Assembly: GCF_016793485.1 (NCBI RefSeq)
Contig: NZ_JAEULZ010000049.1
Coordinates: 1-64,000 of the forward strand
Direction: 5' to 3'
Source: Mesorhizobium sp.
Lineage (GTDB): Bacteria; Pseudomonadota; Alphaproteobacteria; Rhizobiales; Rhizobiaceae
DNA: 64,000 nt
Notes under the pieces: model-generated
What the model was told of the DNA's origin: nothing
What the model saw: only the letters and a program-made list of their open reading frames with translations
Database searches by the model: none
Translations under genes and position numbers: made by a program
Shown: positions 1 to 64,000 of the stretch, piece by piece
Layout of the letters: the number at the start of each line of letters is the position of its first letter
How positions within the stretch are numbered: the first letter of the stretch is position 1

Positions 1-1
1 G

Positions 2-112
2 ATGAACCCCCAGGTCCGGGCCCCGGCGGAGACCAGCGGCAACGGCCGTGTCCTCCGTCGGGGCAAGAACACCGGCGGGGCGCGGGAGACCGGCCACGTA
101 AAATTTATATGA
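2..112 (+). CDS. possible 3' end of a gene truncated by the window edge
   Basis: One frame is open from the window edge to a TGA at 110-112. Almost every codon ends in G or C until the last few, as in real genes of this window. The visible residues are rich in Gly, Arg and Thr and match no family I recognise. It could be the C-terminus of an upstream protein or a chance open stretch in GC-rich DNA. Confidence 0.25.
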   Translation: MNPQVRAPAETSGNGRVLRRGKNTGGARETGHVKFI

Positions 113-234
113 GAGGCAAGGCCTCGTGCCCCGCTTCCCGACTTCTCCCTCCGTGGCGGGGAGCGTTCTTTGACAGAAGCCAGACTGCGAAAGCAGGGCG
201 TGGCAATGAAGAAGTGCGACCTTCGCGATTAGGG

Positions 235-397
235 TTCCTCGCTCCTGCGAAGCGGGGGAGAGGTGGATCGGTCCGCAGGACCGAGACGGAGTGGGGGAGC
301 AACCTGTCCAAAAAAGACGAGACAGTCAGTCTGCCAAGGACCCCCTCTCCGTCCGCTTCCGCTCCAAACCTCTCCCCCGCTTCGCAGGGGCGAGGAA
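235..397. repeat. long intergenic inverted repeat next to the iclR stop
   Basis: Two 30-base arms at 235-264 and 368-397 are reverse complements with a single mismatch. The intervening ~100 bases also contain GC-rich partly complementary stretches. The right arm ends exactly at the iclR stop codon (398-400, minus strand). The shape fits a dispersed intergenic palindrome of the kind common in rhizobia, and it may also fold at the 3' end of the iclR transcript. I saw no second full copy here. Bases 113-234 hold nothing else I recognise. Confidence 0.7.
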
Positions 398-1201
398 TCA
401 GCCTAGTCCCGCCGAAATCTCAGCGCATCTTTCCACGAGCGCGGCCCGGATCTGCTCGTAATCCTCCGCACGCTCGCGATGCTGGATGCAAGGGACCACC
501 ACGCTCGCGATCGCGCGCCCCGACTTGTCGAGAATGGGTGCGCAGATGTCGATCACGCCGACAAGGAAATGGCTTGGTGCAACGACCGAACCCGCCTTCG
601 CAATCGCGTCGATCTCCTCGTCCAGTCGGGCGAAGGACGAGTTGCCGCTGAGCAGCGCCAGGCTTTCCTCGATCATCGCTTTGCGACGGTCTTCGGGTTG
701 GAACGCGATGATCGTCTGGCCCGAGATCGCCTCCGTCGCGGCGTTGCCGTAACCCGGCTGCAGGAAGAAGTTGAATGCGGTCCAGGGTGGCGCCACGTTG
801 GCGATCACCACGGTCTGCCCCCGCGACACGACCACGAGATGCGTGGCGTGACCGATGGCATTCGCGAACCGCTCCATCGCTGGCAGGGCCACCTCGACCA
901 GCGTCCTCGATCGTGGCGTGCGCATGCCGAGTTCGAACAATCGGTTGCTGAGCGACAGGCGGTCGGTCGCGGGGTCGCGATGCAGGTAGCCGCGCTCGAC
1001 CAGGACAAAGACCATCCGGAAGATCTCGTTCTTCGAGCGCCCGAGCTGTTCGGCGATCTGCCTTGCTGTCATCGGCTCGGGCGATACCGCCAGCGCTTCA
1101 AGGATATCCAGCCCCTTTTCCAGCGCTGGGGCCGAATAGGCGGCGCGATCTTCGTTGGTCATCGTCACATCGTTAGTTTCATCTGCGGTACTTGACTTCA
1201 T
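398..1201 (-). CDS. IclR-family transcriptional regulator
   Basis: A 267-residue DNA-binding regulator. The N-terminal winged helix-turn-helix (about residues 25-85) contains ARQIAEQLGRSKNEIFRM, and the rest is the IclR effector-binding (GAF-like) domain, ending in a region with a Cys before the final helix. ATG at 1201 is chosen because AAGGGCGG lies 8 bases upstream; a TTG 24 bases further up has no such site. It is transcribed away from the importer operon at 1299, the usual position for the local regulator. An inverted repeat at 1229-1248 between the two genes is a plausible operator. The effector is unknown but probably the importer substrate or a breakdown product. Confidence 0.9.
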   Translation of the reverse strand: MKSSTADETNDVTMTNEDRAAYSAPALEKGLDILEALAVSPEPMTARQIAEQLGRSKNEIFRMVFVLVERGYLHRDPATDRLSLSNRLFELGMRTPRSRTLVEVALPAMERFANAIGHATHLVVVSRGQTVVIANVAPPWTAFNFFLQPGYGNAATEAISGQTIIAFQPEDRRKAMIEESLALLSGNSSFARLDEEIDAIAKAGSVVAPSHFLVGVIDICAPILDKSGRAIASVVVPCIQHRERAEDYEQIRAALVERCAEISAGLG

Positions 1202-1228
1202 ATGCGAAACCGCCCTTAATCGCAATCA

Positions 1229-1248
1229 GTGCTGGAAGATATCAGCAC
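1229..1248. promoter_or_regulatory. candidate IclR operator
   Basis: Six-base arms GTGCTG and CAGCAC flank an 8-base AT-rich centre in the 97-base gap between the divergent iclR and solute-binding-protein genes. The placement suggests an IclR site. Binding is inference. Confidence 0.4.
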
Positions 1249-1298
1249 AGGGGAACAAGGCACCTCTTTGGACGCGTGCCGATTTGTGGAGAACGATC

Positions 1299-2462
1299 GT
1301 GGACGAGAGACTGAAGATATTCCTGGATGCAAAGCTCAATGCCGATGTCAGCCGCCGCCGTTTCCTGCAGGGCGCGGCAGGCCTGTCGACCCTGACGGTG
1401 CTCGGCGCCGGAACGCATGCCTTCGCCGCCGACGGCAAGCTGGGCGGCGAACTGAACTTCCTCGGCTGGGACGGCGAGCATGGCGGCAATGTCGCCAAGC
1501 CTTTCCTCGAGGCCAACAACATCAAGATGAACGCCTCCTTCCAGTCCGCCGCCGACGAGGCGCTGACGCGGCTGAACACCGGTGGGCGCGGCTCGATGGA
1601 CATCCTGACGCCGAACAAGGATTTCCAGGCGGCCATCCTGAACGCGGGAACGGAGCTTTTCCAGCCGCTCGACCTCAGCCGCATCCCGACCGCTGCCGGC
1701 CTGTTTCCGGCGTTCAAGGATGCGCCATGGCTTGTGCGTGACGGAAAGACATACGGCATTCCGATCATCTGGGGCAACGAGCCTTGCGTCTATAACCCCA
1801 AGAAGTGGGACGCGATGCCGCCGAAATACACCGATTTCGCCGACCCGAAATTCAAGGGCGAACTGGTGTTGCTCGACGATCCGTTCGGCAACATCTGGCT
1901 GTGGGCGACCTCGCTCGAAATGCCCGAGCCGAGCCGGCTCACGGCCGCCCAGCTTCAGCAGGTGCTGGATGCGATGCTGAAGGTGAAGCCTAACGTCGTC
2001 ACGGTTGGTGCGTCGCATGGCGACATGGCCGACGTGCTCGTGCGCGGCGATGCTTCCATCGGCGTCGGCGGCTGGGCCTACCAGGTCATGATCGCCAAGG
2101 AAAAGGGCGTCGATCTCGTCGTCGGCTCGCCGTCCGTCGATGGGACGTTCTACTGGTCGGATTCCTACGCGATTGCCGTGGACGCCCCCAATATCGACAA
2201 CGCTTACGGCTTCATCGACTTCATGACCAAGCCGGAATCGAACGCCGCGCTCGCTGCCGAACTCGCGTCCGGCTGCACCGTCGAAGCGGCCTACGACCTC
2301 ATGCCCGAGAACATCCGCTCGATGTTCCCGTATGACAACGTCCGCAAGCCGGGCGGTGGAATCCTAGGCACGCAGACCGTCGTTCCTCCGCAGGAGCCGG
2401 ATGGCGACGTCGTCGGCGCGCCTGCGTGGGTCGAGGCCTGGCAGACCTTCAAGGCATCCTGA
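1299..2462 (+). CDS. ABC importer solute-binding protein, PotD/spermidine-putrescine type, Tat-exported
   Basis: A 387-residue periplasmic binding protein of the polyamine/opine-type family. The N-terminus has a twin-arginine export signal (SRRRFLQ, residues 18-24) followed by a hydrophobic stretch and an AFAA cleavage region. The mature part begins with a strand like GELNFLGWDGEHGG, typical of PotD relatives. GTG at 1299 is chosen because GGAG sits 7 bases upstream and it gives a compact Tat leader; the frame stays open upstream to 1155, into the iclR promoter. It heads the operon with two permeases and an ATPase. The ligand cannot be read from sequence; neighbours suggest an N-acylated or amidated amine or amino acid. 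Confidence 0.9.
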   Translation: MDERLKIFLDAKLNADVSRRRFLQGAAGLSTLTVLGAGTHAFAADGKLGGELNFLGWDGEHGGNVAKPFLEANNIKMNASFQSAADEALTRLNTGGRGSMDILTPNKDFQAAILNAGTELFQPLDLSRIPTAAGLFPAFKDAPWLVRDGKTYGIPIIWGNEPCVYNPKKWDAMPPKYTDFADPKFKGELVLLDDPFGNIWLWATSLEMPEPSRLTAAQLQQVLDAMLKVKPNVVTVGASHGDMADVLVRGDASIGVGGWAYQVMIAKEKGVDLVVGSPSVDGTFYWSDSYAIAVDAPNIDNAYGFIDFMTKPESNAALAAELASGCTVEAAYDLMPENIRSMFPYDNVRKPGGGILGTQTVVPPQEPDGDVVGAPAWVEAWQTFKAS

Positions 2463-2542
2463 GCCGAGCGTACGCGGCAGGTAGATTAAATCTGCCTGCC
2501 GCTTATCATTATCAGTCGTAATTTCATGGGCCTGACGGTGCA

Positions 2543-3415
2543 ATGTCGAGCGCGTCTACAGCATTGTCTGCTTCCAGCCGGCGTGGCCTGCACGCGATGC
2601 TTCCCGCGGGCATCTTCTATGTGGTGTTCTTCGCCATCCCCATGCTGTGCCTGCTCGTCCTCAGTTTCTGGCGGGCAAAAGGGTTCGAGTTGATCCCGGA
2701 TTTCACGCTGGACAACTACCACAAGATATTCACCTCGCCGCTCTACCGCGCGCTCATGCTGCGCACGATCGGCGTGGCCTTCACCACGGCGCTGATCGTC
2801 GTGCCAGTGGCCTTCGCAATCTCCTATGTCATGCGGTTCGTCTTCGAGCGCCGAGGCCAGTTGATCCTGCAGATCATCCTGCTGTCGCTTTTCAGCGGCT
2901 ACCTCGTGCGCATCTACGCCTGGCGCACCATTCTGGGAAAACAGGGGCTGCTCAACTCGACGCTACAGTGGCTCGGCATCATAGAACAGCCGCTTGAGTT
3001 TCTGATCTACAGCAACATCGCCGTGGTGATCACGCTAAGCGGGCTGTTGCTGCCACTCGCGGTCCTGCCGCTCTATTCGGCGATGCTCAACGTTTCGCGA
3101 GACTATATAGAGGCGGCGCGTGATCTCGGCGCCGGCAAGCTGCATACATTGCGCACTGTGCTGGTGCCCATGGTGATCCCCGGCCTTCGCACGGCCTTCG
3201 CCTTTGCCTTCCTGCTTTCGGCGGGCGATTTCGTGACGCCGGCGCTTGTCGGCGGCTCGCAAAGCATGCTCATCGGCAACATCGTCGCCGACCAGTTTCG
3301 CGGTATCGGCTCGAACTGGCCATTGGGTGCCGGCATGGCCTTCGTCGTCGTTGCCGTCATGCTCCTCGCCTATCTCACGGTGATGCGTCTGATCCGGTGG
3401 ATAACGCGATGGTAG
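2543..3415 (+). CDS. ABC importer permease, PotB-like
   Basis: A 290-residue inner-membrane permease with six predicted spanning helices. The cytoplasmic EAA loop that docks on the ATPase is visible as EAARDLGAGKLHTLRTVLVP (about residues 190-209). It follows the binding-protein gene by 80 bases and overlaps the second permease by a few bases. It belongs to the PotB/PotH branch that moves polyamines, opines and related cations, and should pair with the product of the next gene. Confidence 0.92.
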   Translation: MSSASTALSASSRRGLHAMLPAGIFYVVFFAIPMLCLLVLSFWRAKGFELIPDFTLDNYHKIFTSPLYRALMLRTIGVAFTTALIVVPVAFAISYVMRFVFERRGQLILQIILLSLFSGYLVRIYAWRTILGKQGLLNSTLQWLGIIEQPLEFLIYSNIAVVITLSGLLLPLAVLPLYSAMLNVSRDYIEAARDLGAGKLHTLRTVLVPMVIPGLRTAFAFAFLLSAGDFVTPALVGGSQSMLIGNIVADQFRGIGSNWPLGAGMAFVVVAVMLLAYLTVMRLIRWITRW

Positions 3416-4191
3416 CCTTGCGCAAAATCCTTCCGGCTTCCTTCCTGGCTGTCGTCCTGGCCTATCTATACGCGCCGATCGCGGTCATCGTGATCTTCTC
3501 GTTCACGACGTCGCCGCGCCTGAGCATTCCCATCGAGGGGCTGACACTGGCGTGGTACGCAAACGCCTTCGCCAACCCGCTGATCACGACTGCGCTCCGC
3601 AACAGCCTGATACTGGCCGTCATCTCCGCCGTGCTTTCGGGCGCGATGGGCGCTGCTTTTGCCTTCTGGCTCGTTACGCTCAAGCGTGCCCGTCTGCGAG
3701 CGACGCTGCTCACCGCAAGCCTCATGCCGGCGATCGTGCCCCTGCTTGTCATCGGCATCGCGCTTGCAGTGTTCTTCCGGGGTGTCGGCATGCAGCAGGG
3801 CTTGCTCAACGCCGCGATCGGCCATGTGCTGGTCAGCCTGCCCTTCGTGGTTCTCACCATGAATGCGCGGCTGGAAACCTTCGACTTCAGTGTGCTCGAA
3901 GCCGCGCGTGACCTCGGCGCGACGCCATCGCGGGCTTTCAGGGACATTACCTTCCCGCTCATCCGCCCGTCGGTGATCGGCGCTGCCATGCTGGCGGCGG
4001 CGCTCTCGCTCGATGAGTTCGTCGTGACGTGGTTCAACGTCGGCAACCAGCAGACGGTGCCCGTGCTGGTCTGGGGCCTGATGCGCCGCGGCATCGACCC
4101 TTCCATCAACGCCATCGCGACTGTGTTGCTTTCGGTTCTCGTCTGCCTCGTCGTCGCCTCCAACATCATCAATCGGAAGAAGGTCAAGTGA
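3409..4191 (+). CDS. ABC importer permease, PotC-like
   Basis: A 260-residue partner permease with its own EAA loop (EAARDLGATPSRAFRDITFP). ATG at 3409 overlaps the upstream stop (3413-3415) and has GGTGGA 7 bases before it; an in-frame GTG at 3397 is the alternative. With the preceding gene it would form the heterodimeric membrane pore of the PotABCD-type importer. The stop overlaps the GTG start of the ATPase gene, implying translational coupling. Confidence 0.92.
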   Translation: MVALRKILPASFLAVVLAYLYAPIAVIVIFSFTTSPRLSIPIEGLTLAWYANAFANPLITTALRNSLILAVISAVLSGAMGAAFAFWLVTLKRARLRATLLTASLMPAIVPLLVIGIALAVFFRGVGMQQGLLNAAIGHVLVSLPFVVLTMNARLETFDFSVLEAARDLGATPSRAFRDITFPLIRPSVIGAAMLAAALSLDEFVVTWFNVGNQQTVPVLVWGLMRRGIDPSINAIATVLLSVLVCLVVASNIINRKKVK

Positions 4192-5258
4192 CGACAGCAG
4201 TTGAGATCATCGGGGTGCGCAAGCTGTTCGGCGCGACGACCGCGCTCGAGCGGGTCGACTTCGAGGTCGGCGCAGGAGAATTCGTGTCGCTGCTGGGCGC
4301 CAGTGGCTGCGGGAAATCCACCCTGCTGCGGATCATCGCTGGCTTCGAAAGCCCGAGCGAAGGCAGCGTGCTTATCCACGGCGAGGATGTGACCCGTCTC
4401 CCACCGGAGCGCAGGCCGACCAATCTCGTCTTCCAGCGCGGTGCGCTGTTCCCGCACATGACCGTCCGCGAGAATGTCGGCTACGGACTGAAGGTGAAGG
4501 GCTGGGAGCGGACACGCATCAATTCCCGGGTCGACGAGATGCTCGCGCTCGTCCGCCTGGAACGGTTCGGCGACCGCGAGCCGGGCCAGTTGAGCGGTGG
4601 CCAGGCACAGCGCGTAGCCTTGGCGCGCGCACTCGCCAGCGAGCCGCAGGTTCTGCTTCTGGACGAACCCCTGTCGGCGCTGGACCTCAAGCTGCGCCAG
4701 CAGATGCAACTCGAACTGCGAGCGATCCAGAAACGGCTCGGGGCCACCTTCGTCTTCGTCACCCACGACCAGACGGAAGCGCTGGTCATGTCCGACCGCA
4801 TCGCGATCATGAACAACGGCCGCATTGTCCAGTACGGCACGCCGCGCGACATCTACCGCAAGCCGAATTCGGTGTTCGTGTCGAACTTCATCGGCGCCAC
4901 CAACCTGCTGCGCGGAACCGTCACCAGCGTCGAAAACGGACAGGCCTCGCTGCAGACCGGCAGCGGAACCTATGTGATCCCCGCGATCGGGTCACCGTTG
5001 AAAGCTGGGCAGCGCATGGTGCTGTCCGTCCGTCCCGAAGCCGTTCGGCTGCAAGGCGAAGGAGCCCGCGTCAGCGGCCTCGTCACTGAAATCATCTACC
5101 AGGGGAACAACATCCGGGTCGGCACGCGGCTGGACCCGGACACCATCTTCTGGGCTGAAGGACGCGACGACGAGTTTGACGGCATCGCCATCGGCGACAC
5201 GGTCGCGCTCGGCTGGGCCGAAGATGCGGCTACGATTCTGGAGGACGACGGCACATGA
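4188..5258 (+). CDS. ABC importer ATPase, PotA-like
   Basis: A 356-residue nucleotide-binding subunit. Walker A is GASGCGKST (about residues 38-46), the signature is LSGGQAQRVALARA, Walker B is VLLLDEPLSALD, and the switch His lies in VFVTHDQTEA. A C-terminal TOBE domain (about 270-356) follows, as in PotA. The start is GTG at 4188, overlapping the previous stop as GTGA, with GGAAGAAGG upstream; the frame stays open far upstream but only as a shadow of the permease gene. It would power the PotD-type importer encoded just before it. Confidence 0.95.
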   Translation: MTTAVEIIGVRKLFGATTALERVDFEVGAGEFVSLLGASGCGKSTLLRIIAGFESPSEGSVLIHGEDVTRLPPERRPTNLVFQRGALFPHMTVRENVGYGLKVKGWERTRINSRVDEMLALVRLERFGDREPGQLSGGQAQRVALARALASEPQVLLLDEPLSALDLKLRQQMQLELRAIQKRLGATFVFVTHDQTEALVMSDRIAIMNNGRIVQYGTPRDIYRKPNSVFVSNFIGATNLLRGTVTSVENGQASLQTGSGTYVIPAIGSPLKAGQRMVLSVRPEAVRLQGEGARVSGLVTEIIYQGNNIRVGTRLDPDTIFWAEGRDDEFDGIAIGDTVALGWAEDAATILEDDGT

Positions 5259-6742
5259 ACGCAAAACCTCACGCGGCCAGCCTTCTGATCCGCAATGGCT
5301 ACGTCATCACCATGGATGACGACGGCACGATCTTCGAGAACGGCGCGGTGGCCGTCGGGGAAAACGGCCGCATCCTCGCGGTGGGTGACGATGCAGAGAT
5401 CGCATCAGCCTACAACGCTGCAAAGACGATCGACGCGTTAGGCGCTCCGGTTCATCCAGGCTTTGTCGAATGCCACCTGCATGCGTCCTACCATCTGTTC
5501 CGCAGCGCGCTTCCAGACCAACTCGTGGAGAGCGAGTCCTTCGATACTTTCGAAGGGCACTTCTACAACACGGTGAACGACGAGGAGGAGTATTTCTCCG
5601 TGCTGCTCGCCTGCATGGAAATGGTGCGCAACGGCAGCACGTGTTTCATGGAAGCCGGAACCATCCTGACACCCGCCATGGCCGCCAAGGCCGCGAAGGA
5701 AGTCGGCGTGCGGGCGATCCTCGGCGATCCCTTCATCTGGGACCAGCCGCAGGGTTTCGCGCAGGGCAAGACCGACGACAAGCAGGACAGTTGCTCGACC
5801 TGTGCCGCGCAGGCGAAGCTGCATACGGTTTTGGAGCGCGCGCCGAAGACTCGGGGTGAAGCACTTGCGATCCTTGGAAACGAACTCAAGCGAAACTCTG
5901 ATCCCGATGCACTGGTGACGGGCCATGTCGCAGTGCTCGGCCTCGGGACGGCAAGCGAGGAGCTGATGATGGAGGCAAAGGCGTGTGCCGATGCCGCCTC
6001 GGTTACGCTCAACATCCATCAATCCTATAGCCCGGCAGACACCGAGGCGGACCGTAACCGTTTCGGCAAGGACCCGCTCGTGCACCTGCATGAAACCGGC
6101 TTCCTGTCGCGCAATGTCACGTTCGGCCACGCCAACCATTTGACGGACGCAGAGTGCGACGCCTTGCTGGACAGGGGAGCGTCCATAGCTTGGGCGCCGG
6201 CCGCGTCCATGATGTGGGGACACGGCAGTTCTTTGCATGGCCGCCATGCCGAGCTGTGGCGGCGCGGGGCCAGCATCGCACTCGGCTCGGATTCGCCGAA
6301 CTGGTCGAACGACTTCGACCTTTGGCGTCAGGCCAACCTCGCTGTCATGGCCGCGCGCGACGTGCACATGGATCGGACCTACATGATCGCCGAGGACGGT
6401 CTCTACATGGCGACACGCGGCGGTGCGCGCGCTGTCGGTCTCGAAAAGCAGGTCGGCTCGCTGGAAGTCGGCAAGCGGGCGGACATCGTCATCCACACGC
6501 TCGACCGTCCCGAAATGGTGCCGAGCACCAACATGATCCGCAACCTGTTCTACGCGTCGCGATCCAAGTCCGTGCATACGGTCGTGATCGACGGGCGGGT
6601 AATCCTCGAAGAAGGCCGTTTCACACAACTCGACGAACGGGCGATCTATGCCGAGGTGCGCAAGGCGTCGCGTTCGCTTCTCGCGCGGATGGGACACACT
6701 GTCGAAGCGAACGCCGTGCCGCGCATGCGACGGCTGGGATGA
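5255..6742 (+). CDS. amidohydrolase-superfamily deaminase/chlorohydrolase-type enzyme
   Basis: A 495-residue cytosolic metal hydrolase of the AtzA/TrzN/guanine-deaminase-like branch. The N-terminal metal motif HxH is at H74 and H76 (ECHLHASYH), a further His lies in TFGHANHLTD, and the conserved Asp lies in LGSDSPNWSND. The C-terminal strand (GKRADIVIHTLDRPE) is the usual composite domain. These enzymes hydrolyse C-N or C-Cl bonds in heterocycles and amidines. Its ATG overlaps the ATPase stop (ATGA), so the importer substrate is probably its substrate or a direct precursor. The exact compound is not deducible. Confidence 0.88.
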   Translation: MNAKPHAASLLIRNGYVITMDDDGTIFENGAVAVGENGRILAVGDDAEIASAYNAAKTIDALGAPVHPGFVECHLHASYHLFRSALPDQLVESESFDTFEGHFYNTVNDEEEYFSVLLACMEMVRNGSTCFMEAGTILTPAMAAKAAKEVGVRAILGDPFIWDQPQGFAQGKTDDKQDSCSTCAAQAKLHTVLERAPKTRGEALAILGNELKRNSDPDALVTGHVAVLGLGTASEELMMEAKACADAASVTLNIHQSYSPADTEADRNRFGKDPLVHLHETGFLSRNVTFGHANHLTDAECDALLDRGASIAWAPAASMMWGHGSSLHGRHAELWRRGASIALGSDSPNWSNDFDLWRQANLAVMAARDVHMDRTYMIAEDGLYMATRGGARAVGLEKQVGSLEVGKRADIVIHTLDRPEMVPSTNMIRNLFYASRSKSVHTVVIDGRVILEEGRFTQLDERAIYAEVRKASRSLLARMGHTVEANAVPRMRRLG

Positions 6743-6751
6743 GCAGCTGAC

Positions 6752-7840
6752 ATGGCGCAACCCGTTATCATCCATCTTGACGAGCGCATGTTCAGCGAAA
6801 GCGAGCGGCCGCTTGCCGCCAGCGGCGCGCTCGGCGTATCGGCGTTCCGTTATCGCTCAGGCGTTGCTGCGTTGCGCATCCAGAATGGCGTCGGATCGGC
6901 GGTACTCCTGCCGTTTCAGGGGCAGCAGATCTGGGATGCGGAATTCCTAGGGCGCAGGCTCACCATGCGCTCCATGTTCGATGAACCGATCCCGACACGG
7001 GACTATCTGGCAACCTACGGCGCCTTCTTCATCCACTGCGGCGGCACCTCGATGGGTAACCCCGGGCCCGACGACACGCACCCGCTGCACGGGGAACTGC
7101 CCAATCTTCCCTATCAGGACGCTGCCCTTGTCCTTGGAGAAGACAGCACCGGGGCCTATGTCGAACTGACGGGGTCGGGCTGGGACAGGCGGGCCTTCGG
7201 GCATGACTTCGAGGCTCGGCCCCGGTTGCGTCTTTACGAGGGTAAGACGTTTTTCGACGCGACGATCGAAGTCGAGAACCGATCGTTGAAGCCGATGCCG
7301 TTCCTCTACCTCGCCCACATCAATTTCCGGCCGGTCGATGGCGGCGTCCTGAGCGATACCGTTCGCGATGATGCCAGGGATGCGATCGTTCGCGTGCCGG
7401 ATCTCGCAGAGGACGCGACGCCGTCCGTCCGCGACTATCACGATGCGGTCGCGAAGAACCCTTCGCACCACCGGACGCTGGAAGACGGGCAGGCGATCGA
7501 ACCCGAGATCGTCCTGACCATGAAGGCTGCGGCGGACGATGACGGCTGGACACACGCCCTGCAGCGTCTGCCGGATGGCGGAGGTGACTTCGTCAGTTAT
7601 CGGCCGGCCGACCTTCCCTACGCAGTGCGCTGGATCACCCGGAGCGGCGATCAGGATGCGCTCGGCCTCGTCCTGCCGGCAACGGCCGCGCCTGATGGGC
7701 TCGCTGCGGCAACGAGGAACGGGCAACTGGTGTGGATCGAGCCTAGCCACGCTTTCCGAACCGACTTCCGCTTCGGCGCCCTCGATGCGTCTGCGTGCCG
7801 GGAACTGAATTCCACCATCGAAACAATTCGCGGCTCCTGA
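6752..7840 (+). CDS. DUF4432 / aldose-1-epimerase-like protein
   Basis: A 362-residue soluble protein with the beta-sandwich pattern of galactose-mutarotase-like DUF4432 proteins: HCGGTSMGNPGPDD near residue 95, a repeated strand core (ATIEVENRSLKPMPFLYLAH), and a late WIEPSHAF motif. Relatives lie beside sugar and polyol catabolic operons and are thought to act as sugar mutarotases or isomerases. A second member of the family is encoded at 41380-42489. It starts 10 bases after the amidohydrolase stop in the same operon. Its role among what look like nitrogen-compound genes is unclear. Confidence 0.8.
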   Translation: MAQPVIIHLDERMFSESERPLAASGALGVSAFRYRSGVAALRIQNGVGSAVLLPFQGQQIWDAEFLGRRLTMRSMFDEPIPTRDYLATYGAFFIHCGGTSMGNPGPDDTHPLHGELPNLPYQDAALVLGEDSTGAYVELTGSGWDRRAFGHDFEARPRLRLYEGKTFFDATIEVENRSLKPMPFLYLAHINFRPVDGGVLSDTVRDDARDAIVRVPDLAEDATPSVRDYHDAVAKNPSHHRTLEDGQAIEPEIVLTMKAAADDDGWTHALQRLPDGGGDFVSYRPADLPYAVRWITRSGDQDALGLVLPATAAPDGLAAATRNGQLVWIEPSHAFRTDFRFGALDASACRELNSTIETIRGS

Positions 7841-7869
7841 AGCCGCCACCCACAAGAAGAACGGATGCC

Positions 7870-8892
7870 ATGCTAGACACTCCGCAGAACTACACGGGAA
7901 ACGCCTTCACCAATATCGACTTCGAGAGGCAGGGGCGACAGCTCGGCTTCGTCAGCTTCCCCCATTCACCGCATGACGATGCGTGGGGCGTAACGCAGGT
8001 CCCGATCGCGGTTGTCGCGAACGGCACCGGCCCGACGGTCGTCCTCGAAGGCGGCAATCACGGCGACGAGTACGAGGGGCCGATCGTCATCAGCGAACTC
8101 GCCCGTGAGCTCGACCCAGGCGCCATACAGGGACGGCTCATCCTGATGCCGGCCAACAACGTGCACGCGGTGCGCGCCGCGAAGCGTACCTCGCCTGTCG
8201 ATGGCTTGAACTTCAACCGCGTCTGGCCGGGCGACGGGATGGGTACGATCACACAGCAGATCGCCGCCTATGTCTCGCAATGCATTTTTCCGATGGCGGA
8301 TGCTTTCCTCGACCTGCATTCCGGCGGGTCGTCGCTGGACATTCTTCCGAGCGCGATCATCGAGCCCACCACGGACCCCGACCTGCACCGCCGCAACGTC
8401 GCGGCCGTGCAGGCGTTTGACGCGCCCTATTCGGTCGTGGTCGCCAATCTCGGAGACCAGCGCACGGCTACCGCGACCGCCTGCCGGGCCGGTCTCGTCA
8501 CGGTCGGAACGGAGATGCGCGGTGGCGGAACTGTCTCGCTGGACGCGCTCGACGTGTGCCGCAAGGGCGTTCGCAACGTGCTCGCCCATCTCGGCGTCAT
8601 GGAGGGAGGCAGCGCGCAAAGGAACAACCGCCCCGTACTCGAACTGGCGGGCCCGTCGGCCTATGTCTATGCGCCGGTGGATGGGATATTCGAGCCCTTC
8701 CATGCAAATGGCGAAGCGGTCTCGGCAGGTCAGCCGGCCGGCCGCGTCCACCAGACATGGGACATCACCGCGGAGCCCGTAACGCTGCACTATGGCATCG
8801 ACGGCATCGTCTATGGAAAGAGGCATCCGGGGCGCGTCTCGCCCGGAAACTGCTGCGTCGTCGTCGCTTCCCCTTACGGGCAACGCGCATGA
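7870..8892 (+). CDS. M14-family zinc deacylase, EutE/DoeB-like
   Basis: A 340-residue metallo-hydrolase of the succinylglutamate desuccinylase/aspartoacylase group. Zinc ligands are visible as GGNHGDEYEGP (His and Glu) and LDLHSGG (His). The N-terminal half strongly resembles the ectoine-pathway enzyme EutE/DoeB, which removes the acetyl group from N-alpha-acetyl-diaminobutyrate. ATG 7870 is preferred, with AGAAG about 10 bases upstream; earlier in-frame starts run into the previous gene. It is followed directly by a PLP dehydratase, a pairing also seen in hydroxyectoine loci, but the ring-opening hydrolase of that pathway is absent here. Confidence 0.85.
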   Translation: MLDTPQNYTGNAFTNIDFERQGRQLGFVSFPHSPHDDAWGVTQVPIAVVANGTGPTVVLEGGNHGDEYEGPIVISELARELDPGAIQGRLILMPANNVHAVRAAKRTSPVDGLNFNRVWPGDGMGTITQQIAAYVSQCIFPMADAFLDLHSGGSSLDILPSAIIEPTTDPDLHRRNVAAVQAFDAPYSVVVANLGDQRTATATACRAGLVTVGTEMRGGGTVSLDALDVCRKGVRNVLAHLGVMEGGSAQRNNRPVLELAGPSAYVYAPVDGIFEPFHANGEAVSAGQPAGRVHQTWDITAEPVTLHYGIDGIVYGKRHPGRVSPGNCCVVVASPYGQRA

Positions 8893-9833
8893 TAGCGATC
8901 GAAGACATCGAAATCGCGCGGGAGCGGATTTCTCCCTACATCCGCCGCACGCCGATCATGGAGGCGTCGCATGCCCGCGACCCTCTGCCGGTATCCGCCA
9001 GCGTCGTCATGAAGCTTGAACTCGAACAGGTAACGGGTTCATTCAAGGCGCGCGGTGCAATGAACCGGTTGCTCGGCACGCCGGCCGACCAGATAGAAGC
9101 GGGCATCGTGACGGCCTCGGGCGGCAACCACGGGCTTGCGGTCGCTCGAACTGCGAAAGTCGCCGGCGTTCCGGCCGTCGTGTTCGTTCCCGAGACCGTT
9201 TCCCCGGCCAAGGTCGAGAAGATGCGCGCCTGGGGTGCCGACGTGCGCATCGTCGGCGCTGAATGGTCCGTGTCGAACGAGGCCGCGCACGACTATGCGC
9301 GCTCCAGCGGCGCAAGCTATTTCCATCCTTTCGCCGACCCGCTGGTGGTCGCCGGGCAGGGAACACTTGGCCTGGAAATTCTTGATCAGAGCTGGGACTT
9401 CGACACGATCGTCGTCGCAATCGGCGGCGGCGGGCTGGTCGCGGGCCTGTCGACCGCCATCAAGGCGCGGCGTCCCGATGTGCGGGTGGTCGCGGTCGAG
9501 CCGATCGGTTCGCCGACCATAAAGGCAAGCCTGGACGCCGGCCATGTCGTGTCGCTGCCCGAGGTGACGAGCCGCGTGGCGACGATGTCCTGCCGGCGCA
9601 CAGACGAGCGTATCTTCGAGATCGCGCGGCAAAACATCGAACACGTCGTGCTGGTCTCCGACGAAGCCATGCTCGAGGCCTCGCAATGGCTATGGTTCGA
9701 GTTCGGGATCGCCGCCGATCTCTCGGGCGCGGCTTCGATCGCAGCGCTGCGCAGCGGTGATCCGATCTTTGAAAGCAGCAAGCGGATCTGCGCGATCGTC
9801 TGCGGCGCGGGCGCGGAGGGTGCCGCGCCGTGA
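8889..9833 (+). CDS. PLP-dependent serine/threonine dehydratase, fold type II
   Basis: A 314-residue cytosolic lyase. The PLP lysine is in GSFKARGA (about residue 52), the Asn pocket is in ASGGNHGLAVA, and the phosphate-binding glycine loop is AIGGGGLVAGL. Length and motifs match catabolic threonine/serine dehydratases and EutB, which deaminates a hydroxylated amino acid from hydroxyectoine. ATG overlaps the deacylase stop (ATGA), indicating coupled translation. A likely job is deaminating the beta-hydroxy amino acid released by the deacylase. The real substrate is open. Confidence 0.87.
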   Translation: MIAIEDIEIARERISPYIRRTPIMEASHARDPLPVSASVVMKLELEQVTGSFKARGAMNRLLGTPADQIEAGIVTASGGNHGLAVARTAKVAGVPAVVFVPETVSPAKVEKMRAWGADVRIVGAEWSVSNEAAHDYARSSGASYFHPFADPLVVAGQGTLGLEILDQSWDFDTIVVAIGGGGLVAGLSTAIKARRPDVRVVAVEPIGSPTIKASLDAGHVVSLPEVTSRVATMSCRRTDERIFEIARQNIEHVVLVSDEAMLEASQWLWFEFGIAADLSGAASIAALRSGDPIFESSKRICAIVCGAGAEGAAP

Positions 9834-10756
9834 AGATACTGGTGGCGGGTGGCGGCCTGTTCGGCAGGGAACACCTGAAGACGCTCACTACGATTGGCAG
9901 CGTCACACTTGCAGTTGCGGAACCACGGGAAGACGCGCGCAACAAGCTAAGCGCCGATTTCGCACTCGCAGACACGGATGCCGATGCCTTCGCGCTGATC
10001 GATCGCTTCCAGCCCGACGGGATCGTGATCGCGACCCCTGCGGACGCCCATGCGCCTCTGGCGCTGACTGCGCTGGAAAAGACAATACCGGTCCTGGTCG
10101 AGAAGCCGGTAACGCCAGATGCGAAGACGTTGAGAGCGCTTTGCGAAGCGGCCAAGGCCAGCCGCGCGTTTCTGCTGCCCGGCCATATCCTGCGCTTCTC
10201 GGCGGAACACAGGCAGTTGCACGAGGTACTGGCCAGCGGAAGGATCGGCAAACTTCTCCAGTTCACCTCGCGCCGCTATCGCGATGCCAGCCACGCGGAT
10301 CGCTATCGCGACATCGATCCGGTGCTGATGACGATGATCCATGACATCGATCTCGCGCTGTGGTTCAGCGGCGAGCCGGCGCACGTGACAAGCGTGGCGC
10401 GGCGTCCCGCAGGAACGCCGCGCTCGTTGACCGCCGCTTGCCTCGAAACCGCGTCGGGAGTTGGTTGGCGGCTGTCGACGGCATGGCTTCACCCCGGCAC
10501 CGACTGCCCGCCTGATATCGTGGAGATCATTGGCGCGGATGGGAGCGCTGAACTTACCGCTGGAAGCCATATCGAGATCTTTGGGAGCCACCGCGAACGC
10601 ATCCCGGTAGACACGAAGGACGACCCGCTGCGGAGGGAGCTGGAGTGTTTTCTGGACGGCATTCGCTCGGGCGTCCTCAAGCCGCCGGTAACGCCACAAG
10701 ATGCGCTGGATGGGCTGGTCGTCGCGGAGGCGATCATCGGATCACTGCGGAGATGA
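9830..10756 (+). CDS. Gfo/Idh/MocA-family NAD(P)-dependent oxidoreductase
   Basis: A 308-residue protein with a Rossmann fold at the extreme N-terminus (VAGGGLFGREHL, residues 4-15) and the family's EKPVTPDAKT motif, whose Lys is usually catalytic, near residue 95. A second conserved block is HDIDLALWFSGEP. It is on the short side for the family (usually 330-380). The GTG start overlaps the previous stop as GTGA. Members oxidise or reduce sugars, imines and keto acids; here it lies between a dehydratase and an amidohydrolase, so a keto or imino intermediate is the likely substrate (inference). Confidence 0.87.
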   Translation: MKILVAGGGLFGREHLKTLTTIGSVTLAVAEPREDARNKLSADFALADTDADAFALIDRFQPDGIVIATPADAHAPLALTALEKTIPVLVEKPVTPDAKTLRALCEAAKASRAFLLPGHILRFSAEHRQLHEVLASGRIGKLLQFTSRRYRDASHADRYRDIDPVLMTMIHDIDLALWFSGEPAHVTSVARRPAGTPRSLTAACLETASGVGWRLSTAWLHPGTDCPPDIVEIIGADGSAELTAGSHIEIFGSHRERIPVDTKDDPLRRELECFLDGIRSGVLKPPVTPQDALDGLVVAEAIIGSLRR

Positions 10757-11598
10757 TCGTCGATTCCCACCTGCACCTGTTCCGCAACGGTTACGGCCAC
10801 TTTGCCACTCAACCGTCGCCGCTTGAAGGTTTGTCGGACATAGAGGCGTATGAGCGCCTGCGCGAAACCCACGACATCGGGGCCGGCCTTGTCGTCTCCT
10901 ACGAAGCCGAGGGCATCGATCCCTCGAACAACGCCTATGTGCGCGATCTCGCCGCCAGCCGCCCCTGGATTCACAGCGTCGCCTATCTGTCACCGTCGTC
11001 AGCGCCCAGCGGAGAGCACATTGCAGACTTGCTTGCGGCCGGACATAGCGGGATCGCGCTCTATCTGCCTGACGAGGCGTCCGTAAAATCGCTGGATGCG
11101 TGGCCATCGGAGAACTGGCGTGTGTTGTCGGAGGCGAACGCTATCGTCTCATTCAATGCGCGACCGGAGGCAATCCGTCACCTCGGGCAGCTTATCGATC
11201 AGTCGGACACTTGCCAGTTTCTCTTCTCGCATCTCGGACTGCCCGGCCGGCATGAGACCGCGCCCAGCTTGGAACAAGCCGCTGACCGTTTATCGCCGCT
11301 CCTGAATCTGGCGACATACCCGAATGTCGCGGTCAAGATTTCCGGCCTCTATGCCGTTGACCCCGTCGCGCCGCATGTGACGGCGCAGCCGTTCATCGAG
11401 CTTCTGCTTGAGCATTTTGGAGGCGCGAACCTGCATTGGGGCTCGGATTTCAGCCCGGCCCTAGACTATGTCAGCTTCGCCCAAACGATGGACCTGGTGT
11501 GTCTTTCCGCCATCGAAGATTCCGAGCGCGCGCTCATTCTGGGCGAAAGTCTCGCGGCCAAGCTGGCAAATGTAAGGCGTGGTCGCCAACGCACCTGA
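10753..11598 (+). CDS. TIM-barrel amidohydrolase (amidohydrolase-2 family)
   Basis: A 281-residue metal-dependent hydrolase. It opens with the metal-binding motif DSHLHLF (residues 4-10); other family marks are FLFSHLGLPG and the late LHWGSDFSPAL with the conserved Asp. Relatives include lactonases and ACMSD-type decarboxylases. ATG at 10753 overlaps the previous stop and has GCGGAG just upstream. It is the last gene of the IclR-flanked operon and may hydrolyse a lactone or lactam formed by the preceding oxidoreductase (inference). Confidence 0.85.
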   Translation: MIVDSHLHLFRNGYGHFATQPSPLEGLSDIEAYERLRETHDIGAGLVVSYEAEGIDPSNNAYVRDLAASRPWIHSVAYLSPSSAPSGEHIADLLAAGHSGIALYLPDEASVKSLDAWPSENWRVLSEANAIVSFNARPEAIRHLGQLIDQSDTCQFLFSHLGLPGRHETAPSLEQAADRLSPLLNLATYPNVAVKISGLYAVDPVAPHVTAQPFIELLLEHFGGANLHWGSDFSPALDYVSFAQTMDLVCLSAIEDSERALILGESLAAKLANVRRGRQRT

Positions 11599-11703
11599 TA
11601 TCCAAGGCTTCGTGACAGATGCTGCGCTTGGCCTTATGAACCTGATGTCAACGCGCCGCAGATTGTGTCTCGGGGACCGCAAGGCATTCAGGAAAAACTA
11701 TCG

Positions 11704-12645
11704 TTGGACTCTCGTCAGCTCAAATATTTCCGTGAGATCGTGGAAAACGGCTCCATGAGCGGCGCGGCGCGCAATCTCGGCATCGCACAGCCATCGCTGT
11801 CGCAACTGGTCCGCAATCTCGAAGAGACGCTGGGCGTTGAACTTCTGATCCGCACAGCTCGGGGGATCGTGCCGACCGAGGCGGGGCAGCGCCTTTACCA
11901 TCACGCACGGCAGATCGAGAACTATATCGAGACTGCACGCGAGGACGTGGTCAACATCGGCTCCGAGCCATCCGGAAGGGTTGTTTTCGGGATGCCGCCA
12001 ACCATCTCGATGGCCCTCTCGATTCCAATGGCGGAAACGATCCGCATCGAGATGCCGAAGGTGAAGTTCGGCGCTATCGAGGCCATGACCGGACATCTGC
12101 GCGAATGGCTGATCCGAGGCGAACTCGACCTCGCCCTGCTCTACGACAACACCAACATCGGCGACTGTTCGAACTCGCTACTGTTGACGGAAGACCTCTG
12201 GTTCTATTCGGCCGCGGAGGACTGGCCGTTCAGCACGCCGCCACTGGAGCCCGTGGACCTGAAGGCCGTCCTTGCCACGGAACTTGTCCTGCCGTCAGAG
12301 CGGCACGGACTGCGCACCTTCATCGAACGGATCGCGCAAGCGCACCAACTCGAGCCAAAGGTTTCCATCGAGATGGATTCCCTCACGCAGATCAAAGCGC
12401 TCGTCGCGCGCGGCAGCGGCTACACCATCCTGTCGCCGGCTTCCATGCACGACCTCGTATCGGACGGAACACTGGTGGGAAGTCCCATCATCAACCCGCA
12501 TCTGAGGCGCAACGTGTTTCTCGTCCGCTCGTCCAATGCCGGGGTCACGCTGGCGTGCAGGCGCACCGAGGAAACCTGCCGCGAGGTCGTGGCAAACCTT
12601 GTCGCGCGTGGCATCTGGCAGGCGCAACTGCCGGACAAAGCATAG
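11704..12645 (+). CDS. LysR-family transcriptional regulator
   Basis: A 313-residue regulator with the classic N-terminal helix-turn-helix (LDSRQLKYFREIVENGSMSG, then AARNLGIAQPSLSQLVRNLE) and a C-terminal periplasmic-binding-like effector domain. The start is a TTG at 11704, preceded by AGGAAAA; a GTG at 11665 would add an atypical leader. It lies 106 bases after the amidohydrolase gene and 120 bases before a co-oriented aldehyde dehydrogenase gene. It probably controls the dehydrogenase-hydratase pair, although LysR genes are more often divergent from their targets. Confidence 0.9.
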   Translation: MDSRQLKYFREIVENGSMSGAARNLGIAQPSLSQLVRNLEETLGVELLIRTARGIVPTEAGQRLYHHARQIENYIETAREDVVNIGSEPSGRVVFGMPPTISMALSIPMAETIRIEMPKVKFGAIEAMTGHLREWLIRGELDLALLYDNTNIGDCSNSLLLTEDLWFYSAAEDWPFSTPPLEPVDLKAVLATELVLPSERHGLRTFIERIAQAHQLEPKVSIEMDSLTQIKALVARGSGYTILSPASMHDLVSDGTLVGSPIINPHLRRNVFLVRSSNAGVTLACRRTEETCREVVANLVARGIWQAQLPDKA

Positions 12646-12765
12646 ACCTTTCCTATACCCCTTCCTTCCAGCGCCTATTGGATGTGCCGACCCGGCCGAC
12701 CTATTGTCGACGGGATATGGGAGGGAAGGCTCGCCAAACTCCCAACCTGCTCGAGGAACGCAGAT

Positions 12766-14211
12766 ATGACCGTCCAGCTACCGGAACCCATGAACCTGAT
12801 CGGTGGAAGTTGGGTTCCGGCACGGAGCGGCAAAACTCTGGATGTCGTAGCGCCGTCAACCGGCAAGGTCTTCACAACGATAGCCGCCAGCGACGCCAGC
12901 GATATCGATGCTGCTGTGTCGGCTGCGCGCCACGCCTTCGAGGAAGGCGATTGGAGCCGGCTGAGTGCCGTTCAGCGCGGACGCATCATGATCAGGATAT
13001 CCGAACTGATCACCCGGGATGCTGAGGCACTCGCACAGGTCGAAAGTCTGGATACGGGCAAGCCGATTTCGCAGGCGCGCGCGGACATGGTTGCCGCCGC
13101 GCGCTACTTCGAATTCTACGGCGCGGCTGCCGACAAGGTGCATGGCGAGCAGATCCCGTTCATGTCGGGTTATGACGTGAAGGTTGTGCGTGAACCGCAT
13201 GGCGTCACCGGACACATCATCCCCTGGAACTACCCCGCTCAGATGGTGGGACGTACGCTCGCGCCCGCCCTGGCGATGGGCAATGCGACCGTCATAAAGC
13301 CGGCTGAGGAAGCTTGTCTCACAGTGCTCATGATCGGCAAGCTCGCGATGGAAGCAGGCATGCCGGCGGGCGCGATTAACATCGTCACCGGAGAAGGCCA
13401 CGTTGCGGGCGCCGCACTTTCCGAGCATCCCGGAATCGACTTCATCTCTTTCACCGGGTCGCCAGAAGTCGGCGTGATCATCCAGACGAACGCGGCGAAG
13501 AATTTCATTGGCTGCACGCTCGAACTCGGCGGCAAGAGCCCGCAGATCGTCTTCGAGGATGCCGATCTGGACCGTGTGCTGCCCGTGCTGGCCGGCGCCA
13601 TCGTTCAGAACGGAGGGCAGACCTGTTCAGCCGGCAGCCGCGCCCTGATCCAGCGCTCCATATGGGACAAGGTTGTCGGACGCCTAGCCGAACGCTTCAA
13701 GGAACTGACGGCAGCACCTTCGGAGCAGGACAGGGAACTCGGCGCACTTATCTCGGGCAAGCAACGCGACAGGGTGAAGGCGTTCATTTCCGGAACGGAC
13801 TCCCCCTTGATCGCACGCGGCAAAGTAGCGGCCGGCGCACCAGAAGACGGGTATTACGTCGCGCCTGCGCTGTTCGGGCCCTGCGATCCGCAATCCACCC
13901 TGGCTCAAGTCGAAGTCTTCGGCCCGGTTCTTGCCGCCATTCCGTTCGAAGACGAGAAAGAGGCAATTCGGATTGCGAACGGCACTGAATTCGGTCTGGT
14001 CGCGGGAGTGTGGACGCTGGACGGAAACCGGCAGCAGCGTGTCGCCAAGGCGCTGCGCTGTGGGCAGGTCTTCATCAATGGATATGGCGCCGGGGGCGGC
14101 ATCGAACTGCCGTTCGGCGGCAGGCGCAAATCAGGACACGGCCGCGAGAAAGGCTTCGCTGCCCTTCACGAGTTCTCGACCATCAAGACGATCGTTCACA
14201 ACCACGGCTGA
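12766..14211 (+). CDS. NAD(P)-dependent aldehyde dehydrogenase
   Basis: A 481-residue enzyme oxidising an aldehyde to an acid. The catalytic Cys287 is in GGQTCSAGSR, the general base Glu253 is in LELGGKSP, and the cofactor loop is FTGSPEVG. Length is normal for the betaine-aldehyde/gamma-aminobutyraldehyde branch. ATG at 12766 has GAGGAA about 9 bases upstream; the frame stays open upstream without a ribosome site. The hydratase gene follows after 14 bases. It could feed an acid into the CoA-ester route encoded at 29667-32786 (inference). Confidence 0.93.
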   Translation: MTVQLPEPMNLIGGSWVPARSGKTLDVVAPSTGKVFTTIAASDASDIDAAVSAARHAFEEGDWSRLSAVQRGRIMIRISELITRDAEALAQVESLDTGKPISQARADMVAAARYFEFYGAAADKVHGEQIPFMSGYDVKVVREPHGVTGHIIPWNYPAQMVGRTLAPALAMGNATVIKPAEEACLTVLMIGKLAMEAGMPAGAINIVTGEGHVAGAALSEHPGIDFISFTGSPEVGVIIQTNAAKNFIGCTLELGGKSPQIVFEDADLDRVLPVLAGAIVQNGGQTCSAGSRALIQRSIWDKVVGRLAERFKELTAAPSEQDRELGALISGKQRDRVKAFISGTDSPLIARGKVAAGAPEDGYYVAPALFGPCDPQSTLAQVEVFGPVLAAIPFEDEKEAIRIANGTEFGLVAGVWTLDGNRQQRVAKALRCGQVFINGYGAGGGIELPFGGRRKSGHGREKGFAALHEFSTIKTIVHNHG

Positions 14212-14225
14212 GGTGATCGACCATC

Positions 14226-15071
14226 ATGTCAGATCAGGCGAAGACGGATATTCCTGCCGACGTGCGCGCCGCATGCGAGGCGTTTGTCGGCAATTGCCGG
14301 GAGATCGAGGATACGCTCGCCCCGGAAGCTGCTGACAAGCTCGCAGTCCTTCTTGGCCACGAATTGCCCAGCGAGCACCTGCCACCCACATATCACTGGG
14401 CCTATTTCAACAAGGGCATTCCTGCGCGTGATGTCGGCGCGGACATGCATGAACGGACGGGAATTTTTCTGCCGGCCGCACCTTTTCATCGCCGCATGTG
14501 GGCGGCTGGAGATGTCTCGATCTTCCAGCCGCTGCGCATTGGCGTTCCGGCGCGTCGGCGTTCAACCGTGACTTCAGTAGAGTTCAAGGACGGCAATTCG
14601 GGCCAGATGTGTTTCGTCACCGTCTCTCACGAGATCGAACAGGACGGCGCCCCCAGCATCTCCGAGAAGCAGACCGTCGTCTATCGCGATCGGGGCGGTC
14701 CTGAGAAACCGTTGAGGCAGCCAAGCGATGCCATTCCCGAAGGCTACTTCGTGCATCCCGACAGCGAATTGTGGTTCTATTCCGCCATCACCTACAACGG
14801 ACACCGGATCCATTGGGATCGTGATTTCTGCCGGAACGTCGAAGGCTACCCCGACCTCGTCGTCCACGGTCCGTTGATGGCGACGAAGCTGTGCGAGGCG
14901 ATGCGCGGCGAAAAGCTGGTGTCCCAGCGCTTCAGCTTCCGCGCGCAGGCACCGGTCTTCACGACATCCCCTATCCGGATCGTGACGGGCGTGCCGGATA
15001 ACCCACGGCATGGCGAAATCCAGCGGTCGGACGGCGTCGTGTCGATGACGGCAAAACTGACGTTGCTCTAG
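14226..15071 (+). CDS. HTD2/MaoC-type CoA-thioester hydratase (mesaconyl-C4-CoA hydratase-like)
   Basis: A 281-residue double hot-dog protein. The C-terminal half carries the hydratase block FYSAITYNGHRIHWDRDF followed by EGYPDLVVHGPL, as in mesaconyl-C4-CoA (3-methylfumaryl-CoA) hydratase and HTD2-like FAS1 dehydratases. It would add water to, or remove it from, a branched or dicarboxylic enoyl-CoA in the cytosol. It follows the aldehyde dehydrogenase in one transcript and converges with the minus-strand operon 52 bases away. Nearby CoA-transferase, acyl-CoA dehydrogenase and CitE-like lyase make a C5-dicarboxylate type pathway plausible. Confidence 0.85.
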   Translation: MSDQAKTDIPADVRAACEAFVGNCREIEDTLAPEAADKLAVLLGHELPSEHLPPTYHWAYFNKGIPARDVGADMHERTGIFLPAAPFHRRMWAAGDVSIFQPLRIGVPARRRSTVTSVEFKDGNSGQMCFVTVSHEIEQDGAPSISEKQTVVYRDRGGPEKPLRQPSDAIPEGYFVHPDSELWFYSAITYNGHRIHWDRDFCRNVEGYPDLVVHGPLMATKLCEAMRGEKLVSQRFSFRAQAPVFTTSPIRIVTGVPDNPRHGEIQRSDGVVSMTAKLTLL

Positions 15072-15122
15072 GCCCGACAGGCTGCGGAAGACTCGGACCG
15101 AGACGCGGCGACGGAAGCCCTG

Positions 15123-16430
15123 TTATTTGCGGAACGCGCTGCCTACCTCGCGGGCGCTTTTGCCCGTCAGATCGGCGAACGCCTGCCAAAGTCCAGCACC
15201 GCGCGCTCCGATGAGCGCTTCCGCCTTCGCGCGCAGCTTGCCGGCGAGCACATGCTGCGGCAGCTCGGCGTCCAGGTCGTGATACAGCTTGATTTTCGCG
15301 CCATCCTTCAGCGTCAGGACGCCCCGCGCCTGCATGTCGGTCAGCGCATCGTCTTCGATCACCTCGACCTTATTGGCGAATGCCGAAAGCGCGCCGTCGT
15401 CCGACAGGCTGTCCTGATATATCCTGTCATCGCCCGTACGATCGCCGCGGATCGTCATCCCGGCCAGCCAGTTATAGCTGAACTTCACCTCGAGGCCCGT
15501 GCGCGGCCGCTTTATGTCACAGACCTTCAGCCAGCGTGGATTGGTGCGCAGCACAAGCGCGGCCACGTCGTTGAGGCTCTGCCCCTTCAGGGCGTCGGCG
15601 CTGAGGAGCGCCTCGATCATCGCATGAGTGCCGTGGCAGCAGGCATGAAGTTTGTATTTGTTGTCCTCGAAAATGAAGCTCTCGATGGACCTGTCGCCGG
15701 CTGCCTGCTCTGCGGCAGGCGAGTGTGTCGTGATGAAACCCTGCATCCCCTCAAGGCCGTCATCGGAAGACGTCATGCCCAGTGAAGCAAGCTTGGCACA
15801 CTCGACACCGTTCGAGGCAGCGACGCCTGCATTGTAGGGCTTTCCCATGGTGCCGAATTGCGACTTGAGCCCGGACGCCCTTGTCGAGCACAATCCGATT
15901 GCATTGCGCAGCTGCTCGCGGCTCAAGCCATAGAGCCGTCCTGCAGCAACGGTCGCGCCGAAGGCGCCAGCTGTAGCCGTCTGGTGAAAACCGAGATTGT
16001 AGTGCGCCCTGCCCAGAACGATCCCGATCCAGATCGCAGCTTCGGCGCCGACCAGAAATGCTTCCACCATGGCTTCTGCTGGCGCGTCGATCTCCTCGGC
16101 CACAGCGAGCGCTGCCGGATAGATAGCGACAGACAGATGCCCGATATGGGCGAAATGCGTGTCGTCGTAGTCCAGCGCATGACTGGTTGCTCCGTTTACA
16201 AGCGCGGCCATCCGGGCCGGGGCCATGCCGTCGCCCACGACGGAAGCCACCCCCCTGCCCGCCTCCAGGTCCGCAAGCATGCGAAGTTTAACGGCTAGTG
16301 GCTCTTCGGTTCCGGCAATGCCGCACGCCATCCAGTCGAGCAGCGAAAGACGGGCCAGGCTCATTGCCCTCTGCGGCAGCCGATCGGCCGGCAACTGAGC
16401 CAGATCGATGACACGGTCGATCAACGACAT
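15123..16430 (-). CDS. MmgE/PrpD-family protein (2-methylcitrate dehydratase / cis-aconitate decarboxylase-like)
   Basis: A 435-residue cytosolic protein with the helical PrpD core: LDWMACGIAG near the N-terminus, SHALDYDDTHFAHIGHLSVA in the active-site region, and KLHACCHGTHAMIEA later. Family members dehydrate 2-methylcitrate, decarboxylate cis-aconitate or isomerise related acids. ATG at 16430 has CAGGAG 6 bases before it; an ATG 15 bases further up has no such site. It is the last gene of the long minus-strand operon, 27 bases after the symporter gene. It is not with methylcitrate synthase, so a role other than propionate metabolism is likely. Confidence 0.88.
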   Translation of the reverse strand: MSLIDRVIDLAQLPADRLPQRAMSLARLSLLDWMACGIAGTEEPLAVKLRMLADLEAGRGVASVVGDGMAPARMAALVNGATSHALDYDDTHFAHIGHLSVAIYPAALAVAEEIDAPAEAMVEAFLVGAEAAIWIGIVLGRAHYNLGFHQTATAGAFGATVAAGRLYGLSREQLRNAIGLCSTRASGLKSQFGTMGKPYNAGVAASNGVECAKLASLGMTSSDDGLEGMQGFITTHSPAAEQAAGDRSIESFIFEDNKYKLHACCHGTHAMIEALLSADALKGQSLNDVAALVLRTNPRWLKVCDIKRPRTGLEVKFSYNWLAGMTIRGDRTGDDRIYQDSLSDDGALSAFANKVEVIEDDALTDMQARGVLTLKDGAKIKLYHDLDAELPQHVLAGKLRAKAEALIGARGAGLWQAFADLTGKSAREVGSAFRK

Positions 16431-16457
16431 GGAGAACTCCTGCATAAGACGGCAGCG

Positions 16458-18311
16458 TCAGCGCGCACGGCCGTTGACCCTGTCGAGACCCGCCGCGAGC
16501 CAATCCGGCCGGACGCGCTTGCCGTCCTCAAGTTCGATCGACCGGATCGAATCCTCGCTTGTCCGCCCGAAGCCGACGCGAAACGCCATCCACCAGACGA
16601 GCACGACGCCGAGAAGCCAGAAGAGGATCTGCCAGACCCAAAGAGAGGGAATACCGAGGGTTGCTTCCCCAGAGGTGAAGATCGGATGGCTGAAGAAGGT
16701 GTTGCCCAGGACTGCGCCCGGCCCGTAGGCAAGAAAGCTCCACAGCAGCATGAGCGCCCAGAACAGGCCTCGGCCGCCAACCGCCATGCCCGTCGCCTGG
16801 AATAGCGCGTCATGCAGACGGTTGCGCTGCAGATTGTCGGGCGCGCGAAGCGTCGCGGCGGAGGCGAGCAGAACGACAGCCAGATTGATCGCCAGCCCCC
16901 AAGCGGCGGAATGGATGGTCAGAGGCCAGCGGCCCCACGGCAAATTGACGAACAGTCCCTCGAAGAGGATCAGCCCAGGCGGTTCGGTGAAGAAGACGAT
17001 CAGCATGCCAAGCGTCATTCCGGCGATGACCGCGCCACGGCTGATCCAGCGCAGGAAGGTCAGGCCGAGGAAGGCCGGCAGGAGCTGCACAGCGAGCGGC
17101 AGGGCGACGCTTCCCAACACGGCCGAGACCAACGGCACGAAGCTCGCCATGAAGGCGAGGAGAAAGAAGGCGAAACCGATGGCTACCCGCGCTGAAAACC
17201 GCTGCTCCTGTTCGGACAGTTCCGGGAACAGGTAGCGGATCACCAGCTCGCGCGTGACAAGGATCGCGCCACCCGTGACGAAGAAGCTGACTGCAAGCAA
17301 GGCGCCAACAAGCAGCATGACGATGAGGCCGACACCCGCCAGAGGCTCGAAGGCGTAGAACTGCGCGGCCAACGCCAAGGGACCCTCGGCCATGCGGGTA
17401 GCGAGCAAGGGAGCACCAAGGACGAAGATGCCCGTCAGCAGCCCGGCGGCAAGCCATACGGTCGATAGACCGACGGCTCGACCGGGACTTGCGGTCTGCC
17501 CGAGATAGAGGGTGGCGGGGCTGAACACGATGCCGAGAAGGCCGATCACGGACGACGACAGGGCAACGGTCGTGAAGATGCCCGTGGCCGGCATCTCCTT
17601 GCCGATGCCAGCGCTGTACTGGATGACGCCGGGAAGGCGGTCCCAAAGAACGCCGTCCTGCACGGGGATTGGCGCGGCCGGAAAGCCGGGCGCCGATGCC
17701 AGTATCTCGGCGAGGATGGTCGATCCCGGAAGAAGCAGCGCCAGCAGCACGGCCTGCATCGCGAGGGTCATGATCGTTGCGCGCCAGCCGCCGATGATCG
17801 CGGGAATGGCGAGCGAGATCGCCAGCAGCCAGACGCCGGCCGCGCGCGGCAGCAGTCCGTTTGTCGCTCCTTCGAGCAACAGGGCAGCGGATGAAAGCAG
17901 GTTCGCCGAGAACGGTAGCGCGAACAGCACCGCCAGTCCGAGCATGACGACGCGAAGCGTTACGGAGCCGTAAAATTGGCCAAGCGCCTCGCCGGGGGTC
18001 GACAGACCCGCGACGCGCGCAACATACCACATGCGATTCCACAGCAGCAGCGCCGCCATCGAGGCGAGGACGAATCCGACCGCGAGATGCGAGGCCTGTA
18101 GACCGAACCGCGTAACCATCGCGAGTTGCGTTTCCAGCCCGAGCCCGGTCGCAACAAGCGCAGGCAGGAGGAACATCGCTGCCCATCCCGGCAATGCCTG
18201 CGCGCCGTCGAGGAAGTCCGCCGGACGCGCTTCCTGACGAGCGGTGATCGCGGCGATATAGACGCCGTAAAGCGCCAGCAGGGTCAGGATGGAGAGCAGC
18301 AGTGGCGTCAT
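16458..18311 (-). CDS. sodium:solute symporter (SSS family)
   Basis: A 617-residue integral membrane protein with about 13-14 hydrophobic helices. The SSS mark is STPGEALGQFYGSVTLRVVML (helix 3-4 region), with the usual polar breaks in helix 1. ATG at 18311 overlaps the previous stop (ATGA). The frame is open to 18653, but that stretch is the shadow of the small membrane protein gene. The N-terminus (Gln-Glu-rich segment followed by ADFLDGAQALPGWAAM) is typical of SSS leaders. It would bring in an organic acid or similar solute with Na+. A secondary transporter inside an operon that already encodes an ABC importer suggests a second related substrate or product exchange. Confidence 0.88.
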   Translation of the reverse strand: MTPLLLSILTLLALYGVYIAAITARQEARPADFLDGAQALPGWAAMFLLPALVATGLGLETQLAMVTRFGLQASHLAVGFVLASMAALLLWNRMWYVARVAGLSTPGEALGQFYGSVTLRVVMLGLAVLFALPFSANLLSSAALLLEGATNGLLPRAAGVWLLAISLAIPAIIGGWRATIMTLAMQAVLLALLLPGSTILAEILASAPGFPAAPIPVQDGVLWDRLPGVIQYSAGIGKEMPATGIFTTVALSSSVIGLLGIVFSPATLYLGQTASPGRAVGLSTVWLAAGLLTGIFVLGAPLLATRMAEGPLALAAQFYAFEPLAGVGLIVMLLVGALLAVSFFVTGGAILVTRELVIRYLFPELSEQEQRFSARVAIGFAFFLLAFMASFVPLVSAVLGSVALPLAVQLLPAFLGLTFLRWISRGAVIAGMTLGMLIVFFTEPPGLILFEGLFVNLPWGRWPLTIHSAAWGLAINLAVVLLASAATLRAPDNLQRNRLHDALFQATGMAVGGRGLFWALMLLWSFLAYGPGAVLGNTFFSHPIFTSGEATLGIPSLWVWQILFWLLGVVLVWWMAFRVGFGRTSEDSIRSIELEDGKRVRPDWLAAGLDRVNGRAR

Positions 18312-18766
18312 CTGCGACCTCCGCGATGCGGAAGCCGCGACGCCGGCCGCAGATTGTTGTCGCGAACAACGTCGAACTGTTCGAAAGCCCCCCGCGCGCC
18401 AAAGGCGATCACCAGATAGGCGACGACAGCCACAACAAGCGATATCAGGCCTAGTCCGACAGGAAGGAATATGCGCGCGCCGAGACCCGGCGGGCCGACG
18501 AGAACCGCCAGTAACAAGGCGAGCAACGCTGCAGCGAAAGCGACGATCCCGAGAGCCCTCTCGCCCGTTGTGAAGCCTTTCCCGAGGACAGCGTTTGCGA
18601 TGATATGGGCGACGAAGGCTGCGATGATGACGGCAAACCCCGAGAATATCCACCAGTCTCCGCCGGACGACAGCCCCCTGTGGAGCAACGTCGCCGCGAC
18701 GAAGGCCGAGGGCGTCCAGATCGCCATGACCAGCGCATGCCGATCGAGTCGGTCATAGGGTTTCAT
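18308..18766 (-). CDS. small four-helix membrane protein paired with the SSS symporter
   Basis: A 152-residue hydrophobic protein with four predicted helices (about residues 11-32, 37-62, 70-94, 98-122) and a short basic, Arg-rich tail. I do not recognise the family. Its stop overlaps the symporter start, so the two are translationally coupled, as are the small accessory subunits that precede some SSS transporters (DUF4212/DUF485 types are shorter, with two helices). A symporter subunit is the simplest reading (inference). It begins 24 bases after the flotillin-like gene. Confidence 0.75.
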   Translation of the reverse strand: MKPYDRLDRHALVMAIWTPSAFVAATLLHRGLSSGGDWWIFSGFAVIIAAFVAHIIANAVLGKGFTTGERALGIVAFAAALLALLLAVLVGPPGLGARIFLPVGLGLISLVVAVVAYLVIAFGARGAFEQFDVVRDNNLRPASRLPHRGGRR

Positions 18767-18790
18767 TCAGGTTCGCCGCGTGCTTGCCGC

Positions 18791-20977
18791 TCAGTCGTCG
18801 CTGTCCTTGTCGTCGGGCTTGGGCGGAAAGTTCTTGAACTGCATTCCGCCCGCAGCGCCGAGGTTCTTCAGCGGCAATCCGATCTCTTCCATAAGGCCAT
18901 CCACGAACGCCACCTGCGTGCGATACTTCATGGCGGAATTCACCACCTGGTCGGAAATGTTTCCGCCGCCACCACCGCCGGAGCCGCTCTCCGACGGACT
19001 GTTGAGGCCGGGCAAGCCATCGACCTGCAGGATCTTGATGGAGTCGATATTCTCCATCGGCTTGACCTGCTCGCGGATGATCTCCGGCAGACGGGTGACC
19101 ACGCCTTCGAGGATCGCGCTGCGCCGGCTTTCCTCGCTGCGCACGTTCTCCGCCTCGTTGAGCTTGCGATTGCCGCCTGAATCGACCTCGTAGCGGAACT
19201 CGGCTGCCTTCGCCTCGGCGATCTCCGCTTCGGCGCGAAGCTCGCTCGCCGTCTTTTCGGCTTCCGACTGCTTGACCACGCGGATCGCGTCGCGCTCCGC
19301 ACGCGCCGTCGCGTCGATGATCTCGACGGTCTTCGAGCGGTTAGCCTTTTCCTCGGCGCGGGATGTCTCAATCTTCTCCTGCGTCAAAGCAAGCTTGCGC
19401 TGCGCCTCAGCCTCGTTGGTCCGCACAACTGCCTCGTCGATCGCCTTGTTGACCACGGCGATGAGGCGTTCCTTGTCGGCGATCTCGATTTCCATCGCCT
19501 GTTCGATCTCGAAGCGCTCGATGTATTTGCGTGCAGCGATCCGCAGTTCCTCGATCTCGCGTTCGGCGACGACGCGCGCGTCTTCGACCTCGCGGAAGCT
19601 CGCGGTCTCGGCCAGCTTGATCTTGTGCTGGCGGTTGATTTCGCGCGAGCGGATTTCCTCTTCGGTCTTGAGGCGCTCGTTTTCAACAGCGAGCTTCTTG
19701 GTCAGTGCCGCGCGCTCGGTCTCGGCCTTCGCCTTCTCGCTGGAAACCTTGATCTCCTTCTCGCGCTCCACGCTGGCGAGTTCGACCAGCTTGCCGGTCT
19801 GGATGCGTGCAGTCTCCACATCCTGCTGCGTCGCAAGGCGTGCGCTCTCAACCTCACCGTCGGCCTTGGTCTCGTGCAGAGCGATCTGCTGACGCGACGC
19901 GATCTGCGCTTCACGGATTTCGTGCTCACGCTGGATGCGCTCAGCCTCGACCTGCTGGCGGGCCTGGATACGCTCGTTCTCGATACGCGTCTTGGACGTG
20001 ATCTCGGTCAGTTCAGTATCGCGCTGGCGTTCGATCTCAAGCGCCTTCACGTCATTCTCGGCACGGATTCTCTCCTCGTCGATCGCACGTCCCTTGGCAA
20101 TCAGAACGCGCTCAGACTCTTCCTCGGCCTTCGTGCGCGACTGTGTGATGGCGATCTGCGATGTCGCACGCTCGGCCTCGATGACCGCCGCCTGCTGCGC
20201 CTTCTTGGTCTCGATGTCGCGCGCCTGCTCGATCCGGACATATTCGAGATCGCGGTCGATTTCGATCACGCGCTGCTCGGCCTCGAAGTCGCGCAGCTTG
20301 ATCTGTACCTTGGTCTCGTTCTCGATCTGATTGCGCAGCTTGCGACGCTCTTCCGTCTCCTTGACGATCAGCGTCAGGCCCTCGGCGTCGAAATGGTTGG
20401 ACGGGTCGAAGACGGAAATATCCGCCTGGTTCAGCGAGGTCAGCGCCGCTGTTTCCAATTCAAGCCCGTTCATGGCCAGAACGCCGGTCACAAGTTCGGA
20501 CACCTGCTTGATGAAGGACGCACGGTTTTCGTGGATCTCGTTCATGGTCATGGTTGCAGTGACGGAAGCCATCGCATCGACCAGACGACCCTGGATCACT
20601 TCCTTCAGGGCGACGGGATCCTGGGTGCGGGCGCCCAGCGTACGGGCGGCGGTCGAGACGCCCTCTGTCGAGGCGATCACGCGCACGAAGAACTCGGTGG
20701 TAATGTCGACCCGCATCTTGTTCTTGGTGATGAGCGACTGCTCGCCCTGGCGGCGAACCTCAATCGGAACGGCGTTCATGTTCACGACGGTAATGTCGTG
20801 GATGATCGGGATCACCAGCGCGCCGCCGCCCATGACGACACGCTCGCCGCCCGAGCCCGTGCGAACGAAGCTTTGATCCTTCGATGAGTGGCGATACAGC
20901 CAGTGCAGCAGGTAGACGCCCACTGCGATCAGGATCGTCAAAAGTATGATGATGGCGATGATGTCGGCACCGGTCAT
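18791..20977 (-). CDS. flotillin/SPFH-domain protein with long coiled coil
   Basis: A 728-residue membrane-anchored scaffold. One N-terminal helix (about residues 5-27) is followed by the SPFH/band-7 domain (about 40-210; TTEFFVRVIASTEGVSTAAR), then some 400 residues of Glu/Arg/Ala-rich heptads with repeated EAERIQ- and EVESARL-type units, and a Gly-rich loop near 675 before an acidic tail. Bacterial flotillins (FloT/YqiK type) organise lipid microdomains and gather membrane proteins. Spacing is 33 bases after the opsin-like gene and 24 before the small membrane protein, all on one strand. It probably clusters the membrane proteins of this operon (inference). There is no NfeD partner here, although flotillin genes are often paired with one. 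Confidence 0.9.
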   Translation of the reverse strand: MTGADIIAIIILLTILIAVGVYLLHWLYRHSSKDQSFVRTGSGGERVVMGGGALVIPIIHDITVVNMNAVPIEVRRQGEQSLITKNKMRVDITTEFFVRVIASTEGVSTAARTLGARTQDPVALKEVIQGRLVDAMASVTATMTMNEIHENRASFIKQVSELVTGVLAMNGLELETAALTSLNQADISVFDPSNHFDAEGLTLIVKETEERRKLRNQIENETKVQIKLRDFEAEQRVIEIDRDLEYVRIEQARDIETKKAQQAAVIEAERATSQIAITQSRTKAEEESERVLIAKGRAIDEERIRAENDVKALEIERQRDTELTEITSKTRIENERIQARQQVEAERIQREHEIREAQIASRQQIALHETKADGEVESARLATQQDVETARIQTGKLVELASVEREKEIKVSSEKAKAETERAALTKKLAVENERLKTEEEIRSREINRQHKIKLAETASFREVEDARVVAEREIEELRIAARKYIERFEIEQAMEIEIADKERLIAVVNKAIDEAVVRTNEAEAQRKLALTQEKIETSRAEEKANRSKTVEIIDATARAERDAIRVVKQSEAEKTASELRAEAEIAEAKAAEFRYEVDSGGNRKLNEAENVRSEESRRSAILEGVVTRLPEIIREQVKPMENIDSIKILQVDGLPGLNSPSESGSGGGGGGNISDQVVNSAMKYRTQVAFVDGLMEEIGLPLKNLGAAGGMQFKNFPPKPDDKDSDD

Positions 20978-21009
20978 GATTTGGGTTCCTTCCTTAGCGC
21001 CGGGGACTA

Positions 21010-21699
21010 TCAGTACCGGTCCTGGCCGGCGACAGCCAGGACGATCAGCGACGGGATGATGAGATTCACGATGTCAAAAACGCTGTAGAGAACGATGATC
21101 GACGGCGCCTGTCCGACACCGATGACGACATCGACGAAATGCAGGATCGGGTAGACGGCCCATCCCAGCGTGAAGAGAAGCCTGATCCAGAAATAGCCGA
21201 AGCGGACCGGCCGCGATGACTTGCGAACGGCCTCAGGCATGGCGCCGAAATACATCTCGCCAAGGATATAGAGCCAGAAGCCAATCGAGATCAGCACGCC
21301 GAGCGTCGGATTGAAGAAGCCGGCGTCGCCAAGCCATCGCCCGAAGACCATCAGCAGCGAAGCGCCCACCAGACGCCAGAAGACGCCGACCGGAACCGGG
21401 CCTTGCGTGCGCGCAAAGAAGTAGACGGCCGCAATCTGGAGCGGATGCACCGTGTACCAAGCCGAGAAACGGACGCCTGCGCTTGCCGCTCCCGAAGTCA
21501 GCCAATACCCGGTCGCGCCGGCATAATAGATCGATGTGACGAGGCACGCCGCCCCGACCAGTGCCGTCGGCACCCTCCAGCGTTCATTGGACCAGCTCAG
21601 GCCGACAAAGCAGAGGACCGCAGCAGCCAGGCTCATCAGCGCCAGCCCGGTCAGCGAGGTCGATACGACATCCTTGGACGTATAGAGGGTGGTGAACAT
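21010..21699 (-). CDS. microbial-rhodopsin homologue lacking the retinal-binding lysine
   Basis: A 229-residue protein with seven hydrophobic helices. Helix E has FWLYILGEMYFG and helix F GWAVYPILHF, matching proteorhodopsin AWVYMIYELWAG and GWAIYPVGYF. In helix C, VRFSAWYTVHPL keeps R77, W81 and P86, but the proton-acceptor Asp is A80 and the donor carboxylate is also Ala. In helix G, proteorhodopsin has DFVNKI; here it is DIVNLI, so D209 is kept and the Schiff-base Lys is L213. There is no Lys anywhere in helix G. It cannot form a retinal Schiff base at the usual site and no beta-carotene cleavage gene is nearby. ATG 21699 has AAGGAA 5 bases upstream; GTG 21702 is the alternative. The gene lies between a permease and a flotillin gene in one operon. 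Function unknown: receptor, chaperone or transport accessory are options. Confidence 0.82.
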   Translation of the reverse strand: MFTTLYTSKDVVSTSLTGLALMSLAAAVLCFVGLSWSNERWRVPTALVGAACLVTSIYYAGATGYWLTSGAASAGVRFSAWYTVHPLQIAAVYFFARTQGPVPVGVFWRLVGASLLMVFGRWLGDAGFFNPTLGVLISIGFWLYILGEMYFGAMPEAVRKSSRPVRFGYFWIRLLFTLGWAVYPILHFVDVVIGVGQAPSIIVLYSVFDIVNLIIPSLIVLAVAGQDRY

Positions 21700-21708
21700 C
21701 ACATTTCC

Positions 21709-23121
21709 TTAGACAGTAGACCGGATGTGCGGCGAACGGCCGTACAGGGCGACCATGGGAAGGATCAGCAAGCCGAAGATGAACTGCTGCCACTCGTACT
21801 GGAGACCGATGCCCAGCAGGAAAGACGTAAGGACCTGTAGAACGAGGACGCCGATGGCGGTGAAACCGTAACCGCCATTGCCGCCGAGCAGAGACGTTCC
21901 GCCAATGACGACGGCGGCCAGCGTCGTGAAGAGATAGGGATCGCCCACGCCGATGAACGCTCCACCCGACCAGCCTAGCAGCAAAGAGCCGGTGAGCGCG
22001 GCGAACACGCCGGAGATGACGTAGCATGCGACCCAGTATTTGAACTCGCTGACGCCGATCAGGCTCGCCGAGCGGCGATTTCCGCCGAGCGCATAGAGAT
22101 TGCGGCCCCATGACGTGATCCTGAGGCCGACGATGAGGATGATCGCAAGGACGACCCAGATGATGATGGTCGGCGGGAATGGCAGGCCGAAAAAACGGCC
22201 GTTCATGGCGGCGAGGTTGGCAAGCCATGGCGGCACCGTGCCGAACACGTTGCCCGCATACTGCGAGCCGATAGAGGTCATGATCTGGGTGAAGCCCGCC
22301 ACGGCGAAGCCGGTGCCAAGCGTAACGATCAGCGCCTGCCCCTGCAGGCGGAAGCTCATGATGCCGTTCAGCAGCCCGATGATGCCGCCCAGCACCAATA
22401 TGAAGCCGAAGGCGACATAGGACGGAACGCCGACCGTTATCAGGAACAGCAGAGCGATGTTGGACGAGCCAATGACGAAGGGGATCGACAAGTCCAGCCC
22501 GCCCAGCAGCGCCACCATCGTCTGGCCGATCGATGCAATGCCGAGGAATGCTGCGAAAAGCAGGATCGCGCGGATGTTGGATGCTGAGAGGAAGCCTTCG
22601 ATCGAGAAGGCAGAGATGACGATCAGCGCAAACAGCACAATAAGGCCGATGAAAGCGCTGCGGCCCGCCGCGAAGTAGCCGGATATCTTGAACGCGAAAA
22701 CGAGGATGAGCTCGAGGATCAGGAACGCGATGAGGTTCTTGATCGACCGGAATTCGGGAACGCCCGCCGTGATCAGCAGATACAGGATCAGCAGGCCGGC
22801 CATGGCAATGATCATGACGCGGTTGTTCTGCCACAGGCCCCTGACGTGGCCGGCCTCTGCTTCGACTTCGCCCTGAGAGCCGGTCGCATCGCGCGCCTCG
22901 AAGACGACCGCGATGTAGTTCAGAAGGATGAACAGCACCGCTGCAAGCAGCACGGTAAAGAGAATGACCTCCTGCGCGGCAAGCCTGCCCTGCGAGAAGC
23001 CGACGCCGAGCCCGATCGCCGCCACTATGAGTGATAGAACGATGTTGAGCCATACGAGCGCGACCGATTTCGGGATCGGCAGCAGCGCGAAACGGGCGCG
23101 TTCGATCTGAGGCTCGCTCAT
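21709..23121 (-). CDS. ABC importer permease, ribose type (RbsC-like)
   Basis: A 470-residue inner-membrane permease, longer than the usual 320-350 because of an extra N-terminal portion with two helices. The BPD_transp_2 core shows ALLGGLDLSIPFVIGSSNIA and GGTSLLGGNGGYGFTAIG, equivalents of the GxDLSVGS and GG.S..GG motifs of sugar permeases. It overlaps the preceding permease gene by 4 bases and ends 9 bases before the opsin-like gene, so the two are almost certainly on one mRNA. Confidence 0.9.
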   Translation of the reverse strand: MSEPQIERARFALLPIPKSVALVWLNIVLSLIVAAIGLGVGFSQGRLAAQEVILFTVLLAAVLFILLNYIAVVFEARDATGSQGEVEAEAGHVRGLWQNNRVMIIAMAGLLILYLLITAGVPEFRSIKNLIAFLILELILVFAFKISGYFAAGRSAFIGLIVLFALIVISAFSIEGFLSASNIRAILLFAAFLGIASIGQTMVALLGGLDLSIPFVIGSSNIALLFLITVGVPSYVAFGFILVLGGIIGLLNGIMSFRLQGQALIVTLGTGFAVAGFTQIMTSIGSQYAGNVFGTVPPWLANLAAMNGRFFGLPFPPTIIIWVVLAIILIVGLRITSWGRNLYALGGNRRSASLIGVSEFKYWVACYVISGVFAALTGSLLLGWSGGAFIGVGDPYLFTTLAAVVIGGTSLLGGNGGYGFTAIGVLVLQVLTSFLLGIGLQYEWQQFIFGLLILPMVALYGRSPHIRSTV

Positions 23122-24461
23122 GAGCCCCTCCCGAACAGGTGGAATTCAGGCTGGATGATCGCGGCTGCGAACAGCGCAACGATCAAAACCGCAACGACAA
23201 CGTAGAGGAACAGGCTCATCCTCCGCGCGCCCGCATCGGCATTGATCAGCCTGGCGGTTGCAACGAAGACGATTGCGGCCAGTCCGACGAGAAGGGCTAT
23301 GCCTTGGACGGAGTTGAAGAATTGTCCCGTCCCACTGCCGCCGAAACGAGCTGGCGGTATCAGGAAATAACGATCGGTCAGTGCGCCCGACACGAGTTGA
23401 TGCTCCGTGCCGCCATAGGTGCCGCTCGTCGCCACGTGTAGCATGATGCCGAGGACGACCAACCCGAGCACGAGGAACGCGCTCCAGGGGGATATGAAGC
23501 TCACATAACGCGAGATGACCGGGACAAGCAGCGTCAGGAGAAGCGACAGGACGAGAATGATCCCATAGACCATCTGCGTCATGAAGGCCTGGATAGCGCC
23601 GAAATTGAAGGTCGCCAGGACATAGCCAATGAGCCAGAGGCTCACCGCGCCCATCAGCGCACCTGTGGCTCCGCCACGACCGCCTGACAAGGCAACGCCG
23701 CCGAGAACCAGCGCGGTCACCGCCGTCAGGGTCATGTTCTGGCCCTGCGTGGGATCACCGGACGAGATCAGAGCCGTGTAGCAAAGCGCGCCGAGCGCAA
23801 CATAAATACCTGCAATCAGATGCGCGCCGATGCGCACGATGTCCGTCTTCACGCCCGACGTCCAGGCCGCGCGCTCGTCGTAGCCCATCATCTTGAGGTT
23901 GGAATAGAACGTCGTTGCCGTGAAGAGATACCAGCCCGCAGTCGCCAGCACGATAATCAGCAGGACCGGCGAGAAGATGCTGGTGCCGCTGCCCCAGCTC
24001 ATCATGAATTCGGGAGCCGAGCCGCCGGGGCGCGGCAAGATCACAAGGTTGATGCCGGTGAGCGCCAGGAAGCCGGAGAGCGCGACGATGATCGGCTGCA
24101 CCCTGACGAAGATGATGATCAGCGCGAACAGCAATTGATAGGCCATACCCAGGCCGATGGCGACGATGAAAGTCGCGATGGGGCTGGCGAGATATCCGGC
24201 CGTGCTGAGCTTGACGACGACAACGTTGATGAAGGCAAGCAGCGGACCAACCGCAAGGTCCACCGTACCCCGCCCGGCGACAGCCAGTACCATCAGGGCA
24301 TAGGTCGCCATGATCAGCGGCGCGGCGACGATTATCGCGCTGCCGATTCCCGCCGGCGTCACCAGGCTCGGTCCACGGATCACGGCTGTCGAAAGCAACA
24401 CCGCGATCAGCGCGATCGGAACCAGAAGGTACGCGTTCGAGGACGAAGAGGACTTTGCCAT
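23118..24461 (-). CDS. ABC importer permease, ribose type (RbsC-like)
   Basis: A 447-residue permease of the BPD_transp_2 family, again longer than typical. Conserved parts are VAGRGTVDLAVGPLLAFINV and VLGGVALSGGRGGATGALMG. It should pair with the product of the next gene as a heterodimeric channel. About 66 bases separate it from the alpha/beta hydrolase gene upstream; the ribosome site is weak. The carrier class normally moves sugars, AI-2 or purines, but here the co-encoded hydrolase, PEBP domain and possible SCP2-like protein argue for a less polar ligand (inference). Confidence 0.9.
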   Translation of the reverse strand: MAKSSSSSNAYLLVPIALIAVLLSTAVIRGPSLVTPAGIGSAIIVAAPLIMATYALMVLAVAGRGTVDLAVGPLLAFINVVVVKLSTAGYLASPIATFIVAIGLGMAYQLLFALIIIFVRVQPIIVALSGFLALTGINLVILPRPGGSAPEFMMSWGSGTSIFSPVLLIIVLATAGWYLFTATTFYSNLKMMGYDERAAWTSGVKTDIVRIGAHLIAGIYVALGALCYTALISSGDPTQGQNMTLTAVTALVLGGVALSGGRGGATGALMGAVSLWLIGYVLATFNFGAIQAFMTQMVYGIILVLSLLLTLLVPVISRYVSFISPWSAFLVLGLVVLGIMLHVATSGTYGGTEHQLVSGALTDRYFLIPPARFGGSGTGQFFNSVQGIALLVGLAAIVFVATARLINADAGARRMSLFLYVVVAVLIVALFAAAIIQPEFHLFGRGS

Positions 24462-24527
24462 ACTCTATTTCGTTTTGTTTCCCGCCCCGGGCCTGACAGC
24501 GGCCGGGAGCGGGAAGCGTTCAAAATG

Positions 24528-25481
24528 CTAGAGATCGATGACGCGGCGATCCGACGAACGTTCGCCACGGCTGCCCGATGCTGCGCCTTCCTGCCGACGC
24601 GGCGACCAGTCGCGCGCGTTTCCACCGCGGCGCTTCGGATCGTTCTGGATGATCTTGCGCAAGATCGGCATGATCACCTCCTTGAACTTCTCCGGGTCTT
24701 CCGACGTCGGGAAATGCCCGCCACCGAAGATCACGCATTCGGAGTTCTTCACCTTTTCGGCGGTGCGCTGGGTCATCTCCGGCGTACAAGCGAAATCGTA
24801 CTCGCCGGTGAGGAAATAGACCGGAACCTTGCCCGAGATCTTGTGAACCTTGTCGCGGAAATCGGAATCGACCGAGTAGAAATACAGGTCGCCCTTGAAG
24901 ATGCCGGGGCCGCCCTGCGCGTAGTACCACCAGGTCTCCCAGCGGTACTCGTCCGGGCTGTCAGGCGCCATCAGGCCGAACACCGACGTCGCCACTGCCT
25001 CGCCGCCATGGATGTGCGGATGATGCAGGGGATCGATGTGCCAGCCCGGCGAGTGGTCGCAGCCTTCCAGCGAGATCAGCGCCGAATACTCGTTCTCGTA
25101 GCGAAGCGCGAGGTCGAGGCAGATGTTGCCACCCATCGACTGGCCCATGACGACAGGCTTGTCGAGTTCGAGTGCACGGCAGAACTCGAGGATGAACTCC
25201 GAATAGAAGTTCGTCGTCAGCTTGTATTCTTCCTCTTCCAGATGCCAACCGGCCGGCGGCAGCGACTTGCCGTGGCGCGGAAGGTCAAACGCGATGACGC
25301 GGAAGTTCGCGGTGATGTCGGTGTCGTTGAGCTGGTGGCGGTATTCGCGGCCGTCAGCGCCTGCGGTGTGCAGGCACACCAGCGGAATGCCCTCGCCGGC
25401 TTCTTCGTAGTAGGTCCGATAGGTCTTGCCCTGGCAGGTGACATAGACGTAGCGGCCCACGATCTGATCGTGTTTGTTCAT
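24528..25481 (-). CDS. alpha/beta-fold hydrolase
   Basis: A 317-residue serine hydrolase. The nucleophile elbow is GQSMGG with S115, the acid residue is probably in TGEYDFACTPE (about 230), and the His is in FGGGHFPTSEDP (about 265). The oxyanion strand LHTAGADGREY replaces the usual HG motif. No signal peptide, so it acts in the cytosol. AAGGAGAG lies 7 bases upstream of the ATG. The C-terminus (after about 285) is basic and low-complexity. It probably hydrolyses an ester, lactone or C-C bond in the imported compound; its place between the transport genes suggests the first catabolic step. Confidence 0.88.
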   Translation of the reverse strand: MNKHDQIVGRYVYVTCQGKTYRTYYEEAGEGIPLVCLHTAGADGREYRHQLNDTDITANFRVIAFDLPRHGKSLPPAGWHLEEEEYKLTTNFYSEFILEFCRALELDKPVVMGQSMGGNICLDLALRYENEYSALISLEGCDHSPGWHIDPLHHPHIHGGEAVATSVFGLMAPDSPDEYRWETWWYYAQGGPGIFKGDLYFYSVDSDFRDKVHKISGKVPVYFLTGEYDFACTPEMTQRTAEKVKNSECVIFGGGHFPTSEDPEKFKEVIMPILRKIIQNDPKRRGGNARDWSPRRQEGAASGSRGERSSDRRVIDL

Positions 25482-25493
25482 CGCTCGCTCTCC

Positions 25494-25898
25494 TTAAACT
25501 TCGCGCATCAGGGACAGCATCCAGTGCATGGCCCGCATGTTCTGCCAGAAGGTCAGCTGGTTGCCTTCGATCCGAAGCTGCTTGTGTAGAGGATGCGCCA
25601 TGGCCCAGATGTCGTTGAACATGGGCGGCGGCGTCTTCTGGCTGAATTTCGACCATGCCGACGACGGGGCGCGCAGGGCGAATTCATAGCCGAAGTCCGA
25701 AGGCTCAAGACCTTCCGAGATCTTGGCGACCTTGCCTTCGCGCATGTGCAGGAGATAGTCGACGTCATCGACGCCGAGCACGAACCTTGCATTGAAGAAA
25801 CGGCCAAGCTTGGGCATGACGCGGTCTTCATTGACCCGGCGTGCCCATCGCTCGATCCATTCCAGATCGATGGATTTTCTGCTGCCATATTTGCTCAT
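25494..25898 (-). CDS. small protein, possibly SCP2-like lipid carrier
   Basis: A 134-residue soluble protein with no signal peptide. The pattern of a beta-strand with dG turn (YLLHMREGKVAKI), a central helix region with FALRAPSSAWSKF, and a C-terminal LRIEGNQLTFWQNMRAM resembles the sterol-carrier-protein-2 fold seen in small bacterial lipid-binding proteins. This is a by-eye resemblance, not a firm family call. AGGAG lies before the ATG; the gene sits 12 bases ahead of the hydrolase and 16 after the ATPase gene. A role handing a hydrophobic substrate to the hydrolase would fit (inference). Confidence 0.7.
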   Translation of the reverse strand: MSKYGSRKSIDLEWIERWARRVNEDRVMPKLGRFFNARFVLGVDDVDYLLHMREGKVAKISEGLEPSDFGYEFALRAPSSAWSKFSQKTPPPMFNDIWAMAHPLHKQLRIEGNQLTFWQNMRAMHWMLSLMREV

Positions 25899-25914
25899 CT
25901 TCTTCTCCTGTCGT

Positions 25915-28077
25915 TCAGGCAGCCGGCAACGCCGCCTTGGCCGGACCGTAAATTGCTGTGAAACTTGTCTGGTCGATCGTCACCGGGAGGATCGCGCTGG
26001 CGAAAGCGGACAGATCCGCGTCCGGAGCCAGATCGATCGAGCGTGCCTTCAGGGCATAAAGCGTGAAGACGTATCGATGGGCGCGATCCGGTGGCCACGG
26101 GCCGCCGTAGCCCCGGCCGAAGCCCGGAATCCTAAAGGTTACGTAATCCGAGTTCAGCTCCTGCGAACCGGAAGGCATTGCCGCCGTCATGGATGCTCCC
26201 TCGGCCAGTCTGCGCGCGTCGGCCGGGATGTTGTAAACCAGCCAGTGCGCGAAGCTGCGCGGGAAATTGAACTCGGCGGGCACGTCGGGGTCCGTAATCG
26301 CAAGCGCGAAGCTCTGCGTGCCTTCCGGAACACTCTCCCACTCAAGCGCTGGCGAACGTCTGTTTCGTTCCGTGAAGTGATCGGGAATGATACCGCCCTG
26401 CGCAATGTCGGGCGCTATCAGAAGAAAGCCCGATTGGTTCATTGATATCCTCCGGTTGATGGCAGGTCGCAGGCGTACGGTACGAGGCACCGGACGGCCC
26501 TCGTCGATCACGATACGCCGGCTGCCCTTTTCATGATGCTCTTCGCGCGCCTCGCCGGGAAGCCGTGCATCAGGCTTTCGTCCGAAGGTTGCGTTGAGGA
26601 TGACATGGCCATCGAAAGGCGGCTCGAAGGTGGACGAGATGACACCGCCCCTGAACACAAGAACCCTGTTGCACAGATCCATGAACTCCTCGATCTCCGA
26701 GGAGAGAAATACCACGGCGTTGCCGCGCGCAGCGAACTCACGAAGGTTCCGATAGAGATCAAGCTTCGCGCCGATGTCGATGCCGCGCGCCGGATCGTTG
26801 AGGATAAGCACGCCAGGCCGCTCTGCAAAGGAACGCGCGATGAGGACTTTCTGTTGGTTGCCACCGGACAGCGAGGTGATCAGGTTGCCGGAATGGCCCA
26901 TCTTCGTAGCCAGTTTTCCGGTCTCGTGCACGAAGATCGGATCGAGCTTGCGCCGGTCTATGAAATTCAGGAAGCCGCCGATCGAATAGTCCGGATAGAT
27001 CGGCATGACCATGTTTTCGAAGATAGAGAGATTTGGAAAAATACCCTCCTTCTTCCGGTCACCCGAAACATAGGCGATGCCGTTCTCGCGCGCTGTGGCG
27101 AGGCTCGTGATCGGCTCGGCCTTCTTGTCGCGAACACGGTGGATCTTCCCATCCAGAAGTCCCTGGACACCAGCCAGCGCACGCACGAAGTCGGCCTGCC
27201 CCTGCCCGTCGAGGCCGGTCACGCCGACCACTTCGCCGGGATAGAGGTTGAAATCGAACCTTGCGGTCTCTGGCCAGACGCGCGCATCCGTCAGGCGCAG
27301 GATCGGACGATCGGACTGTTTCTCTACCGGCTTGCTGGACGAATGGGCCAGTTCACGTTCCGGCCCGGCGATCAGGCGCAGGATGTTTTCTTCAGTGATG
27401 TCTTCCTTGTCGAGCGTGCCGACCGAAACGCCGTCACGCAAAACAGTTGCGCGATCTGCTATTCTGACAAGTTCAGCGATGCGATGCGTCACGATGAAGA
27501 TGGCACAGCCGCTCTTCTTCATCTCGCGCATCTTGGCGAACAGCCGCTCGGTCGATTCGAAGTCGAGCGCAGCCGAGCTTTCATCGAGGATCAAGACACG
27601 CGGATTCGTCAGCATGCCACGCGCGATGGTGATCCACTGCTTGATCGACAGCGGAAGCTCGCCGACGATCGTATCGGGATCCAGGTCGAAACCGAGCAGG
27701 TCGCTCATGACCTTGCGCGCACGCTCGTAGCGGACTTCATGCGATTCCGCCGCGCCGAACAGCCCGTCAGCGCCGAGAAACAGATTATCCATGACCGAGC
27801 ATTCGTCGGCCACCAGGACTTCCTGATAGACGTTTGCGATCCCGAGCGCCCTCGACTCGGAAGGCGTGGTCGCGCTCTTGCCGAATATCGAGACCTGACC
27901 CCGATCGGGCACAAGGACGCCGGAGATGACCTTGGCGAGGGTCGATTTTCCCGAGCCGTTGCCGCCGATGATCGCGTGAACCTCGCCCTCATAGGCGCGA
28001 AGACTCACCCGATCCAAAGCCACCGTCGGACCAAAGGTCTTCCTGACATCGACCAATTCTGCGGCGACTGCAGACAC
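25915..28077 (-). CDS. ABC importer ATPase (RbsA-like, two nucleotide-binding domains) read in frame into a YbhB/PEBP domain
   Basis: One uninterrupted frame of 720 residues. Residues 1 to ~505 are a double-cassette sugar-type ATPase: first Walker A GGNGSGKSTLAK, an unusual first signature LSIKQ in place of LSGGQ, Walker B VLILDESSAALD, and a second signature LSGGNQQKVLIARS. About 40 Arg-rich residues follow without family resemblance. Residues ~546-720 are a complete YbhB/YbcL phosphatidylethanolamine-binding (Raf-kinase-inhibitor-like) domain, with ALAITDPDVPAEF and the FAHWLVYNIPAD core. The start is GTG at 28077. A Shine-Dalgarno site before the internal ATG at 26442 means the PEBP domain may also, or only, be made separately. 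A true fusion and a lost stop codon look the same in sequence. Confidence 0.85.
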   Translation of the reverse strand: MSAVAAELVDVRKTFGPTVALDRVSLRAYEGEVHAIIGGNGSGKSTLAKVISGVLVPDRGQVSIFGKSATTPSESRALGIANVYQEVLVADECSVMDNLFLGADGLFGAAESHEVRYERARKVMSDLLGFDLDPDTIVGELPLSIKQWITIARGMLTNPRVLILDESSAALDFESTERLFAKMREMKKSGCAIFIVTHRIAELVRIADRATVLRDGVSVGTLDKEDITEENILRLIAGPERELAHSSSKPVEKQSDRPILRLTDARVWPETARFDFNLYPGEVVGVTGLDGQGQADFVRALAGVQGLLDGKIHRVRDKKAEPITSLATARENGIAYVSGDRKKEGIFPNLSIFENMVMPIYPDYSIGGFLNFIDRRKLDPIFVHETGKLATKMGHSGNLITSLSGGNQQKVLIARSFAERPGVLILNDPARGIDIGAKLDLYRNLREFAARGNAVVFLSSEIEEFMDLCNRVLVFRGGVISSTFEPPFDGHVILNATFGRKPDARLPGEAREEHHEKGSRRIVIDEGRPVPRTVRLRPAINRRISMNQSGFLLIAPDIAQGGIIPDHFTERNRRSPALEWESVPEGTQSFALAITDPDVPAEFNFPRSFAHWLVYNIPADARRLAEGASMTAAMPSGSQELNSDYVTFRIPGFGRGYGGPWPPDRAHRYVFTLYALKARSIDLAPDADLSAFASAILPVTIDQTSFTAIYGPAKAALPAA
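26440..26453 (-). promoter_or_regulatory. internal ribosome-binding site and start for the YbhB/PEBP domain
   Basis: On the minus strand GGAGG (26453-26449) lies 6 bases before an ATG at 26442 that begins exactly at the PEBP domain (MNQSGFLLIAPD). Starting here gives a 175-residue protein, the normal YbhB length. The upstream linker has no family resemblance, so this start is probably used. Confidence 0.6.
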
Positions 28078-28140
28078 GGATACGATCCTATCGTGGGAAA
28101 AGGTCTGCCGGAAGCAAACCTACTGCCGGCGAGACGAATG

Positions 28141-28177
28141 AGGAAGGCGCACCCGCCAAAGGCGGACGCGCCTTCCT
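28141..28177 (-). terminator. intergenic hairpin between binding-protein and ATPase genes
   Basis: A 10-base perfect outer stem (AGGAAGGCGC with GCGCCTTCCT) encloses a second stem CCGCC-AAA-GGCGG. It starts 6 bases after the binding-protein stop on the minus strand. There is no T-run after it, so it is more likely an mRNA-stabilising or partly terminating structure that lets the binding protein be made in excess over the rest of the operon. Confidence 0.6.
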
Positions 28178-28182
28178 CAATT

Positions 28183-29370
28183 TCACTTCGCAGCCGGGTG
28201 CGACTTGGGATCGTACTTTTCCGGGTCGGCCGGACGCAGGAAGAAGTTGTCGAGGAACTCCTTGCCAGCCCACTTTTCGATACCCGGGTGGTACCAGCCG
28301 CTGGACTGCTCGGAGCAATCCTCGGGGATGGCGGCCATCATCTCCTCGCGGTTCATCGTCACCGGCGTCGTCAGGATCGACTGGATCTTCGGACCCTGGC
28401 CCTGAAGCGTACGCATCATGATGTTCCAGATCATCTCGAAGTCATCGCCCGGAGGCCATGCGTGGATCGCTCCCGACACATAGTCGGGATTTTTGCGCCA
28501 GTAGCAGAGCGCGCCCTCCTCCGAGCCGATCGTGATCGGAACCATCGGCCTGCCAGACTGAAGCAACGCACGCAGGCCACCCAGCTCGGAAGCCGACTGG
28601 ATCAGGATGCCGTCGAGCTGGCCGGGATTGGTCGCGAGCCAGCGCTGCACTTCAGCCTGCGCGACCTGATCGGTCCACATGCCAGAGATCGGACCCTCGA
28701 CCTTGATGTCCGGATATTCCTTCATAGCCAATTCGATGCCGAGGTTCTGGCTGTCGGATGCCGAAGCGCCGGGGATGCCCTCGACATTGAGAACGCGGCC
28801 CTTACCGCCGATTTCCTTCGCCATCCAGTCGCCCATCATGCGACCGCCGACGACGAAGTTGGCGGAGGAATTCACCGCGTAAGGGCTGGTCAGATAGCCG
28901 ATGCCGGAGAACACCGGAACACCCTTGTTGTAGGCGTATTCAACCGAAGCATTGAGCGCTGTCGGGTTCGAGCAGCACACGATAACCGCGTCGACACCCT
29001 GATCCACGAGCTGGCGGATCTGCTGGATCTGCGTGGCGTCGTTCAGGTTGGACTGCGTGATAATGACGTCGCTGACCAAGCCGAGCTCTTTCCACTTCGG
29101 AATGAGCACGTTCTGCAGACGATCCATGACGCCGGCGCGCCAAGTGTTACCCGCATAGGACGACGCGTAGCCGATCTTCCACGGTGGCGGATTTTTCGCG
29201 ACCCAGTCGCGATATGCGCTGTCGCCGATCGGTTGGTTCGGATCGATCAGGTCCTTGTTGTAGAGCTTGTCCTGGATGTCCTGCGGCAGTTCATCGACGC
29301 CGGCATGGACCACGGTTGCCACAAGGGCCGCGCAACAAAGCGTCGACAGCCGTAGCATGAATGACTTCAT
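28183..29370 (-). CDS. ABC importer solute-binding protein, Peripla_BP_4 (ribose/AI-2-like fold)
   Basis: A 395-residue periplasmic protein with a normal Sec signal (MKSFMLRLSTLCCAALVATV, cleavage probably after VHA near residue 23). The type-I periplasmic fold is shown by IGYASSYAGNTWRAGVMD, QLVDQGVDAVIVCCSNPTAL and the late GSEEGALCYWRKNPDYVSGA. It is some 70 residues longer than RbsB, with a C-terminal extension of about 60 residues. ATG 29370 has GGGAGGAA just upstream; a longer frame begins at 29472. It is the first gene of the minus-strand operon and divergent from the acyl-CoA dehydrogenase gene. The ligand is not deducible, but the hairpin after it suggests strong expression. Confidence 0.9.
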   Translation of the reverse strand: MKSFMLRLSTLCCAALVATVVHAGVDELPQDIQDKLYNKDLIDPNQPIGDSAYRDWVAKNPPPWKIGYASSYAGNTWRAGVMDRLQNVLIPKWKELGLVSDVIITQSNLNDATQIQQIRQLVDQGVDAVIVCCSNPTALNASVEYAYNKGVPVFSGIGYLTSPYAVNSSANFVVGGRMMGDWMAKEIGGKGRVLNVEGIPGASASDSQNLGIELAMKEYPDIKVEGPISGMWTDQVAQAEVQRWLATNPGQLDGILIQSASELGGLRALLQSGRPMVPITIGSEEGALCYWRKNPDYVSGAIHAWPPGDDFEMIWNIMMRTLQGQGPKIQSILTTPVTMNREEMMAAIPEDCSEQSSGWYHPGIEKWAGKEFLDNFFLRPADPEKYDPKSHPAAK

Positions 29371-29666
29371 GGTTGGTTCCTCCCATTGGTAACGAACGGA
29401 GGCCGCTCGTTCCCGAAACATATATTCCACCTCAACCGGAGCGGAGAAAGAGAAAACGATTATACCCCCCATATAGCACGGATATGCGTGGCCGTGCGGC
29501 GGGCTCGGCGCGCGACCTGCGTATTTGAGGCCTCACGCGGGGTATATCTGCGTTCTATGGGAGGTAGGCAAATCGGCTATTTGCAACCGGTTCCCGCCCC
29601 GCGCCATATTCCGCACGAAAATCTCCCGCCCTGCGGGATAATAAGAAAAGTCATCAGGAGCGGGAA
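29371..29666. promoter_or_regulatory. divergent promoter region between the minus-strand operon and the acyl-CoA operon
   Basis: These 296 bases contain no convincing gene. An inverted pair TATACCCC (29461-29468) and GGGGTATA (29539-29546) and a hairpin TCCCGC-CCT-GCGGGA (29624-29638) are the only symmetric elements seen. No regulator gene is adjacent; the nearest ones belong to other clusters. Shared control of the two operons is inference. Confidence 0.4.
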
Positions 29667-30830
29667 ATGTCGCAGGAGACGACCGACCAGTATCAGACTA
29701 TCCGCGACGGCGTGCGCGCGCTCTGCTCGGAATTTCCGGACGAATATCACAGGAAAATCGACGCAGCGCGCGGTTATCCTGAAGAGTTCGTCGACGCCCT
29801 CACCAAGGCGGGCTGGATGGCCGCGCTGATCCCTGAAGAATATGGCGGGTCGGGCCTCGGGCTCACGGAAGCCTCCATCATCATGGAGGAGATCAACCGG
29901 TCGGGAGGCAATTCCGGCGCCTGCCACGGGCAGATGTACAACATGAACACGCTGGTGCGGCACGGATCCGAGGAGCAGCGTCAGAAGTACCTGCCGAAAA
30001 TCGCCTCTGGCGAGTTGCGCCTGCAGTCGATGGGCGTGACCGAACCCACAACGGGAACGGATACGACAAAGATCAAGACGACCGCTGTTCGTAAGGGAGA
30101 TCGCTATGTGATCAACGGACAGAAGGTCTGGATCAGCCGGGTGCAGCACTCGGACCTGATGATCCTGCTCGCGAGGACAACGCCGCTTGCCGAAGTAAAG
30201 AAGAAATCCGAAGGGCTTTCGATCTTTCTCGTCGATATCAAGGAAGCCGTCAAAAGCGGCATGACCGTCCAGCCGATTCCGAACATGATCAACCACGAGA
30301 CGAACGAGCTGTTCTTCGACAATCTGGAGATACCGGCGGAGAACCTCATCGGCGAGGAAGGCCAAGGCTTCAAATACATCCTCACGGGTCTCAACGCAGA
30401 ACGTACCCTGATCGCGGCAGAGTGCATCGGCGACGGCTACTGGTTCATCGACCGCGTGAGCAAGTATGCGCGAGAGCGAAACGTCTTCGGCCGCCCGATA
30501 GGGCAGAACCAAGGCGTGCAGTTTCCGATCGCGGAATCCTACATCGAGATCGAGGCGGCGAACCTGATGCGGTTCAAGGCGTGCCGGCTTTTCGACGAAA
30601 AGCTGCCGTGCGGAGCCGAGGCCAATATGGCTAAGTATCTCGCCGCCAAGGCTTCATGGGAGGCGGCCAACGCCTGCCTGCAGTTTCACGGCGGCTTCGG
30701 CTTCGCGGCCGAATATGACGTCGAGCGCAAGTTCCGTGAGACGAGACTCTATCAGGTCGCGCCGATCTCCACGAACCTAATCCTCAGCTTCATCGCCGAG
30801 CACGTGCTCGAATTGCCGAGGTCGTTCTGA
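29667..30830 (+). CDS. acyl-CoA dehydrogenase
   Basis: A 387-residue flavoenzyme with the normal three-part fold. The FAD region shows QSMGVTEPTTGTDTTKIKT, and the C-terminal helix bundle has FHGGFGFAAEYDVERKFRE. The Glu usually found in a YEGT motif near the end is replaced (YQVAPIST), while E245 in GLNAERTLIA matches the base position of isovaleryl-CoA and long-chain type enzymes. CAGGAGCGGG precedes the ATG. It shares an operon with a CoA-transferase and a CitE-like lyase, so it probably desaturates a branched or dicarboxylic acyl-CoA. Confidence 0.92.
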   Translation: MSQETTDQYQTIRDGVRALCSEFPDEYHRKIDAARGYPEEFVDALTKAGWMAALIPEEYGGSGLGLTEASIIMEEINRSGGNSGACHGQMYNMNTLVRHGSEEQRQKYLPKIASGELRLQSMGVTEPTTGTDTTKIKTTAVRKGDRYVINGQKVWISRVQHSDLMILLARTTPLAEVKKKSEGLSIFLVDIKEAVKSGMTVQPIPNMINHETNELFFDNLEIPAENLIGEEGQGFKYILTGLNAERTLIAAECIGDGYWFIDRVSKYARERNVFGRPIGQNQGVQFPIAESYIEIEAANLMRFKACRLFDEKLPCGAEANMAKYLAAKASWEAANACLQFHGGFGFAAEYDVERKFRETRLYQVAPISTNLILSFIAEHVLELPRSF

Positions 30831-31933
30831 TGGCCGTCGCCGATCTCCCTTTGGCCGGATTGAAAGTCGTGGCGATCGAACAGGCCGTGGCTGCGCCTTT
30901 CTGCTCTTCCCGGCTCGCCGATGCCGGCGCCGACGTCATCAAGATCGAACGCCCGGAAGGCGACTTCGCGCGCGGTTACGACAAGGCCGCGGCGGGGCAG
31001 TCGAGTTATTTCGTCTGGCTCAACCGCGGCAAGACGTCAGTCACACTGGACCTTTCGACGCCGGAAGGGAAAGCCAGCCTCGAGGAGCTCCTGACCGACG
31101 CAGATGTCCTGCTCCAGAACCTGAAGCGTGGAGCGCTGGCGAAACTCGGATTCGACGCGGAGCGACTGTCGCGTGACTATCCCCGGCTGATTGTCTGCTC
31201 GATCACGGGTTATGGCGAAAGCGGGCCTCTTGCAGATCGAAAGGCTTACGATCTCCTCGTGCAGGCCGAGTCGGGCCTCTGTTCGATAACCGGCGGGCCG
31301 TCCGATCCGTCTCGCGTCGGCATTTCGATCGTCGATATCGCGACGGGCGCAACCGCCTATTCGGCGATACTGGAAGCATTGATCCGCCGATCCACAACCG
31401 GCAAGAGCGCGAACATTTCAGTCGCGATGTTTGACGTCATGGCCGATTGGCTGACGGTGCCGCTCCTCAACCATGAGGGAGGCACGCCGCCGACACGTGT
31501 CGGCATGGCGCATCCTTCCATCGCGCCCTATGGCGTCTTCACCGCGAGCGATGGGGAGCCAATCCTGATATCGGTGCAAAGCGACAGGGAGTGGGTAAAG
31601 CTCTGCCGAGACTTCCTGCATAAGCCCGAGCTGGCGACCGACCCGCGCTTCGCAACCAATGTCGCGCGGGTGGCAAACCGCTCGGAGACGGACGCGGTCG
31701 TCGCGGAAGGTTTTTCCAAGCTTGACAGTCGCGCTGCGATCGAGGGACTGCTCGGAGCAGACATCGCCCTGGCCCGGGTCAGCGACATGGAGGCTTTGTC
31801 CAAACACCCGCACCTCAGGCGCATAACGGTCGATACGCCCAACGGCCCCGTCTCGCTGCCATCGCCGGCACCGGTCTTCGTGAACGAAAACCGCTCCTAC
31901 GGATCCGTGCCTGAATTGCATCCACTGGGTTGA
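30830..31933 (+). CDS. class III (CaiB/BaiF) CoA-transferase
   Basis: A 367-residue enzyme that moves CoA between carboxylic acids. The catalytic Asp169 is in GISIVDIATGA, and the N-terminal block ALAGLKVVAIEQAVAAPF-type and VIKIERPEGDFAR match the family. The start overlaps the previous stop (TGATG). It is slightly shorter than the usual ~400 residues. It would activate the free acid for the dehydrogenase encoded just before it; itaconate, mesaconate or methylsuccinate-like acids are candidates by analogy only. Confidence 0.92.
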   Translation: MAVADLPLAGLKVVAIEQAVAAPFCSSRLADAGADVIKIERPEGDFARGYDKAAAGQSSYFVWLNRGKTSVTLDLSTPEGKASLEELLTDADVLLQNLKRGALAKLGFDAERLSRDYPRLIVCSITGYGESGPLADRKAYDLLVQAESGLCSITGGPSDPSRVGISIVDIATGATAYSAILEALIRRSTTGKSANISVAMFDVMADWLTVPLLNHEGGTPPTRVGMAHPSIAPYGVFTASDGEPILISVQSDREWVKLCRDFLHKPELATDPRFATNVARVANRSETDAVVAEGFSKLDSRAAIEGLLGADIALARVSDMEALSKHPHLRRITVDTPNGPVSLPSPAPVFVNENRSYGSVPELHPLG

Positions 31934-31988
31934 CAGCGCCCCTACGATAGCCGACGCGACCTCCACCCGACCAAGCTTCGGAACGACC

Positions 31989-32786
31989 ATGCAACTGGAC
32001 GACCTGTCTCTCCTCCTGTTTCTTCCGGCCAACCGACTCGATCGATTGGAGAAGGCCGTGTCCACGACGGCTGACGCGGTGGTGCTCGATCTCGAAGATG
32101 CTGTGGCGGTCGACCAGAAAAAGCAAGCGCGCGATGGCCTTATCGGCGCGCTCAACGCGGCCGCAGCACTAAAGCCGATTGTACTTCGCATCAACGGGGC
32201 CGACACGAACTGGCACGCGGACGATGTCGCTGTCGCGACCGGTCTTCCCGTCGCGGCGGTGATGCTTCCCAAGGCGGAATCGGCGGCAACATGCGCGGAC
32301 GTTCGCCAGGCATGCGGCAAACCTATCATCGCGCTTATCGAAACCGCGAAAGGTGTCCTCAACGCCAACGAGATCGCCAACGCGTCGAACCGACTGGCGT
32401 TCGGGAATCTAGACTTCGCCGCCGACATCGGGATCGGGCAGGACCGTCTTGCCCTTGCGCATGCACGCTCCGTCCTCGTGCTTGCCTCGCGGGGCGCGGG
32501 TACTGCATCGCCGATCGACGGCGTAACGCAGGAGTTCAATGACCTTCAGGTGGTCGAGGACGATGCCAGACATAGCCGCTCTATGGGTTTCGCTGGCAAG
32601 TTGCTTATTCATCCGAAGCAGATCGAGCCGACGCGGCTGGCATTCCGCCCGGGCCCCGAAGAGATTGCCTGGGCAGAAAAAATTCTGACTGCCGCGGGCT
32701 CGGAAACAGGTGTCCTGACGATGGACGGAAGCATGATCGACGCGCCTGTCTTGAAGCGGGCGCGCGAGATAATGCGTCGTTCGTAA
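31989..32786 (+). CDS. HpcH/HpaI-CitE-family CoA-ester lyase
   Basis: A 265-residue TIM-barrel aldolase/lyase. Metal and substrate motifs are VLDLEDAVAVDQK, VMLPKAESA, ALIETAKGVLNA with the metal Glu, and FGNLDFAADIG with the metal Asp. The C-terminal FAGKLLIHPKQIEP is characteristic of citramalyl-, malyl- and methylmalyl-CoA lyases. It would split a hydroxyacyl-CoA into an acyl-CoA and a 2-oxoacid. Last gene of the three-gene operon; the needed hydratase could be the HTD2-like protein at 14226. Confidence 0.9.
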   Translation: MQLDDLSLLLFLPANRLDRLEKAVSTTADAVVLDLEDAVAVDQKKQARDGLIGALNAAAALKPIVLRINGADTNWHADDVAVATGLPVAAVMLPKAESAATCADVRQACGKPIIALIETAKGVLNANEIANASNRLAFGNLDFAADIGIGQDRLALAHARSVLVLASRGAGTASPIDGVTQEFNDLQVVEDDARHSRSMGFAGKLLIHPKQIEPTRLAFRPGPEEIAWAEKILTAAGSETGVLTMDGSMIDAPVLKRAREIMRRS

Positions 32787-32814
32787 TCCTGAAGAGGACG
32801 CGCGGCTTTCCGCG

Positions 32815-33456
32815 TCAGGTGTCGACGGCCGATTTCCGCTTTGCCGGCGTCGTCAGTGCGATCGTCTCGCCCCAGCGCGGGAACGTGCCCATCTCAAGTT
32901 CGAACAGGTCGAGTACGCGGCCGATCGTCTGGTCGACAATCTCCTCGATAGTCTGCGGTCGCGTATAGAAAGCCGGCACCGGCGGCGCGACGATGCCGCC
33001 CATCTCCGTCACCGCGAGCATGCTCTTGAGGTGGCCACCGTGCAGCGGAAATTCGCGAACAAGCAGCACGAGGCGTCTGCGCTCCTTGAGCGTCACGTCT
33101 GCCGAACGCGTGAGGAGATTGCTGGTAACGCCCGTGGCGATTTCGCTCAGCGTGTGGACGGTACATGGCGCAATGATCATGCCCATCGTGCGAAAGGACC
33201 CGCTTGCAAGGGCCGCGCCAATCTCGCCGGGGCTGTAGGCGAAATCAGCCATGGCTCGCAGATCGTCCGCCGAGAGGTCGGTCTCATGCGCCCGAGTCAA
33301 TTCACCGGCCTTGGTCACGACAAGATGCGTCTCGATGCCGAGCGCCTTCAGCACCCCAAGCAGACGGACGCCGTAGACTATGCCCGTGGCACCGGTGATC
33401 CCGACAATGATCCGGCGCGGTGACTTGTGCCGGCCGATGACGTTAAGGGAACTCAA
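32815..33456 (-). CDS. ubiX: UbiX-like flavin prenyltransferase
   Basis: A 213-residue flavoprotein that makes prenylated FMN from FMN and dimethylallyl phosphate for UbiD-type decarboxylases. Signatures are IVGITGATGIVYGVRLL, IIAPCTVHTLSEIATG, LKERRRLVLLVREFPL and PPVPAFYTRPQ. TTG 33456 (GAGG about 9 bases upstream) is a tentative start; the frame is open to 33507 and neither end is compelling. It stands alone, convergent with the lyase gene and 190 bases downstream of lsrB. No UbiD partner lies in the window. Confidence 0.88.
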   Translation of the reverse strand: MSSLNVIGRHKSPRRIIVGITGATGIVYGVRLLGVLKALGIETHLVVTKAGELTRAHETDLSADDLRAMADFAYSPGEIGAALASGSFRTMGMIIAPCTVHTLSEIATGVTSNLLTRSADVTLKERRRLVLLVREFPLHGGHLKSMLAVTEMGGIVAPPVPAFYTRPQTIEEIVDQTIGRVLDLFELEMGTFPRWGETIALTTPAKRKSAVDT

Positions 33457-33603
33457 GCTTGGCAACCTCGATGCGCTCGTTTTGGCGGAACGACTCGCGC
33501 GAACCAAGTCGTCTCAGTGTCCGCACTTTCCGCCATGCGCCCCCGCAAGGACGCATCAAAAACTCAACCATGGCCCCGATTGTTTTGCAACCGCGACGGT
33601 TTC

Positions 33604-33636
33604 GGCCTGCCGCGGCACGAGCAGCCGCGGCAGGCC
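33604..33636 (-). terminator. hairpin downstream of lsrB
   Basis: A perfect 12-base stem (GGCCTGCCGCGG with CCGCGGCAGGCC) around a 9-base loop begins 10 bases after the lsrB stop on the minus strand. No T-run follows, so it may stabilise the lsr transcript's 3' end or act as a weak terminator before ubiX. Confidence 0.6.
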
Positions 33637-33646
33637 TGTTCCTTGG

Positions 33647-34681
33647 TCAGAAGTCGAAGTTGTCGATGTTGTCCGCCTTGAAGACAGTCCTTTCGGGCAG
33701 CAGGATGATGCCGTTGTTTTCCGCCTCGTAGCTGTAGCCCTGCACGGAGTTAGGGCTGACCTCGACGGTGCCGATACCGGGTACCTCGATCTTGTCACCT
33801 ACCTTGAAGGTCTTACCCTGCACGAGCTCGTTGGCCATGAACACGGACAGCTTGCCCTGCACGACGACGTCCCACAGGCCAAACTGGTTCACTGTCCCGG
33901 ACTTCACATACTGACGCATCGTGTTGGGCGTCGAGAAGCCGGTGATGATGACCTTGCCGCCCATGCCGAGGTTTTCGGCTGCCTGCGCCGTACCGGGAAG
34001 CGCGTTGGCGTCCGGCGCGATGACGGCGTCGAGATCAGGATAGGTCTGGAACAAGGCCGTCGGCACCTGCACGGCCTTCTGAGCGTCCTGGTTCGAGAAC
34101 TCGGTCGCCACGACTTCCCAGCTCGGATACTTCTCGGCGATGATCTTCTTCGCGACTTCGGCCCACTGGTTCTGGTCGGTCACGGTCGGCGACGAATAGT
34201 GGAAGGCCACCTTCTTCGCGGCCGAAGGATCTTCCATCTGGTCGGCTGCCATCTGGACGAGAAGCGCGCCGAGCTGCTCTGAAGTGCCCTGGTTGATGTA
34301 GTAGCTACGGCACTCCGGATTGACGTCGCTATCCCATGTCAGGACTTTCACGCCGCGATCCATCGCGCGCTTTAGCGCCTCGCATAGACCGTCGGGCGAA
34401 AGCGAGGAGATGGCGATGCCGTTGTAGCCCTGGTTGACGAAGTTGTTGATGAACTCGACCTGGCCGGAGACCGACGCTTCGGAAGGCCCGTCGTACTTGA
34501 CCTCGATGCCGAGTTCCTTGCCCATCTCGACGGCGCCCTTGCCGCCCGACTCGAAGAAGCCGACGCCGGTGAGCTTGGGGATGAACGCGATCTTCGAGTC
34601 CACGGCCTTTGCGGCGTTGGCCGTTAAGGCCAGGGCGACGGCGGAGGCCGCCAGCATTCCCAACGTTCTCAATCTTGTCAT
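33647..34681 (-). CDS. lsrB: AI-2 (autoinducer-2) binding protein LsrB
   Basis: A 344-residue periplasmic receptor with a Sec signal peptide (about residues 1-25). It tracks enterobacterial LsrB almost block by block: [16 protein letters not shown] with the ligand Lys, [19 protein letters not shown] with the ligand Asp, [11 protein letters not shown] with the Asp-Gln pair, and [15 protein letters not shown] with the Pro/Ala contacts. These are the residues known to hold the furanosyl (R-THMF) form of AI-2. ATG 34681 has GGAGGAAAG upstream. It is last in the lsrGACDB operon and followed by a strong hairpin. Confidence 0.95.
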
Positions 34682-34746
34682 TTCCACTTTCCTCCACTTT
34701 ACAATCAGTTTTCCAGCCGACATCGGCCCTTCCCGGACGGTACCCG

Positions 34747-35811
34747 TCAGGATCTTCCGCCGTTCCCTTCCACGGCCATTTGCTCGGCCGCGAAGGCCGC
34801 CCGATTGGCGCGCGCTGTGCTCAGTTTGGCCAGGCCGATCCTCAATGCGACCGAGCCGACGAGCAGCAAACCTATGATGACCGGCACGACGTCGCTGCTG
34901 ATGCCCAGCGCGAGCAGTCCCTGCCGCATGAAACCGAGGACGAAGCCCGCGAGTAGCGTCCCTATCACCGAGCCTTGTCCGCCGTAGATCGACGATCCGC
35001 CGAGCACGACGGCGGTGATGATGCTGAGCAGCGCCTCGCTGCCGAGGTCGGAGCGCGCCGAGCCGAGATAGGCTGTCAGAACCAGGCCGGCGATGGCGAC
35101 GGCGAAACCGTTCATCGCGTAGACGGTGACGAGCGTGCGCTTGATCGGAACGCCTGTGAAATGGGCGACGGCCGGCGACACGCCGATCAGCTTGAGATAG
35201 CGGCCGAAGCGGGTGAACAGCATAACCCAGGTGGCGACGGCTGCCAGCAGAAGCGCGACGACCAGCGGCATCGGCACCCAGCCGATCCGGCCGGAACCGA
35301 TCCAGGTGAAGGCCTTTGGCAGGCCGGTGATGCCCTCATACTGATAGGCTTCGAAACCGCCCGCCCCGTAGGCCTGGAAGCCCAGCATGTCGAGCAGCGT
35401 CGGAAGTCCGGTCGCGATGCCGGCATACAGGAACAGTGTCGCCAGTGTGACGATGAGCGGATTGACATCCGTGTTGGCGACCACCGCGCCGTTAAACGCG
35501 CCGGCCGCGATCCCGACGCCGAGCGCGATGATCACCGCAAAACCGATCGGCACGCCGGCGATGAACGCAAGACCCAGGACGATCGAAGCAAGGCCCATGA
35601 TCGAGACGCCCGATATGTCGATGCCGCCGGTCATGATGATCAGGGTCAACCCGATCGCCGCGATGATCACGTGCGCAAAATCGCTGGTCGAAAACAGCAG
35701 GTTCTCGATGTTAAGGAAGGCCGGATTGATCATGCCGAGCACAAGCAGCTCCAGCACCAGCACGACAGCCAGCATGAACTCCCAGCTCTTGAAGACAGCG
35801 GCGGCTTTCAT
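34747..35811 (-). CDS. lsrD: AI-2 importer permease LsrD
   Basis: A 354-residue BPD_transp_2 permease. Sugar-permease motifs are [20 protein letters not shown] and [20 protein letters not shown]. It overlaps lsrC by 4 bases and precedes lsrB, the order of enteric lsrACDB. It is about 20 residues longer than E. coli LsrD at the C-terminus. With LsrC it forms the inner-membrane channel for AI-2. Confidence 0.9.
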
Positions 35812-36830
35812 CGCACGGCCTCCCTCGGCTGCAATCTCGTATCGTGATCCTGCTCGGCGTGATGCATTTCCGCTGCGCGCATAGCGAGTTGTCGATTGCG
35901 CACCGCGCGGCGGATCAAATAGTCGAACACGACAATGGCAAGCAGCACTGCACCAGCCACGGCGTTGTTCCAGGACCCCGGCACCTTGAGGAAGATCATC
36001 ATCGAGTCGACCGTCGTCAGGAACAGCGCGCCGATGACGGCGGACCAGATCGTGCCGGTGCCGCCCATCAGGCTGACGCCGCCGAGTACCACGGCCGCGA
36101 TCGCTTTCAGTTCCTGGCCGGAACCGGTCTGCATCGGCACGAAGCCGATCTGGCCGGTAAAGACGATCGCCGCAGCGCCGGAGAACAGGCCGGCCAGCGC
36201 ATAGGCAGTGAACTCGGTCGCCCGCACGTTTATGCCGAGCAAATATGCGCCCTCGCGATTGTCACCGACGGCATAGAAGTTGCGAACGGCCTTGATGCGG
36301 GAGAGCAGGATCGCCAGCACGATGATGAGCGCCGCCACGGCCCAGACCATCAGCGGAACGCTCATGTAGCGCGTCACGGCAAGTGTCTTGATCGATTGCG
36401 GGATGGATTCGATCCAGCTTCCGCCGGTCAGCACACGCATCAGGCCGCGGTAGGCGCCGAGCGTACCGAGCGTCATGATGATTGGTGGAATGCCGACGAA
36501 CACTATGCCAGCCGCATTGACGCTACCGCACACCAAGCCGGTGAGAAGTGCGCAGACCATGGCGAGCGGCAGCGGTATTCCCGCGTTGAGCGCCATACCA
36601 AAGATCACCGCCGACAGCCCGGCGATCGCGCCCACCGACACGTCGATGCCACGGGTCATGACGACGAACATCTGGCCGATGGCGATCAGGACCAGGAAAA
36701 GTGAGGAATTGACGATGTTGATCAGCGTGAGCGGTCGCAGCACAGCCGCGTTGACTGTCGAAACAGCAAGAATCATCGCAACCAGCAGCGCCAGCACAAG
36801 GAACTCGCGGCTTTTCAGAATCTTCTTCAT
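35808..36830 (-). CDS. lsrC: AI-2 importer permease LsrC
   Basis: A 340-residue permease, close to E. coli LsrC in length, with VVMTRGIDVSVGAIAGLSAV and VLGGVSLMGGTGTIWSAVIG. The start overlaps the ATPase stop (ATGA) and the end overlaps lsrD, so A, C and D are coupled. The short C-terminal tail is His/Asp/Glu-rich (MHHAEQDHDTR), unlike the paralogue. Confidence 0.9.
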   Translation of the reverse strand: MKKILKSREFLVLALLVAMILAVSTVNAAVLRPLTLINIVNSSLFLVLIAIGQMFVVMTRGIDVSVGAIAGLSAVIFGMALNAGIPLPLAMVCALLTGLVCGSVNAAGIVFVGIPPIIMTLGTLGAYRGLMRVLTGGSWIESIPQSIKTLAVTRYMSVPLMVWAVAALIIVLAILLSRIKAVRNFYAVGDNREGAYLLGINVRATEFTAYALAGLFSGAAAIVFTGQIGFVPMQTGSGQELKAIAAVVLGGVSLMGGTGTIWSAVIGALFLTTVDSMMIFLKVPGSWNNAVAGAVLLAIVVFDYLIRRAVRNRQLAMRAAEMHHAEQDHDTRLQPREAVR

Positions 36831-38329
36831 GCCGCTGCAGCGCCGTTGGCGGCAAAGGTCGCCGCTGAAATCTGCTCGACGGTTTTGGGTCCGCCTGGAA
36901 GCGCCACCAACCGTCCACGCCGCATGACCATGACGCGATCGGCCACCTCCGCGATCTCGCCAACCTCAGAGGAAATGACGACAACGCCCACACCCTCGGC
37001 TGTCAGTTCACGAATCGTCCGGTACACGTCCTGCCGGGCACGGGCGTCGATGCCGCGCGTCGGCTCATCCAGAATGATCGCGCGTGGACCCGGCGCGAGC
37101 GTCTTGGCAAGCACGACCTTCTGCTGGTTGCCGCCGCTCAGGGTGCGTGCAACCTGGAACGGCGACGACAGCTTGATGCGCAGCCGCTGGATGAAGTCCT
37201 GGGTCAGCGACCTCTCGTGTTCGCGCTGCATGAAGCGCGACCTGCCGAGCGACAGGAGACCGGCCGTCACGGTTTGCGAACTCGGAAGGGCGAGGAAGAT
37301 GCCGTGCGCGTGTCGGTCTTCCGGTACATAAGAAAGACCCATCGCCTGCGAAATCTGTGGCGACCTGCGCGGAACGGCCTTCCCGGCAATATGCACCTCG
37401 CCGCTGACGAAGGGATCGATGCCGTAGATGGCTTCGGCCAGTTCGGTCCGACCAGAACCAACGACACCCGAGATGCCCAAGACTTCGCCGGGATAGACCT
37501 CGAAGCTCACATCCTTGAACAAGCGGCTGGAGAGGTTGCGTACCGAAAGAACGGCACTGTCGCCCGTCCGGCGCTCGCGCCGTGACACCTCTTCGGCAGG
37601 GACAGAGAAGTCCGCCGGCAACATGGCCTCGACCAGCATGTCTGTGGTCAGTGCCGATGATGGCGCGTTCAGGACGATCCTTCCATCACGCAGGACCTGC
37701 GTGTCATCGGTCAGTTCGAGCACCTCGTTCAGCCGGTGCGAGATGAACAGGAGGCCGATGCCCCGCGCCTTCAACTGTTCCATCTGCCGGGCCAGGTTTG
37801 CTACTTCGCGGCGGGTCAGTGACGAGGTCGGCTCGTCCAGAATGAGGACCCGGGCGTTGCGCAGCAGGCCGCGGACAATCTCTACGAGTTGCTGGCTGGC
37901 AATTGACAACTCACCGCCGGGAGACTCGAAGTCGACGTCTAGGCCGATCTCATGTGCGGCTGCCTTCGCCCTCGCATTGTTGGCTGCCGTATCGCCCTTC
38001 AATCCCGCCGTGAGATTTTCCATGACCGACAGGTTCGGAAAGATGTGCGGCTCCTGCGGCACCATATAGATGCCCTTGGCGTGTGCATCCGATGGGTGGG
38101 CAAGTACGGCCGGAGCGCCCTGGACCTCGATCGTCCCTGCTGTCGGCTGGTAGGCGCCCGAGATGATCTTGACGATGGTCGACTTGCCTGAGCCGTTGCC
38201 ACCAAGCAACGCCAGAACCCGGCCGGGGCGGATGTCGATATCGACGCCGCGTAGCACGGTGACGCTCTCAAACACCTTCCAGACGTCGCGCAAGGCGACG
38301 AGCGGCACGGGATTGGCTGTCGCAGTCAT
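36827..38329 (-). CDS. lsrA: AI-2 importer ATPase LsrA
   Basis: A 500-residue double-cassette ATPase of the RbsA/LsrA type. First domain: Walker A GGNGSGKSTIVK and Walker B VLILDEPTSSLT with a degenerate signature ELSIASQQLVEIVRG. Second domain: signature LSGGNQQKVVLAKT and Walker B AIILDEPTRGID. ATG 38329 shares its bases with the lsrG stop (TGATG) and has GGGAGAG close upstream; a GTG one codon earlier is possible. Confidence 0.93.
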   Translation of the reverse strand: MTATANPVPLVALRDVWKVFESVTVLRGVDIDIRPGRVLALLGGNGSGKSTIVKIISGAYQPTAGTIEVQGAPAVLAHPSDAHAKGIYMVPQEPHIFPNLSVMENLTAGLKGDTAANNARAKAAAHEIGLDVDFESPGGELSIASQQLVEIVRGLLRNARVLILDEPTSSLTRREVANLARQMEQLKARGIGLLFISHRLNEVLELTDDTQVLRDGRIVLNAPSSALTTDMLVEAMLPADFSVPAEEVSRRERRTGDSAVLSVRNLSSRLFKDVSFEVYPGEVLGISGVVGSGRTELAEAIYGIDPFVSGEVHIAGKAVPRRSPQISQAMGLSYVPEDRHAHGIFLALPSSQTVTAGLLSLGRSRFMQREHERSLTQDFIQRLRIKLSSPFQVARTLSGGNQQKVVLAKTLAPGPRAIILDEPTRGIDARARQDVYRTIRELTAEGVGVVVISSEVGEIAEVADRVMVMRRGRLVALPGGPKTVEQISAATFAANGAAAA

Positions 38330-38649
38330 CACTCTCCCGCCAGAGCCGCCGCGCGATCGGGCATGACGAGATTGAAGAACTGCTTCTGTCGCTCGCCGGT
38401 CGACATCAACGCCTTCAACCCTTCGGTTGTCCGGCGGTAGTGCTCGGTCTGCCGATGCGCATCGACGGCGGCCGCGTTCTCGAAAACTTCGTAGATCACG
38501 AAATGGTTTTCGTCCTCGGGGTCCTGCAGCACATCGAAACGGTAGTTGCCGGGCTCTGCGCGGGTGCCTTCGTAGTTCACACGAAACACATCGAGGAATT
38601 GCTCCACGCAGCCCGGTTTGAGGCGGATGTGCACAAGCTGAACGAACAT
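38329..38649 (-). CDS. lsrG: LsrG, phospho-AI-2 isomerase (ABM fold)
   Basis: A 106-residue antibiotic-biosynthesis-monooxygenase-fold protein. The sequence follows E. coli LsrG: VFRVNYEGTRAEPGNYRFDV, then IYEVFENAAAVDAHRQTEHY. LsrG isomerises phosphorylated DPD to 3-hydroxy-2,4-pentadione-5-phosphate, removing the signal that relieves LsrR repression. Here it is the first gene of the importer operon, whereas in enterics it is the last. Confidence 0.9.
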   Translation of the reverse strand: MFVQLVHIRLKPGCVEQFLDVFRVNYEGTRAEPGNYRFDVLQDPEDENHFVIYEVFENAAAVDAHRQTEHYRRTTEGLKALMSTGERQKQFFNLVMPDRAAALAGE

Positions 38650-38719
38650 GGATCGATCCTGTCTGAAATATCTGAGGTCGATGATCCGGCCGACACTTGG
38701 CGCTCCTCCCCAGGCATCG

Positions 38720-38830
38720 TGATCATCTGATACATGAGTGTCATTATGTGCAGTCCTGTCAATAGATTTTGCGGACTTATTGCAGCGAACAATGTGATTT
38801 TACGTTGACACCATGATCATCTATTGATCA
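38720..38830. promoter_or_regulatory. lsr divergent promoter with candidate LsrR operators
   Basis: The 212-base gap between lsrG and lsrR carries TGATCATCT twice (38720-38728 and 38814-38822) and a further TGATCA at 38825-38830. The right-hand pair makes TGATCA-7-TGATCA-like spacing just before the lsrR ribosome site. AT content is well above the surroundings. LsrR binding is inferred from position. Confidence 0.5.
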
Positions 38831-38861
38831 TTTGAACATATTACGGGGAGGATTTTGTGAG

Positions 38862-39821
38862 ATGGCACAGGCGCTCCATGATGCGGAGACGGCGGCGTCA
38901 TTCGACCCAGACGAGGTCGAGCAGATCACGCGGGCCGCATGGCACTATTACAATGACGGACTGACCCAGAACGAAATCGCCGATGTACTCGGGGTCTCGC
39001 GCATCAAGATATCGCGCCTCCTTGAAAAGGGGCGACAGACCGGGCTGATCGAGCTCAGGATAAATGCCCCGCACGCGGGCTGCCTGACACTGCAGAAGCA
39101 GTTGATCACGGCATTCGGTCTTGTCGATGCGCGCGTCGTTCCTTCCGCCAATAATCTGCCGGTCGTGCCGCGGATTGGGCGGGCGGCGGCGAGTTTCCTG
39201 ATGCAGAAGCTGGAGCCGAACGACCTTCTGGCAATTGGCTGGGGCGAGACGGTCGCCACGGCGCTTCGCTATGCGGCCCCCGTGTTTCCGCAGAACAACA
39301 TATCGCTGGTGAGCCTGACGGGCGGTGTCTCGGCCTATGTAGGCACGACCGGCCTCCACGGTCCCCAGAGCAACGCCCATCTTATCCCGACCCCGCTGCG
39401 CGTGTCCTCCCAGGAGCTGGCGCAGATGCTGCGGGTCGAGCCCTATGTGCGCTACGTGCTCGACATGGCAGCGACGGCACGGATGGCGCTGGTCGGCGTC
39501 GGCGTGGTTTCGAACGCGGCGACACTGGTACGCTACGGTTATTGCACCAGCACCGAGCTCGAGGTTTTCGCGCGGCGTGGGGCGGTGGGCGACATCCTCG
39601 GCTACTTCTACGATGCGCAGGGTGAAATCATCGACTTCGATATCCATCGCCATGTCGTCGCGATCGGGGTCGAGGATCTGCGCCGCATTCCCAATCGCGC
39701 GGCGGCTGCCGCCGGCCTGCAGAAGGTCGACGCCATTCTCGGGCTGCTTCGTGGCCGACTCGCCAACATTCTGATCACCGATCAGGCCACGGCGGAGGAA
39801 CTGTTGAGGAGAGGAAATTGA
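38862..39821 (+). CDS. lsrR: LsrR, AI-2-responsive repressor (SorC family)
   Basis: A 319-residue regulator. The helix-turn-helix region AAWHYYNDGLTQNEIADVLG then VSRIKISRLLEKGRQTG mirrors E. coli LsrR, and the rest is the SorC sugar-phosphate-binding domain (LLAIGWGETVATAL, SLTGGVSAYVG). Phospho-AI-2 should release it from the lsr promoters. ATG 38862 has GGGGAGGA 9 bases upstream; a TTG 30 bases earlier precedes that site. Divergent from lsrGACDB and overlapping lsrK. Confidence 0.94.
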   Translation: MAQALHDAETAASFDPDEVEQITRAAWHYYNDGLTQNEIADVLGVSRIKISRLLEKGRQTGLIELRINAPHAGCLTLQKQLITAFGLVDARVVPSANNLPVVPRIGRAAASFLMQKLEPNDLLAIGWGETVATALRYAAPVFPQNNISLVSLTGGVSAYVGTTGLHGPQSNAHLIPTPLRVSSQELAQMLRVEPYVRYVLDMAATARMALVGVGVVSNAATLVRYGYCTSTELEVFARRGAVGDILGYFYDAQGEIIDFDIHRHVVAIGVEDLRRIPNRAAAAAGLQKVDAILGLLRGRLANILITDQATAEELLRRGN

Positions 39822-41383
39822 AGACCCATCTGCTTGTCATCGACGCCGGCACCGGCAGCGGCCGGGCCGTGATTTTCGACCGCGCCGGCAACCAGATTGG
39901 TTTCGCACAGGAGGAATGGCGGCATCTGCCTGAAGACGGCGTCCCCGGCTCGATGTCCTTCGACGTGGAGGGAGGCTGGGCGCTGCTACGGCGCTGCATC
40001 GCCAAGGCGCTCTCGAACTGCGGCCTCGAGGGCAACGACATCGCCGCCATCAGCGCCACCAGCATGCGCGAAGCCATCGTTCTCTATGACGGCTCGGGCA
40101 AAGAGGTTTGGGCTGTCGCCAATGTCGACAGTCGGGCGAGCGTGGAGGTTGCGGAGCTAAAGGCGCGCTCGGCCGATTTTGAACAGCGCTTCTATAACGT
40201 GTCTGGCGAGACCTTTGCTCTCGGCGCCCTGCCCCGCCTCAACTGGCTGCGCAAGCACCGCCCGGAAACTTTCGCGCGGGCGCGAACGATTTCCATGATC
40301 AACGACTGGATCGGCGCACGGCTGACCGGCGAGATCGCCGTCGAGCCGACGAACGGTTCCACCAATGGCCTGTTGGATTTGACGACGCGGGATTGGTCTG
40401 ACGATCTCGTAGCAAGCGCTGGACTCGACCGTTCCCTGTTTCCGAGGGTGGTCGAACCCGGTACCGTTGTTGGCCATGTGACGACGTCTGCCGCGAGCGA
40501 AACCGGTCTTGCTGTCGGAACCCCCTTCGTCGCCGGCGGTGGCGACGTGCAGATGGGATCGATCGGGCTTGGCGTGGTCGAAATGGGCGACGCGGCCATC
40601 CTCGGGGGTACGTTCTGGCAACAGGTCGTCAATATCCCTCATGGTTCCGTCGATCGCACGATGCGCGTCCGCGTCAACAGCGCGGCGACCAGTGGCACGA
40701 ACCAGGCCGAGGCAATCTCCTTCTTCGTCGGGCTGACCGCGCGCTGGTTTCGCGACGTATTCTGTGGCGAAGAGATCCGGGCCGCCACTGAACGCGGACT
40801 GGATGCCTACGACCTCATCGAGAATCTCGCCATACAAGCCCCGGTGGGCGCCAACGGTATCATCCCGATATTCTCGGACGCGATGAATTTCGGGAATTGG
40901 TACCATGCAGCTCCGTCGTTTCTGAACCTCTCCATCGATCCTGCCATTGCCAACAAGGGGTCGATGTTCCGCGCTATCCAGGAGAACGCAGCAATCGTCT
41001 CCGCGGTTAATCTTGCCCGCGTCGAGGAATTTGCCCAAGTCGCCTCGACGGCCCCGCTCACGTTGGCGGGAGGCGCATCGAAAGGCAGGCTCTGGCCGCA
41101 GATCGTCGCGGATGTCACCGGACGCCAGCTCCGCATCCCGAAGGTGCGCGAGGCGACCGCACTTGGCGGTGCAGCCGCCGCGTCTGTCGGCATCGGCCAG
41201 TTTGGTTCGCTGCGCGAAGCCGGCAAGGCCTTCGTGCGCTGGGATCGAACCGTCGATCCCAATCTCGCGAACAGGTCGGTGTATGACGATGCACGCGACC
41301 GCTGGGAGAAAGCCTACGCTATGCAAAGGCGGCTCGTCGACGAGGGCGTCACCACATCGATGTGGCGCGCGCCGGGAACTTAA
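39818..41383 (+). CDS. lsrK: LsrK, autoinducer-2 kinase
   Basis: A 521-residue FGGY-family kinase that phosphorylates DPD/AI-2 on entry, trapping it and making the LsrR inducer. The phosphate-binding start DAGTGSGRAVIFDRAGNQIG and EWRHLPEDGVPGSM match E. coli LsrK closely; the ADP-binding C-terminal part shows TLAGGASKGRLWPQIVADVTG. It uses a TTG start at 39818 overlapping the lsrR stop, with GAGGAGAGGAAA upstream. Its TAA shares bases with the stop of the convergent DUF4432 gene. Confidence 0.95.
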   Translation: MKTHLLVIDAGTGSGRAVIFDRAGNQIGFAQEEWRHLPEDGVPGSMSFDVEGGWALLRRCIAKALSNCGLEGNDIAAISATSMREAIVLYDGSGKEVWAVANVDSRASVEVAELKARSADFEQRFYNVSGETFALGALPRLNWLRKHRPETFARARTISMINDWIGARLTGEIAVEPTNGSTNGLLDLTTRDWSDDLVASAGLDRSLFPRVVEPGTVVGHVTTSAASETGLAVGTPFVAGGGDVQMGSIGLGVVEMGDAAILGGTFWQQVVNIPHGSVDRTMRVRVNSAATSGTNQAEAISFFVGLTARWFRDVFCGEEIRAATERGLDAYDLIENLAIQAPVGANGIIPIFSDAMNFGNWYHAAPSFLNLSIDPAIANKGSMFRAIQENAAIVSAVNLARVEEFAQVASTAPLTLAGGASKGRLWPQIVADVTGRQLRIPKVREATALGGAAAASVGIGQFGSLREAGKAFVRWDRTVDPNLANRSVYDDARDRWEKAYAMQRRLVDEGVTTSMWRAPGT

Positions 41384-42489
41384 GCTGCGGCCACGGTCCT
41401 GTCGCGGAGCTTTCCGGCTTCCTCGTTGGACAAAATCGATACCGTTGTCCTGTAGGTTCGACGCTCACCCGGCTGGAGCACGATCAACTGGCCGGACTCG
41501 GCCACCGCCTTGCGGCCGAAGCCATTTGTGCAGGGCTCGATACCAACGGCATATTGCCCTTCTCCCATCATCCGCCACTCGATGTAGTTCGGCATCACTC
41601 GGTGATCGTAACGCACGCTCAGCGCGGTGCCTCCGAGAAGCCTCGGATTGAAAATGGCGACTTCGACCTCCCCGTTTTCATCGGGGACCATGTCGTGCTG
41701 GAAAGTCTGTTGAATCCAGTTCTTCTGCGGCGCGATGAAGCGCGACCAGCTTGTCCTGTCACGCACATCTGCCTCGCCGAAGAGCAGTTTCGGCGCTCCC
41801 CTGACGGGCGCGATCAATTCCGATCCCTCATCGACGAACGGATATCCCGCATTGATGTGATAGAGCAGCATGTGCTCGGTCGGCAGGAAGCCGGCGTTTT
41901 CCACGACGTCCTCCATGGTGAACCATGAGGCGCCAAGTTCCGAACGGTATGTCCGGGTGACGACGAGGTTCTCGCCATAGGTCTGCGCCTGCGTGATCCG
42001 GCCGACAGCCTCAAGTACATAACGTTCGCCATCCCATCGTCCTCCGAACGACAGGAGCTCAGCAGGTATGAGCGCCGCACGATCGTGCACACCGTAACGT
42101 TCGGTTGGGCGGGCGGGAAAATTATAGTGCGCTACGGAGGTTTCTTCCGGATTGCCTATGTGGATGAAGCCGCACGTGTTGTTGAAGCCACCCAGGCCCG
42201 CACGCAACCAGCCGAAATTCGCCTGGTCCTCGAAATACCATGGACCCGGCATCAGCGTCGGCGGCATCCAGCCAAGCGAAGCGCCACGATAATCTGCGCG
42301 GCCAACGTCGAAGCCACGTTCTACTCCGATCTCGAAGCCGAAGCCGGTGCCGGTCCGGAATTCCAGAACGCGGACCCCGCGCGAGGGACCGTCTTCCGAT
42401 GACAAAAACCTTACTCCGGCGATCTGCGACGGATGGCCGACGCGTCTGCGGATATCCGCGGCCGACAAGTTTGAAGCAAAGAAATCCAA
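41380..42489 (-). CDS. DUF4432 / aldose-1-epimerase-like protein
   Basis: A 369-residue galactose-mutarotase-like protein, the second of this family here (the other is at 6752). Characteristic blocks are WYFEDQANFGWLRAGLGGF followed by NNTCGFIHIG, and MLLYHINAGYPFVDEGSELI. It starts with TTG at 42489, with GGAGGAAG 5 bases upstream, and is divergent from the LacI gene with an operator between. That arrangement puts it in the LacI regulon rather than the lsr cluster it abuts. Likely role: mutarotation or isomerisation of the sugar imported by the genes at 43768-48316. Confidence 0.85.
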   Translation of the reverse strand: MDFFASNLSAADIRRRVGHPSQIAGVRFLSSEDGPSRGVRVLEFRTGTGFGFEIGVERGFDVGRADYRGASLGWMPPTLMPGPWYFEDQANFGWLRAGLGGFNNTCGFIHIGNPEETSVAHYNFPARPTERYGVHDRAALIPAELLSFGGRWDGERYVLEAVGRITQAQTYGENLVVTRTYRSELGASWFTMEDVVENAGFLPTEHMLLYHINAGYPFVDEGSELIAPVRGAPKLLFGEADVRDRTSWSRFIAPQKNWIQQTFQHDMVPDENGEVEVAIFNPRLLGGTALSVRYDHRVMPNYIEWRMMGEGQYAVGIEPCTNGFGRKAVAESGQLIVLQPGERRTYRTTVSILSNEEAGKLRDRTVAAA

Positions 42490-42515
42490 GGCTTCCTCCG
42501 TAAAACAGTATTCTT

Positions 42516-42527
42516 GTTACCGGTATC
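42516..42527. promoter_or_regulatory. LacI-family operator, left copy
   Basis: GTTACCGGTATC matches the perfect palindrome at 43687 in 11 of 12 positions. It lies between the divergent DUF4432 and lacI genes, 26 bases before the DUF4432 start codon, so it could repress that gene and lacI itself. The central CG with symmetric flanks is typical of LacI/GalR sites. Confidence 0.75.
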
Positions 42528-42600
42528 CTAATGGCTTCCTTCCACTGGACGCAATGTCCAGCTTCGTCTCTAATCCGCCCGCAAAAGGAACAACGACATC

Positions 42601-43644
42601 GTGGCACCAAAAGAACGAGCATCGCAGGCGCGCCCCGGTACGACCATGGCGGAGGTTGCCGCGCTGTCTGGTGTAACCAAGATGACCGTGTCGCGGGTGC
42701 TTCGCCATCCCGAAAAGGTCAATCTCGAGACCCGCAAGCGGGTGACCGAGGCGATGGCCAAGCTCGGCTATGTTGCCAACCGGCTTGCCGGAAGCCTCAA
42801 CACGGGTACGTCGGGCCTTGTTGCCGCAATCGTGCCCACTCTGCGCCATTCGCTTTTCGCCGACACGCTCGAGGGGCTGTCCGATGTCATTTCAGAGGCT
42901 GGCCTGGGGCTCTTCATCTCCTCCAGCGCCTATCGTTCGGACGTTGAGGAGAGCCAGATCCGATCCATCCTGGAGCGTCGCCCCGACGCGCTTGTCCTGA
43001 CAGGCCTGACGCATACCAAGGCCGCACGCGACCTGCTGCGTGGGTTTGGCATTCCGGTTGTCGAGACATGGGAAACCGATGACGATCCGGTCGACATGGC
43101 GGTCGGTTATTCTAATCGCGAAGCGGCACATGCGATGACCGTGGAATTGATCCGTTCGGGCTACAGACGCATCGCCTTCGTGAACGGACCCATGGAGGCC
43201 AATGAGCGTGCCCGGCATCGTGCGGAAGGCTATTTGGCCGCGATGAAGGAAGCCGGCCTCTCCGCGCCTCCGATCCACGTCGTTCATCATGAAGCAGTCA
43301 TCCAGCCCGAAACCGGCGCGAAGGCGTTGCGGGCTCTGAGGCAACAGGCAGATATCGACGCCGTCTTCTTCACGAGCGACGTCTTCGCGGTTGGTGCGAT
43401 ACTGGCCTCCCGGGAACTCGGCATCGATGTACCCAATCAGCTGGGGATCGCGGGCTTCCACGATCTCGAGGTCGGTCGTGTTGTTTCCCCGACGCTGACT
43501 ACCGTGCAGGTTCCGACTCTGGAAATGGGCCGCAAGGCCGGCCACATGATCCTCGCCCGGTTGTCCGGCAAACGTTCGACCCGGCCGCGACAGGATCTGG
43601 GTTTCAGCATCATCTCCAGAGAAAGTACGCGTCGAAACCATTGA
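42601..43644 (+). CDS. LacI/GalR-family transcriptional regulator
   Basis: A 347-residue repressor. The N-terminal helix-turn-helix and hinge helix are TMAEVAALSGVTKMTVSRVL, then KLGYVANRLAGSLNTG, followed by a periplasmic-binding-like effector domain ending in GRKAGHMILARLSGKRS. The start is GTG at 42601. Two nearly identical 12-base palindromes flank it, at 42516 and 43687, indicating control of the DUF4432 gene, of itself, and of the importer operon downstream. The inducer is probably the sugar or acid bound by the protein at 43768. Confidence 0.93.
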   Translation: MAPKERASQARPGTTMAEVAALSGVTKMTVSRVLRHPEKVNLETRKRVTEAMAKLGYVANRLAGSLNTGTSGLVAAIVPTLRHSLFADTLEGLSDVISEAGLGLFISSSAYRSDVEESQIRSILERRPDALVLTGLTHTKAARDLLRGFGIPVVETWETDDDPVDMAVGYSNREAAHAMTVELIRSGYRRIAFVNGPMEANERARHRAEGYLAAMKEAGLSAPPIHVVHHEAVIQPETGAKALRALRQQADIDAVFFTSDVFAVGAILASRELGIDVPNQLGIAGFHDLEVGRVVSPTLTTVQVPTLEMGRKAGHMILARLSGKRSTRPRQDLGFSIISRESTRRNH

Positions 43645-43686
43645 TCCGCATGCATCGGCCACAAAGCCCGATTGACACGACAGCTA

Positions 43687-43698
43687 GTTACCGGTAAC
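43687..43698. promoter_or_regulatory. LacI-family operator, right copy
   Basis: GTTACCGGTAAC is a perfect 12-base palindrome 70 bases before the binding-protein start codon, next to AT-rich sequence (ACATATTAATAT) that could be its promoter's -10 region. It is nearly identical to the copy at 42516. Confidence 0.8.
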
Positions 43699-43767
43699 AT
43701 ATTAATATCCGACGCCATGATCGGATTGCGCATCGCATCGTATGCGCGCTTTTCGGGAGGAACTCGC

Positions 43768-44766
43768 ATGTTCAAGAAGTCATTCTTGGCAGTCGCTGCG
43801 GCGACCGCCATCACGACCTGTGCGTTCGCGCAGGACAAGGCAACCATCGGCCTCATCCAGATCGACCTGTCCAATCCGTTTCATCTTGGCGAGGTGGAAG
43901 GCGCCAAGGAAGCGGCTCGACGCGCCGGCTTCGAACTTGTCATCACCAGTGGCGAGGGCGATGTTACCAAGCAGATCCAAGCGATGGAGAACCTGATCAA
44001 TCAGGGCGTCGATGCGATCTCGATCAACTTCATCGACTCGGCCGCATTCGGCCCGACGATGGCCAAGGCCAGCGCCGCAGGCATCCCGGTCATCTGTCTG
44101 CATTCCAAGATCGAAGGCTGCGCGGCAACGTTGGGCTTCGATGAACGCTATACCGGCAAGATCGTCGGCGAATATGCCGTGGAACTGTTGAAGCAACGCT
44201 ACAACGGTGAAGTCAAAGGCGAGGTGGCCAATCTCCAGGGTCTTCTCGGACAAGGCTTGAACACTGATCGTTCTGGCGGCTTCACCGACGTCATGGCGGC
44301 GTATCCGGGCGTGAAGGTAGTCGCCCAGGAGCCGACAAGCTGGGATCCGACAAAGGCTGTGTCGATCACCGAAAACTGGATGACGGCATATGCAAATCTC
44401 GATCTCATCTACGGCAACAGCGACAGCCTGACCGTGCCTGCCGCTGGCGTGATCGAACGTTCCGGCAAGCAGGAGCAGGTGATGCTCGTTTCGGTCGATG
44501 GAACCGAACCTGGTTTGAATGCCGTGAAGAGCGGTGTGATGAAGAGCACCGTGCTACTCGCACCGCAGTATTCAGGGTTCTGGAAAGCCTATTTCCCGTT
44601 CCTGGTCGCGACCAAGGCTGACGACCGCAAGGAGGTGCTGATCCAGGGCGTGCTCGTGACGGGCGACAATGTCGATGCGGCGCTGAAGCTCGCTTCGGAC
44701 CAGGTCTCTGCGATGCAGAACTTCCCGTTCGAGAAGCCACTCGCGGAAATCGTCGCGGGTTACTGA
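43768..44766 (+). CDS. ABC importer solute-binding protein, ribose type
   Basis: A 332-residue periplasmic sugar-binding protein. The signal peptide is MFKKSFLAVAAATAITTCAFA with cleavage near residue 21. The type-I fold shows IGLIQIDLSNPFHLGEVEGA, NLINQGVDAISINFID and LIYGNSDSLTVPAAGVIE. ATG 43768 has GGGAGG 7 bases upstream. It is first in the LacI-controlled operon. Relatives bind pentoses, hexoses and polyols; the downstream enzymes point to an aldose or sugar acid metabolised without an obvious kinase. Confidence 0.92.
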   Translation: MFKKSFLAVAAATAITTCAFAQDKATIGLIQIDLSNPFHLGEVEGAKEAARRAGFELVITSGEGDVTKQIQAMENLINQGVDAISINFIDSAAFGPTMAKASAAGIPVICLHSKIEGCAATLGFDERYTGKIVGEYAVELLKQRYNGEVKGEVANLQGLLGQGLNTDRSGGFTDVMAAYPGVKVVAQEPTSWDPTKAVSITENWMTAYANLDLIYGNSDSLTVPAAGVIERSGKQEQVMLVSVDGTEPGLNAVKSGVMKSTVLLAPQYSGFWKAYFPFLVATKADDRKEVLIQGVLVTGDNVDAALKLASDQVSAMQNFPFEKPLAEIVAGY

Positions 44767-44837
44767 GCCGATTGGCGGCATCCCGCGGGCAGGAGTGCTC
44801 GCGGGATTGCCATGCGATAAAAAAAGCGTCCTGCCTC

Positions 44838-46337
44838 ATGCCTACCGAAACACCGCTGCTGGAGATCGACACCCTGGGAAAACGCTTTCCGGGCGTCGTT
44901 GCCCTTGATGGCGTTTCCCTTTCGCTTCGTGCGGGGGAAGTCCACGGTCTCATCGGCCAGAACGGCGCGGGCAAGTCCACGCTTATCAACATCCTGTCGG
45001 GAATGCTGACGCCCGACGCAGGCGCCATTCGCCTCGACGGCGCCCCGGTCGCGGTCCGCAATCCGCGCCACGCACTCTCCCTCGGCATCGCGACCGTCTA
45101 CCAGGAGCTTAGCCTCCTCCCCAATCTGACAGTCGCCCAGAATGTCTCATTGGGTCGCGAGCCGACAAAAGGCGGGCTTTTGGACATAAGGACATCGAGG
45201 ACACATGCGGCCGAAACGCTTGCTCGTCTCGGACTCGATTTTTCTCCGGACGTTCTGGTCAGCAACCTCTCACTGGCCCAGCGCCAGATGGTGGAGATCG
45301 CGAAGGCTCTCGCGTCCCACCCGAAAATTCTGATCCTCGATGAACCGACGGCATCGCTCGGTCAGCGCGAATCGCAAAAGCTTTTCGACGCTATCGGCAG
45401 GCTGAAGGCCGAAGGCGTGGCGGTCGTATACGTCTCCCATCGCTTTGCCGAAGTTCTCGCGCTGTGCGACGTCGCGACCGTATTGCGCAACGGCCGACAT
45501 GTCGTGTCCACCAGCCTCGCAGGCTGGTCGGAAGCAAGACTGACAGACGCCATGATCGGCGCGCAGACGGCCAGCTATGTGCCTTCCAAGCGTACAGCCG
45601 GCGATGTCGTTCTGTCCGTGCGTGACCTGACCTACATGCAGCGTGTCCACGAGACGTCCTTTGCATTGCGACGGGGCGAGATTCTTGCACTCACAGGCCT
45701 GCTCGGCGCCGGGCAGAACGAGATCGCACGAATTCTGGGCGGGGACTTGCGCCCCGAAAGCGGCTCGATCGTCAAGGATGGCAGGCCCCTCCCCTGGTCG
45801 GGACCATATGGAGCCACGACCGCTGGGGTGGCGTTACTGACCGACGAGCGCAAGCATGAGGGAATACTGCCCAATCTGACACTTCGCGAGAACATCGGCA
45901 TAGCCTCGCTTGCCGATCGCCGCGCAACCGCCGGCATCGTGGAGACCACCAAGGAACGCGAACTCACCGGCAAGGCGATCAGCGACTATGGCATCGCCGC
46001 TTCTTCGACAGAGGTGGCAATGAGGACCCTTTCCGGTGGCAACCAGCAAAAGGCGCTGCTAGCCCGATGGGATCTCGCCGATGCGGATGTGCTTGTCCTC
46101 ATCGAGCCGACGCGAGGCGTGGACGTCGGCGCACGCGCGGATATCTATCGCCGTCTCGACACGCTTGCCAGAAGCGGCAAGTCGATCGTCGTCGTATCCA
46201 GCGATCTTCCCGAAGTGCTCGCGCTCGCGGACCGCATACTCGTTCTTCGAAATGGTGTCATCGTGGAAGAAACCACCCCCTCCGAGGTGGACGAGGAAGC
46301 GCTCAACCTGATGATCCAGGGAGCGGCGGCCGCATGA
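44838..46337 (+). CDS. ABC importer ATPase, two nucleotide-binding domains (RbsA-like)
   Basis: A 499-residue ATPase. Domain 1: Walker A GQNGAGKSTLINIL, signature region NLSLAQRQMVEIAKA, Walker B ILILDEPTASLG. Domain 2: LSGGNQQKALLARW and VLVLIEPTRGVD, where the usual Asp of Walker B is Ile, a change common in the second cassette of this family. The ATG at 44838 lacks a strong ribosome site. Its stop overlaps the fused permease start. Confidence 0.92.
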   Translation: MPTETPLLEIDTLGKRFPGVVALDGVSLSLRAGEVHGLIGQNGAGKSTLINILSGMLTPDAGAIRLDGAPVAVRNPRHALSLGIATVYQELSLLPNLTVAQNVSLGREPTKGGLLDIRTSRTHAAETLARLGLDFSPDVLVSNLSLAQRQMVEIAKALASHPKILILDEPTASLGQRESQKLFDAIGRLKAEGVAVVYVSHRFAEVLALCDVATVLRNGRHVVSTSLAGWSEARLTDAMIGAQTASYVPSKRTAGDVVLSVRDLTYMQRVHETSFALRRGEILALTGLLGAGQNEIARILGGDLRPESGSIVKDGRPLPWSGPYGATTAGVALLTDERKHEGILPNLTLRENIGIASLADRRATAGIVETTKERELTGKAISDYGIAASSTEVAMRTLSGGNQQKALLARWDLADADVLVLIEPTRGVDVGARADIYRRLDTLARSGKSIVVVSSDLPEVLALADRILVLRNGVIVEETTPSEVDEEALNLMIQGAAAA

Positions 46338-48316
46338 CGGCAACTCTTGCCAATCGTCGGGATCGTGACGGGGGACCGGGTCAGGCTTTGCGTGGCTTCG
46401 TGGCCCGCAATCCCATGCTGCTTGCCGCGGCCCTGCTTTGCATCGCGTTCACGCTGACTTCGCCTGTCTTTGGAACGTCGGGCAACGCCGCCAACATTCT
46501 GCGCCAATCGGCTTCCGTGCTGGTTCTCGGCCTTGCAATGTCGACGGTCGTGCTCGTTGGCGGCATCGACCTTTCGGTCGGTTCGGTGGTGCTGGCATCC
46601 GCGACCCTTGCGGGCATCGTGTTGGCAGAGGGCGCGCATCCCACACTGGCTATCCTTGCCGGCATTGGAATCGGCGCGGCGGTCGGAACCCTGAACGCCG
46701 TGCTTGTCGAAGGGCTGCGCATCAGTCCTGTCATCGTAACCCTGGGCACCATGATAGCGGTACGCGGCTTCAGCCTCGTGGTGCTTGGGCGCTACAATTC
46801 ATGGGTCGAAATCAAGGGGCCGATCTTCTCGGACATCGCCCGACGCACTGTTGCCGGTGTGCCACTCGATGCTTTGCTGGCGCTGGCGTTGGCAGCCGTC
46901 CTTTGGTTCGTTCTGGCCGGAACCACACTGGGTCGCCGCTGGCATGCCACGGGCGATGCGCCGATCGCAGCGAGGCTTGCGGGCCTTCGTATCCGTTGGC
47001 TGCGCGCGGTGGCCTATATCGTTTGTGGAGCATTGGCGGGCGCCGCCGGCATTCTGGTCGCGACACGCACCGGATTGATCAGCCCTTCGATCGGCCAGGG
47101 GCTGGAGTTCTTCGCTATCGCTGTCGTTGCCCTCGGCGCCGGTGGACTGCCTGCTGGTAGGCTGCGCATCTCGCAGGTCGTCGTCGGGACCTTCATCCTG
47201 ATGATGATCTTCAACTACATGACCATTCGCGGCGTGCCCGGAACCTGGCAGACGACGGTTACCGGCCTGCTGTTGCTCGGCGCAATGGTTGCCGGGCGGC
47301 TTCTGCAGCGCGATTCCGGCGACATATCCGCAGGTGAGGCAACCGTCGACGAGAACGCCGGATTGTCTCAGATGGGCATCCGGCTTTCACGCAGTGCGTT
47401 GCTGCTTGCCACCATTCTGCTCGCGAGTGTTTTCGTCTTTATCAATCCTCGCTTTGCAACCTGGCCGAATGTCATTGCGCTGGTCGAACAGAACGCGGCG
47501 CTCGCTGTGGTGGCCGTGGGTGCAACGATCGGCATCATCTCGCGTTCGGTCGACATCTCCCCCGGTTCGGTCATCGCGCTCGGCGCCGTCGTCGCAGCGC
47601 TGGCCGGGCAGGCCGGAAGCCCCATGCCGCTTTCGCTTCTCGCGGGAATAGGCACTTGCCTGGCGGTCTATGCGCTAAACGGCCTGATCGTCGGGCGCCT
47701 GGGTCTGGACGCGCTGATCGTCACGCTCGCCGCGTGGATCTGGGCGAGAGGTCTCGCGGTCTCATTGACGAACGCGACCACAATCGGCTTCGACATGGGT
47801 TTCGTGACATTCATGAACACGCCGCTTGCGTTCGGCTTCACCGTCGCCGCGCCAATGGTCGGGTTGGCCTTTCTCGCCGGCTGGATCGTGCTGCACCGCA
47901 CGCCATTCGGAGTTCGCGTCTATGCCCTTGGGGGCGACCCCAGAATGGTCCGGCAGGCCGGCATCGACGAGCGCAGACTGCGCCTGATGATCCTTGTCGT
48001 GATGGGCGCCTTCACGGCCGGCGGAATGCTGCTGATGCTTGGTCGCCTCGGCGCGGCGGCGCCGACCGCCGGATTCGGGCTTGAACTCGATGCCATCGTA
48101 GCGGTCATCCTCGGCGGCGCTTCCTTTCGTGGCGGCACCGGGAGACTGCGCGATACGGCCGTCGGCGTCCTGTTCCTCGCCATCCTGAATAATGGCCTTT
48201 CTGGCCTTCAGATGGGTGACGCGCAATTCTTTCTCATCAAAGGGTCGATCATCCTCGCAGCACTCACCCTGCGCGCATGTGTTCAGACGTACTTCGTACG
48301 GCGAGGTACGACATGA
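46334..48316 (+). CDS. ABC importer permease with two RbsC-like domains fused in tandem
   Basis: A 660-residue membrane protein made of two complete permeases. Domain 1 (about 25-320) has LVGGIDLSVGSVVLASATLA and VALGAGGLPAGRLRISQVVV. A polar linker (about 322-345) follows. Domain 2 (about 350-655) has IISRSVDISPGSVIALGAVV and VILGGASFRGGTGRLRDTAV. Most ribose-type systems encode one permease that homodimerises or two separate ones, so this fusion fixes a heterodimer. ATG 46334 overlaps the ATPase stop (ATGA). Confidence 0.92.
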   Translation: MTATLANRRDRDGGPGQALRGFVARNPMLLAAALLCIAFTLTSPVFGTSGNAANILRQSASVLVLGLAMSTVVLVGGIDLSVGSVVLASATLAGIVLAEGAHPTLAILAGIGIGAAVGTLNAVLVEGLRISPVIVTLGTMIAVRGFSLVVLGRYNSWVEIKGPIFSDIARRTVAGVPLDALLALALAAVLWFVLAGTTLGRRWHATGDAPIAARLAGLRIRWLRAVAYIVCGALAGAAGILVATRTGLISPSIGQGLEFFAIAVVALGAGGLPAGRLRISQVVVGTFILMMIFNYMTIRGVPGTWQTTVTGLLLLGAMVAGRLLQRDSGDISAGEATVDENAGLSQMGIRLSRSALLLATILLASVFVFINPRFATWPNVIALVEQNAALAVVAVGATIGIISRSVDISPGSVIALGAVVAALAGQAGSPMPLSLLAGIGTCLAVYALNGLIVGRLGLDALIVTLAAWIWARGLAVSLTNATTIGFDMGFVTFMNTPLAFGFTVAAPMVGLAFLAGWIVLHRTPFGVRVYALGGDPRMVRQAGIDERRLRLMILVVMGAFTAGGMLLMLGRLGAAAPTAGFGLELDAIVAVILGGASFRGGTGRLRDTAVGVLFLAILNNGLSGLQMGDAQFFLIKGSIILAALTLRACVQTYFVRRGTT

Positions 48317-49416
48317 CGCGCTGGCCCCAGGTCGATTTCGGCCACACCTCCTATGACGCAGCGTTTGTCAAAGGCGATGTATACGGCGTCGCTGCGGATT
48401 CCGTGCACTCCACCAAACGCCCCTTGCAGATCGCGATCGCCGGCGCCGGCGGCGTAACGCAGGCCAAGTGGATTCCCGCCATTCGTAATCTTCAGACACG
48501 GGGCGAACCGATCACGGTATCGGCAATCGCCGATCCTCGCCTTGATGTCGCAAACAAGGCCGCGCTTCTGACAGGTGCGGAGGCCTTCGACACAGTAAAG
48601 CATCTGCTGGAACTGCATCGTCCCGACCTGCTGCTTGTGCTGACGGCTGATTCTGCGCATGTCACGGTAGCCACTCAGGCCATCGAACGAGATATCGCCT
48701 GTCTGGTGGAAAAGCCGATTTCGCGCAGTTTTCAAGAAGCGGCTGCGCTCGCCAGATTGGCGGAAAGACAATCAACTCTTTTGGCTGCTGTCGCGAACAA
48801 GCGTTTTTCCCCGCCTTATGCCATGGCCAAGGCGTTGGTTTCAGACGGAGCCCTGAAATCTGCGCCTACCCTGTTCACGGGAAAATTTACGCTCGGATAT
48901 CCCTATGTGGATTTGCTGGAGGGCGGCACGGTTCACCTGCTTGATCTGGTCCAGTGGTTCATGGGGCCGGTGGCGAAGCTTCATGCGCGCGCAGTCAAAC
49001 GAGACGACGGTGGCATAGAAAGCGCTACGGTCTCCTTCTCGTTCAAATCGGGTGCAATCGGGTCGATCATGACCAGTGCCTCCGCCATGAGCTTCAAGCC
49101 ATGGGAGCGCGTCGAGATCGTCGGTCGAAACGCGTTTCTCGTTGTCGACGACCAGTTCGAGACGACGCTTTACGATGACGAAATGGGGCCTGCCAAAAGC
49201 TGGCGTCCGACAATCCCGAACACTTTGATGATGGACGAGGCGTTCGGAGGTTATGCGGGCCTGTTGGAAAACGTACTCGATGCCATACGCGGTATCGCGC
49301 CGCTCGCATCGAGCGGTCTCGAAGGCGCCGCAACCATCGGACTGATCGAAGCCATATACCGGTCGCTTTCGCAGGACCGGGACATAGATGTCGCTGCTGA
49401 AGGGCTGGTCCCATGA
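48313..49416 (+). CDS. Gfo/Idh/MocA-family oxidoreductase
   Basis: A 367-residue NAD(P)-dependent sugar dehydrogenase. The Rossmann motif is AIAGAGGVTQAKWIP (about residues 38-52, after a ~35-residue N-terminal extension), and the family motif is VEKPISRSFQEA with the catalytic Lys near 135. ATG 48313 overlaps the permease stop. Being directly after the transporter, it probably oxidises the imported sugar at C1 or C3 (inference). Confidence 0.9.
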   Translation: MTRWPQVDFGHTSYDAAFVKGDVYGVAADSVHSTKRPLQIAIAGAGGVTQAKWIPAIRNLQTRGEPITVSAIADPRLDVANKAALLTGAEAFDTVKHLLELHRPDLLLVLTADSAHVTVATQAIERDIACLVEKPISRSFQEAAALARLAERQSTLLAAVANKRFSPPYAMAKALVSDGALKSAPTLFTGKFTLGYPYVDLLEGGTVHLLDLVQWFMGPVAKLHARAVKRDDGGIESATVSFSFKSGAIGSIMTSASAMSFKPWERVEIVGRNAFLVVDDQFETTLYDDEMGPAKSWRPTIPNTLMMDEAFGGYAGLLENVLDAIRGIAPLASSGLEGAATIGLIEAIYRSLSQDRDIDVAAEGLVP

Positions 49417-50585
49417 AGATCAAGAAACTCGAGACGTTTTTGGCGAATGCCGGCCAGCGAAATTATCTTTTCGTCCGGCTGACCACCGACACCGGGCTGA
49501 CGGGCGTCGGCGAAGCCACGCTGGAATGGCAGGAGAAAGCCGTCGAGGTCCTCGTCAACGAATGGGTCGCGTCTCGCATTATCGGCAAGGATCCCTTCGA
49601 CATCGAGCAGGTCGTCGGCGACATGATCCGCGACCAGTATCAGGGCGGATCGACCGTGATGACGGCAATCTCCAGCGTCGAGATCGCCATGTGGGACATT
49701 ATCGGCAAGGCGACAGGACAGCCAGTGTTCCGTCTGATCGGCGGTCGAGCCAAGCCTGAGTTGTACGCCTATGCAAACGGCTGGTACGGGGGCTGCGAAA
49801 CGCCTGCCGATTTCTCGACACGGGCGCGACAGGTCGCGGCACGCGGCTATCGCGCGATGAAGTTCGATCCATTCTCGACAGCATGGAAGCAACTCGACCG
49901 GGCAGAAGAGGATCATGCGGTCGCGGTCGTTGACGCTGTTGCGGAGGCAATCGGCTCCGAGGCCGGCATGATGATCGAGATCCATGGCCGTCTTGGTGTC
50001 AGCGATGCGGTCAGGTTTATCGACCGTCTTTCGACCGGACGCATCTTCTGGTGTGAGGAGCCGGTGTCGCCGGAAAGCGTCGAACTGCTGCGGGAGGTCA
50101 AGGACCGGACCCGCCTGCCGATCTCGTCTGGCGAACGGCTTTATACGATTGCCGACTTCGCCCGTCTCATCAACCTGCATGCTGCCGATGTTGTTCAGAT
50201 GGATGTCGCCCATTGCGGCGGCATCACCATGGCAAAGAAGATCGCGGCGATGGCCTTCTCGCAGGACATCTCGATATCGCCGCACAGTTCCGTTGGACCT
50301 GTGGCTTTCGCAGCCGCGCTGCATGTCGCCTGGTCGACGCCCAACATGCTGATGCTGGAGAGCTTCGGCGAGTTCGACGTCGACTGGCGCAACGATCTTG
50401 TGGGCGGCTGGAATCCGTTGAGCAACGGAAAACTCGCACTGCCCGAGAAACCCGGTCTGGGAATCGAACTCGACGAGGGGGCGATAGCCCAGCATCCGTA
50501 CCGGCCGCTCTCATTCCCCTCGTTGTGGGACACGACGTGGCGGGACGAGTTCACCGGTACCGCAAAGCTCGCAAGCATCAAGTAG
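49413..50585 (+). CDS. enolase-superfamily sugar-acid dehydratase (galactonate dehydratase-like)
   Basis: A 390-residue member of the mandelate racemase/muconate lactonising group. Mg ligands are in MMIEIHGRLG, FWCEEPVSPE and ISSGERLYT; the catalytic His is in ISPHSSVGPVAFAA. These blocks resemble D-galactonate dehydratase (DgoD), which turns a sugar acid into a 2-keto-3-deoxy acid. ATG overlaps the dehydrogenase stop. It would act on the acid made by the Gfo/Idh enzyme. Which sugar acid cannot be told. Confidence 0.9.
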   Translation: MKIKKLETFLANAGQRNYLFVRLTTDTGLTGVGEATLEWQEKAVEVLVNEWVASRIIGKDPFDIEQVVGDMIRDQYQGGSTVMTAISSVEIAMWDIIGKATGQPVFRLIGGRAKPELYAYANGWYGGCETPADFSTRARQVAARGYRAMKFDPFSTAWKQLDRAEEDHAVAVVDAVAEAIGSEAGMMIEIHGRLGVSDAVRFIDRLSTGRIFWCEEPVSPESVELLREVKDRTRLPISSGERLYTIADFARLINLHAADVVQMDVAHCGGITMAKKIAAMAFSQDISISPHSSVGPVAFAAALHVAWSTPNMLMLESFGEFDVDWRNDLVGGWNPLSNGKLALPEKPGLGIELDEGAIAQHPYRPLSFPSLWDTTWRDEFTGTAKLASIK

Positions 50586-50600
50586 GAGCGGAACGGAACG

Positions 50601-51371
50601 ATGGATACGGCAGAACAACGAACGGCGCTCGTGACGGGCGCGGGTGGCGGCATGGGGCGTGTGATCGCGCACCAACTGGCGCAACGCGGCGTCCGCATCG
50701 CAATCGCTGACCTGAACGCGGATGGTCTGGCCGAGACGGCAAAAGCGTCCGATACGGTCCTTCACCTTGCTGGCGACCTGAACAGAGAGGACGCTTCAGA
50801 CAACGCGATCCGCGCCGTCGTCGAGAGGTGGGGCCATCTCGATATCCTCGTCAACAACGCCGGCTATGGCGTCATCGAACCGTTCCTCGAAATGACGCGC
50901 AAGTCCTGGGAACGCACACTTGGGATCAACGTGACTGCCCTGGCGATGCTGACAGTCGCGGCCGGGCGGGTCATGAAGGATGCCGGCCGTGGCCGCATCG
51001 TCAACATAACCTCACCCGCCTCGCGCATGGCACTGCCCAACTATGCCGCATATTCGGCAAGCAAAGCAGCCGTGGATTCCATAACGCGCGCAGCGGCCGT
51101 CGCGCTTGCGCCCCATGGCGTGCAGGTCAACTCGCTCGCGCCCGGCATGATGGACACCGAAATGCAACGCTCCACCGAGGCGACGATGGCGCGGATCGAG
51201 GGGCGCGAGGATTTCGAAACCTTCCTCGCCGAACGAACGAAACGCATTCCGCTCGGTCGTCGCGCGGAGATTTCCGAAATCGCCGCCGCTGTCGTCTGGC
51301 TCGCGCTTGACGCTCCCGACTATCTGGTGGCCGAACGGCTCAACATGAGCGGCGGTCTCGACAAGGATTGA
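50601..51371 (+). CDS. short-chain dehydrogenase/reductase
   Basis: A 256-residue classical SDR. Cofactor loop TGAGGGMGRVIA (residues 12-23), NNAGYG, and the catalytic YAAYSASK with Ser upstream in ITSPAS. AGGAGCGGAACGGAACG precedes the ATG. It lies between the dehydratase and the split transketolase, so it may oxidise the 2-keto-3-deoxy acid before ThDP-dependent cleavage (inference). Confidence 0.92.
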   Translation: MDTAEQRTALVTGAGGGMGRVIAHQLAQRGVRIAIADLNADGLAETAKASDTVLHLAGDLNREDASDNAIRAVVERWGHLDILVNNAGYGVIEPFLEMTRKSWERTLGINVTALAMLTVAAGRVMKDAGRGRIVNITSPASRMALPNYAAYSASKAAVDSITRAAAVALAPHGVQVNSLAPGMMDTEMQRSTEATMARIEGREDFETFLAERTKRIPLGRRAEISEIAAAVVWLALDAPDYLVAERLNMSGGLDKD

Positions 51372-51373
51372 AC

Positions 51374-52216
51374 ATGGCATCGCTTCCAAACCATCCGCCG
51401 GCGCAGGCTGACATCGCCGCGCTAAAGGCGCGCGCCAAGCGCATGCGCAACCACATGCTCGTCATGGCGAGAGGACCGGGCCAGGGGTACATCGGCCAGG
51501 GGTTGGGCATAGCCGACGTGTTGGCGGCAATCTACTTTCACGAACTGCGGTGGTCGCCAGAACACCTTGATGATCCTGAGCGTGACCGTTTTCTGCTTTC
51601 CACCGGACATTATTCGGTAGCGCTCTGGGCCGCGCTCGCAGAGGCTGGTGTGTTTCCGCTTGATGAACTCCCCAGCTATGGAGCCGACGACAGCCGATTG
51701 CAGATGTCCACGCTCGACACCACGCCTGGCGTCGAGATCATCGGGGGCTCACTTGGCCACGGCCTCGGCCAAGGCGTCGGCATGGCTCTCGGACTGCGCC
51801 TTCGCGGTTCGAACGCACGCATCTTCTGCGAACTCTCGGACGGAGAATTGCAGGAGGGATCGACGTGGGAAGCTGCGATGTCGGGCAGCAATTTCGGCCT
51901 CGACAATCTCATTGCGCTGATCGACTGCAACGGCATCCAGGCCGACGGCGACCTCGTCATCGACATCGAGCCCGTCGCCGACAAATGGCGGGCTTTCGGC
52001 TGGCAGGTGCAGGAGATCGACGGCAACGACATGAAAGAGGTGACGGACGCTCTGCAGGCGGCAAGGACGAAGGGCAGCCGTCCGCATGCAATCGTTCTGC
52101 GAACAAAGCCCGGCAAAGGCGTTCCGACATTGGAACAGCGTGAGAAGGCGCATTTCGTGCGCGTCGATCCCGATGAGTGGGATGCGCTGATCCGCGAACT
52201 CAAGGACCACAACTGA
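51374..52216 (+). CDS. transketolase-like protein, N-terminal (ThDP pyrophosphate) subunit
   Basis: A 280-residue subunit corresponding to the first third of transketolase. The ThDP/Mg region is LSDGELQEGSTWEAAMSG, then LIDCNGIQAD; GGSLGHGLGQGVGMALG is the other pyrophosphate contact. The usual GDGE is SDGE here. ATG 51374 follows AAGGA by 6 bases. It overlaps the C-terminal subunit gene (TGATG), so they should assemble one to one. Confidence 0.9.
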   Translation: MASLPNHPPAQADIAALKARAKRMRNHMLVMARGPGQGYIGQGLGIADVLAAIYFHELRWSPEHLDDPERDRFLLSTGHYSVALWAALAEAGVFPLDELPSYGADDSRLQMSTLDTTPGVEIIGGSLGHGLGQGVGMALGLRLRGSNARIFCELSDGELQEGSTWEAAMSGSNFGLDNLIALIDCNGIQADGDLVIDIEPVADKWRAFGWQVQEIDGNDMKEVTDALQAARTKGSRPHAIVLRTKPGKGVPTLEQREKAHFVRVDPDEWDALIRELKDHN

Positions 52217-53202
52217 TGACAACTACCCCAAACTATTCCAAGGCGATGGGTGTCGATGAGCTAGTAGGCTCACGTCCAGTGGTCGATGCTCCATTCGGCA
52301 ACGCCCTTATTGCCGCGCACAAGCGGCGCGGAGATATCGTCGGACTGACCGCGGACCTCGGCAAATACACCGACATCCTTACGTTTCGTGACGCGTACCC
52401 GGATCGGTTCTTCAACGTCGGCATGGCGGAACAAAACCTCGTGGCTGTCGCGGCCGGCCTTGCGCGGACCGGAACCGTCCCATTCGCCACGACATACGGC
52501 GTGTTCGCCACACGACGGGCCTATGATTTCATCGCCATCGCCTGCGCACACAGCAATGTAAATGTGAAGATCGTCGCGGGGCTCCCCGGCCTCACGACAG
52601 GCTATGGCGGTACGCACCAGGCTATCGAGGATGTGGCGCTGATGCGCATGGTGCCTAACCTCGTCGTGATCGACCCTTGCGATGCGACCGACATCGAGCA
52701 AATCACGCACGCCGTTGCCGACTATCAGGGGTCCGTTTACATGCGGCTTCTGCGCGGCAAGGTGCGCAGGGTGCTTGATTCGCAGCGCTACACTTTCATT
52801 CTTGGAAAAGCTTCCGTTCTCAAAGAGGGAACCGACGTTGGCATCATCTCGACCGGCCTGATGACCGAACAGGCGCTTGATGCCGCTACCACGCTCGCGC
52901 ACGAAGGGATCTCGGCAGGCGTTCTGCATGTGCCGACGCTCAAGCCGTTCGACGGCGATGCTGTCGCAGAGTTTGCTTCCCGATACGCGGCTGTGGTAAC
53001 CGCCGAGAACCATGTCATTCGCGGGGGCCTCGGCACGCAGGTTCGCGAGTGCCTGTTCGATGCCGGTGTGGTACGGCCTGTGCGTTCGGTCGGCATCGCC
53101 GACGCTTTCATAGAACTCGGCGCATCCCAGACGCTTATGGAACGAAGCGGCCTGACCACCATGGGTATCGCGCTCAAGGCACGCGAAGCACTTGCTCGTT
53201 AG
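52216..53202 (+). CDS. transketolase-like protein, C-terminal (pyrimidine-binding) subunit
   Basis: A 328-residue subunit with the catalytic Glu in VGMAEQNLVAVAAGLA, the GLTTGYGGTHQAIEDVALMR block, and the transketolase C domain (VVTAENHVIRGGLG). With the preceding protein it makes a complete ThDP enzyme. Split transketolases often serve dedicated catabolic routes rather than the pentose-phosphate pathway. Here it ends an operon with dehydrogenases and a dehydratase. Confidence 0.9.
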   Translation: MTTTPNYSKAMGVDELVGSRPVVDAPFGNALIAAHKRRGDIVGLTADLGKYTDILTFRDAYPDRFFNVGMAEQNLVAVAAGLARTGTVPFATTYGVFATRRAYDFIAIACAHSNVNVKIVAGLPGLTTGYGGTHQAIEDVALMRMVPNLVVIDPCDATDIEQITHAVADYQGSVYMRLLRGKVRRVLDSQRYTFILGKASVLKEGTDVGIISTGLMTEQALDAATTLAHEGISAGVLHVPTLKPFDGDAVAEFASRYAAVVTAENHVIRGGLGTQVRECLFDAGVVRPVRSVGIADAFIELGASQTLMERSGLTTMGIALKAREALAR

Positions 53203-53228
53203 AAGACCGGCAGACTTTCGAGGAGCTT

Positions 53229-53240
53229 AGGTTATAACCT
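53229..53240. promoter_or_regulatory. 12-base palindrome after the transketolase genes
   Basis: AGGTTATAACCT is a perfect palindrome 27 bases after the operon's last stop. It is flanked by AAGACCG (53203-53209) and CGGTCTT (53241-53247), so the transcript could also fold. It may be part of a terminator or an operator for the regulator at 53413. The rest of the 210-base gap shows nothing clear. Confidence 0.35.
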
Positions 53241-53412
53241 CGGTCTTGTCTCGCGCCGACAACGCAAATGGAATCCGTTATTCCCCGTCCCTATCGATGG
53301 GAGGACTGCGGTTGATCATCCGCGAATGCCGACGCCCTAATCAAATATTTGCTCGACAAAGCTGCAATTGTTCGGGACATTGTTTCGACACAGCAGGTAA
53401 ATTGAGGCAGGC

Positions 53413-54372
53413 GTGGCCGCTAGACAGGATCCACCGGCAAATCCGAGGCTCGATGAAGCTGCTCGGGCAGGCTGGCTGTACTACATTGCCGGGAATACCC
53501 AGGACCAGATTGCATCGACCTTGGGAATATCCCGGCAGTCGGCGCAAAGACTTGTCTCTCTTGCCGTCTCCGAGGGCCTCATCAAGGTAAGAGTCGACCA
53601 CCCGATCGCAAACTGTCTCGACCTCGCCGCTCGTTTGCGCAAACGCTTCACGCTGGACCTTGTCGAAGTGGTTCCCAGCGATCCGAACTCGACGTCGACA
53701 ACGCTCGGCATTGCCGAGGCCGCTGCGGGAGAGATCGAGCGGCGTCTACGTTCCGAAGAGCCGATCTTGATGGCGATAGGTACGGGAAGGACACTGAAGG
53801 CCGCCATAGAACAATTGCCGCCGATGGATTGCCCCCAGCACAGAATCGTATCGCTTACCGGAAACATATCTCCAGACGGCTCAGCGGCTTTCTACAACGT
53901 CATTTTCACGATGGCGGATCGCATCAAGGCACGCAGTTTTCCAATGCCTTTGCCTGTTATCGCGTCGTCAGCGGAGGAGCGCGCGATGCTGCTTCGCCAA
54001 CCCATGATCCAGACCACACTCGCGCTTGCCGAAAGGCCGGATATCACTTTTGTCGGCATCGGCGACCTCGGCCCCAAGGCTCCGCTTTTCCAGGATGGTT
54101 TCATTACCGAACAGGAACTGAAGGCGCTGCAAAAGGCCGGCGGGGTAGCTGAAATCGTCGGCTGGGTTTTCGACCGAGATGGCCGGCTGATCGAAGGAAT
54201 CATCAACGAGCGGGTCGCGTCGGCCCCGATCCCCTCACGGGAACAATCGCTGGTCATCGCGCTGGCGAAGGGCGAGAACAAACTCCCCGGCATCATGGCC
54301 GCAGTGAATCGCCGGCTGGTCAACGGCCTCATCACCGACGAACGGACCGCCGAATCCTTGCTGGACGCCTGA
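53413..54372 (+). CDS. smoC: SorC-family sugar-binding transcriptional regulator (SmoC-like)
   Basis: A 319-residue regulator of the same family as LsrR but from a different branch. The DNA-binding region is IAGNTQDQIASTLGISRQSA, then QRLVSLAVSEGLIKVRV; the effector domain shows LMAIGTGRTLKAAIEQL and SLTGNISPDGSAAFYNV. The GTG start at 53413 follows GAGGCAGG. It directly precedes the polyol operon in the same direction, as smoC does in Rhodobacter and Sinorhizobium, and should respond to sorbitol/mannitol or a phosphorylated product. Confidence 0.88.
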   Translation: MAARQDPPANPRLDEAARAGWLYYIAGNTQDQIASTLGISRQSAQRLVSLAVSEGLIKVRVDHPIANCLDLAARLRKRFTLDLVEVVPSDPNSTSTTLGIAEAAAGEIERRLRSEEPILMAIGTGRTLKAAIEQLPPMDCPQHRIVSLTGNISPDGSAAFYNVIFTMADRIKARSFPMPLPVIASSAEERAMLLRQPMIQTTLALAERPDITFVGIGDLGPKAPLFQDGFITEQELKALQKAGGVAEIVGWVFDRDGRLIEGIINERVASAPIPSREQSLVIALAKGENKLPGIMAAVNRRLVNGLITDERTAESLLDA

Positions 54373-54497
54373 CGGCAAGCGCGGGTCACTTTTACCCTCC
54401 GCAACAGTCTGAACATACAAATTGTGGAGCCATGGGCCGCGCCCATGCTGCGCCGCAGCAAGGAATCCCGCTTGACTTCAAATTTTCCAATGCGAAT

Positions 54498-54528
54498 AAT
54501 TGCTCATAACCAAAGCAAATGCTCAATT
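54498..54528. promoter_or_regulatory. candidate SmoC operator before smoE
   Basis: AATTGCTCAT and ATGCTCAATT form an imperfect inverted repeat (8 of 10 pairs) separated by 11 bases, 21 bases before the smoE start codon. A similar TTTGCTCG...GCAATTG arrangement occurs upstream of the regulator gene near 53347-53372. Both are in AT-rich promoter positions. Confidence 0.45.
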
Positions 54529-54549
54529 GGTTTATGGGAGGAATTCTGG

Positions 54550-55860
54550 ATGAAACTCAAAACGCTCGTTCTGAGCCTGTGCTCCGCCAGCGTGCTGGCT
54601 TTTGCCGCGCATGCCGAAACCATCACCATCGCCACCGTGAACAATGGCGACATGATCCGCATGCAGAAGCTGACGGACGACTTCAAGGCGAAGAACCCGG
54701 ACATCGACCTGAACTGGGTTACGCTCGAGGAGAACGTGCTGCGCGAGCGTGTCACCACCGACATCGCGACCAAGGGCGGGCAGTACGACGTGATGACAAT
54801 CGGCACCTACGAGGTTCCGATCTGGGCCAAGCAGGGCTGGCTTCTGCCGCTCGATGATCTCGGCGCGGATTATGACGCGGCCGACATCATTCCCGCGATC
54901 GCCGGGGGCCTGACTGCCGACGGCAAGCTGTTTGCCGCGCCGTTCTATGGCGAGTCCTCCTTCGTCATGTACCGCAAGGACCTGATGGAAAAGGCTGGAC
55001 TGACCATGCCCGACGCGCCGACGTGGGAATTCATCGGCGAGGCCGCGCGCAAGATGACCGACCGCGCCAACGACATCAACGGCGTGTGCCTGCGCGGCAA
55101 GGCCGGCTGGGGTGAGAACATGGCCTTCCTCACCGCCATGTCGAATTCGTTCGGCGCACGCTGGTTCGACGAGAAATGGCAGCCGCAGTTCGACCAGCCC
55201 GAGTGGAAGAACACGCTCGACTTCTATGTGAAGCTGATGAACGACGCCGGCCCGGCAGGCGCCTCGTCGAACGGCTTTAACGAAAATCTCGCGCTGTTCC
55301 AGCAGGGCAAGTGCGGCATGTGGATCGACGCAACTGTCGCGGCCTCATTCGTCTCAAATCCGAAGGACTCCACGGTGGCCGACAAGGTCGGTTATGCGCT
55401 GGCGCCCGACAACGGTCTCGGCAAGCGTGGCAACTGGCTATGGGCATGGTCGCTGGCGATCCCGGCAGGTACCCAGAAAGCCGACGCGGCAAAGAAGTTC
55501 GTCTCCTGGGCGACCGACAAGGCCTATCTCGATCTCGTCGCATCGAAGGAAGGCTGGGCCAACGTGCCTCCCGGCACGCGCACCTCGCTGTACAACAACG
55601 CCGAGTATCAGAAGGCAGCGCCTTTCGCGAAGATGACGCTCGACTCGATCAACTCGGCTGACCCGAACAAGCCGACCGTGAAGCCTGTTCCCTATGTCGG
55701 CGTACAGTTCGTGGCGATCCCTGAATTCCAGGGCCTTGGCACGACTGTCGGTCAGCTCTTCTCGGCGGCGCTGGCCGGCCAGAGCAGTGTCGATGACGCG
55801 CTGGCTCAGGCACAGTCCGTCTCGGTTCGCGAGATGACGCGCGCCGGCTACATCAAGTAG
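54550..55860 (+). CDS. smoE: polyol ABC importer solute-binding protein SmoE
   Basis: A 436-residue family-1 solute-binding protein for sorbitol/mannitol. Sec signal MKLKTLVLSLCSASVLAFAA with cleavage after AHA. Typical blocks are GGQYDVMTIGTYEVPIWAKQ and WAWSLAIPAGTQKADAAKKF. ATG 54550 has GGGAGGAA 8 bases upstream; earlier in-frame starts lie in the promoter. First gene of the operon; a hairpin follows its stop. Confidence 0.92.
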   Translation: MKLKTLVLSLCSASVLAFAAHAETITIATVNNGDMIRMQKLTDDFKAKNPDIDLNWVTLEENVLRERVTTDIATKGGQYDVMTIGTYEVPIWAKQGWLLPLDDLGADYDAADIIPAIAGGLTADGKLFAAPFYGESSFVMYRKDLMEKAGLTMPDAPTWEFIGEAARKMTDRANDINGVCLRGKAGWGENMAFLTAMSNSFGARWFDEKWQPQFDQPEWKNTLDFYVKLMNDAGPAGASSNGFNENLALFQQGKCGMWIDATVAASFVSNPKDSTVADKVGYALAPDNGLGKRGNWLWAWSLAIPAGTQKADAAKKFVSWATDKAYLDLVASKEGWANVPPGTRTSLYNNAEYQKAAPFAKMTLDSINSADPNKPTVKPVPYVGVQFVAIPEFQGLGTTVGQLFSAALAGQSSVDDALAQAQSVSVREMTRAGYIK

Positions 55861-55885
55861 TTCTAAGGCATCCTCCCGGTGCCTT

Positions 55886-55916
55886 GCCGTCCGGGTCTTC
55901 CCTGTACCCGGACGGC
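55886..55916 (+). terminator. hairpin after smoE
   Basis: A perfect 11-base stem GCCGTCCGGGT / ACCCGGACGGC with a 9-base loop, followed by ACATTTTCC. It lies 25 bases after the smoE stop in the 191-base gap before smoF. It probably ends or stabilises part of the transcripts so that the binding protein is made in excess. Confidence 0.7.
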
Positions 55917-56051
55917 ACATTTTCCCCCGAAACAGCCTACAGCCTGTAGCTACTGACGCCTCTTATCTCGCCACAGGCAACGGCAGGGCCGACAGAACCG
56001 AGTTGTCTGCATCCAGGATTCCGCGGCGGGATGCCGCGCGAGGACACGACC

Positions 56052-56924
56052 ATGGCCACAAGACAGACGCGAACACTTGCCCGCTTCATGATGGCCCCTT
56101 CGGTCATCCTGCTGCTCTTCTGGATGATCGTGCCACTGGCGATGACGGTGTGGTTCTCGTTCCTGAACTACAATCTGCTCAATCCCGGCAACGTCAGCTT
56201 CGCAGGCCTTTTCAACTACCGGTTCTTCCTGACCGACCCTGCCTTCGTCCAGTCCATCTGGAACACGCTTCTGCTCGTGCTCGGCGTCCTCCTCATCACG
56301 GTCGTTGGCGGCATCCTGCTTGCGCTGTTGCTCGACCAGCCGATCTTCGGGCAGGGCATCGTCCGCATCCTTGTGATCTCACCCTTCTTCGTCATGCCGC
56401 CGGTCGCGGCGCTGGTGTGGAAGAACATGATCATGCACCCCGGCTACGGCGTGTTCGCAGACATCGCGAAGTTCTTCGGCGCGCAGCCCATCGACTGGTT
56501 CGCGCAGTATCCCCTTCTCTCGATCATCATCATCGTCGCCTGGCAGTGGCTTCCGTTTGCGACGCTGATCCTGCTGACCGCGCTGCAGTCGCTGGACAGC
56601 GAGCAGAAGGAAGCCGCCGAGATGGACGGCGCAAACTTCGTCAACCGATTCATCTACCTGACGCTCCCACACCTGGCTCGCGCCATCACCGTGGTCATCC
56701 TCATCCAGACGATTTTCCTGCTCAGCGTCTATGCGGAGATCCTGGTCACCACCAATGGCGGTCCGGGCTACGCCTCCACGAACCTGCCGTTCCTCATCTA
56801 CCGTACGGCGCTGCTCGGCTACGACGTGGGCGGCGCATCGGCAGGCGGCGTCATCGCAATCATCCTCGCCAACATCGTCGCGTTCTTCCTGATGCGCGCG
56901 GTTGGCAAGAACCTGGACCGGTAG
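56052..56924 (+). CDS. smoF: polyol ABC importer permease SmoF
   Basis: A 290-residue MalF-type permease with six helices. The EAA loop is KEAAEMDGANFVNRFIYLTL. ATG 56052 is preferred because GAGGA lies about 7 bases before it; the ATG at 56031 lacks one. The partner permease starts 11 bases after its stop. Confidence 0.92.
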   Translation: MATRQTRTLARFMMAPSVILLLFWMIVPLAMTVWFSFLNYNLLNPGNVSFAGLFNYRFFLTDPAFVQSIWNTLLLVLGVLLITVVGGILLALLLDQPIFGQGIVRILVISPFFVMPPVAALVWKNMIMHPGYGVFADIAKFFGAQPIDWFAQYPLLSIIIIVAWQWLPFATLILLTALQSLDSEQKEAAEMDGANFVNRFIYLTLPHLARAITVVILIQTIFLLSVYAEILVTTNGGPGYASTNLPFLIYRTALLGYDVGGASAGGVIAIILANIVAFFLMRAVGKNLDR

Positions 56925-56935
56925 GAGAGAGAGCC

Positions 56936-57760
56936 ATGGCGCGCGCAATCTCGACACGCAGCAAAATCGGATGGACGTTCGCCGCATGGGCGGTGGCGCT
57001 GATCATCTTCTTTCCAATTCTCTACACAGTGATCACATCACTCAAGACCGAGCCCGAAGCGATCGCCGGCTTCAACCTGATCCCGTCCTTCACGCTTGAA
57101 AATTACGTCGAGGTGCAGACGCAGCGGGACTATTTCCGGCCCTTCATGAATTCGGTGATCATCGCGGTCGGCTCCACGCTGCTCGGTATCATCATTGCAG
57201 TGCCCGCCGCATGGTCGATGGCCTTCTCTCCGACGCATCGCACCAAGGACATCCTGATGTGGATGCTCTCCACCAAGATGATGCCGGCTGCGGCGGTTCT
57301 GGTGCCGATCTACCTTCTGTTCCGCGACTTCGGGCTGCTCGACAGCCGCATCGGCCTTACGCTGATGCTCATGCTGATCAACCTGCCGATCGTGGTGTGG
57401 ATGCTCTACACCTATTTTCGCGAGATACCCGGCGAGATCCTCGAAGCAGCACGCATGGACGGCGCATCTCTCTGGGGCGAGATCTGGTACGTGCTGACGC
57501 CGATGGCCGTGCCGGGCATCGCCTCCACGATGCTTCTCAATATCATCCTGGCCTGGAACGAGGCGTTCTGGACGATCCGGCTGACCACCACCAACGCTGC
57601 GCCTCTGACGGCATTCATAGCGTCCTTCTCCAGCCCGCAGGGCCTGTTCTGGGCGAAGCTGTCAGCAGCCTCGACTCTGGCGATAGCGCCCATCCTGATC
57701 ATGGGCTGGTTCAGTCAAAGACAACTGGTGCGCGGCCTGACCTTCGGCGCGGTCAAGTAA
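56936..57760 (+). CDS. smoG: polyol ABC importer permease SmoG
   Basis: A 274-residue MalG-type permease. The EAA loop is LEAARMDGASLWGEIWYVLT, and the C-terminus ends GWFSQRQLVRGLTFGAVK, the usual ending of this family. TAGGAGAGAGAG precedes the ATG. The same frame is open leftwards, but only as a shadow of smoF. Confidence 0.92.
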   Translation: MARAISTRSKIGWTFAAWAVALIIFFPILYTVITSLKTEPEAIAGFNLIPSFTLENYVEVQTQRDYFRPFMNSVIIAVGSTLLGIIIAVPAAWSMAFSPTHRTKDILMWMLSTKMMPAAAVLVPIYLLFRDFGLLDSRIGLTLMLMLINLPIVVWMLYTYFREIPGEILEAARMDGASLWGEIWYVLTPMAVPGIASTMLLNIILAWNEAFWTIRLTTTNAAPLTAFIASFSSPQGLFWAKLSAASTLAIAPILIMGWFSQRQLVRGLTFGAVK

Positions 57761-57778
57761 AGATACGGGGAGCGAACG

Positions 57779-58777
57779 ATGGGCCAGATAACGCTGAAGA
57801 ACGTCCGGAAATCCTTCGGGGCGACGAACATCATCCCGAACATCAATCTCGAAATCGAAAACGGCGAATTCGTCGTCTTCGTCGGCCCGTCCGGCTGTGG
57901 CAAGTCCACACTGCTCAGGCTCATTGCGGGACTGGAAGACACCACGTCTGGCACCATCGCCATCGACGGCCGCGACGTGACAAACGAAGCTCCCGCCAAG
58001 CGCAAGCTGGCGATGGTGTTCCAGTCCTACGCCCTCTATCCGCACATGACGGTTGCGAAGAACATCGCCTTTCCGCTGAAGATGGCGGGCGAGAGCCCGG
58101 AGACCATTGAAAAGAAGGTGGCCGACGCGGCGCGCGTGCTGAACCTGTCCAACTATCTCGAACGGCGTCCCGGCCAGCTTTCCGGCGGCCAGCGCCAGCG
58201 CGTCGCGATCGGCCGCGCCATCGTGCGACAACCCTCCGCCTTCCTTTTCGACGAACCGCTATCAAACCTTGACGCAGCATTGCGCGGCACGATGCGCCTC
58301 GAAATCTCCGAACTGCACAACCAGCTCAAGACGACGATGATCTACGTCACGCATGACCAGGTCGAAGCCATGACCATGGCCGACAAGATCGTCGTGCTGA
58401 ACGCGGGCAATATCGAGCAGGTCGGCTCGCCACTCGAACTTTATCGCTCACCGAAAAATCTCTTTGTTGCGGGCTTCATCGGTTCTCCGCGGATGAACCT
58501 GATCGAAGGTAACGCAGCCGCGGACCACGGCGCCGCGACAATTGGCATCCGGCCGGAGCATCTTTCGGTATCGACAACCGAGGGCAAATGGAAAGCAACC
58601 GTCGGCGTGGCCGAGCATCTCGGCTCGGATACCTTCCTTCATGTTACGGCCGATGGCGTTGGTCCTCTCACCGTACGCACCGGTGGCGAAATCGGCGCGC
58701 ATCATGGCGACACGATCTTCCTCACGCCTGACGCGGCCAAGATACACCGTTTCACGCCGGACGGACTGGCGATCTGA
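57779..58777 (+). CDS. smoK: polyol ABC importer ATPase SmoK (UgpC/MalK type)
   Basis: A 332-residue ATPase. Walker [11 protein letters not shown], signature [15 protein letters not shown], Walker [13 protein letters not shown], switch His in [10 protein letters not shown], then a shortened TOBE/MalK regulatory region with GIRPEHLS near 255. It belongs with smoEFG, 18 bases after smoG. ATPases of this class sometimes serve several importers. Confidence 0.94.
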
Positions 58778-58778
58778 G

Positions 58779-59549
58779 ATGCGGCTTGAAGGCAAATCGG
58801 CGCTGATCACCGGGGCCGCACGCGGCATCGGCAGAGCATTCGCCGAAGCCTATGTGCGCGAAGGTGCGACGGTCGCAATCGGCGATATCAATATCGCCGC
58901 AGCCGAGCAGGCAGCAAATTCAATCGGCCCGAAAGCCTATGCTGTGCATCTGGACGTGACGAGCCAAGACTCGATCGATGCCGCCATTCGTGCGGTAGAG
59001 CGGAAGGCAGGCGGGATTGATGTCCTCGTCAACAACGCTGCGCTGTTCGATGCAGCGCCAATCGTCGACATAACGAGGGCAAGCTACGACAGGCTGTTTT
59101 CGGTCAATGTGGCCGGCACATTGTTTATTCTGCAGGCGGCGGCAAGGTCAATGATTGCCGCAGGCAAGGGCGGCAAGATCATCAACATGGCGAGCCAGGC
59201 GGGCCGACGTGGCGAGGCTCTCGTCGCCGTCTATTGCTCCACCAAGGCAGCCGTCATTTCGCTGACCCAATCGGCCGGCCTCGACCTGATCAAGCACCGC
59301 ATCAACGTCAACGCGATCGCGCCAGGCGTGGTCGACGGTGAGCACTGGGACGGCGTCGACGCCCTGTTTGCGAAATACGAGAACCGCAAACCCGGCGAGA
59401 AGAAGAAGCTGGTGGGCGAGGCCGTGCCCTATGGGCGCATGGCGACGCCGGAAGACCTGACCGGCATAGCGATTTTCCTAGCAAGCTCGGAAGCCGACTA
59501 CATCGTGGCGCAGACCTACAACGTCGACGGCGGCAACTGGATGAGTTGA
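58779..59549 (+). CDS. smoS: sorbitol dehydrogenase SmoS (SDR family)
   Basis: A 256-residue classical SDR oxidising D-sorbitol to fructose and often galactitol or related polyols. NAD loop TGAARGIGRAF (residues 12-22), NNAALFD, catalytic YCSTKAA with Ser in NMASQAG, and the SmoS-type C-terminus AQTYNVDGGNWMS. It starts one base after the smoK stop. Identification rests on sequence and on operon order. Confidence 0.9.
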   Translation: MRLEGKSALITGAARGIGRAFAEAYVREGATVAIGDINIAAAEQAANSIGPKAYAVHLDVTSQDSIDAAIRAVERKAGGIDVLVNNAALFDAAPIVDITRASYDRLFSVNVAGTLFILQAAARSMIAAGKGGKIINMASQAGRRGEALVAVYCSTKAAVISLTQSAGLDLIKHRINVNAIAPGVVDGEHWDGVDALFAKYENRKPGEKKKLVGEAVPYGRMATPEDLTGIAIFLASSEADYIVAQTYNVDGGNWMS

Positions 59550-59564
59550 AAGGTATCGGGTTCG

Positions 59565-61040
59565 ATGAGTGTAAAACTCTCCCTTTCCAATCTGGACAGG
59601 ATGCCGTCTGGTGTCGCCGTCCCTGGCTATGAGCGGAATGACCTGAAGGCAGGAATCCTGCATTTCGGCGTCGGCAATTTTCATCGTTCGCACCAGGCCG
59701 TCTACCTCGATCGTCTTTTCAACGCCGGCAAGGGTCATGATTGGGCGATTGTCGGCGCAGGCGTGTTCGATGGGGAGAAGGCTGGCCGCCTGAAACTGCA
59801 AAAGCAGGATTGGTTTACCACGGTTGTCGAGCAGGATGCCGGCCACAAGCAGGCTCATGTAACGGGCGCGATGATCGACTTCCTGACTCCGGGCGATGCT
59901 GACTCTATCATCGGCAAGCTCGCCGATCCTGCGATCCGCATCGTCTCCCTTACCATCACCGAGGGTGGCTATTTCATTGATCCGGCGTCCGGGAAATTCG
60001 ACCCCGCGCATCCGGACATTGTCTCGGATGCAAAGAACATCGCAAGGCCGACGACCGTTTTCGGATTGATCCTCGCAGGCCTTATCCGGCGGCGAGAGCT
60101 CAAGCTTAAACCATTCACAGTCATGTCCTGCGACAATATTCCTCACAACGGCAAGGTGACGGCAGATGCCGTGACGGGACTGGCCGGGCTGGTCGACAAG
60201 GAGTTGGCAGCGTGGGTTCGCGACACCGTGGCGTTCCCGAACGGAATGGTCGACCGCATCACGCCTGCCACCACCGACCGCGAGCGTTCGATGCTGTCTC
60301 GGGATTTCGGTATCGAGGATAACTGGCCGGTCTTCTGCGAGCCCTTCATCCAGTGGGTCCTGGAGGACAGGTTCACCAACGGCCGACCTGCGCTCGAGGA
60401 AGTCGGCGTACAGTTCGTGGACGACGTATCGCCCTTCGAACTCATGAAGATACGTATCCTTAACGGTGGACACGCGACGATCGCCTATGTGTCCGGGCTT
60501 TTGGACATCCATTTCGTCCACGAGGGGATGCAGGAGCCGATGGTGCGTAGCTTCCTCGACAAGCTGGAGAAGGAAGAGATCATCCCGACAGTCCCGCCTG
60601 TGCCGGGCGTAGTGCTCGACGACTACTACGCGCTGATCGCCCGCCGCTTCTCCAACCCAACCATCGGCGACACCATCCGCAGGCTTTGCCTTGATGGCTC
60701 CAACCGCCAGCCCAAGTTCATCATTCCGACAATCGCGGACCGCCTGAAGTCCGGCAAGGGCGTGAAAGGGTTGGCGCTGGAATCGGCGCTCTGGTGCCGC
60801 TACTGCTTCGGCACGACGGATTCCGACACTGTCATCGAGCCGAACGATCCCAACTGGGAGCGTATGACAGCGACCGCCCGGAAGGCCAAGGATGATCCCA
60901 CTGCATGGTTGGCGATGGGTGACATCTATGGCGAGGTCGGCCGCAATGCCGCTTTTGCGGATGCCTTTTCGCGCAACCTGAAATCGCTCTGGTCGGAGGG
61001 CACGCGCGCCACGGTGCAGCGCTATCTCGGCGGTGCCTGA
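59565..61040 (+). CDS. mtlK: mannitol 2-dehydrogenase (polyol-specific long-chain dehydrogenase)
   Basis: A 491-residue enzyme oxidising D-mannitol (and usually D-arabitol or sorbitol) to the ketose. The N-terminal cofactor motif is LHFGVGNFHRSHQ, and the catalytic signature KIRILNGGH supplies Lys, Asn and His near residue 300. Length is typical of MtlK/UxuB relatives. It follows smoS by 15 bases. Confidence 0.94.
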   Translation: MSVKLSLSNLDRMPSGVAVPGYERNDLKAGILHFGVGNFHRSHQAVYLDRLFNAGKGHDWAIVGAGVFDGEKAGRLKLQKQDWFTTVVEQDAGHKQAHVTGAMIDFLTPGDADSIIGKLADPAIRIVSLTITEGGYFIDPASGKFDPAHPDIVSDAKNIARPTTVFGLILAGLIRRRELKLKPFTVMSCDNIPHNGKVTADAVTGLAGLVDKELAAWVRDTVAFPNGMVDRITPATTDRERSMLSRDFGIEDNWPVFCEPFIQWVLEDRFTNGRPALEEVGVQFVDDVSPFELMKIRILNGGHATIAYVSGLLDIHFVHEGMQEPMVRSFLDKLEKEEIIPTVPPVPGVVLDDYYALIARRFSNPTIGDTIRRLCLDGSNRQPKFIIPTIADRLKSGKGVKGLALESALWCRYCFGTTDSDTVIEPNDPNWERMTATARKAKDDPTAWLAMGDIYGEVGRNAAFADAFSRNLKSLWSEGTRATVQRYLGGA

Positions 61041-61055
61041 GAGCGCCGCCGTCTG

Positions 61056-61736
61056 ATGCCCCTTGAGCCAAAGCTTGTCATTTTCGATTGCGATGGCGTG
61101 CTGGTCGACAGCGAGCCGATTTCCGTCTCTGTCCTTGTCGACCACCTGAGCAAAGCAGGTGCCGGCTTGCGCGAGAGTGACGCCTACAGGCTCTTTCTCG
61201 GTCGCAGCATGGCTTCGATCGAGGTCCTTCTGAAGCGGGATTTCGGGCTGACACTGACACGCGAGCACCTCGACGATATCAGGACGGAGACGTTTAGTCG
61301 TTTTCGCGCTGCGCTCAGGCCCGTGCCAGGGGTCGCCGAGACGCTGCCCCGCCTGCCGCGCTGTTGCGTCGCTTCATCGAGCGGGCTGGATCGAATCCGC
61401 CTTTCGCTCTCGCTCACCGGCCTGCTGGAAATGCTCGAACCGCACATATACAGTGCCTCAATGGTAGCGAGAGGCAAGCCGGCGCCCGATCTCTTCCTGC
61501 ATGCAGCCAGGGAGATGGGGGTCCGACAGGAGGATTGCGTCGTCGTGGAGGATAGTCCGGCCGGAATCGATGCGGCGAAGCGAGCCGGCATGCGGGTATT
61601 TGCCTTCACGGGCGGCTCGCACGCACTCGATGCCAGACTGGCGGATGTACTGACATCCCTCAAGCCGGATGCCGTCTTTTCGGACATGACACAACTGCCC
61701 GACCTGCTGGCGCGCAAAGGCGGACGTGCCGCCTGA
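61056..61736 (+). CDS. HAD-superfamily sugar-phosphate phosphatase/mutase-like hydrolase
   Basis: A 226-residue HAD hydrolase of the beta-phosphoglucomutase/phosphoglycolate-phosphatase branch. Motif I is FDCDGVLVDSE with the nucleophile Asp, motif II the Ser in VASSSG, motif III Lys in RGKPAPD, motif IV VEDSPAGIDAA. It overlaps the kinase start (TGATG). In polyol operons such proteins probably remove or recycle toxic sugar phosphates. Confidence 0.9.
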   Translation: MPLEPKLVIFDCDGVLVDSEPISVSVLVDHLSKAGAGLRESDAYRLFLGRSMASIEVLLKRDFGLTLTREHLDDIRTETFSRFRAALRPVPGVAETLPRLPRCCVASSSGLDRIRLSLSLTGLLEMLEPHIYSASMVARGKPAPDLFLHAAREMGVRQEDCVVVEDSPAGIDAAKRAGMRVFAFTGGSHALDARLADVLTSLKPDAVFSDMTQLPDLLARKGGRAA

Positions 61737-63325
61737 TGGAACGATATGTCTGCGCCGTCGATGTGGGGACGGGAAGTGCGCGGGCAGGTATTTTTGACCG
61801 CGCGGGTACGTTGCTCGGACGCGCGGAACACCCGATCCTGATGCACCGGCCGAAGGCCGATCACGCAGAGCATGATTCCCAAGATATCTGGGGTGCCGTG
61901 TGCCATGCTGTGAAGGGAGCAATCGCCAGAGCCAATGTCCCGCCGCAGTCCGTTGCCGGTATTAGCTTCGACGCCACATGCTCGATCGTCGTAAGCGACG
62001 CTGACGGCGGACAGGTCAGCGTCTCGGAAAACGGCGAAAAACGGTGGGACACGATTGTCTGGCTCGATCACCGCGCGCTTGCCGAAGCAGATGAATGTAC
62101 AGCCAGCGGCAATCGAGTGCTTGATTATCTGGGCGGTGTCATGTCGCCCGAGATGGCGACACCAAAACTCATGTGGCTGAAGCGACATCTCCCGACAAGC
62201 TGGAACCGGGCGGCCCATATATTCGACTTAGCAGACTACCTCGCCTGGCGCGCCTCAGGATCGCTGGCGCGATCACAGTGCACGATGACCTGCAAATGGA
62301 CCTATCTCGCCCATGAGAAGCCGGGCTGGCAGCGCGACTTTTTCGCAAGCGTGGGGCTGGACGATATTTTTGCGCGTGCAGGGCTGCCTGAAACCGCCAG
62401 CCCTGTCGGATCAGATCTCGGACCTCTCACCGTGCAAGCCGCAAGCGAACTCGGGCTGACTTCTGATTGCCGGGTGGCGACAGGTGTGATCGATGCATAT
62501 GCCGGCGCACTGGGCGTGATTGGGGGCCTCGCCGGCGGCACCGACGAACTCAACCGTCATCTTGCGCTCATCGCCGGAACATCCAGCTGCGTCATGGCAA
62601 TGTCGCCGGCCGCCCGGCCGTTTGTCGGCGGCTGGGGACCGTACTATGGCGCGGCATTGCCAGAATGCTGGATCGCAGAGGGTGGGCAATCCGCAACCGG
62701 CGCGCTGCTCGATCACATCATCCGCCTGCACGGCGCGGGTGGCGAGCCAACGGCAGAGCGTCATCGTGCGATAGCCGAGCGTATCATGGCGCTTCGCTCC
62801 GAGCAGGGTCTCGATCTTGCCGGCCGACTCCACGTGCTGCCGGATTTTCATGGCAACAGATCGCCACTGGCCGACCCGCATGCGCTGGGCGTCATCAGCG
62901 GACTTACCCTCGATGCGTCTTTCGACAACCTCTGCCATCTTTACTGGCGAACGGCCGTGGCGATCGCGCTTGGCGTCCGGCACATTCTGGACACGCTGAA
63001 CGCTGGCGGCTTTTCAATTGATACGCTGCATGTGACCGGCGGCCACACGAAGAATCCGCTGCTGATGGAGCTCTACGCAGATGCCGTTGGCTGCACTGTC
63101 GTCGAGCCTATTGCCGACGAGGCCGTTCTTATCGGAACGGCGGCGCTGGCCGCGACCGCCGCAGGTCTCTACCCGGATGTCGCCAGCGCCTGCGCCGGCA
63201 TGCGCCAGCCGGTTCGTGAAAGAAAGCCCAATCCCGCGACACGGACGCGCTTCGATCGTGACTATCTCGTTTTCCTAGAAATGCATCGGCAACGACGGCA
63301 ATTGGACAATATCTTCAAAAGTTGA
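61736..63325 (+). CDS. FGGY-family carbohydrate kinase, D-ribulokinase-like
   Basis: A 529-residue kinase phosphorylating a ketose from polyol oxidation. Phosphate loop DVGTGSARAGIFDRAGTLLG, the FGGY-ribulokinase marks ISFDATCSIVV and IVWLDHRALAEAD, and the C-terminal LHVTGGHTKNPLLMELYADA. These marks fit D-ribulokinase (FGGY/ribitol route) better than xylulokinase, so ribitol or arabitol may be among the operon's substrates. It is the last gene of the operon. Confidence 0.9.
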   Translation: MERYVCAVDVGTGSARAGIFDRAGTLLGRAEHPILMHRPKADHAEHDSQDIWGAVCHAVKGAIARANVPPQSVAGISFDATCSIVVSDADGGQVSVSENGEKRWDTIVWLDHRALAEADECTASGNRVLDYLGGVMSPEMATPKLMWLKRHLPTSWNRAAHIFDLADYLAWRASGSLARSQCTMTCKWTYLAHEKPGWQRDFFASVGLDDIFARAGLPETASPVGSDLGPLTVQAASELGLTSDCRVATGVIDAYAGALGVIGGLAGGTDELNRHLALIAGTSSCVMAMSPAARPFVGGWGPYYGAALPECWIAEGGQSATGALLDHIIRLHGAGGEPTAERHRAIAERIMALRSEQGLDLAGRLHVLPDFHGNRSPLADPHALGVISGLTLDASFDNLCHLYWRTAVAIALGVRHILDTLNAGGFSIDTLHVTGGHTKNPLLMELYADAVGCTVVEPIADEAVLIGTAALAATAAGLYPDVASACAGMRQPVRERKPNPATRTRFDRDYLVFLEMHRQRRQLDNIFKS

Positions 63326-63434
63326 CCGGTTGAGCAACACCTGACGTCAGCTTCTTTTAGCGGGGTCCCTCCGACGTTGTCACAGCACGGATGAATTGTA
63401 AGATGTGCCTCAACGACCAACTTGGGAGGCAACC

Positions 63435-63863
63435 ATGAAGGCGTCCGAAACGATCATCGCTTGGAACGGGCTGGACAACTACAGAAATGAAGGGCGTCCC
63501 GGCTCTATCGCCGTTGGGCCGCTGCTGCACGACGGAGATGGCGACTGGACGCGGCCGTATCTCTACACGGGTGGAGCGGCAGAAGTGTATCGTAGAAATA
63601 TTTCGACGAAGGATCAGCAATTCTCCGTTCTTCGAGATTTTTATTCGCTCGCATATGTCTATGGCCTTCACCCTTATCTCGTTCATCGCGCATTTCTGCA
63701 TATCGACGAATATCAAGACATCACAAAAGCGATGGGCGCTGGACCTGACGAGAACGAACTTGGCCACGATCCGAATGTCGGATACGGCCGGTCGTCGTAT
63801 CCAGTTCCCTCCGTTGAAGAACGTCGTCTAGAGCGATCGTTCCACTTTTTCGCCGCGACCTGA
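63435..63863 (+). CDS. hypothetical protein
   Basis: A 142-residue frame beginning at an ATG with GGGAGG 6 bases upstream, a strong site. The N-terminal half (MKASETIIAWNGLDNYRNEG) reads like a genuine protein; the second half has less GC bias in third positions than neighbouring genes. No signal peptide or membrane helix. I recognise no family. It may be a degraded or horizontally acquired gene. The 137 bases after it to the window end show nothing recognisable. Confidence 0.45.
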   Translation: MKASETIIAWNGLDNYRNEGRPGSIAVGPLLHDGDGDWTRPYLYTGGAAEVYRRNISTKDQQFSVLRDFYSLAYVYGLHPYLVHRAFLHIDEYQDITKAMGAGPDENELGHDPNVGYGRSSYPVPSVEERRLERSFHFFAAT

Positions 63864-64000
63864 TCTGTCTGTGGTTATCCCTTCGCTTGTTGCGATCTGG
63901 TCGGACAAGAGAAGCGACAGATAGCGCCTTGATTGCTGGCGGTCCACGGCTCTCAAAGGGTCAAAAAACTCTTAGGCCAGACCATACTGGGGTATTGCGC

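Follow-up and report, generated by a model that had tools for sequence, protein, structure and literature searches.

What can an opsin do once it has lost the residue that holds retinal? The question is raised by one gene in a stretch of 64,000 nucleotides from a Mesorhizobium sp. (contig NZ_JAEULZ010000049.1, positions 1 to 64,000; hereafter the window), whose product of 229 residues, FAR, carries leucine in place of the retinal lysine.

A FArhodopsin with leucine in place of the retinal lysine

The FAR gene lies on the minus strand at 21010..21699, within an open reading frame spanning 21702-21010; its ATG at 21699 matches the coordinates of an earlier note on this DNA, from which the strand was absent, and an AGGA ending six bases before this ATG makes the start site plausible. 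The note had described a rhodopsin-family protein, and the two checks of the fold that it proposed, a profile search and a structural superposition, bear the description out: the Pfam profile Bac_rhodopsin (PF01036) matches FAR with an E-value of 2.1e-8 and 34.4 bits, above the cut-off of 24.6, and the AF2 monomer model (pLDDT 90.8, pTM 0.88) has the seven-helix opsin fold of type 1 rhodopsins. The model superposes with a TM-score of 0.91 on PsFAR, whose deposited structure consists of five chains and which is also the closest solved relative by sequence (9r21, E 4e-33), proteorhodopsins coming next. Scaled by query length, the TM-score is 0.89 on green proteorhodopsin (7b03) and 0.87 on a retinal-free proteoopsin with decanoate (8cnk). 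The NCBIfam search returned no family for FAR, and a literature search outside bioRxiv and most subscription papers found no paper on 9r21-9r23.

With flotillin encoded by the next gene and PsFAR as the closest match among solved structures, the window protein is a FArhodopsin, a member of a clade beside the proteorhodopsins. This family was described in 2023, in a paper whose main text presents its members as widespread in marine and fresh waters and states that most of the diverse freshwater ones have Gln, Thr, Leu or Arg instead of the lysine (Haro-Moreno et al., 2023; PMC10308929). A lysine-less FArhodopsin, including one with Leu, is therefore already known, in agreement with the earlier note, which mentioned that lysine-less opsin relatives had been noted before; what the present analysis adds is the clade-wide Leu/Arg pattern, the purifying selection, the lack of a second rhodopsin and the context of an ABC-importer operon. 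As in the published family, FAR lies directly upstream of flotillin and on the same strand, and SCP2-type, translocator and sodium symporter genes belong to the cluster, the first being recognized by fold and the last through a homologue. Unlike the marine members, the hosts are Rhizobiales and Rhodobacterales with genomes of 2.3-6.3 Mb (7 of the 18 relatives are named strains, not marked as MAGs), and no proteorhodopsin was found alongside FAR; marine single-cell genomes with a FArhodopsin are stated to encode a bona fide proteorhodopsin at another locus (PMC10308929, main text), which is an observation on marine members and no requirement on the sequence.

The phylogeny of lysine-less homologues, also proposed in the earlier note, was computed from 63 rows (39 FARs and 24 proteorhodopsins, on which the tree was rooted) after omitting 10 proteorhodopsin rows judged near-identical and 3 duplicate rows. 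The FARs are set apart from the proteorhodopsins with support of 100/93, a value accompanied by a program warning of long branches meeting. The lysine-less homologues form one part of the FAR tree (100/100), divided into Leu (100/99) and Arg (99/97) clades, and the remaining FARs (90/79) bear Lys; on a tree rooted in this way, one loss of the lysine suffices for the Leu and Arg clades. The dN/dS ratio of FAR lies between 0.014 and 0.186 in 9 pairs, several dS values being near saturation, and by this measure the gene is under purifying selection. A pseudogene or frame error is ruled out, the ratio being low and the FAR frame free of stops in 18 related loci; given these ratios and the leucine in all 21 clade members, FAR is neither a product of chance nor a sequencing slip.

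The Schiff-base site and the former retinal pocket

The alignment was compared at 23 chosen sites across 21 Leu, 10 Arg, 8 Lys-FAR and 34 proteorhodopsin rows, L073, L075 and L076 being omitted from the Leu clade as duplicates of L013, L015 and L017. At the Schiff-base lysine column FAR has Leu213 (codon 21063-21061), the end of the motif DIVNL, and the column reads Leu in 21/21 rows of the Leu clade, Arg in 10/10 of its sister clade, and Lys in 8/8 Lys-FARs and 34/34 proteorhodopsins. The replacement of the retinal lysine by leucine, as claimed in the earlier note, is thus a property of the whole clade, and the alignment of R77, W81, P86, E148, W180, Y183, P184 and D209 with proteorhodopsins holds as well; a lysine at the Schiff-base position, which the note had named as one result that would overturn its reading, was not seen, since the column aligns this Leu to the Lys of every proteorhodopsin. 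A lysine elsewhere in helix G is ruled out, the helix-G stretch of the window protein having none. Photoactive type 1 rhodopsins are marked by the helix-G lysine, and without it FAR can be no normal pump or photosensor, as had been concluded from the letters alone. The acceptor and donor carboxylates of helix C, which mark proteorhodopsin proton pumps, are likewise missing, their places being taken by A80 and A91 (the two alanines of the earlier note), for which we assumed the proteorhodopsin residue numbers.

Other sites changed together with the lysine. The counterion Asp is missing in 31/31 non-Lys rows and present in the other 42/42, and the column of Arg121 (codon 21339-21337) reads Arg in the same 31 rows, Gly in 34/34 proteorhodopsins and Ala, Glu or Gly in Lys-FARs; we take this position to be Gly122 of the retinal pocket in bacteriorhodopsin numbering. 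The lost counterion and the Arg at the pocket-glycine column are obstacles to retinal beyond the missing lysine, and it is by the lysine, both helix-C carboxylates and this arginine that FAR differs from 7b03 and 8cnk, which it resembles in fold. By alignment, His85 (codon 21447-21445) and Arg121 correspond to H84 and E120 of PsFAR (9r21, 9r23), from which the window protein thus differs in having Arg in place of Glu120; the title of entry 9r23 names PsFAR H84V/E120G, with both residues changed together. Gly147 is a mark of the whole family, found in 39/39 FARs as against Tyr in 34/34 proteorhodopsins. The aromatic pocket, which the earlier note regarded as kept, is retained at W81, W180, Y183 and Y205, but the helix-F Tyr has become His187 and the pocket glycine Arg121.

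The earlier note had allowed that such a protein may bind retinal non-covalently, and FAR might in that way still sense light, for which the retention of most aromatic pocket residues and an RPE65-family oxygenase gene in one further (twentieth) Leu-type genome, G491, could be adduced. We consider this very improbable, because lysine and counterion were lost together and every one of the 31 non-Lys members has Arg in the column of the pocket glycine, and because neither Blh (PF15461), nor an RPE65-type oxygenase, nor a second rhodopsin was detected in the 19 Leu-clade genomes. The Blh search covered 40 genomes or records and included 15 of the 23 proteorhodopsin genomes as a positive control, 10 of which gave a match; besides the Leu-clade genomes (0/19), three g70 genomes and three plasmid records gave none.

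FAR is the sole PF01036 match in its own 5.2-Mb genome, and with this profile no second rhodopsin was found in that genome or in those of the 18 close relatives, several of which are metagenome bins and for which completeness was not stated; FAR itself was overlooked in 2 of these 18, so that PF01036 under-counts divergent FARs. A mixed complex in which FAR complements a proton-pumping proteorhodopsin, the role suggested for FArhodopsins from the sea, would suit two HIMB59-like genomes (a label given from size and a DNI motif), in which FAR occurs with a proteorhodopsin and Blh. A helper of a co-resident pump misfits the present lineage, since a second rhodopsin was found in none of the 19 clade genomes, nor in the three g70 genomes (1e-6) or the order sample's seven Arg-type genomes (1e-15); here this hardly credible reading is contradicted unless the assemblies miss a gene. 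The genomes of genus g70 (L033-L035, L061-L063; 4-4.5 Mb) have a Lys-FAR and RPE65-family genes, with no other rhodopsin or Blh match. Their FARs, in which the Lys is retained as well as the counterion Asp with its Thr, may still take retinal, since Val and Ala occupy the two pocket positions changed in PsFAR H84V/E120G.

Other opsins without the lysine offer partial parallels. The Rh-noK proteins of betaproteobacteria stand in tandem with an active rhodopsin (PMC10308929, main text); FAR, compared with them by description, is not in tandem, and its genome has no second rhodopsin match. Haloarchaeal and fungal opsin-related proteins are type 1 opsin homologues that also lack the retinal lysine and have been proposed to act in taxis (PMC4915679), whereas FAR is encoded next to flotillin and the genes of an importer.

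FAR may instead hold another ligand where retinal once sat, which is the main rival to the reading that we favour below, in which FAR is a subunit of an importer. As a seven-helix chemosensor, FAR would bind a small acid (perhaps the substrate of the importer, or a fatty acid) in the former retinal pocket and signal to the importer or flotillin. Within the Leu clade Arg121, Asp125 and Asp190 are each present in 21/21 rows and His187 in 20/21, and a retinal-free proteorhodopsin has been solved with decanoate in its pocket, the carboxylate on the lysine (PMC11322631); FAR has this entry, 8cnk, among its best structural matches. We judge the chemosensor unlikely, as Pfam finds no transducer or kinase among the ten block genes compared. 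Moreover, the placing of the four polar residues along the cavity derives from bacteriorhodopsin positions, by which they presumably lie near the former pocket.

The importer operon and its conservation

The earlier account of FAR held for the fold and the missing lysine but overlooked the flotillin neighbour and the ABC-importer operon. All genes of this operon lie on the minus strand. First in gene order come a periplasmic substrate-binding protein (SBP, 28183..29472; Peripla_BP_4, 3.2e-35) and an ABC ATPase of 720 aa (25915..28077; ABC_tran, 2.4e-36). At the C terminus of the ATPase there is a phosphatidylethanolamine-binding-protein-like domain (PF01161, 6.1e-31), which was examined in the window protein; ATPases of the Leu clade measure 719-760 aa except in L018 (536), and the range in Arg and Lys loci is 545-609 aa, with one protein cut by a contig end. 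A protein of 134 aa follows (25494..25898), with a predicted sterol-carrier-protein-2-like fold (AF2 pLDDT 83.9; Foldseek matches 1wfr and 2cx7, TMq 0.64-0.67); Pfam SCP2 matches 2 of 20 relatives weakly and not the protein of the window, which is thus predicted to be sterol-carrier-like by fold, not by sequence. Next come an alpha/beta hydrolase (24528..25481), whose nearest NCBIfam families, all below cut-off, include 3-oxoadipate enol-lactonase, and the permeases PERM1 (447 aa, 23118..24461) and PERM2 (470 aa, 21709..23121), the latter with BPD_transp_2 at residues 183-454 and about 130 additional aa at its N terminus. Directly downstream of FAR lie flotillin (728 aa, 18791..20977; Pfam Flot 2.8e-33, Band_7 3.3e-5), a small protein of 152 aa (18308..18766) and an SSS-type symporter-like protein (16458..18317, start approximate), which has no Pfam match of its own and is recognized through its L064 homologue, a match to SSF.

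By Pfam, the set of a CUT2-type importer is complete (SBP, ATPase, two permeases), and the double ATPase and two BPD_transp_2 permeases resemble those of CUT2/ribose-type systems. The differences lie in the ATPase, with its PEBP-like domain, and in the permeases, which exceed those of an ordinary sugar-type ABC importer in the same window (33647-38332), used as a length control; its permease frames measure 354 and 340 aa, the first checked against Pfam and the second judged by length only. The operon proteins submitted to NCBIfam (PERM1 excepted) gave matches below cut-off only and no substrate, so that the importer has no named substrate family. The main text of PMC10308929 contains neither "ABC" nor "permease", mentions "inner membrane translocator" once and does not discuss an ABC importer; literature searches outside bioRxiv and most subscription papers gave no such discussion either. 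Between 14000 and 31000 no known RNA reached its gathering score. Promoter-like patterns numbered 0 against 3.1 in shuffles, terminator-like ones 15 against 11.1 (sd 3.5). Genes for aldehyde dehydrogenase, MmgE/PrpD and acyl-CoA dehydrogenase flank the operon (12682-16445 and 29667-30830), and some recur in other loci.

The order SBP-ATPase-SCP2-like-hydrolase-PERM1-PERM2-FAR-flotillin-small protein-SSS is found, all genes sharing a strand, in 15 of the 18 related loci, and is complete in L028 too; of the exceptions, contig ends truncate L016 and L017, and the SBP match of L007 is on the other strand. Adjacency of PERM2, FAR and flotillin reaches further: the three genes keep their order in 12 of the 13 FAR loci of the order sample other than the window's own (the thirteenth, L084, hits a contig end), in three Arg-type plasmids (Pararhizobium, Martelella and Hoeflea; four of six plasmid hits were examined, H3 and H5 being left out) and in five Lys-type genomes of the class sample. 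In the Lys-type genomes PERM1-PERM2-FAR-flotillin is retained, the SCP2-like and hydrolase genes come after flotillin, SSS is reversed in g70, SBP and ATPase are reversed in the HIMB59-like genomes, and the small protein, which has homologues in Leu and Arg loci, has none detected in five Lys loci. Because the other block genes vary in presence, strand or place, the common core is PERM1-PERM2-FAR-flotillin only. At L084 (G411) the FAR is of the Lys type, has a TAG within its frame and lies beside a shortened flotillin match at the contig end, which would reflect decay or an assembly error.

The catabolic genes nearby vary between clades. On the Arg-FAR plasmids (L029-L031) genes for the lactonase attM and for an iron alcohol dehydrogenase lie in the vicinity, and in Martelella also one for a succinate-semialdehyde dehydrogenase, a set reminiscent of gamma-butyrolactone breakdown; a substrate of this type was not carried over to the importer of the window, whose 64 kb contain no attM match. 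In the FAR tree the window protein and those of L002 and L003, all from Rhizobiaceae, are placed among Rhodobacterales, with other Rhizobiales further off, and none of the 15 other genomes of the same family listed from the order sample, one of them of the same genus, gave a match; from this placement and absence, the operon seems to move as one piece.

Flotillin also bears on another reading, according to which FAR serves flotillin alone as an organizer of membrane patches and the importer is a bystander in the operon. FAR and flotillin are adjacent in 18/18 related loci, and a membrane-microdomain role has been proposed for FArhodopsins (PMC10308929, main text). Even so, we hold this reading to be quite unlikely, since FAR mostly lies closer to the permease gene (from the PERM2 stop to the FAR start there are 9-12 bases in 16 of 17 loci and 61 bases in L015, as against 19-60 bases from FAR to the most upstream start of flotillin) and since the permease extensions track FAR too.

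The permeases as a probe, and a proposed role for FAR

PERM2 was used as a probe independent of the rhodopsin. A full-length match was found in 6 of 385 genomes of the class (E<=1e-214) and in 13 of 347 of the order (E<=1e-198), amounting to 18 distinct genomes, as the window genome belongs to both samples, and FAR was present in 6/6 and 13/13, respectively. A fourteenth FAR genome of the order sample, G411, has no PERM2 match, its FAR running into the contig end. Five genomes rank next by their permease (3e-144 to 6e-133), which matches only from residue 131-138 on; no FAR match was found in them, and the stretches read from four of these five loci contained neither FAR nor flotillin, the small protein or SSS. 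The four FAR-less loci contain the ATPase and two short permeases (4/4), mostly the SBP (3/4) and in half of the cases the hydrolase and SCP2-like genes (2/4); aldehyde dehydrogenase directly follows the permease in three, and the fourth (G265) ends 95 bases past it. PERM2 measures 454-474 aa in FAR loci and 333-339 aa in FAR-less ones; the frames of L109 and L111 (FAR-less) and L063 (Lys) count longer, their starts not being fixable, and the former two match PERM2 only from residue 138-140 on. Among the Leu and Arg loci measured, PERM1 has 440-477 aa, as against 321-324 aa without FAR; in the Lys-FAR operons (L061-L065) it reaches 757-797 aa, about twice the usual length.

In the PERM2 tree the FAR-linked permeases form one clade (97/99), with those of Leu and Arg loci nested within it (96/95), the order being FAR-less outside, then Lys, then Arg and Leu. 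The permease and rhodopsin trees thus agree in their main splits, the former being rooted on very long outgroup branches and, unlike the FAR tree, not uniting the Lys rows in one clade.

On balance we lean towards the view that FAR, having lost its chromophore, would work as a light-independent accessory membrane subunit of the SBP-dependent ABC importer, together with flotillin. Its seven-helix body would pack on the extra segments of PERM2, on flotillin or on both, and this packing may stabilize the importer or cluster it in a flotillin patch. The importer would handle a small organic acid, ester or lactone, and the SCP2-like fold, the hydrolase and the lactonase of relatives point weakly to a rather lipophilic one. 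In favour of the subunit we count the fold, the coupled changes of sites, the selection, the gene neighbourhood, the absence of FAR with short permeases and the agreement of the trees; against it count the variable wider block, the reading of four FAR-less loci only, and the FAR of G411 without a PERM2 match. The linkage between FAR and the importer is drawn from genes and trees, both AF2 runs being of monomers, and neighbours and trees can agree without contact, because the genes of a compact operon are transferred together; FAR may also serve flotillin rather than the permease, because flotillin too comes and goes with it. As a tentative history, and one that we would not press, a relative of the proteorhodopsins may have been recruited to an importer, along with flotillin and newly gained segments of the permeases, initially with its Lys and possibly as part of an importer controlled by light (as perhaps still in g70), before it went blind a single time, in the common ancestor of the Leu and Arg clades.

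Rhizobiales and Rhodobacterales strains in which a lysine-less FArhodopsin occurs and no other rhodopsin was found offer a setting for deletion of the gene with readouts on importer and flotillin and no background from a light-driven pump. If FAR is indeed a subunit of the importer, the opsin fold would have an assayable, non-photochemical job in bacteria.
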